Source of the DNA: a virus
Reading direction: 5' to 3' (one strand)
Length of the DNA stretch: 33,650 nt
IMG/VR virus record: IMGVR_UViG_3300017757_005223
Coordinates: 1 to 33,650 of that record
The notes beneath the pieces are model-generated. The model was given only the letters and a program-made list of their open reading frames with translations, was not told where the DNA came from and ran no database searches. Shown here piece after piece: positions 1 to 33,650 of this stretch (position 1 is its first letter; the number at the start of each line of letters is the position of its first letter). The position numbers and the translations under genes were made by a program.

Positions 1-1
1 A

Positions 2-499
2 CACACATTAAGAACATGGTTAGGTCCTAGATATGATACTAAAGAAACATTACGTTATTTAGACAAATCAGTTATTACTAATGAAACACATTTTAATAAT
101 TGGAATCAAATGGCAAGTGATAATAATTGGGAAGGATTTATGTTACGTAAAGACACTGAATATGAGGGTAAACGTAGTAAAAATTTACTTAAAGTAAAAT
201 CGTTTTATGACGCTGAATATGAAGTATTAGGTTTTGATGTTGATAATCATGAAGTAGTTAGAGAAGGTAAGTCAGTATCAATGACAATGTTATCACAAGT
301 ATGGATTGAACATAAAGGTCATTTAGTAAAAGTAGGTAGTGGGTTTACTCAAGAACAACGTTTAGAATACATGGATGGATCTATTGTTGGTAAAGTAATA
401 ACTGTTCAGTATTTTGAGGAAACAAATAATCAAGAAGGAGGAATTTCATTACGTTTTCCAACTGTAAAAGTAATACATGGAGATAAAAGAGAAGTATAA
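2..499 (+). CDS. ATP-dependent DNA ligase, C-terminal part (5' truncated by window edge)
   Basis: The frame is open from the first bases of the window, so the gene begins upstream and only its last 165 codons are seen. The visible part carries nucleotidyltransferase motif IV (EGFMLR) followed by the lysine-rich motif V region (YEGKRSKNLLKVK). After these comes an OB-fold-like tail with VGSGFT and SLRFPTVK, as in phage and bacterial ATP-dependent ligases. The enzyme would seal nicks in replicating or repaired phage DNA. The adenylation lysine (motif I) lies outside the window. The next gene starts 23 bases before this stop in another frame. An internal ATG at 110 should not be taken as the start, because the coding similarity continues upstream of it. 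Confidence 0.85.
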   Translation, partial: HTLRTWLGPRYDTKETLRYLDKSVITNETHFNNWNQMASDNNWEGFMLRKDTEYEGKRSKNLLKVKSFYDAEYEVLGFDVDNHEVVREGKSVSMTMLSQVWIEHKGHLVKVGSGFTQEQRLEYMDGSIVGKVITVQYFEETNNQEGGISLRFPTVKVIHGDKREV

Positions 500-977
500 T
501 AAAATAAATAAAGTACTAGATTATATTGAAAATGTATTAGAAATACCTAGGAATGAATATAATGGTATGTCTGCTTGTCCTTTTGCTAAAAAAGAACGTG
601 AAAACGATAATCTTTATATAGATGTTATAAATAAAGATAATGGGTTTTTTAATTTAATGGATAAATTTTTTAAATCAGGTAAAGATAATGCTATTTTTAT
701 TAATGAAATTGATATAGATAATACAGATACAAGACGTTATCAAGTTTTTTTAAATAAAGAATTAAAGAAAAAATCAATTACAACTCATAAAGTATTATGT
801 ATAAACCCAAAAGATAAACTATCAGTTGAGGGGTTTAATGTGAGAGCAAAATCACCTTATTTTTTAATTTTAGTAAATAATCAAAAAGAAATAAACCAGG
901 CCCATAATAAATTATTAAAAACAAATTATTTTGATAAAATGGATAATAATTATAAACATTACCTAGGAATAAAATGA
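477..977 (+). CDS. Conserved-looking hypothetical protein, 166 aa
   Basis: I do not recognise a named family. The protein is mostly charged and soluble, with no signal peptide or membrane segment. It has a short Cys-containing stretch (SACPFAKKE, about residues 32-40) and a VEGFNVRAKSPYFLILV segment that looks like a beta strand in a folded domain. It overlaps the ligase end by 23 bases, and its stop overlaps the next ATG (ATGA), so the three genes are probably translated as one unit. Similar-looking small proteins occur in marine T4-like phages, but I cannot assign a function. Confidence 0.7.
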   Translation: MEIKEKYNKINKVLDYIENVLEIPRNEYNGMSACPFAKKERENDNLYIDVINKDNGFFNLMDKFFKSGKDNAIFINEIDIDNTDTRRYQVFLNKELKKKSITTHKVLCINPKDKLSVEGFNVRAKSPYFLILVNNQKEINQAHNKLLKTNYFDKMDNNYKHYLGIK

Positions 978-1420
978 GAATACCTAAAAAACCAAGTGGA
1001 AGACGAGCACTACCTTTTTATTGGTGGAGGCGTTTTAGAACACATAAATCATTACCATATAAATCACCACTAATTAATAAAATTAGAAATGGTGATTTTG
1101 AATGTTCTCCTTTTTTTGAACAAGCTAAATGGGAATTACATTGGATGAAAGAAGAACAAGAAGAATTTATTAGTAGTTATCAAGGTAAAGATTATGAACT
1201 CGATAATCTATATACAGAAATTGAAATTAGAGCAAGAAAACGTTATAATAAATTATATGAAGATGGGATGAAAGATGAATTTGATAGAATGGATAGATTA
1301 GTAAATGGTTTAAGTAAATATTTTAAAATTAAAAAGGATAATATTAAAAATATAATGGAAAAATTTGATGGTACTACTGAAGAACTTTTTCTTTTTATGC
1401 AGAAAAATTTGGTTTCCTGA
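974..1420 (+). CDS. Hypothetical basic protein, 148 aa
   Basis: The ATG overlaps the preceding stop as ATGA, which suggests translational coupling. The N-terminus is strongly basic and aromatic (RRALPFYWWRRFRTHKS, about residues 10-26), and the rest is charged and probably helical. There are no catalytic motifs I can name. The final codons run into the repeated promoter sequence that begins at 1408, so the next transcription unit starts inside the end of this gene. A nucleic-acid-binding role would fit the basic N-terminus but is only a guess. Confidence 0.65.
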   Translation: MRIPKKPSGRRALPFYWWRRFRTHKSLPYKSPLINKIRNGDFECSPFFEQAKWELHWMKEEQEEFISSYQGKDYELDNLYTEIEIRARKRYNKLYEDGMKDEFDRMDRLVNGLSKYFKIKKDNIKNIMEKFDGTTEELFLFMQKNLVS

Positions 1421-1439
1421 GATATCTTTCGTATATTTA
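1408..1439 (+). promoter_or_regulatory. Repeated promoter motif upstream of the uvsE unit
   Basis: TTTG at 1408-1411 and TATATTTA at 1432-1439 are separated by exactly 20 bases, matching the Bacteroidetes -33 TTTG / -7 TAnnTTTG pattern. The flanks TTTGGTTTCCT and TTCGTATATT are repeated almost unchanged at 7339. An A-rich leader follows, and ATG is at 1462. Confidence 0.65.
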
Positions 1440-1461
1440 CGTATATTAAAAAATAAAAGTT

Positions 1462-1653
1462 ATGAGACTACAATTAGAAATTTTAGCAAAATGGTTAAAA
1501 GACCATAAAGAAAGTTGGGATGAAAGAGATGGTGTCCTAGAATCAGCAATTAAACGTAGTAAAGAAGATACTATGTTTCAAATAGGTGATTTACTAGATG
1601 AAATCCTACAAATGGATCCTGATCAAATTGATGACGAAAGACGAGACAAATGA
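1462..1653 (+). CDS. Small hypothetical acidic protein, 63 aa
   Basis: This is the first gene after the promoter at 1408. It is preceded by the A-rich leader AATAAAAGTT immediately before ATG, with no Shine-Dalgarno sequence. The product is short, helical and acidic at its C-terminus (MDPDQIDDERRDK). Its stop overlaps the next start (ATGA at 1650), so it is probably co-translated with uvsE. No function is recognised. Confidence 0.6.
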   Translation: MRLQLEILAKWLKDHKESWDERDGVLESAIKRSKEDTMFQIGDLLDEILQMDPDQIDDERRDK

Positions 1654-2546
1654 ATTTAGGATACGCTTGCATTAATACGGATTTAAAAAGTAAAGGTATA
1701 TTTACAAATAGAACAATGCGTAGAAAAACGTTTGATTCTAAAGGTTTAGATTATGTTTCTGACTTATCACTTCAAAATGTAAAAGATCTTAAAACACATA
1801 TTCTTTGGAATAATGAATTTAAAATTAAATTATTTAGATTATCATCTCAAATATTCCCTTGGATGGAGGAATACAATTGGGAGGATCTAAAAGATTGGGA
1901 GGAAATTAAATCATTAATGTTAGAATGTGGTAACATAGCTACTGAATCAGGACAAAGACTTACTATGCATCCTGGCCCTTATCATTGTTTAGCTTCTCCA
2001 AATCCTAAAGTTGTTAAAAGAACAGTTATTGGACTTGATAAACATGCTGAACAATTTGATATGATGGGATTTACACCCAGTCATTATAATAAAATTAATA
2101 TTCATGTGGGTGGGGCTTATGGGGATAAAGAAGCAGCATTAGAAAGGTTTTGTAAGAATTTTGAATTATTGGGTGATAGTACTAAAAAAAGATTAGTAGT
2201 AGAAAATGATGATAGCCCAAACGAATATTCAGTGGCTGATTTATTTGATTTTGTTTACTTAAAAATCAAAACCCCAATTACATTTGATTATTTCCACCAC
2301 AAGTTTAATACTGGTGGTTTAACTGAAAAACAGGCATTAGAAACTGCTTCTATTACATGGCCTAAAGGTATAACTCAATGTTGTCACTATTCAGAAAGTC
2401 GTAGAAAAGAAAAATTAGATGAGTCAATTCGTCCTCAAGCTCATTCTGATTTAATTTATGAAAAAATACAAACATATGGTCTTGAACCAGATATTGTAAT
2501 TGAGGCAAAATTAAAAGAACAATCAATTTTTAAAAGAGTAATATAA
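1650..2546 (+). CDS. uvsE: UV-damage endonuclease, UvsE/UVDE family
   Basis: The 298-aa protein shows the family's TIM-barrel signature strings. These are an N-terminal LGYACIN start, FRLSSQIFPW (about 62-71), MHPGPY (106-111), INIHVGGAYGDK (149-160), LVVENDD (182-188) and FDYFHHKF (212-219). The conserved His, Glu and Asp residues in these motifs bind the metal cluster. Family members nick DNA directly 5' of UV photoproducts and start excision repair, without needing light or a glycosylase. The length is normal for the family. The start ATG overlaps the previous stop, and the end overlaps the next gene by one base. With the ligase just upstream, a phage repair role in sunlit water is a reasonable inference. 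Confidence 0.9.
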   Translation: MNLGYACINTDLKSKGIFTNRTMRRKTFDSKGLDYVSDLSLQNVKDLKTHILWNNEFKIKLFRLSSQIFPWMEEYNWEDLKDWEEIKSLMLECGNIATESGQRLTMHPGPYHCLASPNPKVVKRTVIGLDKHAEQFDMMGFTPSHYNKINIHVGGAYGDKEAALERFCKNFELLGDSTKKRLVVENDDSPNEYSVADLFDFVYLKIKTPITFDYFHHKFNTGGLTEKQALETASITWPKGITQCCHYSESRRKEKLDESIRPQAHSDLIYEKIQTYGLEPDIVIEAKLKEQSIFKRVI

Positions 2547-2743
2547 TGGCAAAATTAACAAGAACAGTAAATTACTGTAATTACAGATGGGAAGAATATG
2601 TGTTAACAGATGAACAATTAGCAAAGTGGAAAACAGGTGATGAAGATATCCAACAAGAAATCATAGATGATGCAGATTGGGACCTAGTAAGAGATAAACC
2701 AATTGATGATTACGGAGACGTAGAATTCGTAGAAGAAGACTAA
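2546..2743 (+). CDS. Small acidic hypothetical protein, 65 aa
   Basis: The ATG shares its first base with the last base of the uvsE stop. The product is acidic towards the C-terminus (DYGDVEFVEED) and has a Trp/Tyr-rich first half (NYCNYRWEEYVLTDEQLAKW). There is no signal or membrane segment. The stop overlaps the next ATG at 2743. The function is unknown. A high acidic content would be compatible with a DNA-mimic or protein-interaction role, but nothing specific supports that. Confidence 0.6.
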   Translation: MAKLTRTVNYCNYRWEEYVLTDEQLAKWKTGDEDIQQEIIDDADWDLVRDKPIDDYGDVEFVEED

Positions 2744-2886
2744 TGGTAGAATTTTTAAGACACGCACTTGGGTTTTGTGGTGAACATTGGCACCCAAATA
2801 TTTGGACTATTCTTTTAGGTGGGCTTGGTTTACAACAATCTTTTTTGTATATTAAATATAAAATAAAGGAATATGCCAAAAACTAG
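2743..2886 (+). CDS. Small protein with a Cys/His cluster and a hydrophobic segment, 47 aa
   Basis: The ATG overlaps the stop of the preceding gene (TAATG). The product begins MVEFLRHALGFCGEHWHP, then has a short hydrophobic stretch (IWTILLGGLGL, about residues 20-31) and a basic tail. The pattern FLxHxLGxCGExHP followed by a hydrophobic stretch is familiar from other small phage proteins of unknown function. It overlaps the start of dpdA (2873) by 14 bases and contains the promoter motif at 2825. It is short, so confidence rests on the tight packing and the conserved-looking start. Confidence 0.5.
   Translation: MVEFLRHALGFCGEHWHPNIWTILLGGLGLQQSFLYIKYKIKEYAKN
2825..2855 (+). promoter_or_regulatory. 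Repeated promoter motif upstream of dpdA-queC
   Basis: TTG at 2825-2827 (TTGGTTT context) and TATATTAA at 2848-2855 are separated by 20 bases, as in the other copies. The A-rich leader AAATATAAAATAAAGGAAT leads to ATG 2873. Confidence 0.6.
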
Positions 2887-3664
2887 TCACGAATTACCTG
2901 TAAATATGCTTTCTAGAAGTTATGATATTAATGACTATGAGTATTGTTTACCTCATTTATTAGATGAAAATGAAATGTATAAAAATCATTTTTATAAAGC
3001 TAAAAAAGATGGTAGATATATCATAATGGATAATTCTCTTCATGAATTAGGTGTAGCATATGATTCTGATAGGTTAATGTATTGGATTAATGAATTAAAA
3101 CCTAATGAATTTATAGTACCTGATGTTTGGCAAGACCAAACAGCAACATTAGTTAATGCTAAAAAATGGATGTCTATAGAATTACCAGAAGGAGTAACTA
3201 AAGTAGCAGTTGTTCAAGCACAAAATTATCATGAAGCATTTCAATGTTATAATATATTAAAAATACAAGGTTATAAAAAAATAGCATTTAGTTATGGTGC
3301 AGATTGGTATGCTAAAGAATTTCCTCATCCTAATCCGTTAGTTGGTAAAATGATGGGTCGTATAATGACTATATCTAAGATGTATAAAAGTAATTTAATA
3401 GAAAAAAGTGATAGAGTACATTTATTAGGATGTGCTTTACCTCAAGAATTTGCTTATTATAATGATTTTCCTTTTATTGAATCAATTGATACTTCTAATC
3501 CTATTATACATGGTTTAGAAGGGGTTAAATATAGTTCTAATGGGTTATACACTAAATCATCAACTAAGATTGATAAATTAGGATTAATACCCCTAAGCCA
3601 AGAAACATTATATAATATTAATCACAATTTAACACAATTTAAAAAATTTAAAGAATGTCAATAA
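2873..3664 (+). CDS. dpdA: DpdA-like DNA guanine transglycosylase (TGT superfamily)
   Basis: At 263 aa this is a short member of the tRNA-guanine transglycosylase superfamily. Visible motifs are IMDNSLHELG (51-60, with Asp53 in the position of the TGT substrate-binding Asp), FIVPDVWQD (80-88), VVQAQ (113-117), HLLGCALPQEF (183-193) and ESIDTSNP (203-210, with Asp206 in the position of the nucleophile). The zinc-binding CxCx2C tail of tRNA enzymes is missing, as expected for the compact phage DpdA groups. Such enzymes swap guanine in DNA for a 7-deazaguanine. It overlaps queC by 10 bases, and queD, queE and folE lie within 4.5 kb, so a role in phage DNA modification against host restriction is strongly suggested. 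The exact base installed cannot be read from the sequence. Confidence 0.8.
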   Translation: MPKTSHELPVNMLSRSYDINDYEYCLPHLLDENEMYKNHFYKAKKDGRYIIMDNSLHELGVAYDSDRLMYWINELKPNEFIVPDVWQDQTATLVNAKKWMSIELPEGVTKVAVVQAQNYHEAFQCYNILKIQGYKKIAFSYGADWYAKEFPHPNPLVGKMMGRIMTISKMYKSNLIEKSDRVHLLGCALPQEFAYYNDFPFIESIDTSNPIIHGLEGVKYSSNGLYTKSSTKIDKLGLIPLSQETLYNINHNLTQFKKFKECQ

Positions 3665-4443
3665 ATAAAAAACAAGCAGTATTATCGTTATCAGGTGGAA
3701 TGGATTCAAGTACAGTACTATTACATTTGTTAGCAAAAGGTTATAAAGTAACAGCAGTTGGTTTTGATTATGGTCAAAAACATGATATTGAATTAGAAAG
3801 AGCAAAAGAATTAGTTAAATATTTAAATATAAATAATCAAACAGTAAGTTTTCAAATAATTAAATTAGATGGTTTAGTAGATTTATTAAACTCAAATTTA
3901 GTTAAAGGTGGAAATGATGTCCCAGAAGGACATTATGAAGAAGATAACATGAAAGATACAGTTGTACCTAATAGAAATAAGATGTTTTCATCTATTATTC
4001 AAGCTGTGGCATTATCAATCGCTCAAGAAAAAGGAGGAGAGGTTAGAATAGCAATGGGAATACATGCAGGAGATCATGCAATTTATCCTGACTGTAGACA
4101 AGAATTTAGAGATGCAGATTATGAAGCATTTAAACAAGGTAATTGGGGAGCAGATAAAGTAAATTATTATACACCTTATTTAAATGGTGACAAATTTGAT
4201 ATTTTAAAAGATGGTGAAGTATGTTGTAAAATATTAAAATTAGATTTTGATGAAGTTTACAAAAGAACAAATACATCATATAAACCAGATGCTGAAGGTA
4301 GATCAGATTACAAGTCAGCTTCATCAGTAGAAAGAATTGAAGCATTTATTAAATTAGGAAGAAAAGATCCAGTTAATTACATTGATGGGTGGGAAGTAGC
4401 AAAAAAACACGTTGAACAATTATTAGCTGAACATTCAGCTTAA
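3655..4443 (+). CDS. queC: QueC-like 7-cyano-7-deazaguanine synthase lacking zinc cysteines
   Basis: QueC converts 7-carboxy-7-deazaguanine to the amide and then to preQ0, using ATP and ammonia. The 262-aa protein has the PP-loop SGGMDSS (13-19), FDYGQKH (37-43), VPNRN (104-108) and YPDCR (144-148), all typical of the family. The C-terminal region that normally carries four zinc-binding cysteines instead reads TNTSYKPDAEGRSDY (205-219) followed by KSASSVERIEAF, with Ser or other residues at the cysteine positions. The whole protein has only three cysteines (147, 190, 191), none in that region. The identity is clear, but the metal site is lost, so the activity may be altered. It is co-transcribed with dpdA, and a tRNA gene follows 6 bases after the stop. 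Confidence 0.88.
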   Translation: MSINKKQAVLSLSGGMDSSTVLLHLLAKGYKVTAVGFDYGQKHDIELERAKELVKYLNINNQTVSFQIIKLDGLVDLLNSNLVKGGNDVPEGHYEEDNMKDTVVPNRNKMFSSIIQAVALSIAQEKGGEVRIAMGIHAGDHAIYPDCRQEFRDADYEAFKQGNWGADKVNYYTPYLNGDKFDILKDGEVCCKILKLDFDEVYKRTNTSYKPDAEGRSDYKSASSVERIEAFIKLGRKDPVNYIDGWEVAKKHVEQLLAEHSA

Positions 4444-4449
4444 CATAAA

Positions 4450-4522
4450 TGTCCTGTGGTGTAACTGGCAACACGTCTGTTTTTGGTGCAGAAGAGTCTA
4501 GGTTCGATCCCTAGCGGGACAA
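4450..4522 (+). tRNA. tRNA-Gln (anticodon TTG)
   Basis: A 73-base cloverleaf can be drawn. The acceptor stem is TGTCCTG/CGGGACA (one G-T pair), the D stem GTGT/ACAC, the anticodon stem TCTGT/GCAGA with loop TTTTGGT, and the T arm CTAGG-TTCGATC-CCTAG. The discriminator is A and CCA is not encoded. The anticodon TTG reads CAA, which is by far the main Gln codon in the surrounding genes, so it may support translation of this AT-rich genome. It lies between queC and a small membrane protein gene. Confidence 0.92.
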
Positions 4523-4538
4523 CTAAAAATAAAAAAAA

Positions 4539-4697
4539 ATGTTTGAAATAAAAAATAAAGTAACAATTAATGAATTAGATAGTATAGTAAATGTACTACA
4601 AAATATAGATGCAACTTTAAATGCTCTTGTATTGGTAAGTATTGTATTTGTAACATGGAAAATAATAAGATATATAGTATCTGATTTTATAAAATAA
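4539..4697 (+). CDS. Small single-span membrane protein, 52 aa
   Basis: The ORF begins 16 bases after the tRNA, behind an A-tract leader. The product has a polar helical N-terminal half (INELDSIVNVLQNIDATL) and one hydrophobic segment of about 18 residues (about 29-46, ALVLVSIVFVTWKIIRYI), ending in a short charged tail. It is followed 9 bases later by another small membrane protein gene. The function is unknown. Holin, antiholin or membrane-anchored exclusion peptides have this size and layout, but no family motif is visible. Confidence 0.55.
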   Translation: MFEIKNKVTINELDSIVNVLQNIDATLNALVLVSIVFVTWKIIRYIVSDFIK

Positions 4698-4706
4698 ATA
4701 AATAAA

Positions 4707-4892
4707 ATGGAAAAAAAAGAAATGAAATCAAAAATAGATAAATTACCTGATCCAAAGCTTCATCAACAGATTAGTTTTGTAAAATCTGGCATTAGAATAA
4801 TAGGTTACGCAGCTATTCTTTTTAGTTTGGGTTGGGCAGTTACTTTTCTTATCTTAAGTGAAGTAATAGGTATAATAGAAGAACTAGTATAA
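4707..4892 (+). CDS. Small single-span membrane protein, 61 aa
   Basis: The N-terminal 25 residues are highly charged (MEKKEMKSKIDKLPDPKLHQQ) and are followed by a hydrophobic stretch of about 22 residues (about 31-52, IGYAAILFSLGWAVTFLIL) and an acidic end. This suggests a single-pass inner-membrane protein with a cytoplasmic N-terminus. It sits between another single-span protein and a thioredoxin. I cannot name the family. Confidence 0.6.
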   Translation: MEKKEMKSKIDKLPDPKLHQQISFVKSGIRIIGYAAILFSLGWAVTFLILSEVIGIIEELV

Positions 4893-4908
4893 ATTAAAAA
4901 CAAAAATT

Positions 4909-5169
4909 ATGAATAAAGGAATATTATTTTTTAATGCACCTTGGTGTCAACCATGTCAGGTATTAAAACCCGTAATAGAACAAATAGGTAGAGATGGTAT
5001 TAATGTAAAAAGTATCAATACCGAGTATGATGCTTCAAATACAGAAAAATATCAAGTTAAAAGCATTCCACTTTTAGTATTAACTGATTTAAATGGGAAC
5101 GAAATTAAAAGAACTCAAGCTGGAGGATGGACTAAAGAACAAGTATTGACTTGGTTTCATAATGGGTAA
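4909..5169 (+). CDS. Thioredoxin-like protein
   Basis: This 86-aa protein is a compact thioredoxin fold. The redox motif WCQPC (residues 12-16) follows strand ILFFNAP, and the cis-proline loop SIPLLVL (52-58) is present, followed by the final strand and helix (AGGWTKEQVLTWF). The length is shorter than cellular thioredoxins (about 105) but typical of phage thioredoxin or glutaredoxin. It would act as a cytoplasmic dithiol reductant, possibly for ribonucleotide reductase, although no such gene is in the window. It overlaps queD by 8 bases and so sits inside the deazaguanine gene run. Confidence 0.85.
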   Translation: MNKGILFFNAPWCQPCQVLKPVIEQIGRDGINVKSINTEYDASNTEKYQVKSIPLLVLTDLNGNEIKRTQAGGWTKEQVLTWFHNG

Positions 5170-5650
5170 ATTTCAATCAAGTAAAGTATTTGACGGGTTT
5201 AGCACAGTATTTCGTCAATGGAAAGCAGAAGATACACATTGTAGATTTTTACATGGTTATGGTATTTCATTTAAAATTTATTTTGAAGGTGAATTAGATC
5301 ATAGAAATTGGGTTTGGGATTTTGGTGGTATGAAACGAGCTAAAACTCAAATTAATGGTAAATCACCCAAAGAATGGATGGATTATATGTTTGATCATAC
5401 GGTAATAATTGCTGAAGATGATCCATTATTACATGAATTTAAAATGTTAGATAATCTTCCTAACTTAGGAAACAATAATAAAGGTGGTCTGCAATTAAGA
5501 ATAATCCCAGCTACTGGTGCAGAGAAATTTGCTCAATATATTTATAGTAATATAAATGAATTTGTAAAAACTGAAACTAACAATAGAGTTAGGGTTACTA
5601 AAGTTAAATTCATGGAACATGGAAAAAATGCCGCTTATTATAGCGAGTAA
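5162..5650 (+). CDS. queD: QueD-like 6-carboxy-tetrahydropterin synthase
   Basis: The second step of preQ0 synthesis turns dihydroneopterin triphosphate into 6-carboxy-tetrahydropterin. The 162-aa protein has the family core: THCRFLHGYG (25-34) with Cys27 and His31, VWDFGGMK (51-58), MFDHT (76-80) and a C-terminal VKFMEHGKNAAYY with the catalytic Glu. The usual zinc-binding HGH is HGY here (Tyr33), and the first zinc histidine position seems to be Phe (FSTVFRQW). It therefore belongs to a variant subgroup rather than the textbook QueD. The start overlaps the thioredoxin stop. Neighbouring queE, folE and queC support the assignment more strongly than the motif alone. Confidence 0.82.
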   Translation: MGKFQSSKVFDGFSTVFRQWKAEDTHCRFLHGYGISFKIYFEGELDHRNWVWDFGGMKRAKTQINGKSPKEWMDYMFDHTVIIAEDDPLLHEFKMLDNLPNLGNNNKGGLQLRIIPATGAEKFAQYIYSNINEFVKTETNNRVRVTKVKFMEHGKNAAYYSE

Positions 5651-5694
5651 ATAAGTTATTAGTGAATGAAAAACCACTTAAAAAAATTAACAAT

Positions 5695-6477
5695 ATGCAC
5701 AAACAATTAAAAAGGATAGAGGACTATAATAAAACTCTTCCAATATTAGAAGTATATACAGCAGTACAATCAGAAGGTAGCCGTCAAGGTTATCCAACTA
5801 TTGTAGTTAGAACAACAGGCTGTACTCACAGATGTTATTTTGGTGAAGGAGGATGGTGTGATAGTTGGTATACAAGTATACACCCAGAAAAAGGAACATA
5901 TTCATTTCAAGATATAATAGATACTTATGATCAACATCCCCATATTAAAGAAATGATGTTAACAGGAGGATCCCCTACAATGCATTCTAAATTAGTTAAT
6001 GAATTAACCCACTTTGCACATGAAAGGGATATTTTTATTACTATTGAAACTGAGGGATCTCATTTTCTTCCTACCGATTATCCTATTAATTTACTTAGTA
6101 TTAGTCCTAAGTTTTCTAATAGTGTTCCTGTTATAGGTGCTATCACTCCTAATGGAGCTGAGGTAGATGAAAGAATGATTAAAACACATAATAGATTAAG
6201 ATTAAATTATGAAGTAATAAATAAATCTATTGAATATCATTCTGATTATCATATTAAACCCGTATTAGATAAAAATTTATCTATGATAGAAGAAGTAGAA
6301 GAATTTTTAAAGGTATGTAATATACCAGATAATAAAGTTTGGGCAATGCCTGCAGGTGATACTAGAGAAAGTTTAATGGAATCATACCCTGAAGTAATGA
6401 ATTTTGTAAGAGATAGAGGTTGGAGATTTACAGGTAGATCTCATATTATAGCTTTTAACACTGAACGTTGTGTCTAA
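5695..6477 (+). CDS. queE: QueE, 7-carboxy-7-deazaguanine synthase (radical SAM)
   Basis: QueE is a radical SAM enzyme that contracts 6-carboxy-tetrahydropterin to 7-carboxy-7-deazaguanine. The protein shows the family opening LPILEVYTAVQSEGSRQG, the cluster loop TGCTHRC...GGWCDSWYTS, MMLTGGSPT (SAM-binding), ITIETEGS and LLSISPKF. The cluster cysteines read C-x3-C-x7-C, a longer last spacing than the standard C-x3-C-x2-C. I place the start at ATG 5695 (260 aa). A GTG at 5662 would add 11 residues and is possible. It lies 44 bases after queD, and its end overlaps a small GTG-started ORF. Confidence 0.88.
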   Translation: MHKQLKRIEDYNKTLPILEVYTAVQSEGSRQGYPTIVVRTTGCTHRCYFGEGGWCDSWYTSIHPEKGTYSFQDIIDTYDQHPHIKEMMLTGGSPTMHSKLVNELTHFAHERDIFITIETEGSHFLPTDYPINLLSISPKFSNSVPVIGAITPNGAEVDERMIKTHNRLRLNYEVINKSIEYHSDYHIKPVLDKNLSMIEEVEEFLKVCNIPDNKVWAMPAGDTRESLMESYPEVMNFVRDRGWRFTGRSHIIAFNTERCV

Positions 6478-6604
6478 AGAAGAGGCACTTGAAATATTAG
6501 AGGAAATAGAAGAAAATGTTGGTATATGTTGTGCCGTAACTATGGAACCAGATGAAGTATTAATATTAATTGATAAACTTAAAGAATATATAAAAAATGT
6601 ATAA
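6470..6604 (+). CDS. Small hypothetical protein with GTG start, 44 aa
   Basis: The ORF fills the gap between queE and the thermonuclease-like gene. It starts at GTG 6470, 8 bases inside queE, and overlaps the following start by 8 bases. The product (SKEEALEILEEIEENVG, a CC pair, then PDEVLILIDKLKEYIKNV) looks like two amphipathic helices. There is no known family. It is supported by tight packing on both sides and natural amino-acid composition, but the start is non-ATG and the ORF is short. Confidence 0.4.
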   Translation: MSKEEALEILEEIEENVGICCAVTMEPDEVLILIDKLKEYIKNV

Positions 6605-6938
6605 ATATAACGCAAAATTAGATAGAGTAGTTGATGGCGATACGGTTGATGCTCTTGTAGACTTAGGATTTAACACTTGGAAAAAAGTAAGGATTAGAAT
6701 GATGGGTATGAATGCCCCAGAATCAAGAACTAGAGATTTAGAAGAAAAAAAATTAGGTTTAGCTGCTAAAGCAAGACTTATAGAAATGTTGGATGATGGA
6801 GAATTTATTCTTCAATCTCATGGGGTAGGAAAATATGGTAGATGCTTAGGAGAAATTTTTAAAGAAGATAAAGTAAGTATTAACAGACAATTAATTAATG
6901 AAGGTCATGCAACAGAATATTTTGGAGGGAAAAGATAA
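6597..6938 (+). CDS. Staphylococcal-nuclease-like (thermonuclease, SNc fold) protein
   Basis: The 113-aa protein matches the SNc domain. It has RVVDGDTVDALVDLGF (10-25, calcium-ligand Asp15 region), VRIRMMGMNAPESR (31-44, with Arg34 and Glu42 at the catalytic Arg35 and Glu43 positions) and KYGRCLGEI (79-87, Arg82 at the Arg87 position). The usual Asp of the DAPE motif is Asn39. Family members are calcium-dependent nucleases that cut DNA or RNA. No signal peptide is seen, so it would act in the cytoplasm, perhaps in host DNA breakdown. It sits in the deazaguanine run, and if phage DNA is modified it could spare it, but that is speculation. Confidence 0.82.
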   Translation: MYKYNAKLDRVVDGDTVDALVDLGFNTWKKVRIRMMGMNAPESRTRDLEEKKLGLAAKARLIEMLDDGEFILQSHGVGKYGRCLGEIFKEDKVSINRQLINEGHATEYFGGKR

Positions 6939-6939
6939 T

Positions 6940-7338
6940 ATGGAAAATAAAATTTATGTAGGATGGAATGAAGTTGAAGAATTAGTTGATAAATTATGTT
7001 ATCAAATTAAAATTTCATATCCAGAAATTAAATATGTTCATGGATTAAAAAGAGGAGGTTTAATTCCTGCTGTTTTAATTTCACACATTTTAGATTTAGA
7101 ATATATAGATATTCCTAAACATTATGAACCTGATGAATGTCTGATAGTAGATGATATATGTGATAGTGGGGTAACTCTTAATAATTGGAAGGATTATACT
7201 ACTGCTGTTTTACATTATAAACCTCATACTGCATGTGTTACTCCTTCAATGAATGGATTTATACATGAAGGAGATGAATGGGTAATTTATCCTTGGGAGA
7301 GAGATGATAGTGAAACTATACAAGATTATCTAAAATAG
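6940..7338 (+). CDS. Phosphoribosyltransferase (type I PRTase fold)
   Basis: The 132-aa protein contains the PRPP-binding signature CLIVDDICDSGVTL (67-80) and an upstream HGLKRGGLIPAVLIS segment like the purine and pyrimidine phosphoribosyltransferases. It would join a base to PRPP in nucleotide salvage; the base cannot be read from the sequence. I chose ATG 6940, one base after the preceding stop, because the folded domain starts there; an upstream in-frame ATG at 6898 lies inside the previous gene. Its place between queE and folE raises the possibility of purine or deazapurine salvage, which is inference only. The stop is directly followed by a promoter at 7339. Confidence 0.8.
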   Translation: MENKIYVGWNEVEELVDKLCYQIKISYPEIKYVHGLKRGGLIPAVLISHILDLEYIDIPKHYEPDECLIVDDICDSGVTLNNWKDYTTAVLHYKPHTACVTPSMNGFIHEGDEWVIYPWERDDSETIQDYLK

Positions 7339-7370
7339 TTTGGTTTCCTAATAAAATGTTCGTATATTAA
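7339..7370 (+). promoter_or_regulatory. Repeated promoter motif upstream of folE
   Basis: TTTG at 7339-7342 starts immediately after the PRTase stop, and TATATTAA lies at 7363-7370 with a 20-base spacer. The flanks TTTGGTTTCCT and TTCGTATATT are identical to the 1408 copy. An A-rich leader precedes ATG 7389. Confidence 0.65.
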
Positions 7371-7388
7371 TATAAAATAAAAGTAAAG

Positions 7389-8087
7389 ATGGCAAAAAAC
7401 AAAAATACTAAAATTCACGAAAAATTAGAAGTTGTACAAAAAGGTTTTGCAAATGGAGTTGCAACTAATTTTCCTTTAAATGATAAACAAAAGGAACAAA
7501 TGATAGAAAGAGCTACTAAAGCATATGGAGAATTTTTAGATGCATTAGATTGTGATTGGAAAAATGATCCAAATTCAGCTGATACTCCAAGAAGAGTAGC
7601 TAAAGCATATGTAAATGATTTATGGGCAGGTAGATATACTCCAATGTCTCCTATTACATCATTTCCATCTGATGGTTATGATGGAATTATTATTGAAAGA
7701 AATATCCCATTAACATCAATGTGTTCTCATCACCATCAAACAATTAGTGGTGTAGTTCATATAGGTTATATAGCTGGAGAAGATGGTCAGGTAGTTGGAT
7801 TATCTAAATTAAATAGAATAGTTGAATTATTTGGACGAAGAGGAGCTATTCAAGAACAATTAACCTCAGCTATTCATAATGCTGTACATAAAATTACTGA
7901 AGGTAATAGAGGTGTTATAGTAACTATAGTTGCAGGACATAATTGTGTTTCTTGTAGAGGAGTAAAACATCAAGGAGCAGGTATGGTAACTACTAAAGCA
8001 TCAGGTGTATTTAGACAAAACACTAACTTAGCTAGAAAAGAATTTTTTGATAGCTTAAAAATTAATAACGGAGGACATCAAATATAA
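7389..8087 (+). CDS. folE: GTP cyclohydrolase I (FolE)
   Basis: FolE converts GTP to dihydroneopterin triphosphate, the first step of both folate and 7-deazaguanine synthesis. The 232-aa protein has the zinc and catalytic motifs TSMCSHHHQTISG (109-121, Cys112, His115) and GHNCVSCRGVKHQGAGMVT (183-201, Cys186), plus VVGLSKLNRIVELF (135-148). The length is normal for bacterial FolE. It has its own promoter and is followed 5 bases later by an NTP pyrophosphatase-like gene. In this context it most likely feeds preQ0 synthesis through QueD, QueE and QueC, and would keep the pathway independent of host pterin levels. Confidence 0.93.
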   Translation: MAKNKNTKIHEKLEVVQKGFANGVATNFPLNDKQKEQMIERATKAYGEFLDALDCDWKNDPNSADTPRRVAKAYVNDLWAGRYTPMSPITSFPSDGYDGIIIERNIPLTSMCSHHHQTISGVVHIGYIAGEDGQVVGLSKLNRIVELFGRRGAIQEQLTSAIHNAVHKITEGNRGVIVTIVAGHNCVSCRGVKHQGAGMVTTKASGVFRQNTNLARKEFFDSLKINNGGHQI

Positions 8088-8092
8088 AAACA

Positions 8093-8605
8093 ATGGATAA
8101 TAAAAAAGAAAAATTAGGTAATAAATATTGGAATGTACCTTTTGTAAATGAGGTAGAAACATTTAATGAAACATTTGGTAAACCAAATAATTATGAACCA
8201 ACAATTGGTAAAAAGAAGGAATGGAAATTTGTATATGATTTTATTCTTGAGGAATTAGAAGAATATAAAGAAGCATGTGAAAAAGGAGATATAATAGGTA
8301 TATTAGATGCATTATGTGATATTACTTATGTTTCATTAGGTAATGGAACAATGTTACATGGTTTGAAAGGTCATATTTGGAAAGCATATCAAGAAGTTCA
8401 AGCATCTAATATGTCTAAGTCTTGTGCAACTAAAGAAGAAGCTGAGGAAACAGTTAAAGTAAGATCTGAAGAAAAAGGTCATCCTTGCCATTGGGAAAAA
8501 ATTGGTAATCGTTATGTGGTGTATCGTTCAAGTGATAGAAAAGTAATGAAATCTATAAATTATTTTGCTCCAGATTTAAATCAATTTTTTAATAAAGAAG
8601 ATTAA
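8093..8605 (+). CDS. All-alpha NTP pyrophosphatase (MazG / PRA-PH superfamily)
   Basis: The 170-aa protein has the magnesium-binding pattern of the all-alpha NTP pyrophosphatases. It has FILEELEEYKEACEKGD (50-66, acidic cluster), then DALCDITYVSLG (72-83) with the second acidic pair, and HGLKGHIWKAYQEVQASNMSK. Such enzymes hydrolyse (d)NTPs to the monophosphate and pyrophosphate. The C-terminal third (RSEEKGHPCHWEKIGNRYVVYRSS) is an extra region common in phage members. It follows folE by 5 bases. A role in shaping the nucleotide pool, for instance removing unwanted purine nucleotides during DNA modification, is plausible. Confidence 0.75.
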   Translation: MDNKKEKLGNKYWNVPFVNEVETFNETFGKPNNYEPTIGKKKEWKFVYDFILEELEEYKEACEKGDIIGILDALCDITYVSLGNGTMLHGLKGHIWKAYQEVQASNMSKSCATKEEAEETVKVRSEEKGHPCHWEKIGNRYVVYRSSDRKVMKSINYFAPDLNQFFNKED

Positions 8606-8631
8606 TTAATTTTTAAATCTTTAAATAAATG

Positions 8632-8662
8632 TTGATATGTATAATCAAGTAATATATATATT
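8632..8662 (+). promoter_or_regulatory. Possible promoter of the isolated 190-aa gene
   Basis: TTG at 8632-8634 and TATATATT at 8655-8662 keep the 20-base spacing but lack the TTGG(T/A)TT and CGTATATT flanks of the other copies. The 78-base gap 8606-8683 has no gene, so a promoter here is likely. The exact boxes are uncertain. Confidence 0.35.
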
Positions 8663-8683
8663 AATAATTTAAAATTTTAAAAA

Positions 8684-9256
8684 ATGGCAATAAACACAAT
8701 CCCGGCAGGAGCTGATTTTGCTTATGTAAATGGTCAAAATAACCTAAATAGGGTATCAAGAAGATTAGATATTATAGGTTCATTTGTAAGAAACACAGCA
8801 GCATGCTCTGTTGTATCCAACATGATAACAATTCCAGTAGCTGCTTCAAACAACGATGTTGAGGTGATAGACAGTAGAAATACAAAATTCATCCCAGCAA
8901 ATTCCTTAGTAACATCTATAGGTATCTTTTTTACAGAAGTATGTGATGTAGGAGCATCAGGAGTATTAAAAGTTGGATTTGGTCCAACAACAGGAGATGA
9001 ATCAATTGTAGGTCAAACAACACTAAATGGTGCTGGTAATGACATAACAATTAATTCTTTCATTTCTACTTCTAATGGTGCAGTAGCAGCTGCCAGTGGT
9101 ACTGCTGGTGGTTTAGCAATAAAAACAGGAGCTGCAACATATTTTGCAAATGCTTCATCTTTATTCCTTAGAACTAATGTATCAGGAAATGTATTAACAT
9201 CTACTTGTCAAATAAAAGTAGTAGCAGAATTTATACCTTACGTTACAAATTCATAA
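8684..9256 (+). CDS. Putative virion structural protein, 190 aa
   Basis: I do not recognise a named family. The product is rich in Ala, Gly, Thr, Ser and Asn, poor in Lys, and beta-like throughout (SNMITIPVAASNNDVEVI, GVLKVGFGPTTGD), which resembles phage capsid decoration or fibre proteins and differs from the Lys-rich enzymes around it. It starts with MAINTIPAGADFAYVNGQNN and has no signal peptide. The gene stands alone with a 78-base leader and a strong hairpin terminator, the layout of a highly expressed late gene. A structural role is inferred from composition and gene layout. Confidence 0.5.
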   Translation: MAINTIPAGADFAYVNGQNNLNRVSRRLDIIGSFVRNTAACSVVSNMITIPVAASNNDVEVIDSRNTKFIPANSLVTSIGIFFTEVCDVGASGVLKVGFGPTTGDESIVGQTTLNGAGNDITINSFISTSNGAVAAASGTAGGLAIKTGAATYFANASSLFLRTNVSGNVLTSTCQIKVVAEFIPYVTNS

Positions 9257-9286
9257 TAAAAGAATTAAAATTTATTAAAAGTAATT

Positions 9287-9326
9287 AAGGCTTAGCTTGG
9301 AAACATGCTAAGCCTTTATTATATTT
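9287..9326 (+). terminator. Rho-independent terminator
   Basis: A perfect 10-bp stem, AAGGCTTAGC (9287-9296) with GCTAAGCCTT (9307-9316), has a 10-base loop and a T-rich tail (TTATTATATTT). It lies 30 bases after the stop of the isolated gene. The loop and right arm also carry part of the next promoter. Confidence 0.8.
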
Positions 9327-9327
9327 A
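9297..9327 (+). promoter_or_regulatory. Repeated promoter motif upstream of the polymerase unit
   Basis: TTG at 9297-9299 lies in the terminator loop and TATATTTA at 9320-9327 in its T-rich tail, with a 20-base spacer. ATG of the polymerase is at 9346. Confidence 0.55.
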
Positions 9328-9345
9328 CGTCAAAATAGGTTATTA

Positions 9346-11025
9346 ATGTACAAAAAAGCATTTGCAAGACGTATTAAAGGAAATAAACATTTAATACATT
9401 TATGGACTGATGAAGGTTATGAGAAGGTAGAATGGGATAATCAAGCTTATATTGAATGTCCTGATCATGAAGCAACTTTTACTGGATTAAATGGTGAGCC
9501 TTTAAAGAAAACTAAACACTGGAATAATGAAGATAGTAGAATTCATTTTGGTGATATGCCTGCTCATCAAAAATTCTTAATTGAAAAATATGGCATTGAT
9601 GATACTCCATCTACAACCCACAGAGAATTATTTTTTGACATTGAGTGTGAAATGGGGGATGCTTTAACTCCTGAATATATTCAAAGTGCTCCCAAAAGAA
9701 TTACTTCAATTGCCTGGTATGATAAACAAATGGATCAGTGGGGTATTGTTATTTTAGATGAAAAAAAGCAATTAAAACACACTAAAACTAAAAATAATAA
9801 AGAAATTATTCCTTGTGGGGATGAAACTGAATTATTAAGTAAATTTTTAGAGCGATTTAGAGACATTGATCCTGATATTATTGTAGGATGGAATAGTGAT
9901 TATTTTGATATCCCTTACTTATATTACAGATTATGTAATGTTTTGGGTCAAGATTTTGCTAGGTTTTTATCTCCAATAGGTTATGTAAGAGAAACACCTT
10001 GGTACAAAGATCAATATATTCAAATATGTGGGGTTGAATCTTTAGATTATATGCGTTTACATAAAAAATATAGTTGGGCAGATGAACCCTCAATGAGATT
10101 AGATGCAATTGGAGAGAAATATGTTGGTATGAATAAAATTGAATATGAAGGTAATTTAGATGACTTATTTAATACTGATATTCAAAAATTCATTAGGTAT
10201 AATTTTGTGGATGTTGAAATATTAAAATTACTAGATGAAAAATTGGATTATTTAGCTTTAACTAAAAATCTAGCTCATAAGGGAAAACATAATTATAGTG
10301 AAGTATATGCTAATACTAAAACCCAAGATGGAGCAATCTCAGCTTATTTATTAAGTAAGAAAATAATACCACCTGCTAAAGATCGTAATCCTATCCATAA
10401 AAAGGGATATGCTGGTGGTTATTTATTCTGCCCCCAAGCTGGTTTATACAATTATATGTTTGATGAGGATTTAACATCACTATATCCTTCAATTATTATG
10501 ACTGTTAATATTGGTAAGGAAACAATGGTAGCTAGAATTATTGATGCTGATGATAGAAATAACAGATTAGGATTAAATGATTTAAAAGCTAAGGATCCTA
10601 AAGAAGAAATATTAATTGAAAATATTAAACGTAAACGTACTAAAGTTACTATAGGAGATTTAATTGGATTTATTGAATCTAATAAGTGGGCTATTTCAGC
10701 AAATGGTGTTATGTTTAGTACAAATCGTGAGTCAGTATTATCAACTATATTAAATAAATGGTTTGATGAAAGAGTATTGTATAAGAATGAAATGAAAAAA
10801 GCATATAAATTAGGTAATAAAGAACTAGGTGCTGCTTATCATATGAAACAATATACTATGAAAATTTTATTAAATAGTTTATATGGTGCTACTGCATTAG
10901 GTTCGTTCAGATATGGTAATGTAGTGTTATCTGAAGCCATTACATTAAGTGGTCAGCGTATTATCCAAGAAAGTGCTTTATGCGCTAATAGACATATGAA
11001 TAAAGTAATTAAAGGTAAGATATGA
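9346..11025 (+). CDS. 43: Family B DNA polymerase, N-terminal part (gp43-like, split gene)
   Basis: The 559-aa product carries the 3'-5' exonuclease and part of the palm and fingers of a T4-type polymerase. Exo I is FFDIECE (Asp98, Glu100), Exo II is GWNSDYFD (Asn183, Asp188) and Exo III is YNFVD (Tyr285, Asp289). Motif A is DLTSLYPSII (Asp375 metal ligand) and motif B is KQYTMKILLNSLYG (501-514). It stops after NKVIKGKI, just before the catalytic DTD motif, which is in the next gene. The two genes overlap as ATGA, so the second is probably made by coupled translation and the two chains assemble. Combined length (868 aa) is close to T4 gp43 (898). Confidence 0.92.
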   Translation: MYKKAFARRIKGNKHLIHLWTDEGYEKVEWDNQAYIECPDHEATFTGLNGEPLKKTKHWNNEDSRIHFGDMPAHQKFLIEKYGIDDTPSTTHRELFFDIECEMGDALTPEYIQSAPKRITSIAWYDKQMDQWGIVILDEKKQLKHTKTKNNKEIIPCGDETELLSKFLERFRDIDPDIIVGWNSDYFDIPYLYYRLCNVLGQDFARFLSPIGYVRETPWYKDQYIQICGVESLDYMRLHKKYSWADEPSMRLDAIGEKYVGMNKIEYEGNLDDLFNTDIQKFIRYNFVDVEILKLLDEKLDYLALTKNLAHKGKHNYSEVYANTKTQDGAISAYLLSKKIIPPAKDRNPIHKKGYAGGYLFCPQAGLYNYMFDEDLTSLYPSIIMTVNIGKETMVARIIDADDRNNRLGLNDLKAKDPKEEILIENIKRKRTKVTIGDLIGFIESNKWAISANGVMFSTNRESVLSTILNKWFDERVLYKNEMKKAYKLGNKELGAAYHMKQYTMKILLNSLYGATALGSFRYGNVVLSEAITLSGQRIIQESALCANRHMNKVIKGKI

Positions 11026-11951
11026 AACATTTAGAAGATACTCCGTGGTGGATTTGTGATCCAGGTGACACAAATTACTGTGCTTATGTTGATACAGATT
11101 CTAATTATTTTAATGCAGAACCTTTACTAAGACATTTATATCCTAATTTTGATGAAATGTCAGATTCAGAACGAGATAGTGTTTTAGAAAAAGAAGCACT
11201 CAAATATCAAGATATTATAACTGAAGATTATAATAGATTAGCTCAAGATTGTTTTAATGTTTCTACTCATAGATTAGAAATGAAAACTGAGTGTGTAATC
11301 AGATCAGCTTATTTTAGAGCTACAAGACGTTATGCACAGTGGATTACTAAGCAGGAAGGCATTGAAAATGAAACATTAGATGTAAAAGGGTTAGAATTTA
11401 AGAAAGCTAATTTTCCTCCTGTATTTGGTAAGTTTTTTAAAAGTTGTTTAGAACAAGTACTTAAAGGAGTACCTAAACATGAAATTGATTCTCAATTATT
11501 AGAATTTAGAAGACAGATACTAAGTGGAGAAATACCTTTAGAAAAAATTGGTAATCCCCAAGCAGTAAAAAAATTAAATAAGTTTACTGAACGTAAAGCT
11601 AGAGCTGGGGAAATGTTTTCTTCAATAGGTAAAGGTGCTCCTGCAGCTGTTAAAGCAGCTATAATTTATAATGATTTACTAAGATTTTGGAAATTAGATA
11701 AAAAATATAATTACATTACACAAGGAGAAAAAATTAAATGGATTTATTTAAAAAATAATCCCTATAGAATTGAAGCAATTGCTTTTCTAGACTATGATAT
11801 ACCAAAAGAAATTCGTACATTCATTGAGAAATATGCTGATAGACAAAAAGTATTTGAAAGTATTTTATTAAATAAATTAGAGGGATTTTATAATGATTTA
11901 GGTTGGTCATTAAATTTAAACCCTCATAGAAATAAATTTTTTAATTTTTAA
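11022..11951 (+). CDS. 43: Family B DNA polymerase, C-terminal part (gp43-like, split gene)
   Basis: The 309-aa product supplies the rest of the polymerase. Motif C is YVDTDSNYF (22-30, Asp24 and Asp26 are the metal ligands), the conserved basic segment is RATRRYAQW, a KGLEFKKANFPP stretch follows, and then the thumb domain. It ends in KFFNF, which resembles the clamp-binding tail of T4-type polymerases. Alone it would be inactive, since the exonuclease and motifs A and B are in the upstream chain. The ATG overlaps the upstream stop by 4 bases. The reading frame shifts at the junction, and no inserted sequence remains there. Confidence 0.92.
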   Translation: MKHLEDTPWWICDPGDTNYCAYVDTDSNYFNAEPLLRHLYPNFDEMSDSERDSVLEKEALKYQDIITEDYNRLAQDCFNVSTHRLEMKTECVIRSAYFRATRRYAQWITKQEGIENETLDVKGLEFKKANFPPVFGKFFKSCLEQVLKGVPKHEIDSQLLEFRRQILSGEIPLEKIGNPQAVKKLNKFTERKARAGEMFSSIGKGAPAAVKAAIIYNDLLRFWKLDKKYNYITQGEKIKWIYLKNNPYRIEAIAFLDYDIPKEIRTFIEKYADRQKVFESILLNKLEGFYNDLGWSLNLNPHRNKFFNF

Positions 11952-11952
11952 T

Positions 11953-12330
11953 ATGGCTAAAGATAAACCTGATATGTTTGCTGATAAAAAAGCTATTATG
12001 CCCTATGGGGATAGTGTAGCAGCTCCTAAAATAGATTTACCAAATACTAATGCTTGGGTAACTCAACAATCAATAGATGTTAATAACTATTTGTCTACTA
12101 AATTTATAGAATTAAAGGAAGAATATGCAAAGCTTATATCTTTATACAAATGGAATGAATTAGTTAATAAATCTGAATTTAGTTTTATTCCTATTAAAGG
12201 ACATACCTACTATCTTTATCAAAGAGAAGATGAAAAATTATTTTTATCTTTAATTGAACCTGAATATTGGGATCAATTATTTGTAGGAGAAGTGATTTTA
12301 GACTCAGATAATAAATGGATTAAAAAATAA
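11953..12330 (+). CDS. DUF2452-family protein
   Basis: The 125-aa protein has the look of DUF2452: an opening MPYGDSVAAPKI, a helical middle (VNNYLSTKFIELKEEYAKL) and the C-terminal signature FSFIPIKGHTYYLYQREDEK followed by LSLIEPEYWDQL. The biochemical function of the family is not known to me. The gene lies one base after the polymerase and 5 bases before the clamp, so it is part of the replication operon and could be a replisome accessory protein. The family call rests on recalled motif similarity. Confidence 0.65.
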   Translation: MAKDKPDMFADKKAIMPYGDSVAAPKIDLPNTNAWVTQQSIDVNNYLSTKFIELKEEYAKLISLYKWNELVNKSEFSFIPIKGHTYYLYQREDEKLFLSLIEPEYWDQLFVGEVILDSDNKWIKK

Positions 12331-12335
12331 AAAAA

Positions 12336-13082
12336 ATGATAAATAAATCAAAATTACAATCAATAATATCAAAATATTACTTAAATGGCTTAGTCCAATC
12401 AGTAAGATGGTTAACTGAAAAAAATAAACTAAGTATTAGTTTTACGTCTGAAAATAAAGATATAGCCGGAGATTTAGTATGCGATACATCCCCAGTTGAA
12501 GACAGTGAAATAGCAATATTTGATACAGCACAATTAAATAAATTAATATCAGTTACAAATGGAGAATTATTACTTACTTTAGAAAAAGAACATAAAGTAT
12601 TTTCTAAATTACACATTCAAGATAATTCATTTAATGTAGCTTATTCTTTAGCAGATTCATTATTAGTACCAAAGAGAGGAACTATTAATTTCCCAACTGA
12701 ATATGATGTTATAATAGAATTAACACCTGAAATTGTAAGTAATTTTATTAAAGCTAAAAGTGCATTAACAGACATAAGTGATGTAATGATTAGTACTGAA
12801 GAAGATCCTGATAGAGGAACTATAGTACAATTTGCATTTGGAGATTTAAATAACTTTTCAAATAAAATTAAATATATTGTAGATGAAAATATAACAATAA
12901 ATAAAGAATTAAAATTACCATTCAATTCAGACTCATTTAAAAATATATTAGCAGCAAATAAAGATTTAGAAAGTGGTAAACTTTCATTAACTGAAGAAGG
13001 ATTTATGAAATTAGAATTTCAATCAGAAGATATAAAGACTTTATACTATATGGTAAGAAAAGAAGATGCCACATATGTATAA
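12336..13082 (+). CDS. 45: Sliding clamp, DNA polymerase processivity factor (gp45-like)
   Basis: The 248-aa protein has the size (T4 gp45 is 228 aa) and alternating beta-strand pattern of a clamp subunit. Segments such as SISFTSENKDIAGDLVCDTS, FDTAQLNKLISVTNGELLLTL and KLSLTEEGFMKLEFQSEDIKT are typical of gp45-like proteins. It would form a ring that tethers the polymerase to DNA and, in T4-like phages, also takes part in late transcription. There are no catalytic residues to check. The position after the polymerase and the gp44/gp62-like genes downstream support the call. A 76-base gene-free gap follows. Confidence 0.82.
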   Translation: MINKSKLQSIISKYYLNGLVQSVRWLTEKNKLSISFTSENKDIAGDLVCDTSPVEDSEIAIFDTAQLNKLISVTNGELLLTLEKEHKVFSKLHIQDNSFNVAYSLADSLLVPKRGTINFPTEYDVIIELTPEIVSNFIKAKSALTDISDVMISTEEDPDRGTIVQFAFGDLNNFSNKIKYIVDENITINKELKLPFNSDSFKNILAANKDLESGKLSLTEEGFMKLEFQSEDIKTLYYMVRKEDATYV

Positions 13083-13089
13083 TAAATTG

Positions 13090-13101
13090 ACCTAAGGGCG
13101 C
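13090..13101 (+). repeat. Left arm of inverted repeat flanking hsp20
   Basis: ACCTAAGGGCGC here is the reverse complement, apart from one extra base, of GCGCCCTTTAGGT at 13588-13600 on the other side of the Hsp20 gene. The GC-rich core stands out in this AT-rich region. Its role is unknown. Confidence 0.5.
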
Positions 13102-13158
13102 AAGTTTTAAATTATTTATTAACCGCTGATCTTAATGACAGCATAAAAACAAAGTGAT

Positions 13159-13581
13159 ATGAGTACACATTTTTTAGAGAGATCACACCATCCGTTTGAT
13201 CTATTATTTCGAAACCTGTTTGAAACAGGAACCCAATTTACACCGGCTACTGAAGCCAAACAACAATACCCAATTAATATTTTTGAAGATGATATAGGTT
13301 TAACTTTTGAGTTAGCTTGTACTGGCATTCCTAAGGATGCTATTGAAGTTAAATTAGAAGGAGATCTAATCAGTTTTAATTATGATAAGGAGAAAACACC
13401 AGAATCTTCTTCTCGAAACTATATCCATAGAGGAATTGCAAAACGTTCTTTTAATTTAGGATATAAAGTAGGAACTAAGTTTGACCTTAAAAAAGCAACA
13501 GCTAATTTTCATGATGGTTTACTAATTGTGACAATTCCATTTGCAAAAGAAGCTATGCCAAAAGTTTTAAAAATTAACTAA
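13159..13581 (+). CDS. Small heat shock protein, Hsp20 / alpha-crystallin family
   Basis: This 140-aa chaperone has a short N-terminal region (HPFDLLFRNLFET) and then an alpha-crystallin domain: INIFEDDIGLTFELACTGIP, AIEVKLEGDLISFNYDKE and DLKKATANFHDGLLIVTIPF. It ends with an IPFAKEAMPKVLKIN strand. It is an ATP-independent holdase that keeps unfolded proteins soluble, in the cytoplasm. The gene has its own short leader and is flanked by an inverted repeat, so it looks like a separate unit inside the replication region. Small heat shock proteins are also found in marine T4-like cyanophages. GroES and GroEL follow within 400 bases. Confidence 0.9.
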   Translation: MSTHFLERSHHPFDLLFRNLFETGTQFTPATEAKQQYPINIFEDDIGLTFELACTGIPKDAIEVKLEGDLISFNYDKEKTPESSSRNYIHRGIAKRSFNLGYKVGTKFDLKKATANFHDGLLIVTIPFAKEAMPKVLKIN

Positions 13582-13605
13582 CCAAAAGCGCCCTTTAGGT
13601 TGGTT
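13580..13605 (+). terminator. Possible weak terminator hairpin after hsp20
   Basis: AACCAA (13580-13585) pairs with TTGGTT (13600-13605), with an inner AAG/CTT pairing around CGCC. An AT-rich tail follows. The right arm also provides the TTGG box of the next promoter, the same terminator-promoter arrangement as at 9287. Confidence 0.4.
13588..13600 (-). repeat. Right arm of inverted repeat flanking hsp20
   Basis: GCGCCCTTTAGGT is the inverted partner of 13090-13101 with one additional A-T pair. It lies within the hairpin that follows the Hsp20 stop. Confidence 0.5.
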
Positions 13606-13630
13606 TATTAAAACTATTTTCGTATATTAC
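13600..13630 (+). promoter_or_regulatory. Repeated promoter motif upstream of the groES-groEL unit
   Basis: TTG at 13600-13602 (TTGGTTT context) and TATATTAC at 13623-13630 (TTCGTATATT context) are 20 bases apart. ATG 13656 follows after an A-rich leader. Confidence 0.6.
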
Positions 13631-13655
13631 ATCATAATTAAAAAATTAAAGTTAT

Positions 13656-13952
13656 ATGACTATTATTAGAGACCCATTATTAGAGCCTTATTTTATAGGC
13701 AAAGATGCATACTGCTATACAGCGTATGAAGTGATAACACCACAAAAAAAATATTTAGCTGAAGGTAGCAAAGGCAAAAATTATGAAAAACCAATAGGCC
13801 ATTATGCTGATTTTGGTAATGCTCTAGAAGCAATTATGAAAGCTCAATTAAACGAAAAAAATGGAGAATATTCATCCATCCAAGAATATTTGGATAAATG
13901 GAATAAAATAAAATCAAATTTAAATAACATTAAAGAAAAAATTGGAATATGA
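13656..13952 (+). CDS. Conserved-looking hypothetical protein upstream of groES, 98 aa
   Basis: This is the first gene of the chaperonin unit, and its stop overlaps the GroES ATG (ATGA). The product begins IIRDPLLEPYFIGKDAYCYTAYEVITPQ and continues with a helical C-terminal half (SIQEYLDKWNKIKSNLNNIKEKIGI). I recall similar proteins in other marine phages, but they carry no function. No signal or membrane segment is present. A chaperonin-linked role is suggested only by position. Confidence 0.65.
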   Translation: MTIIRDPLLEPYFIGKDAYCYTAYEVITPQKKYLAEGSKGKNYEKPIGHYADFGNALEAIMKAQLNEKNGEYSSIQEYLDKWNKIKSNLNNIKEKIGI

Positions 13953-14287
13953 ATTTAGAAGCATTATTTAACGCTGTTATAGTTAAACCAATTGAAGCAG
14001 AAGAAACAAAGTATGGTTCAATTGTAGTCCCTGATATGGGAAAAGATGTAAATGAACATGGAGAAATAATAGCAGTAGGACCTGGTCAACACACAATTTC
14101 AGGTACATTTATTGAAACTATGAGTAAAGTTGGAGATATAGTAATATTACCAACTCAAGGATTTACAAAGTTACAACATGATGGGGAAGATTATTATGTT
14201 GGTCCTGAAAATCAAATCTTAGCTAGAGTAAAAAAAGAAGTTGATTATGAAAAAATATTAGAAGAAACTGAACCTTTAAAAGAATAA
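13949..14287 (+). CDS. groES: GroES-like co-chaperonin
   Basis: The 112-aa protein has the Cpn10 layout: NAVIVKPIEAEETKYGSIVVPD at the start, with the mobile loop expected around KYGSIVVPDMGKDVNEHG, GEIIAVGPG (38-46), VGDIVILP (61-68) and a closing DYYVGPENQILARV. Somewhat longer than bacterial GroES (about 95 aa), it has an acidic C-terminal extension (VDYEKILEETEPLKE). It would cap the GroEL chamber during folding. It is translationally close to groEL, with 2 bases between the genes, so the pair is made together. Confidence 0.9.
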   Translation: MNLEALFNAVIVKPIEAEETKYGSIVVPDMGKDVNEHGEIIAVGPGQHTISGTFIETMSKVGDIVILPTQGFTKLQHDGEDYYVGPENQILARVKKEVDYEKILEETEPLKE

Positions 14288-14289
14288 AA

Positions 14290-15933
14290 ATGAGTAAAAT
14301 TATAGAATTTGGCCCTGAGGGGAGAAATAAATTAGTAAAAGGAATTGATACATTAGCTAATGCTGTAGTATCTACATTAGGACCCAATGGGAGAAATGTA
14401 GTAATTGAAAGACCTAACCAGTCACCTATATCTACAAAAGATGGAGTTACAGTAGCAAAACATATAAATGTAAGTAATCCTGTAGAAAATTTAGGTGTTA
14501 ACTTAGTTAGAGAAGCATCTATAAAAACAGCAGATAAAGCTGGTGACGGTACAACTACATCTACTTTATTAGCTAGAGAAATGATCAAAGATGGTTTACA
14601 ACATTTAGCTAATGGAGCTAATGCTGTTGAAATTAAAAGAGGAATTGATAAAGCAGTAAAAGAAGTTGTCAATAATTTAAGAGAAAATCTATCAGAAGAT
14701 ATTTCAGATGAAAATCAATTAGAACAAATTGCAACTATTTCTGCTAATAATGATCCTGAAGTAGGTAAGTTAATAGCTACGGCTATGGATAAAGTAGGAG
14801 TTGAAGGGGTAGTACATATTGAAGAATCTAAAACAGGTGATACCTATTTGGAAACTGTTGAAGGAATGCAATTTGATAGAGGTTATTTATCACATTATTT
14901 TGTCACTAATAATAGTACAATGACTTGTACTTTAGAAGATCCTTACATTTTGGTACTTAATCAAAAATTATCTCAAGTTAAAGACTTATTACCTATGTTA
15001 GAAGCAGTTTCTAACACTAATAAATCATTACTTATTATAGCTGAGGATGTTGATAGTGAAGCATTAGCAACCCTTATTGTAAACAAAGCTAGAGGTACAA
15101 TTAAAGTAGCTGCTGTTAAAGCACCTGACTTTGGTGATAGAAGAAAATTAATCTTAGAAGACATAGCATCAGTAACAGGAGGTCAAGTATTTGATAAAGA
15201 TAAAGGAATGAAACTTGATAAATTTTCTTGGGAATGGTTTGGTGAAGCTCGTACTGTAACTATCTCAAAGGAAAAAACAACTATTATTGATGGTAAAGGA
15301 GATGAAGAATCTGTTAAACAACGTCTAGAAGAACTTACTACCCAAATTGATAAAGCACAATCTTCATTTGAAACTGAAAAGTTACAAGAAAGATTAGCTA
15401 AAATGGCTGGTGGTGTTTCTATTATTCATGTTGGAGGTTATACTGAAACTGAAATGAATGAAAAGAAAGATAGAGTTGATGATGCTTTACATGCAACCAA
15501 AGCTGCTATTGAAGAAGGTATTGTACCTGGAGGAGGAGCAGCTCTATTATATGCAAGAGAAGCAATACCAGTTTCAAGTAAATGTAATAATTGTATAGGG
15601 GCTGATATAGTTTATAATTCATGTGGTAAACCTTTTGAACAAATTTTAGTTAATGCTGGTAAAGATTCAGTTGAAGCCCAAATGATAGGAAAATACAATT
15701 TAGTAGATTCAGGTAATGATACATGGGCGGGATATAATATTAAAACTGGAGTAGTTACTGATATGAAAAAAGCAGGTATTATTGATCCTACTAAAGTAAC
15801 TAGAACAGCACTTGAAAATGCTGCCTCAGTAGCAGGAACTGTATTACTTACAGAATGTATAGTTGTTGATGAACCTAAAGAAGAAAATAACCAACCACAA
15901 TTAGATCCATCAATGATGGGGATGGGCATGTAA
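14290..15933 (+). CDS. groEL: GroEL-like chaperonin
   Basis: This is a full-length group I chaperonin (547 aa). Visible are the ATP-site strings STLGPNGRNVVIE and GDGTTTSTLLAREM, the apical-domain sequence AVKAPDFGDRRK, the equatorial EEGIVPGGGAALLYA with downstream ATP contacts, and a Met-rich tail (SMMGMGM). The chamber with GroES would fold phage or host proteins in the cytoplasm. It looks intact and typical of bacterial GroEL in motif terms, although the local sequence is diverged. T4 carries only a co-chaperonin (gp31) and uses host GroEL, so a complete pair makes this phage less dependent on the host. The capsid or glycan enzymes may be its clients. Confidence 0.95.
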   Translation: MSKIIEFGPEGRNKLVKGIDTLANAVVSTLGPNGRNVVIERPNQSPISTKDGVTVAKHINVSNPVENLGVNLVREASIKTADKAGDGTTTSTLLAREMIKDGLQHLANGANAVEIKRGIDKAVKEVVNNLRENLSEDISDENQLEQIATISANNDPEVGKLIATAMDKVGVEGVVHIEESKTGDTYLETVEGMQFDRGYLSHYFVTNNSTMTCTLEDPYILVLNQKLSQVKDLLPMLEAVSNTNKSLLIIAEDVDSEALATLIVNKARGTIKVAAVKAPDFGDRRKLILEDIASVTGGQVFDKDKGMKLDKFSWEWFGEARTVTISKEKTTIIDGKGDEESVKQRLEELTTQIDKAQSSFETEKLQERLAKMAGGVSIIHVGGYTETEMNEKKDRVDDALHATKAAIEEGIVPGGGAALLYAREAIPVSSKCNNCIGADIVYNSCGKPFEQILVNAGKDSVEAQMIGKYNLVDSGNDTWAGYNIKTGVVTDMKKAGIIDPTKVTRTALENAASVAGTVLLTECIVVDEPKEENNQPQLDPSMMGMGM

Positions 15934-15934
15934 T

Positions 15935-16207
15935 ATGGAAATAAAAGAAACTGAACATAATAAGCTTATTGCTACTAGAGTACCACCTGGAGACAAGTGG
16001 ACTCTAGTAGATGATAAGAAAAAGGTAGTACATGAAACTTTAACTGATACTTTAGAGGCACATTTTAAATCTACAGGTAACCCTTGTGAATTTAGATTAT
16101 CTCCTTTAGATAGTAAGTTATATGCTATTGAAACTCACCAATATGAAGTCCCTGAAGAAAAACCTAAAGAATTTAGTATGTATGGGGAATTTAAACAAGG
16201 AAGATAA
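15935..16207 (+). CDS. Hypothetical protein downstream of groEL, 90 aa
   Basis: The gene begins one base after the groEL stop and ends directly at the next promoter. The product contains KLIATRVPPGDKWTLVDDKKK and a C-terminal YEVPEEKPKEFSMYGEF. It is probably a small beta-rich soluble protein. I do not recognise the family, and the link to the chaperonin is positional only. Confidence 0.6.
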   Translation: MEIKETEHNKLIATRVPPGDKWTLVDDKKKVVHETLTDTLEAHFKSTGNPCEFRLSPLDSKLYAIETHQYEVPEEKPKEFSMYGEFKQGR

Positions 16208-16239
16208 TTTGGATTCCTTAATAAAAGTTATTATATTTA
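16208..16239 (+). promoter_or_regulatory. Repeated promoter motif upstream of the clamp-loader unit
   Basis: TTTG at 16208-16211 starts right after the previous stop, and TATATTTA lies at 16232-16239 after a 20-base spacer. The -33 flank TTTGGATTCCT differs by one base from the 1408 and 7339 copies. ATG 16244 is only 4 bases downstream of the -7 box, so the leader is very short or absent. Confidence 0.6.
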
Positions 16240-16243
16240 CAAT

Positions 16244-17167
16244 ATGAAAAAACATAGTTTACTAGTTGAAAAATATAGACCTACTAATATAGATAATTAT
16301 GTAGGTAATGAAAGTATTAAAAATACTATTAAAAGTTATATTGACCAAAATGATATTCAAAATTTATTATTTTATGGTCCTGCAGGAACTGGGAAAACTA
16401 CATTAGCTAAATTAATTGCTAAAAATATTGATTGTGATCTATTATATATTAATGCTTCAGATGAAAGAGGTATTGAAACTATTAGAGATAAAGTATCAGG
16501 ATTTGCTAGTACAATGTCTTTCAAAGCATTAAAAATTGTTATTTTAGATGAAGCAGATTTTTTAACTATAATGGCTCAAGCATCTTTAAGAAATGTTATT
16601 GAAACCTTTTCACGTTCAACTAGATTTATATTGACTTGTAATTATCTAGAAAGAATTATTGACCCTTTACAATCAAGATGTCAAACATTAAAAATAATAC
16701 CTCCAGATAAATTAGAAATTGTTAACCATTTAATGAAAGTTGTAAATAAAGAAAAAATTAAATGTAGTGTAAATGATTTAGAAACTATTACAAATAACAA
16801 TTACCCTGATGTACGTAAAATGCTTAATACTATACAGGTATCTACCGCAAATAACACATTAAAATTAGATACAGACACACTAATAGGAAGTAATTATCAA
16901 GATCAAATATTAGAAGAATTAAAAACAAAAAAACCAAATTGGAGAACAATTAGACAAATAATAGCAGATTCTAATGTTAAAGATTTTGAAGGATTTTATC
17001 GTTTTCTTTACGATAATAGTAGTAAATATGCTCCTGGAAAGGAAGGTATGATAGCATATTATGTAAATGAATACTCATACCAATCAAATTTCAGAATAGA
17101 TAAAGAAGTAAATTGTATGGCTTTAATATCTAAAATTATAGAAACAATTAAACCAAATATTATTTAA
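16244..17167 (+). CDS. 44: Clamp loader large subunit, AAA+ ATPase (gp44-like)
   Basis: The 307-aa protein is an RFC-type AAA+ ATPase. It starts VEKYRPTNIDNYVG, has Walker A GPAGTGKT (45-52), Walker B VILDEAD (99-105), sensor TCNYLERI and the SRC motif (144-146) that provides the arginine finger. The length is close to T4 gp44 (319). It loads the gp45 ring onto primer-template DNA together with gp62. The gp62-like gene is next but one downstream, and the clamp lies 3 kb upstream with the chaperone genes in between. Because the -7 box is 4 bases from ATG, the mRNA may be nearly leaderless. Confidence 0.93.
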   Translation: MKKHSLLVEKYRPTNIDNYVGNESIKNTIKSYIDQNDIQNLLFYGPAGTGKTTLAKLIAKNIDCDLLYINASDERGIETIRDKVSGFASTMSFKALKIVILDEADFLTIMAQASLRNVIETFSRSTRFILTCNYLERIIDPLQSRCQTLKIIPPDKLEIVNHLMKVVNKEKIKCSVNDLETITNNNYPDVRKMLNTIQVSTANNTLKLDTDTLIGSNYQDQILEELKTKKPNWRTIRQIIADSNVKDFEGFYRFLYDNSSKYAPGKEGMIAYYVNEYSYQSNFRIDKEVNCMALISKIIETIKPNII

Positions 17168-17178
17168 AATTATTAATT

Positions 17179-17427
17179 ATGCAAAATGGAATGCAACAAC
17201 CAAACATTGATTTAAAAAACACAACCGCTATTGAAACAGAAGATGGAGGAAGAATATGGCAACAAGGAGCTTTATTACGTAAAGTATCTAAATTTGTAAC
17301 AGGAACTGACTCTGATGCTGTTATGCCTATCCCTGTTTTTTATGATCCTGAAACAAATAAAATTTTAGAAGATTCACTTCCAAAAGAATTAAGAGAGGAA
17401 TATAAGGATGTCCTTGTTAAATCCTAA
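17179..17427 (+). CDS. Small hypothetical protein of the clamp-loader operon, 82 aa
   Basis: The product reads DLKNTTAIETEDGGRIWQQG, ALLRKVSKFVTGTDSDAVMPIPVFYDPETNK. This resembles a small protein I recall from marine T4-like phages, in which pairs of Cys-x2-Cys would form a zinc ribbon; here those positions are acidic or Gly and no cysteine remains. The gene lies between the gp44- and gp62-like genes and overlaps the latter by 20 bases. The function is unknown, and the comparison is from memory. Confidence 0.6.
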   Translation: MQNGMQQPNIDLKNTTAIETEDGGRIWQQGALLRKVSKFVTGTDSDAVMPIPVFYDPETNKILEDSLPKELREEYKDVLVKS

Positions 17428-17842
17428 AAATATTTTTGAATGGCTAAATGAACTTACTGATAAAAAGTCAAGTTTAGATAGTTTTGAAGAAAGTGCTTGG
17501 GGAACTTTTAATGCCTATATGGTACATAGATTTGTATCAATGTATCAAGGTTATATTGAAATCGCTAACCTAGCACAAAAATTTTCTCCAACAGATAAAA
17601 AAGGAATATACAATTTTTATTGTGAAATGCTTCCTAGAAAAAAAATGTTTTTGAGATATATTAAGTCAAAAACAAAACAAAATACAAAAGAAATATTAGA
17701 ACCTATTGTTAAATATTTTGAATGTAGTTTTGTAGAAGCAAATGAGTATATAAATCTTTTAAATAGGGAGGAAATTAAAGATATTCTTATTAAATTAGGA
17801 ATAAATAGTAAAGAAATTAAAAAATTAATTAAAAAATTATAA
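17408..17842 (+). CDS. 62: Clamp loader small subunit (gp62-like)
   Basis: The 144-aa helical protein matches the reduced gp62 of marine T4-like phages. It has an N-terminal NIFEWLNELTDKK, a YMVHRFVSMYQGYIEIANL segment, a PRKKMFLRYIKSK segment and a C-terminal helix pair (EYINLLNREEIKDILIKLG). T4 gp62 is longer (187 aa). With gp44 it forms the pentameric loader for the sliding clamp. It has no ATPase motifs, as expected. The call depends on context as well as on the pattern, because this family diverges quickly. Confidence 0.75.
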   Translation: MSLLNPKNIFEWLNELTDKKSSLDSFEESAWGTFNAYMVHRFVSMYQGYIEIANLAQKFSPTDKKGIYNFYCEMLPRKKMFLRYIKSKTKQNTKEILEPIVKYFECSFVEANEYINLLNREEIKDILIKLGINSKEIKKLIKKL

Positions 17843-17843
17843 A

Positions 17844-18062
17844 ATGGCACAATATAAAGTAATAACAGCACTTAAAACTCAAGCAGAAGCTGATAAATCA
17901 AAAGCATTAATGGCATTAGAATTATTAACTGAATGTTCAGTAGGAATAGGAGACCACACTGCAGATGATTTTCTTAAAGATGCAACTAAAAGCCTAAAAT
18001 TATTAGCTTCAGCTGAAGAGAGATTAGATATAATAGAAAAGTACTATGGAACAAATTCATAA
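17844..18062 (+). CDS. Small helical hypothetical protein, 72 aa
   Basis: The gene starts one base after the gp62-like stop and overlaps the next gene by 17 bases. The product is Ala/Lys/Leu-rich (ALKTQAEADKSKALMALELL, then SLKLLASAEERLDIIEKYYG) and probably forms two long helices. There are no motifs to suggest a function. It is part of the clamp-loader operon. Confidence 0.6.
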   Translation: MAQYKVITALKTQAEADKSKALMALELLTECSVGIGDHTADDFLKDATKSLKLLASAEERLDIIEKYYGTNS

Positions 18063-18402
18063 AGAACAAACAGTAAAAATATTCGAAAAAGAATACCCAG
18101 AATTATCTGAAGAATTTAAAAAGATAAGTAATGAAATGTATGTAATGTTTGCAGCTAAACATATGGATTATGGGTTAAATAATATAGCTTTAGGTGGAGA
18201 TATTTTAAATAATGATAATGATAAAACATTTTCACTTACTGGGCTATGTATCAGATTAACAGATAAAATTAGTAGACTAAAAAATCTATTATTAAATGGT
18301 AGAGCATTTGTTAAAGGAGAAGGAATGGAAGATACTTTTATTGATATAGCTAATTATGGCATTATTGGGTTATTAGTAGGACGTAATAAATGGAAAAAAT
18401 AA
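18046..18402 (+). CDS. DUF1599-like (nucleotide modification associated domain 1) protein
   Basis: The 118-aa protein shows the pattern of the DUF1599 all-alpha family: AAKHMDYGLNNIALGGDIL (36-54), GLCIRLTDKISRLKNLLL (66-83) and EDTFIDIANYGIIGLL (95-110). The conserved Lys, Asp-Tyr-Gly, Arg, Asp-Lys and Asp residues are all present. The family was named for its association with phage nucleotide-modification genes, and it may act on nucleotides like the NTP pyrophosphatases. Its presence with the dpd/que genes of this phage fits that theme. The family call is from remembered motif pattern. Confidence 0.65.
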   Translation: MEQIHKEQTVKIFEKEYPELSEEFKKISNEMYVMFAAKHMDYGLNNIALGGDILNNDNDKTFSLTGLCIRLTDKISRLKNLLLNGRAFVKGEGMEDTFIDIANYGIIGLLVGRNKWKK

Positions 18403-18406
18403 TACT

Positions 18407-19357
18407 TTGGCCACAAAAATACCCCCCATTGTAAAAATAATTAGAAATTATAAACCTGAACCTATTAATTTTGGCTATCAGAAAAATATTTCTTACTCCC
18501 AACTTTCAATGTTTAGAAGTTGCCCCCAAAAATGGGCTCTTCAATATAAAGAAGGACATAAAAGACAATCTCCTAGTATTCATACTGTATTTGGAACTGC
18601 ATTTCATGAGGTAGTACAACATTACTTGGATATAATGTATGAAAAAAGTGGGGCAGCTGCTGATAGAGAAAATATCGAGGAATTATTAGAAGAAAAATTA
18701 AGAGAAGAATATCTTATTCAATATAAGAAAAATAAAAACCAACATTTTAGCTCTTCAGAAGAAATTAGGGAATTTTATAATGATGGGGTTCAAATCTTAA
18801 GATACTTTAAAAAACATAAAGGTAAATATTTTAGTAAAAAGGGATGGTTTTTAGTTGGTTGTGAGGTACCCATATCAATTACTCCTAATAACGCGTATAA
18901 AAACGTTATATACAATGGTTTTTTAGATGTTGTATTATACCATGAACCCACAGATACATTTCAAATAATCGATATTAAAACAAGTACTAAAGGATGGAAT
19001 TCATATGCTAAAAAGGATGAGGAAAAACATTTTCAATTAGTATTATATAAAAAATTCTTTGCAGAACAGTTTGGATTAGCAGAAAAAAGTATTGATATTG
19101 AGTTCCTAATTGTTAGAAGAAAAGTATATGAAGGTGGAGAATACCCACAAAAACGAATACAAACATTTTCTCCAGCTTCTGGTAAAAATAAAACTAATAA
19201 AGCAACTAGAATTTTAAATGAATTTATAAATGAAGCATTTGACTATACAGGATACAAAGAAACACTTCACATTCCACAACCATCAAAATGGAATTGCCAT
19301 TTCTGTGCATTTAAAGAAGATGATGAGTTATGTAATGTCCTTGGTAAAAATTCATAA
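18407..19357 (+). CDS. PD-(D/E)XK exonuclease, Cas4/RecB-like with probable Fe-S cluster
   Basis: The 316-aa protein begins its domain with SYSQLSMFRSCPQKWALQY (29-47) and has FGTAFHEVV (62-70, conserved His), NGFLDVVLY (about 170-178, first Asp) and IIDIKTSTKGW (about 187-197, D-x-K). The end holds WNCHFCAFKEDDELC, so together with Cys40 there are four cysteines in the arrangement of Fe-S nucleases such as Cas4 and AddB. It would cut or resect DNA. The start is uncertain: TTG 18407 lies 4 bases after the previous stop, and no better in-frame ATG precedes the conserved domain. Confidence 0.8.
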   Translation: MATKIPPIVKIIRNYKPEPINFGYQKNISYSQLSMFRSCPQKWALQYKEGHKRQSPSIHTVFGTAFHEVVQHYLDIMYEKSGAAADRENIEELLEEKLREEYLIQYKKNKNQHFSSSEEIREFYNDGVQILRYFKKHKGKYFSKKGWFLVGCEVPISITPNNAYKNVIYNGFLDVVLYHEPTDTFQIIDIKTSTKGWNSYAKKDEEKHFQLVLYKKFFAEQFGLAEKSIDIEFLIVRRKVYEGGEYPQKRIQTFSPASGKNKTNKATRILNEFINEAFDYTGYKETLHIPQPSKWNCHFCAFKEDDELCNVLGKNS

Positions 19358-19371
19358 TCCACATATACGTA
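19341..19371 (+). promoter_or_regulatory. Possible promoter upstream of the glycan block
   Basis: TTG at 19341-19343 (TTGG) and TATACGTA at 19364-19371 have the standard 20-base spacing but a weaker -7 box. It lies at the end of the nuclease gene, and an A-rich leader leads to ATG 19401. Confidence 0.35.
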
Positions 19372-19400
19372 TAGACAAATATAAATTAAAAAATAAAACT

Positions 19401-19595
19401 ATGACTGATAAAAAAAATATGACACTTACAAGTGTAAAAGTAAAAAGTAATTTATTTGAAAATTTTAAAATTGAATGTGTAAGACGTAAATTCTCATTTC
19501 AGAAATTATCTGATAGAGCTATACATTTATATCTTACAGATGAAGATTTTAGAAAAAAAATACACAACCATAATAATTTAGAAATTGATAATTAA
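19401..19595 (+). CDS. Small basic protein, possible ribbon-helix-helix DNA binder, 64 aa
   Basis: I place the start at ATG 19401, after the possible promoter; an in-frame ATG at 19230 would lie deep inside the nuclease gene. The product reads LTSVKVKSNLFENFKIECVR, RKFSFQKLSDRAIHLYLTDE. A beta-strand followed by two helices is the layout of ribbon-helix-helix proteins. It is basic and small, so it could regulate the glycan genes that follow. No close family is recognised, and the fold is inferred. Confidence 0.55.
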   Translation: MTDKKNMTLTSVKVKSNLFENFKIECVRRKFSFQKLSDRAIHLYLTDEDFRKKIHNHNNLEIDN

Positions 19596-19608
19596 AATTT
19601 AACAATAA

Positions 19609-21045
19609 ATGAAAGAAGGTTATATTAAAAAAGAAGATAGAAAAAAAATATTATTAATAACTGATGATATTAGGGTACATTCAGGTGTTGCTCAAGTAGG
19701 AAGAGAAATTGTTTTTAATACTTTACATAAATATAATTGGGCCCAAATAGCAGGAGCAGTAGACCACCCAGATAAAGGAAAAATTATTGATCTTGCTGAA
19801 GAGATAAAAACCCAAAAATTAGTAGAAGAAAAAGATCCTTATGTAAGGTTATACCCTACTAAAGGATATGGAAGTATAGATGAATTAAGAGCAATAATAA
19901 AGAATGAAAAACCAGATGCTTTATTTTTAATAACTGATCCTAGATATTTTGCTTGGTTGTTTAATTCTGAGGACCAAATAAGAAATTCAATACCTATAAT
20001 ATATCTTAATATTTGGGATAACTACCCAGCTCCAATGTATAATAAAGAATATTATGAATCTTGTGATTTATTATTAGGAATATCTAAACAAACAGTTAAT
20101 ATTAATAAACTTGTTTTAGGTGATAAAGGTAAAAATAAAATATTCAAATATGTTCCTCATGGGTTAAATGATACTTTATTTAATATATTAGATGATAATT
20201 CTCCTGAATTATTACAATTTAAGAAAAATTTGGGATTACCTGAAGATAATAATTTTCATTTAGTTTTTAATTCAAGAAATATAAGAAGAAAACAACCTTC
20301 TAATATCATAATGGCATGGAAATTATTTACAGAACAATTATCTCCAAAAGAAGCTAAAAAATGCCAATTAACATTAAAAACAGAAGCATCATTTGACCAT
20401 GGTACAGATCTAACAGCTGTAATTGAATATATGTGTCCTCCTGAAACTTGTAGAGTAGGGGTATTACAACATAAATTATCAACTCAGGAAATGAATTTAC
20501 TATATAATTCAGCAGATGGTGTAATACAAATATCAAATGCTGAAGGTTGGGGATTATCTTTAACTGAATCTATGTTAACAGGAACACCCTTTATAGCAGT
20601 AGTTACTGGGGGAATGCAAGATCAAATGAGATTTGAAGATGAAAATGGAGATTGGATTGAATTCAATGATGAATTTCCTTCTAATCATAAAGGAAAATAC
20701 AAAAAGCATGGTGAATGGGCGTTACCTGTTTACACTAAAGCAAGTACCCTAGTAGGCTCTCCACAAACCCCTTATATATATGATGATCACCATGATATTA
20801 ATGATGTAGCTGAACAAATTATGAAATTATATAAGATGGGTAAGGAAAAAAGGAAATCTATTGGTAAAAAAGGATATGATTGGGCTAAAGGAGATGAAGC
20901 TGGATTTACATCTAAAAAAATGGCAAATAGAGTTATAGAAGGAATAGAACAATTATTTTCAACATGGAAACCTAGAGAAAAATATGAATTCCTTAAAGAT
21001 ACAGATTATGAAAAAAGAGTTTTACCACATAAATTAATATATTAA
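19609..21045 (+). CDS. Glycosyltransferase, GT-B fold (GT4-like)
   Basis: The 478-aa protein opens with ILLITDDIRVHSGVAQVGRE, the N-terminal Rossmann strand and glycine loop of GT4 enzymes. A donor-binding half follows, with the signature NAEGWGLSLTESMLTGTPFI (around residues 308-327; Glu and Gly-rich EX7E-type region). A retaining transfer from a nucleotide sugar is expected; donor and acceptor are unknown. No signal peptide or membrane helix is seen, so it should be cytoplasmic. It is the first enzyme of the glycan block, with another GT-B gene one base after its stop. Confidence 0.85.
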   Translation: MKEGYIKKEDRKKILLITDDIRVHSGVAQVGREIVFNTLHKYNWAQIAGAVDHPDKGKIIDLAEEIKTQKLVEEKDPYVRLYPTKGYGSIDELRAIIKNEKPDALFLITDPRYFAWLFNSEDQIRNSIPIIYLNIWDNYPAPMYNKEYYESCDLLLGISKQTVNINKLVLGDKGKNKIFKYVPHGLNDTLFNILDDNSPELLQFKKNLGLPEDNNFHLVFNSRNIRRKQPSNIIMAWKLFTEQLSPKEAKKCQLTLKTEASFDHGTDLTAVIEYMCPPETCRVGVLQHKLSTQEMNLLYNSADGVIQISNAEGWGLSLTESMLTGTPFIAVVTGGMQDQMRFEDENGDWIEFNDEFPSNHKGKYKKHGEWALPVYTKASTLVGSPQTPYIYDDHHDINDVAEQIMKLYKMGKEKRKSIGKKGYDWAKGDEAGFTSKKMANRVIEGIEQLFSTWKPREKYEFLKDTDYEKRVLPHKLIY

Positions 21046-21046
21046 T

Positions 21047-22375
21047 ATGAAAAATACATTTGTTATAAGTTGTCCAATTGATACTTACAGTGGATATGGA
21101 GCAAGATCAAGAGATTTAGTTAAATCAATAATAGAATTAGGTAAATATGATGTTAAAATCCTACCTCAAAGATGGGGTAGTACTTCTTTTGGGTTTATTG
21201 ATAATAATCCTGAATGGAAATTTTTACAAAAACATATTACATTACAAATGACATCTCAACCTGATATTTGGGCACAAATCACTGTACCTAATGAATTCCA
21301 ACCTATTGGGAAGTTTAATATAGGATTTACAGCAGGAATTGAAACAACATTATGTTCTGCTCCTTGGATTGAAGGTATGAATAAAATGAATTTAAATATT
21401 GTTTCATCTGAACATTCTAAACAAGTATTTTTAAATTCTAAATTTGATAAGTTAGATCAAAAGACAAACCAGAAAATAGGAGAAATTAAAATTGAAAAAC
21501 CCATAGAAGTATTATTAGAGGGGGCTGATTTAGATACTTATAAACCTATTAAAAGTTCTGAATTTAAAGAATTAAATTTATTAAAGGATATTAATTCTAT
21601 TCCTGAAGATTTTGCTTTTTTAGCTGTAGGGCATTGGATGCAAGGTAGTTTAGGTGAAGATAGAAAAAATATGGGTGTTACTGTTAAATCTTTTTATGAT
21701 ACATTTAAAAATAAAAGGAAAAAACCAGCATTAATTTTAAAAACATCTTCAGTAAATTCTTCTTATATAGATAGAAGAGAAATAATGAGAAGAATTGATA
21801 TAATACGTAGTAGTTGTGGTAAAAATTTACCTACTATTTATCTTTTACATGGTAATTTTACTAACCAAGAAATGAATGAATTATATAACCATCCTAAAGT
21901 AAAAGCTATGGTTTCTCATACTAGAGGAGAAGGATTTGGTAGACCTTTATTAGAATTTTCTTTAGTAAATAAACCAATAATTTGTTCTGGATGGTCTGGC
22001 CAATTAGATTTTCTCAAAAACGATTTTACTTTATTACTTCAAGGAACATTAACTAATCTCCACCCATCAGCTCAACAAAAAGATATATTACTTGCTGAAT
22101 CTCAATGGTTTCAACCTAATATAATGGAAATAAATAAATCATATAAGGAGATATATAATAACTATAAATTTTGGTTAGAACAATCAAAAAGGCAAGGATA
22201 CTATAGTAGAACTTATTTTGCTTTTGAAAATATGAAAGCTAAAATATCATCAATATTAGAAGACAATATTAATATTCCCGAACAAGTAAAGTTATCATTA
22301 CCTAAACTAAAAAAGGTAGGAAATAATAAAAACTTATCACCAAAATTAAAATTACCTAAATTAAAAAAAGTATAA
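21047..22375 (+). CDS. Glycosyltransferase, GT-B fold (GT4-like), with PKLKKV repeats at the tail
   Basis: The 442-aa protein begins FVISCPIDTYSGYGARSRDL and has HTRGEGFGRPLLEFSLVNKP (about 291-310), the donor-binding signature of GT4. The last 30 residues hold two copies of LPKLKKV with a PKLK between, a basic Pro-Lys repeat that is not part of the catalytic fold and may mediate binding to nucleic acid or to another protein. It follows the first GT-B gene by one base. The sugar donor cannot be deduced. Confidence 0.82.
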   Translation: MKNTFVISCPIDTYSGYGARSRDLVKSIIELGKYDVKILPQRWGSTSFGFIDNNPEWKFLQKHITLQMTSQPDIWAQITVPNEFQPIGKFNIGFTAGIETTLCSAPWIEGMNKMNLNIVSSEHSKQVFLNSKFDKLDQKTNQKIGEIKIEKPIEVLLEGADLDTYKPIKSSEFKELNLLKDINSIPEDFAFLAVGHWMQGSLGEDRKNMGVTVKSFYDTFKNKRKKPALILKTSSVNSSYIDRREIMRRIDIIRSSCGKNLPTIYLLHGNFTNQEMNELYNHPKVKAMVSHTRGEGFGRPLLEFSLVNKPIICSGWSGQLDFLKNDFTLLLQGTLTNLHPSAQQKDILLAESQWFQPNIMEINKSYKEIYNNYKFWLEQSKRQGYYSRTYFAFENMKAKISSILEDNINIPEQVKLSLPKLKKVGNNKNLSPKLKLPKLKKV

Positions 22376-22378
22376 AAT

Positions 22379-22846
22379 ATGCAGTATGATGAAATTATAG
22401 ATTGCCCTAAAAGTGGGGGAGATTTATGTTATAAAATGGAGATTAATGAAGATATAACTAATTATTTTAGTTTATCGTGTGGTTTTTGGACTAATACTTT
22501 AATGACCCCGGGATCAGAATTTTATGAAGAACAATTTGCATCCCTCCCTGAATTATATAAAGATTTGGCTTGGACAGATCCAAAAACAGGACTAGTATGG
22601 ATACCTAATACCATAAATGAACCAGAGTTAGGAATGGTATTTGTAAATGGTGGAACTATTGACAATTGGACATGGACAGCTACAAAAGCTATTGAAGTTA
22701 AAGAAGAAGAAAAGTTAAAATTCCCAATCCCTGGCAAACCAGGTGAATATTATAAACATAGAATGGATATGGAAAATTTAAAATCTTTTGATAGAGAACG
22801 TGGGTATATAGATGCTCTTTCGTATATTGGAATATTACCTGAATAA
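22379..22846 (+). CDS. Conserved-looking hypothetical protein, 155 aa
   Basis: The product reads DCPKSGGDLCYKMEINEDIT with a SLSCGFWTN segment and later WIPNTINEPELGMVFVNG, FPIPGKPGEYYKHRMDM. Cysteines at about positions 9, 17 and 34 could bind a metal. I recall similar proteins in marine T4-like phages, annotated only as hypothetical. There is no enzyme motif. It sits between glycosyltransferase genes but looks unlike them. Confidence 0.65.
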   Translation: MQYDEIIDCPKSGGDLCYKMEINEDITNYFSLSCGFWTNTLMTPGSEFYEEQFASLPELYKDLAWTDPKTGLVWIPNTINEPELGMVFVNGGTIDNWTWTATKAIEVKEEEKLKFPIPGKPGEYYKHRMDMENLKSFDRERGYIDALSYIGILPE

Positions 22847-22854
22847 ATAAAAAA

Positions 22855-23484
22855 ATGAAAATAAGTTACGCAATAACAGTATGTAATGAACATAAAGAAA
22901 TAGATAAATTATTAACGTTTTTATTCGAACATAAAAGACCAGAGGATCAAGTTGTGGTTCAAATGGATAAGGATAATGTTACTCAAGAAGTAATTAATGT
23001 ATGTGAAAGATTTGAAGGTAAAAAAGCCAATGAATATAGTTTACTTCAATTTAGTCTTAATAAGAACTTTGCATCATATAAAAATAATCTTAATAGAAGC
23101 TGTACTGGCGATTGGATATTTCAAATTGATGCTGATGAAATACCAAATGAATATTTAATAGAGGCATTACCCTTTATATTAGAAGCAAATGAAGATACAG
23201 AAGCATTTTGGGTACCAAGAGTGAATACAGTTGCTGGTATAACAGATGCACATATTGCTAAATGGGGGTGGAGAGTAGATGATCAAGGATGGGTAAATTT
23301 TCCAGATTGGCAAATGAGAATATATCAAAATAATGAAGATATTTATTGGGTAAAGCCAGTTCATGAACAATTAAGGGGCTATACTAAATTTGCTAACTTA
23401 CCAGCTGAAGAAAAATATGCTTTATATCACCCAAAAAATATTGGTAGACAAGAAAGGCAAAATGCGTTTTATGACACAATCTAA
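22855..23484 (+). CDS. Glycosyltransferase family 2-like (GT-A fold)
   Basis: The 209-aa protein has the GT2 opening ISYAITVCNEHKEIDKLL, a DQVVVQMDKDN strand and the metal-binding DADE motif (92-95) in GDWIFQIDADEIPNE. A HPKNIGRQERQN tail follows. It is short for GT2, so it may transfer a single sugar or act with partners. It uses a nucleotide sugar with divalent metal. It overlaps the next glycosyltransferase by 14 bases. Confidence 0.8.
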   Translation: MKISYAITVCNEHKEIDKLLTFLFEHKRPEDQVVVQMDKDNVTQEVINVCERFEGKKANEYSLLQFSLNKNFASYKNNLNRSCTGDWIFQIDADEIPNEYLIEALPFILEANEDTEAFWVPRVNTVAGITDAHIAKWGWRVDDQGWVNFPDWQMRIYQNNEDIYWVKPVHEQLRGYTKFANLPAEEKYALYHPKNIGRQERQNAFYDTI

Positions 23485-24232
23485 TAAGTTTTTAATTATA
23501 ATGCCGTGTTATAATGTAGAAAAGTGGGTAAAATTAAATCTACTAACTACTATACATCAATCTTATAAAAATTTTAGATGTATTATTATAGATGATGGGT
23601 CTACTGATAACACTCAAAATATTATAGAATCAACTATTAAAGTAGATGATAGATTTGAATATATTAGAAATTCAAAAAGAACAGGTAGTTCTTTAAAAAA
23701 TTATTATAACGCTTTTCATAAATCAAAACCAGACCCAAATGAAATAGTGGTATGGTTAGATGGAGATGATTGGTTTTCTTCAGTATTTGTTTTACAATAT
23801 TTAGACCAATTTTATAACAGTACTAACTGTTGGATGACATATGGGACTTATCAAATGTTTCCCACAGGGCAAGATGGATCACACCATTGTATAGAGATAC
23901 CAAATGAAATTCACCAAAATAGAGCATACAGAAATTGGATGCATGTTTATTCTCATTTAAGAACACATAGAGCGTTTTTATTTTATAATTTTAAAGAATC
24001 AGATTTAATAGATTCTAGGTCTAATAAATTCTATACTGAAGCTACAGATTGTGCTTATTTATTTTCATTAGCTGAAATGTGTAGTTCTTCTGAAAAAATT
24101 AAATTAATAGATGATATTTTATTAGTTTTAAATAGATCTAACCCAAACCAAGCAGCAGGAAATTTAGAAAAACAAAAATCAACTGAAGCGCATATAAGAA
24201 CTCTTCCAAAATTTGATAAATATGAAATTTAA
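23471..24232 (+). CDS. Glycosyltransferase family 2 (GT-A fold)
   Basis: The 253-aa protein has classic GT2 motifs: FLIIMPCYNVEKWVKLNLL near the start, CIIIDDGSTDNTQNII (DDGSTD) and VVWLDGDDWFSS (the DxD metal site). ATG 23471 is chosen; ATG 23462 is 9 bases upstream and equally possible, and both lie inside the previous gene. It would transfer a sugar from a nucleotide donor, usually with inversion. It is tightly linked to the GT-A gene upstream and to the three-domain protein downstream (11-base overlap). Confidence 0.85.
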   Translation: MTQSNKFLIIMPCYNVEKWVKLNLLTTIHQSYKNFRCIIIDDGSTDNTQNIIESTIKVDDRFEYIRNSKRTGSSLKNYYNAFHKSKPDPNEIVVWLDGDDWFSSVFVLQYLDQFYNSTNCWMTYGTYQMFPTGQDGSHHCIEIPNEIHQNRAYRNWMHVYSHLRTHRAFLFYNFKESDLIDSRSNKFYTEATDCAYLFSLAEMCSSSEKIKLIDDILLVLNRSNPNQAAGNLEKQKSTEAHIRTLPKFDKYEI

Positions 24233-26510
24233 TATAGTTACATATATAAAACCATCTGATACTCCTGGTGATTTTAGTATGTTTGCAACTTCACTTATTA
24301 ATGTACAAAAATCTCAATATTTAAATAAATTAATTATATCTTTCGTAGATGAGTTATCTGATAATTTTAAAAAAGAATTAGATAAATATAAAAATATTAT
24401 TTGGAAAGATAATGTAGACGAATATTGGGCCCAAGAGATAAAAACATTGATAAATCAAAACCCTTCAGATTATTATTATATTTGGGAAGAAGATTCACAT
24501 ATTTTTGATATTAAAGAATTTGATAATTCTTTTAAATCTATGGTTGAGAATAGTGTAGAATGTTTAATAACTCAAGATCTTAAGTGGATTAAAAGAGCTG
24601 AACATTTACTAAATAATGAGTTTGCAATTGATAGAGGTAATCACTTAATTTTTAATTGGGGAACATATTATGCTAAGTATTGTAGAGAAAGTTCAAATGA
24701 TAGTTTAGTAAATGGAGCATATCCTGTGACTGTATCTAGTATTTTTACTAAAAAATTATTATTATCTTTATTAGATAATTTTATGTCTTCTACACATTGG
24801 GTAGAAATTACTAAAGGAAATTTTTCTCATTACCATAATAATCCTAAAATTCCTCATAGTTTTGAAGTTTACCCTGGATTTTGGTGGGAAGGAGGACCAA
24901 ATAGGGGTTGTGGGGAAGTTGAGTATATTACTATGGTATCAAAAACTCAATTTGCTGAGGAATTAGGAGAAAGATTAATAGATAAATTAAGAAAAGATAC
25001 TATTAACATTGTTGGTTATGATGATTGGTACACAGAGAAACCTTGGTGTAGAGAAGAAATTAATAATAAGGAATTTAAAATAACTTATAATCAAAACTCT
25101 ACAGATTTAACTTATTTTATAAAAGATGGAATATATAAGGCAAAAGAAATAACAAATCCAAAAACTAAAGTAGCCCTACTAACAGAATGTAGAATAATGG
25201 ATCCTGTAAGATATAAATTTGTTGAAGATAACCATAATTTATTTGATTATATTGTAACATATGATGATCAATTAATTAGTAAATTTAAAGAAAAAGTTAT
25301 AATAACTCCTTATGGGGGAACATGGGTATGGCCTAAAGAAGTTCAAAAAGTTTTATCAAAATCTAAAATTTGCTCCTACATAACTTCTAATAAAACTTAT
25401 ACAGTAGATCAAAAAATGAGAATTAGTTTACTTAATTATTATCAAAATAACCCACACAATAATATTGAACTATTTGGTAGAGGACACAATCCACTCCCAG
25501 AAAACCATGAAGCAGGGGATTATGATGGTAAAGTAATTGCTTTAAAAGATTATGCATTTTCTTTAGTGATAGAAAACCATGTACAAGATAATTATTTTTC
25601 AGAAAAACTATTAGACTGTCTTTTAACTGGAACTATTCCTATATATCATGGTTGTAAAAAGATATCAGAATATTTTAACATGGATGGATTTATTTTATTT
25701 GATACTGAAGAAGAAGTTAAAAATATAATTAAAAATCTAAGTATAGAAAAATATAATAAAAAAATAAATGCAGTAAAAGAAAATTATAAAATTGCTAAAA
25801 AATATAGAGATTCTGTACAGTTTTCATTTAATAAAATCAAGAAAAAAATAGAAAATAATTCCACAGAAATAGTTAATCTTAGTAGCTCAGACCCAAAAAC
25901 AACAGTTGATGGTTATATACAAGATTATTGGTTAAACCAATTTTTTACTAAAGGTGGAGATCATTCTCATTTATATACTTTTGATTTAAATGAAGATTCT
26001 ATTGTTTTTGATGTTGGAGCTTTTGAAGGAGAATATTTTACTAAAATATATGATAAATATAAATGTAATATACATGCTTTTGAACCTGTAACTTCTTTTG
26101 TTGAAAAATATAAAAATACAACAAACCCTAAAATTATAGTTAATGGTTTTGCATTAGGTGATTCTACTGAAGATTTTGAAATTGTTGTAGATGATAATTC
26201 TTCATCTCAGTTTATAAAGGGTGATAATACAATAAAATGTAAAAAAGTTAAATTTAGAGAATATATAAATTCCCAAAAATTAAAAAATATAGACTTAATA
26301 AAATTAAATATTGAAGGAGCTGAATATGAATTACTGGAAGAAATTATCGACTCAGAATTTCAAGATAAAATTGATGGGTTTTTAATTCAATTCCATTATT
26401 TATCTCATACCCCTATTAAAAGAAGAGAAAAAATTATTAATAAATTAAAAGAAACACATGAACCTGTGTTTTATTATCCTTTTGTATGGGAATACTGGAA
26501 GAAAAAATAA
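24222..26510 (+). CDS. Three-domain protein: GT-A-like, GT10 fucosyltransferase-like, FkbM methyltransferase
   Basis: The 762-aa protein appears to fuse three parts. Residues 1-280 look like a glycosyltransferase-A domain with an acidic YYYIWEEDSHIF motif (about 84-95). The middle (about 310-540) has the GT10 alpha-1,3-fucosyltransferase signature, FSLVIENHVQDNYFSEKLLD (445-464), then TGTIPIYHG. The C-terminal third (about 590-740) is an FkbM-type methyltransferase with IVFDVGAFEGEY (about 593-604) and LIKLNIEGAEYELLEE. It could add a sugar, add fucose or a related deoxysugar, and O-methylate the product. ATG 24222 is preferred over TTG 24213. The domain limits are estimates. Confidence 0.75.
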   Translation: MKFNIVTYIKPSDTPGDFSMFATSLINVQKSQYLNKLIISFVDELSDNFKKELDKYKNIIWKDNVDEYWAQEIKTLINQNPSDYYYIWEEDSHIFDIKEFDNSFKSMVENSVECLITQDLKWIKRAEHLLNNEFAIDRGNHLIFNWGTYYAKYCRESSNDSLVNGAYPVTVSSIFTKKLLLSLLDNFMSSTHWVEITKGNFSHYHNNPKIPHSFEVYPGFWWEGGPNRGCGEVEYITMVSKTQFAEELGERLIDKLRKDTINIVGYDDWYTEKPWCREEINNKEFKITYNQNSTDLTYFIKDGIYKAKEITNPKTKVALLTECRIMDPVRYKFVEDNHNLFDYIVTYDDQLISKFKEKVIITPYGGTWVWPKEVQKVLSKSKICSYITSNKTYTVDQKMRISLLNYYQNNPHNNIELFGRGHNPLPENHEAGDYDGKVIALKDYAFSLVIENHVQDNYFSEKLLDCLLTGTIPIYHGCKKISEYFNMDGFILFDTEEEVKNIIKNLSIEKYNKKINAVKENYKIAKKYRDSVQFSFNKIKKKIENNSTEIVNLSSSDPKTTVDGYIQDYWLNQFFTKGGDHSHLYTFDLNEDSIVFDVGAFEGEYFTKIYDKYKCNIHAFEPVTSFVEKYKNTTNPKIIVNGFALGDSTEDFEIVVDDNSSSQFIKGDNTIKCKKVKFREYINSQKLKNIDLIKLNIEGAEYELLEEIIDSEFQDKIDGFLIQFHYLSHTPIKRREKIINKLKETHEPVFYYPFVWEYWKKK

Positions 26511-26512
26511 TT

Positions 26513-27130
26513 ATGGCTTATAAAATATTTAATAATAATAAAAAATATGTTTATGTTCATATTCCTAAAACAGGGGGAACAACTATAGAACATATATTTG
26601 GTTTAGGAAAAGTAGCAATGGGAAAAATAGTAGGACATATAACATTAAAAGATATAAAAAATTTAATGGATGATTATGAAAAATATATATCATTTACTAC
26701 AGTAAGAAATCCTTGGAGTTGGTATGTATCTTGGTATTTTTATCTACAACAGAGAGGAGGAAGAGACCCTGATTTCATACCAGAATTTGAAAATATTGAA
26801 AAAAAAGGTAATACCTTTAATGATTTTATAAGATTTATATATGATAATAGAGATACTCTATCATTTGATAAGGGAGATAATAAAATTTTAAAATACCAAC
26901 AAATGTTAGAATGGGGGTATGACGGTAAAAAATATGTAGACCATTTTATAAAAATCGAAGAACTATCAGAGGAAAAATTAAGGGAAATTGGTTTATATGT
27001 AAAGTATACTCATATGAAAAAAAACCAATCCAAACATGACCATTATTCTACTTATTATACTGATGAAGCAAGAGAAAGGGTAAGAAACATGCATAAAGAT
27101 GATATTAAATATTTTAATTATGAATTTTAA
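26513..27130 (+). CDS. Sulfotransferase (Sulfotransfer_2-like)
   Basis: The 205-aa protein has the 5'-PAPS-binding loop VHIPKTGGTTIE (15-26) and the 3'-phosphate-binding segment FTTVRNPWSWYVSWY (61-75). Such enzymes move sulfate from PAPS to a sugar hydroxyl. ATG 26513, 2 bases after the previous stop, is chosen because the domain begins there; an earlier in-frame ATG at 26486 lies in the neighbouring gene. There is no membrane segment, unlike Golgi enzymes. Its place behind a glycosyltransferase fusion suggests it decorates the same glycan. Confidence 0.83.
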   Translation: MAYKIFNNNKKYVYVHIPKTGGTTIEHIFGLGKVAMGKIVGHITLKDIKNLMDDYEKYISFTTVRNPWSWYVSWYFYLQQRGGRDPDFIPEFENIEKKGNTFNDFIRFIYDNRDTLSFDKGDNKILKYQQMLEWGYDGKKYVDHFIKIEELSEEKLREIGLYVKYTHMKKNQSKHDHYSTYYTDEARERVRNMHKDDIKYFNYEF

Positions 27131-27156
27131 TACTATTCACCAACACTATACTAAAA

Positions 27157-27576
27157 ATGAAAAAAATATACTCAAAGGTACAAGAAAATAAATTATTACA
27201 TATAATAAATAGACTGTCAGATATTGAAGGAAGAAAAGATATAGTTTCTGAAGAAAATTTTATTCAATGTGCTACTTTAAAAATGGAAAAAGGAAAAACA
27301 TTTCCACCACATAAACATATAACTAAAGATAGACATTATCCTGAACAAATTGCTCAAGAATCTTGGGTAGTAATTAGAGGAAAAGTAAAGTGTAAATTTT
27401 ATGATTTAGATGATACAATAATTGCAGAACCTATTTTAGAAGCTGGTGATGCAAGTTTTACTTTATATGGTGGTCATACTTATGAAATTTTAGAAGATGA
27501 CACTATAGTATATGAGTATAAAACTGGACCTTATGAAGGTCAAAAACTAGACAAAGAATTTTTAAATAATAATTAA
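27157..27576 (+). CDS. Cupin-fold protein
   Basis: The 139-aa protein has a single cupin domain. The first motif is FPPHKH (49-54) with QESWVVIRGKV (67-77) and Glu68, and the second is AGDASFTLYGGHTYEIL (96-112) with His107. These His/Glu positions bind a metal. In glycan clusters cupins are often sugar epimerases, ketoisomerases or WbuC-like proteins; the motifs do not decide which. It follows the sulfotransferase after a 26-base gap. Confidence 0.75.
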   Translation: MKKIYSKVQENKLLHIINRLSDIEGRKDIVSEENFIQCATLKMEKGKTFPPHKHITKDRHYPEQIAQESWVVIRGKVKCKFYDLDDTIIAEPILEAGDASFTLYGGHTYEILEDDTIVYEYKTGPYEGQKLDKEFLNNN

Positions 27577-27578
27577 TT

Positions 27579-28118
27579 ATGGTAAAAATAAATTTAGGAT
27601 GTGGTTGGAGAGATTTTGGTAAAGATTGGATCCACATAGATGGTGGAGATTATGATCATTTAGATTCTCGTGATATTGTTAATCTACCTTTTAAAGATAA
27701 TTCCGTTGACTTAATATATGCAAGTCATGTTATTGAATATTTTGATAGGGTAGAAATTATTGAGGTTTTAAATAAATGGAAATCAAAGTTAAAATCTGGG
27801 GGTACGTTAAGATTAGCTGTACCCGATTTTGAAGCTATGGCAAAACTATACATAGAAAAAAATATACCTTTAAATAATTTTTTAGGACCCCTTTATGGAA
27901 AAATGAAAATGGGAAAAGATTTTATATTTCATAAAACTACTTATGATTTTGATAGTTTAAAAGAATTATTAAATGAGGTTGGATTTCGTAACATGGATTA
28001 TTATCTTTGGCAAGAAACTGAGCATGGTATTTTTGATGACCATTCTCAAGCTTACATCCCACATATGGATAAAGAAAATGGTACTTTAATTAGTCTAAAT
28101 ATAGAAGTTAAAAAATGA
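27579..28118 (+). CDS. SAM-dependent methyltransferase, class I
   Basis: The 179-aa protein has the SAM-binding motif KINLGCGWRDFGKDWIHIDG (3-22), then VDLIYASHVIEYF (43-55, motif around the acidic post-strand loop) and LKSGGTLRLAVPDFEAM. It is like the Methyltransf_11 proteins found in polysaccharide clusters. It is probably cytoplasmic and methylates a sugar or a small molecule. The stop overlaps the next ATG by 4 bases. Confidence 0.82.
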   Translation: MVKINLGCGWRDFGKDWIHIDGGDYDHLDSRDIVNLPFKDNSVDLIYASHVIEYFDRVEIIEVLNKWKSKLKSGGTLRLAVPDFEAMAKLYIEKNIPLNNFLGPLYGKMKMGKDFIFHKTTYDFDSLKELLNEVGFRNMDYYLWQETEHGIFDDHSQAYIPHMDKENGTLISLNIEVKK

Positions 28119-28738
28119 GTTTTGAAAGTATAAAAACATTTGAAAATAAAATAGCAAAGTTTTTTGGTGCCCCTTACGCTGTTGCAGTTGATTGTTGCAC
28201 ACATGGTATTGAATTATGTTTAAGACATGAACATGTAAGCTCAATTAAAGTCCCTAAAAGAACTTATATATCAATACCATTTTTAGCAGCAAAGTTAAAT
28301 ATGTTTTTAGAATTTAAAGATGAAAATTGGAAAGATTATTATTATTTAACTGATAATATAATTGATGCAGCTGTATTATGGGAAAAAAATAGTTATATCC
28401 CTGGTACCTTTATGTGTGTAAGTTTTCAATTCAGAAAACATTTGGCTTTAGGTAGAGGGGGTATTATATTAACAGATAATAAACAAACAGCAATTAAATT
28501 AAAAAAAATGTCATATGATGGTAGACATCCCGACATACCTTGGAGAGAACAAAATATAGATACTATGGGTTACCACTATTATATGACTCCAGAAACTGCT
28601 GAATTAGGTTTAAAAAAACTACCAGATGCAATTAAAACTAAACCAATACAATGGACAATAAATGATTGGCCAGATGTATCTCAAATGAAAATATTTAATA
28701 ATATAGAAGGAGTAGATCCTTACTTACAAACAAAATAA
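28115..28738 (+). CDS. Miniature DegT/DnrJ/EryC1-type aminotransferase
   Basis: The protein has the PLP-site motif SFQFRKHLALGRGGIILT (103-120), with Lys108 in the position of the Schiff-base lysine, and IIDAA (82-86) with Asp84 for the PLP ring nitrogen. The N-terminus (FENKIAKFFGAPYAVAVD) also fits. Members are normally 360-400 residues, so at 207 aa this one lacks much of the middle and most of the small domain; no frameshift is visible. It may be an active compact form or a decayed one. DegT enzymes aminate 4-keto sugars, and GMD just downstream makes such a product, so a GDP-4-amino sugar is a plausible output. Confidence 0.78.
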   Translation: MSFESIKTFENKIAKFFGAPYAVAVDCCTHGIELCLRHEHVSSIKVPKRTYISIPFLAAKLNMFLEFKDENWKDYYYLTDNIIDAAVLWEKNSYIPGTFMCVSFQFRKHLALGRGGIILTDNKQTAIKLKKMSYDGRHPDIPWREQNIDTMGYHYYMTPETAELGLKKLPDAIKTKPIQWTINDWPDVSQMKIFNNIEGVDPYLQTK

Positions 28739-28741
28739 AAC

Positions 28742-29719
28742 ATGAAAAAAGCATTTATTACAGGAATAGGAGGACAAGATGGAAGTTATTTAGCAGAATA
28801 TTTAGTTGAATTAGGATATGAAGTTCATGGTATTGTTAGAAGAAATTCAACACCAGAAAATCAAGATCTTAGACTGGCTAACATAGAAGATAAAGTTTCA
28901 ACATATTATGGAGATTTATTAGATCAAGGAGGATTAGAAAGATTATTAGATGATATACAACCTGATGAAATTTATAATATAGCAGCACAATCTCACGTAA
29001 GAATTAGTTTTGATATACCCCAATTTACAGTTCAAACAAATGCATTAGGAGTTCTCAATATGTTAGAGGCATATAGACGTTCATGTCCTAAAGCTAAATT
29101 TTATCAAGCAAGTAGTTCTGAAATGTTTGGTTTATCAGTTGATGATGATAATTTCCAGAGAGAAACTACAGTAATGAATCCAGTATCTCCTTATGGGTGT
29201 TCTAAAGTATTTGGTTATAATATTGTAAGAAATTATAGACGTGCTTATGGGTTACATGCTACAAATGGTATATTATTTAATCATGAATCTCCTAGAAGAG
29301 GATCTAATTTTGTAACTAATAAAGTTGCTAAAGCAGCTGCTAGAATTAAGCTTGGATTACAAGATAAATTAGAATTGGGTAATGTAGATTCTTACAGAGA
29401 TTGGGGCCATTCGTATGATTATGTAAGAGCAATGCATTTAATGATGCAACATGATAAACCCGGTGATTGGGTAGTATCTACTATGGAAACCCATTCAGTA
29501 AGAGAAATGTGTGATGTAGTATTTAGCCATTTAGGTTTAGATTATAAAGACTATATTGAGCAAAATCCAAAGTTTATGAGACCTGAAGAATTACCATATT
29601 TAAAAGGTGATTCTACTAAAATTAGAACAGAATTAGGTTGGAAACCAACTTATACATTTGAATCAATGATGGAAGAAATGACCGACCATTGGTTAGAGTA
29701 TTTTAAAAAAACACTATGA
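28742..29719 (+). CDS. gmd: GDP-mannose 4,6-dehydratase
   Basis: GMD makes GDP-4-keto-6-deoxymannose, the branch point to GDP-fucose, GDP-perosamine and GDP-colitose. The 325-aa protein has the NAD(P)-binding GIGGQDGSYLAEYL (8-21), the catalytic YGCSK (151-155, Tyr and Lys), ASSSEMFG and NHESPRRGSNFVT, all typical of this enzyme. The length is normal. It starts 3 bases after the aminotransferase, so amination of its product is likely. No clear fucose synthase (GMER) gene is in the window, although the SDR at 30606 could act on the same substrate. Confidence 0.93.
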   Translation: MKKAFITGIGGQDGSYLAEYLVELGYEVHGIVRRNSTPENQDLRLANIEDKVSTYYGDLLDQGGLERLLDDIQPDEIYNIAAQSHVRISFDIPQFTVQTNALGVLNMLEAYRRSCPKAKFYQASSSEMFGLSVDDDNFQRETTVMNPVSPYGCSKVFGYNIVRNYRRAYGLHATNGILFNHESPRRGSNFVTNKVAKAAARIKLGLQDKLELGNVDSYRDWGHSYDYVRAMHLMMQHDKPGDWVVSTMETHSVREMCDVVFSHLGLDYKDYIEQNPKFMRPEELPYLKGDSTKIRTELGWKPTYTFESMMEEMTDHWLEYFKKTL

Positions 29720-30609
29720 GAATAGCATTTTTTACTGAAGGAGGATATCAGGGTAAAATTTCTAGAGATAATCCTAATATGCGTACAGATTTAGCTTGGA
29801 TTTGCTCCTTAAAAGCTGATCATTGGAATATAAATTCATTACCTAACCAACAATATGATTTAGGAATTATTATTATACCTAAAAATAATCCACAATTTGA
29901 TTTAAATAGATTAAAACAATATTGTAGTAAAATAGCTGTAATGCAAGAAGGCCCTAATTGGTATTGGCAAGATTATTCTCTTCCCCAACAAATTTGGTAT
30001 TTTAATACTATACAGGAAGCAGATTTTATGTTTGTTCATAATAAATCCGATCAAAAATATTATGAAGGTTTAACAGGTAAAGAATGTAAAATTTTATCTA
30101 GTTTAATGATTGAAGATTCAATTAATGTTTTACCCCAAATAGAGAGAAAAGATATTATTATAGGAGGTAATTTTTGTAGTTGGTATGGAGGATTTGATTC
30201 ATATATTGTAGCACAAGAAGCAGATTGCCCTATTTATATTCCTAGTATGGGGAGAAAAATTGAAGGTGAAGAACAAATGGAAAATATAAATCATTTACCT
30301 TATATGAATTGGGTAGAATGGATTAAAACACTTAATAGTTTTAAATATGGTGTTCATTTAATGCGTACACATGCTGCAGGTACATTTGCTTTAAACTGTG
30401 CTTATTTAGGTATTCCTTGTATTGGATATGAAGGATTAGACACACAGGAAGTATGTCATCCCTATTTAACAGTTAAATTAGGAGATTTATCTACAGCAAA
30501 AGAAAAACTTACACAACTTAAAGAAGACAAACAATGGTATGATAAATGTTCTCAAACAGCAAAAGAACAGTATCAAAAACATTATCACGAATCAAAATTC
30601 AAAATATGA
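29716..30609 (+). CDS. Putative glycosyltransferase (GT-B-like)
   Basis: The 297-aa protein begins RIAFFTEGGYQGKISRDNPN and has a helix-strand pattern with VHLMRTHAAGTFALNCAYLG (around 213-232) and GIPCIGYEGL near the donor site. It resembles GT-B proteins in marine phage glycan clusters, but the usual EX7E motif is not clear. The start overlaps the GMD stop by 4 bases, and its stop overlaps the next ATG by 4 bases. The sugar is unknown. Confidence 0.65.
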   Translation: MRIAFFTEGGYQGKISRDNPNMRTDLAWICSLKADHWNINSLPNQQYDLGIIIIPKNNPQFDLNRLKQYCSKIAVMQEGPNWYWQDYSLPQQIWYFNTIQEADFMFVHNKSDQKYYEGLTGKECKILSSLMIEDSINVLPQIERKDIIIGGNFCSWYGGFDSYIVAQEADCPIYIPSMGRKIEGEEQMENINHLPYMNWVEWIKTLNSFKYGVHLMRTHAAGTFALNCAYLGIPCIGYEGLDTQEVCHPYLTVKLGDLSTAKEKLTQLKEDKQWYDKCSQTAKEQYQKHYHESKFKI

Positions 30610-31466
30610 AGATATTAGTAACGGGAGGAGCTGGATTTGTAGGAACTAACCTTGTTAAAAGGTTATTAAAAGATAAACACGAAGTAGTATCAATAGATAA
30701 TTATAATACTGGTTTAAAATCTAACCATCAAGAAGGATGTAAATACAGAAACTTTGATATAATAAATTTTAATACTAATAGTTTTATTGATCCTGTACTT
30801 TCTTATAAACCAGATTTAATATTTCATTTAGCAGCAATAGCTAGAATACAACCGTCATTTCAAAATCCTCAACAATATATAAATACTAATTTTCAAGGTA
30901 CATACGAAATAGTAAAATACTGTACAGAAAAAAACATACCTTTAATATATGCAGGTTCGTCTTCAAAACATAGTGGGAGATACAAAAACCCATATACTTT
31001 TAGTAAAGATTTAGGAGAAGATATAATTGAATTATATAAAATACATTATGGTTTAAAAGCTTCAATAACTCGTTTTTATAATGTTTATGGTCCATATCAA
31101 TTAACAGAAGGTGGTTACACTACTTTAATTGGTAGATGGTTAAATAACATTAAAAATTCAATACAATGTGAAATTTATGGTGATGGAGAACAACGAAGAG
31201 ATTTTACCCATGTAGATGATATTATAGATGCTTTAATTTTAATTATGGAAAAGAAAAAATATGGGTTGGAATTCGAACTTGGAAGAGGTAAAAATCATTC
31301 GGTAAATGAAGTTGCAAAGATGATGGATATAAATCCTATATATAAAGATGCAAAACCTGGAGAAGCAAGACATACTCTAAACACAGATAATAGAGCCTAT
31401 GAAATATTAAACTGGGAGCCAAAAATAAATTTAGAAGATTATTTAAAAAATTTAAAAAATGGATAA
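30606..31466 (+). CDS. NAD-dependent nucleotide-sugar epimerase/dehydratase (GalE/WbpP-like SDR)
   Basis: The 286-aa protein has the NAD-binding MKILVTGGAGFVGTNLVKRL (1-20), the catalytic YTFSK (130-134, Tyr and Lys) with the upstream SSSK, and RFYNVYGPYQ and RDFTHVDDII, typical of extended SDRs acting on nucleotide sugars. ATG 30606 overlaps the previous stop. The opening fits UDP-hexose 4-epimerases better than GMER, but the substrate is uncertain. It overlaps the final glycosyltransferase by 8 bases. Confidence 0.88.
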   Translation: MKILVTGGAGFVGTNLVKRLLKDKHEVVSIDNYNTGLKSNHQEGCKYRNFDIINFNTNSFIDPVLSYKPDLIFHLAAIARIQPSFQNPQQYINTNFQGTYEIVKYCTEKNIPLIYAGSSSKHSGRYKNPYTFSKDLGEDIIELYKIHYGLKASITRFYNVYGPYQLTEGGYTTLIGRWLNNIKNSIQCEIYGDGEQRRDFTHVDDIIDALILIMEKKKYGLEFELGRGKNHSVNEVAKMMDINPIYKDAKPGEARHTLNTDNRAYEILNWEPKINLEDYLKNLKNG

Positions 31467-32529
31467 AAAAATTACATTTGTAATACCAAGTAGAAACAAT
31501 TTAGAGTTCTTACAATTAGCATATAAATCAATTAGAAATTTAGAAACACAACATGAAATATTAGTATTAAATGATGCTAGTACTGATGGAACACAAGAAT
31601 GGATTAACAATTTAGGCGATAAAGATTTAATAGTCCACCATAACCCAGGACCAGATCGTATTGGTATAGTAGGTATGTTTGATAAAGGAATTGAAATGGC
31701 AAGAACAGAAATTATAATGGCTTTTCATTCAGATATGGTAGCAGCACCTGACTTAGATAAACATATTTTAAAACATCTTAAAAGAGGTACTGTTGTAAGT
31801 GCAACACGTGTAGAACCTCCATTACATCCAGATGGACCTGAAAAAATGTTAGTTGATTTTGGAGTTGAAGTTGAAGATTTTGATATAGATAAATTTAATA
31901 ATTGGGTTAATAACGAATATAAACCTAAACATGGTACATTAGTTACTGAAGGTATATTTGCACCTTGGTGTATGTATAGAGAAGATTTTTTAGCTATAGG
32001 GGGACATGATGAATTATTTGCCCCACAAAGTAAAGAAGATAGTGATATATTTAATCGTTTTATTTTAAAGGGTTATAAAATATTACAAACATGGGAAGGT
32101 TTAGTTTATCATTTTACAAGTAGAGGAAGTAGATTTAATAAACATGCTGGAGGAGGCCCAGGTCAAAACTCTCAAGAATGGATAAATACTACTACTACTA
32201 ATATGAAAAAATTCATAAAAAAATGGGGTACAACAGTACAACATGACCAATTTATGAAACCAATAATATCTCCTGTTTATAAAAGAAGTTTTAATATTAT
32301 AAATTCCAATCCCCAGATTGAAGAAGCATTAGAACCTTGGTCTAATGGTGGAAAAGATATTATTATTACAGTTGATGGTAATAATTTTACTCAACAAGAT
32401 TTTCAAATATTAACACAATTAAATGATATTATTAAAGATAGTGGTGAAATAGGAGAATTTGAATTAGGTAATTTAAAAATATCAATAAATAAAATTAAAG
32501 ATTATGTTAATGAGTTAATTAATGTGTAA
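31459..32529 (+). CDS. Glycosyltransferase family 2 (GT-A fold)
   Basis: The 356-aa protein has KITFVIPSRNNLEFLQLAYK at the start, ILVLNDASTDGTQEW (34-48) and the metal-site AFHSDM (88-93), then GGHDELFAPQSKEDSDIFNR, the typical GT2 catalytic loop with acidic residues. About 80 C-terminal residues (DIIITVDGNNFTQQDFQ onward) form an extra domain not needed for catalysis. It is the last enzyme of the glycan block, followed by a 33-base gap. Confidence 0.85.
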   Translation: MDKKITFVIPSRNNLEFLQLAYKSIRNLETQHEILVLNDASTDGTQEWINNLGDKDLIVHHNPGPDRIGIVGMFDKGIEMARTEIIMAFHSDMVAAPDLDKHILKHLKRGTVVSATRVEPPLHPDGPEKMLVDFGVEVEDFDIDKFNNWVNNEYKPKHGTLVTEGIFAPWCMYREDFLAIGGHDELFAPQSKEDSDIFNRFILKGYKILQTWEGLVYHFTSRGSRFNKHAGGGPGQNSQEWINTTTTNMKKFIKKWGTTVQHDQFMKPIISPVYKRSFNIINSNPQIEEALEPWSNGGKDIIITVDGNNFTQQDFQILTQLNDIIKDSGEIGEFELGNLKISINKIKDYVNELINV

Positions 32530-32562
32530 TATTTATAACCATTACCACTAAAACTTATTACT

Positions 32563-32880
32563 ATGGAGAAAGAAATTAAAAAGAAAAAAATTACAAGTAT
32601 TGAAATAAGTTATAGTAATAAAAGAGAATTAAAAGAATTATCAAATAAAGAAGCATTTCGTAACATTATAATGAGAAATTCTTTTAAAGCAATTAAGGAA
32701 GCAATTAAAAATGATAAAACAACAGTAGAACTATTTAATATAGTAAATTTATCTGTAATAATAAAACTATCATATTTGTACTACCCATCAGCATTAAAAA
32801 AGATAAGTAATTATTTTGAAGAATATGAAGAATATGAAAAATGTGCTGAAATAAAACAACTAATAAATAAAATAAAATAA
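32563..32880 (+). CDS. Hypothetical helical protein, 105 aa
   Basis: This small, very Lys- and Glu-rich protein begins KEIKKKKITSIEISYSNKRE and ends with a helical run (KISNYFEEYEEYEKCAEIKQ). It looks helical throughout. There is no signal or membrane segment. The stop shares its last base with the start of the Omp28-like gene, so the two are probably co-translated. No function is recognised. Confidence 0.6.
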   Translation: MEKEIKKKKITSIEISYSNKRELKELSNKEAFRNIIMRNSFKAIKEAIKNDKTTVELFNIVNLSVIIKLSYLYYPSALKKISNYFEEYEEYEKCAEIKQLINKIK

Positions 32881-33650
32881 TGAAAAATATAAATAAATCA
32901 AAAGGTTACTTTATAGTAACTGTATTTTGGATAGCAGTACTAACCTTTTGTTCACTAAAAACCCAAGCACAAACTTTTGTAAGTACACTACCAGAAAATA
33001 AAAATGTAATACTTGAAGAATTTACAGGTATTTATTGTCAATTTTGCCCTGATGGACATTTAATAGCACAAAATTTACATAATACTAACCCAAATGATGT
33101 ATTCTTAATTAATATACACACTGGTGGTTATTCTAACCCAAATGGACCTAATGATCCTGATTTTAACTGTTTATATGGGGGTGCTATAGCTACAAATGCT
33201 AATATAGCTGGTTACCCAGCTGGCTCAGTTAATAGAGCAATACTTTCAGGAATTACACCACAAAATCCTGGAGGAACAGCAATGAGTAGAAGTGATTGGG
33301 CTACAGCTGCAAGTAATATTATGTCACAACCATCTTATGTAAATGTAGCTGCACAAGCAAGTTATGATATGGTAACTGGTATTTTAACAGTAAATACTGA
33401 AACTTATTATACTTCAACTACTACTAATATAAATGTGTTACACGTAGCAGTAGTACAAAATAATGTAGCAGGTCCTCAAACAGGTGCTTTATCATATAAC
33501 CCAAATGCAATAATTACAGGACCTTGGAATCCAACTTACAATCACCAACATATGTTTAGACATTTAATGGATGGTGCTAATGGTCTAGAATTTAATGTTA
33601 CAACTGCAGGTACTTTTGTACCAAATACGCATACATGGCAAATGCCTACA
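32880..33650 (+). CDS. Omp28-like secreted protein with signal peptide (3' truncated by window edge)
   Basis: The frame is open from ATG 32880 to the edge of the window (257 codons). It starts with a Sec-type signal peptide: basic NINKSK, hydrophobic YFIVTVFWIAVLTF (10-23) and a likely cleavage after TQA (residue 30). The mature part begins with VILEEFTGIYCQFCPDGH (43-60), the thioredoxin-like opening of Omp28-related proteins of Bacteroidetes, with a CQFC (53-56) redox-like pair, then IAGYPAGSVNR. It would be exported to the periplasm or surface, unusual for a phage non-lysis protein. It follows the glycan block and could be a host-acquired surface protein or a receptor-modifying factor. Confidence 0.78.
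   Translation, partial: MKNINKSKGYFIVTVFWIAVLTFCSLKTQAQTFVSTLPENKNVILEEFTGIYCQFCPDGHLIAQNLHNTNPNDVFLINIHTGGYSNPNGPNDPDFNCLYGGAIATNANIAGYPAGSVNRAILSGITPQNPGGTAMSRSDWATAASNIMSQPSYVNVAAQASYDMVTGILTVNTETYYTSTTTNINVLHVAVVQNNVAGPQTGALSYNPNAIITGPWNPTYNHQHMFRHLMDGANGLEFNVTTAGTFVPNTHTWQMPT

Follow-up and report, generated by a model that had tools for sequence, protein, structure and literature searches.

Why a phage should carry a gene for a secreted, Omp28-like protein, and where that protein would go, is the question raised by the last open reading frame (ORF) of IMG/VR record IMGVR_UViG_3300017757_005223. The window, that is, the whole stretch of DNA analysed, is the entire record of 33,650 bases. 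The first 257 codons of a phage Omp28/thioredoxin-like secreted protein lie at 32880..33650 on its plus strand, identified from the ORF, from Pfam and NCBIfam searches and from a full-length counterpart at L005:10001-11857. The ORF starts at an ATG that shares bases with the upstream stop (TAATG) and is interrupted, at 257 aa, by the contig end at 33650. Its product is almost certainly an exported Omp28/thioredoxin-fold protein from a host lineage. On balance, it is best explained as host-derived cargo of the Omp28/HBP35 type, which would be sent via the host type IX secretion system (T9SS) to the surface of the infected cell.

The gene and its setting

The complete gene has about 618 codons, the remainder lying beyond the contig. 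The preliminary description had placed the 3' part outside the window, as is the case, and the C-terminal portion was recovered from three sister contigs (L003, L004 and L005). These match the 257 residues of the window at 100% as reported, with L005 differing at N235K. The full gene in L005 has 618 codons, and the full proteins of the sister contigs range from 606 to 619 aa. Six full-length phage copies can be aligned end to end.

Directly upstream is a cytoplasmic-looking ORF of 105 aa (32563..32880, plus strand) that overlaps the Omp28-like gene by 1 base in the TAATG; the overlap is 4 bases in L007 and L009. No family match to the 105-aa ORF was found in profile searches of Pfam, PHROG and NCBIfam. 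A block of glycosyltransferase-like, sugar-nucleotide, methyltransferase and sulfotransferase-like ORFs (19609..32529, plus strand) stops just 5' of the Omp28-like gene. The block was read from ORF translations, with an HMM match for its last member only (31459-32529), which contains PF00535 at E=4.8e-16 (31459-32526).

PHROG matches in the window include a split DNA polymerase B, a clamp loader, a ligase, an exonuclease and GroEL. Those in G004, a syntenic 84-kb contig, include tail sheath, tail tube and a UvsX-like recombinase. These gene contents support a contractile-tailed, T4-like phage as the probable source of the window.

Domains of the full-length protein

From its N-terminus, the protein consists of a signal peptide, a thioredoxin-like domain, an Omp28 domain, two beta domains, a Cys-containing stretch and, at the C-terminus, a short tail (...NKIYDILGREYKSKVGELKNGLYIIDNIKVIINK). 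The signal peptide, the Omp28-type mature sequence and the CxxC that had been described from the window are all present. Residues 1-31 (32880..32972, plus strand) form a predicted Sec signal peptide, MKNINKSKGYFIVTVFWIAVLTFCSLKTQAQ, which ends in AQ. The N-terminus of the L005 protein, identical to that of the window, is positive by a rough signal-peptide rule, a home-made hydrophobicity rule. A thioredoxin-type CxxC active site, CQFC (C53-C56; 33036..33047, plus strand), was located by alignment and stands at a helix start in the AlphaFold2 model. A GYP (residues 111-113; 33210..33218, plus strand), again located by alignment, would be the cis-Pro loop of the thioredoxin fold.

The Pfam search placed Omp28 (PF11551) at residues 106-254 (33195..33641, plus strand). 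The window fragment matches at E=1.9e-10 and 41.3 bits, over the curated cut-off of 34.9 bits, and full-length relatives score 42.5, 37.1 and 36.4 bits. The NCBIfam model for Omp28 lipoproteins, NF033782, gave E=5.8e-21 and 74.9 bits, under its cut-off of 150 bits. The phage protein therefore resembles the Omp28 family (PF11551; structure 2R2C) in its above-cut-off Pfam match and its core fold, but differs from it in having no lipobox by inspection and in falling below the NF033782 cut-off.

A sequence search of solved structures gave a best E of only 0.06, with HBP35 among the weak matches, so a fold search was needed. The AlphaFold2 model of the full-length protein has a mean pLDDT of 82 and a pTM of 0.62, and in it a helix (56-69) comes after the CxxC. 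Its top PDB match in Foldseek is HBP35 of Porphyromonas gingivalis (5Y1A, E=6e-10). A compact relative from the phage contig L020 (334 aa, model pLDDT 77) matches HBP35 at E=2e-12 across 330 columns and Omp28 2R2C at E=2.7e-5. With CxxC at a helix start and a cis-Pro loop, the protein is assigned a thioredoxin fold from sequence and model; its redox activity is putative.

The thioredoxin activity of HBP35 is dependent on its CxxC (PMC2907840). HBP35 is exported by the T9SS, and its final 22 residues send GFP to the surface (PMC3120885). Like HBP35, the phage protein starts with a thioredoxin domain that bears CxxC; its C-terminus would be a T9SS element comparable to that of HBP35, in which the last residues hold the signal. 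It differs in being only 14-17% identical, in having two extra beta domains and a contracted tail, and in being phage-encoded. Hemin binding and thioredoxin activity, known for HBP35, are putative in the phage protein.

Among 26 aligned phage and host proteins, all 26 keep both CxxC and GYP. Such full conservation would suit a thiol oxidoreductase that stays inside, in the periplasm or at the outer membrane, where it would fold or reduce Cys-rich phage envelope proteins and where the tail would be a decayed sorting domain. This alternative is rather unlikely, for reasons that lie in the tail and in the neighbouring genes.

The domains also bear on whether the protein could be a virion component, a tail or fibre adhesin with an incidental Omp28-like domain, as had been considered in the preliminary description. 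Ig-like beta domains are frequent in phage virions, and viral Ig-domain proteins were among the weak matches in Foldseek. The best folds are, however, those of the bacterial HBP35 and Omp28, and no PHROG match, to a tail family or otherwise, was found for the protein; the outcome named as refuting Omp28 kinship, a phage tail protein unrelated to Omp28, is thus absent. The gene is not part of the structural block but is found past the sugar genes, and a host relative has the same layout with a T9SS domain. The adhesin idea is weak because both the Sec signal peptide and a C-terminal tail of host type indicate the cell envelope as the destination, and a place in the virion is very improbable.

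Host relatives and origin

Relatives were scanned in one genome per species, and the best 80 of 312 were retained. The closest among these 80 come from MAGs and single-cell genomes of marine Flavobacteriales (L028-L033 and L036), at 62-73% identity over the best segment. The nearest Flavobacteriales relatives have the same layout and are 67-73% identical to the phage protein. The host proteins of L029, L030 and L031 share the layout up to the tail, at 67-70% identity, but have a complete sorting domain (scored with TIGR04183 in L030), whereas the phage version has only a short tail. The L030 gene is near sprA, encoding the T9SS outer-membrane translocon (TIGR04189, 1418 bits), and beside ordinary chromosomal ORFs such as, by inspection, ruvA-like and tlpA-like ones.

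In a maximum-likelihood tree, nine long phage proteins group with seven marine Flavobacteriales proteins (100/100), other Flavobacteriales being outside. This nesting, and nearest cellular relatives that are Flavobacteriales, support the gene transfer from the host that had been suggested. The root is a midpoint root and the support for the phage clade is only 86/94, so the host-to-phage direction is the simplest reading rather than a proof. The short forms L019 and L020 are placed away from the nine long forms, and the starred branches of the tree force at least two changes. A single origin of all phage copies is unsupported by the tree.

Copies in other phages

Eight viral loci with an Omp28-like gene were found in a first scan. 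At least ten other viral contigs carry one, set between conserved phage genes. More distant phage copies are present in L019, L020, L021 and L193. A tblastn search of 50,697 GenBank phage records with the fragment and the full protein as queries gave no match. The upstream 105-aa gene and downstream genes of 133 and 207 aa are shared by L005, L007, L009 and L010. Pairwise dN/dS values (NG86) between phage copies are 0.18-0.47, a range that indicates, at the level of sequence comparison, that the gene is under purifying selection.

These results bear on the alternative that a host gene was captured recently and is carried as a functionless passenger, or that an assembly chimera is involved. An identity of about 70% to host proteins means that the transfer is not very ancient, which would agree with a recent capture. 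Against it, the same flanking genes recur in independently assembled contigs, dN/dS is below 0.5, and the gene is carried by two phage groups (with the long and the short form) rather than one clade. The constant neighbours and the dN/dS values speak against an assembly accident, and the passenger reading as a whole is scarcely credible.

The C-terminal tail

Host relatives with a complete C-terminus mostly finish in recognisable T9SS sorting domains, that of L030 scoring 37.1 bits with TIGR04183. The phage tail occupies the same place but is shorter, without the YPNP half of the sorting domain. TIGR04183 gave no match to the tails of the phage Omp28-like proteins even at E=10, and the phage protein is therefore not filed as a TIGR04183 protein. 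A check for a C-terminal sorting or adhesion domain had been proposed; it turned up a sorting-type tail where the host sorting domain sits, but not a match to the curated model.

With an HMM built for the host sorting domain, the L005 tail ranks third of 333 phage ORF tails, behind two full sorting domains. It scores 13.2-13.6 bits against at most 12.0 in 2,100 shuffles, a thin margin by itself. The tails of L007, L009, L010, L019, L020 and L027 score 6-11 bits, within the shuffle range (best shuffle 12.0). Host data provide independent support for the tail. Of 148 genomes from the host order, 29 contain matches at E<=0.001 to a profile built from the phage tails (A4), and each of these 29 is 0.9-2.0 Mb in size. 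Flanks were recovered for 40 host ORFs, in which the tail is 0-22 residues before the stop. By the signal-peptide rule, 37 of these 40 tail-bearing ORFs are positive, compared with 12 of 34 ORFs next to them (p=1.6e-7, Fisher test). In the model of the phage protein, the tail forms a C-terminal hairpin (605-609 and 612-616) of low to moderate confidence.

The proposal is that the phage tail represents a T9SS type A sorting domain in contracted form, which may act as a working signal. Counting against this, in RgpB the beta3-beta4 loop is required as well, and so is a folded domain (PMC11285876). The Sec signal peptide seen in the sequence and the A4 tail at the C-termini of exported host proteins speak for such a signal, while the low confidence of the hairpin and the thin shuffle margin weaken the case. 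T9SS delivery of the phage protein is quite likely. The tail also speaks to the thiol oxidoreductase alternative. Its failure to match the curated T9SS model would fit a decayed domain; however, distant phages (L019, L020, L193 and, via L110, the L021 record) have retained it while the middle domains vary, and the host tail is restricted to the C-termini of exported proteins.

At host loci L147-L186, a contracted T9SS-like tail of about 45 residues closes exported proteins of marine Flavobacteriales with small genomes. This host tail has at least two flavours, GxYIxNxKKxI and PLFYIYDDGTVEKKIIIE. The NCBIfam T9SS models miss it in L111, the one host protein scored.

Other putatively exported proteins of these phages

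G004, G012 (L020) and G013 encode repeat proteins that have full TIGR04183 domains and are 997, 763 and about 1,151 aa long, respectively. PF18962 is also found in those of G004 and G012, and TIGR04183 scores 51.6 and 37.0 bits in repeat proteins of related phages. These proteins, with GCTDxxAxNYxxxAxxDDGSC repeats, a signal peptide and a full T9SS type A domain, are at L024:10913-13906, L020:8953-11244 and in L114 (minus strand, 1151 aa).

A small secreted family of 170-187 aa has a signal peptide and a contracted tail (L109:842-1351; L114, minus strand, 187 aa; L193:2103-2621; L198:5980-6483). The L109 member has no Pfam or NCBIfam match. In L193, the gene of this family is directly 3' of the Omp28 gene. 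The signal peptide of the window protein and that of the 187-aa L114 protein are identical at 22 of 32 positions (counted to one residue past the signal peptide) and the mature proteins are unrelated, which suggests that signal peptides are exchanged between phage proteins.

The gene order in L020 is an outer-membrane-like protein, a nuclease-like ORF, a small membrane ORF, a secreted thioredoxin-like protein without CxxC, Omp28 and the repeat protein. G004 and G013 have a similar cluster without the Omp28 gene, which is after the sugar-gene block in G004 and elsewhere in the G013 record. Secreted thioredoxin-like proteins in which the active-site Cys residues are replaced (e.g. AEWNDPN) adjoin T9SS cargo genes at L020:7539-7865, at L024:10489-10902 and in L114 (minus strand, 121 aa). 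An internal thiol oxidoreductase would find possible substrates in the Cys-rich repeat protein that adjoins the Omp28 gene in L020 and in the Cys-containing second secreted protein of L193. The secreted thioredoxin-like neighbours without CxxC count against that alternative, since with them it is not obvious that the cluster forms a disulfide system.

Proposed export to the infected-cell surface

For the preferred reading, export through the host T9SS, the predicted Sec signal peptide would take the phage protein to the periplasm. The contracted tail would then be read by the host T9SS (the SprA translocon and its partners) and the outer membrane crossed, as the tail, the host homologues and the related cargo indicate. 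The protein would be displayed or released at the surface of the infected cell during infection; type A domains allow anchoring or release (PMC12618676). With the sugar-gene block and the other secreted proteins, it could remodel the infected-cell surface, for example blocking the adsorption of competing phages, by a thiol-redox or ligand-binding activity. That surface remodelling is the benefit to the phage has a somewhat less than even chance of being correct, and the polysaccharide-gene block of the window fits a phage that remodels its host's surface. The benefit that seems most plausible is superinfection exclusion; redox or nutrient-binding roles are less probable.

A more tentative and rather doubtful extension is a surface-coating programme of marine T4-like phages. 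Several unrelated secreted proteins (Omp28/thioredoxin-like, 170-187-aa and Cys-rich repeat), each with a T9SS domain or contracted tail and with exchangeable signal peptides, would together with the sugar block re-coat the cell via the host T9SS. The contracted tail would then be a minimal T9SS signal, as yet undescribed, of a kind that is typical of marine Flavobacteriales with streamlined genomes.

Phage T9SS cargo is already known. Gene products of Cryophage have host T9SS sorting domains (Bellas et al. 2020, PMC7468147), and its authors propose that the host T9SS is used for competition or superinfection control (PMC7468147). Cryophage and the present phages are alike in encoding proteins with T9SS sorting domains of host type. 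The Cryophage cargo is an endoglucanase, a glycoside hydrolase and a PA14 protein, encoded in variable islands of a cryoconite phage, whereas here the proposed cargo is a thioredoxin-fold Omp28 protein with a contracted tail, encoded among stable neighbours in marine T4-like phages. The cargo type, the phage type, the stable neighbourhood and the contracted tail are what is new. In the open-access literature, Cryophage is the sole report found of phage-encoded T9SS cargo and no paper among those listed ties the Omp28 family to a phage, which is in both cases weak evidence of absence.

If the preferred reading is true, these phages exploit the T9SS, a system confined to Bacteroidota and related phyla, to export proteins that alter the infected-cell surface, and superinfection exclusion in abundant bacteria of the ocean would have a route that can be tested. 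It would also mean that a short sorting signal has been overlooked by curated T9SS models, so that current counts of T9SS-secreted proteins in streamlined marine Flavobacteriales may be too low.

Other features of the window and related records

The T4-type late promoter TATAAATA has 8 matches against 15.6 expected by chance, and is therefore uninformative. DNA polymerase B is split over two ORFs (559 and 309 aa) with a 4-base overlap at 9346-11951. The identical split in G004 (L025:10149-11825 and 11822-12751) indicates that this is not a sequencing error. One further record, L027 (CAJQJC010000069.1), is filed under a Candidatus Pelagibacter MAG and looks like a misbinned flavobacterial phage fragment; it was handled as such because of its phage-like neighbour genes. 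At 3655-8087, the window has QueC-, QueD- and QueE-like ORFs and a FolE-like GTP cyclohydrolase, a queuosine-type set by translation, which suggests that the phage may have 7-deazaguanine DNA modification.
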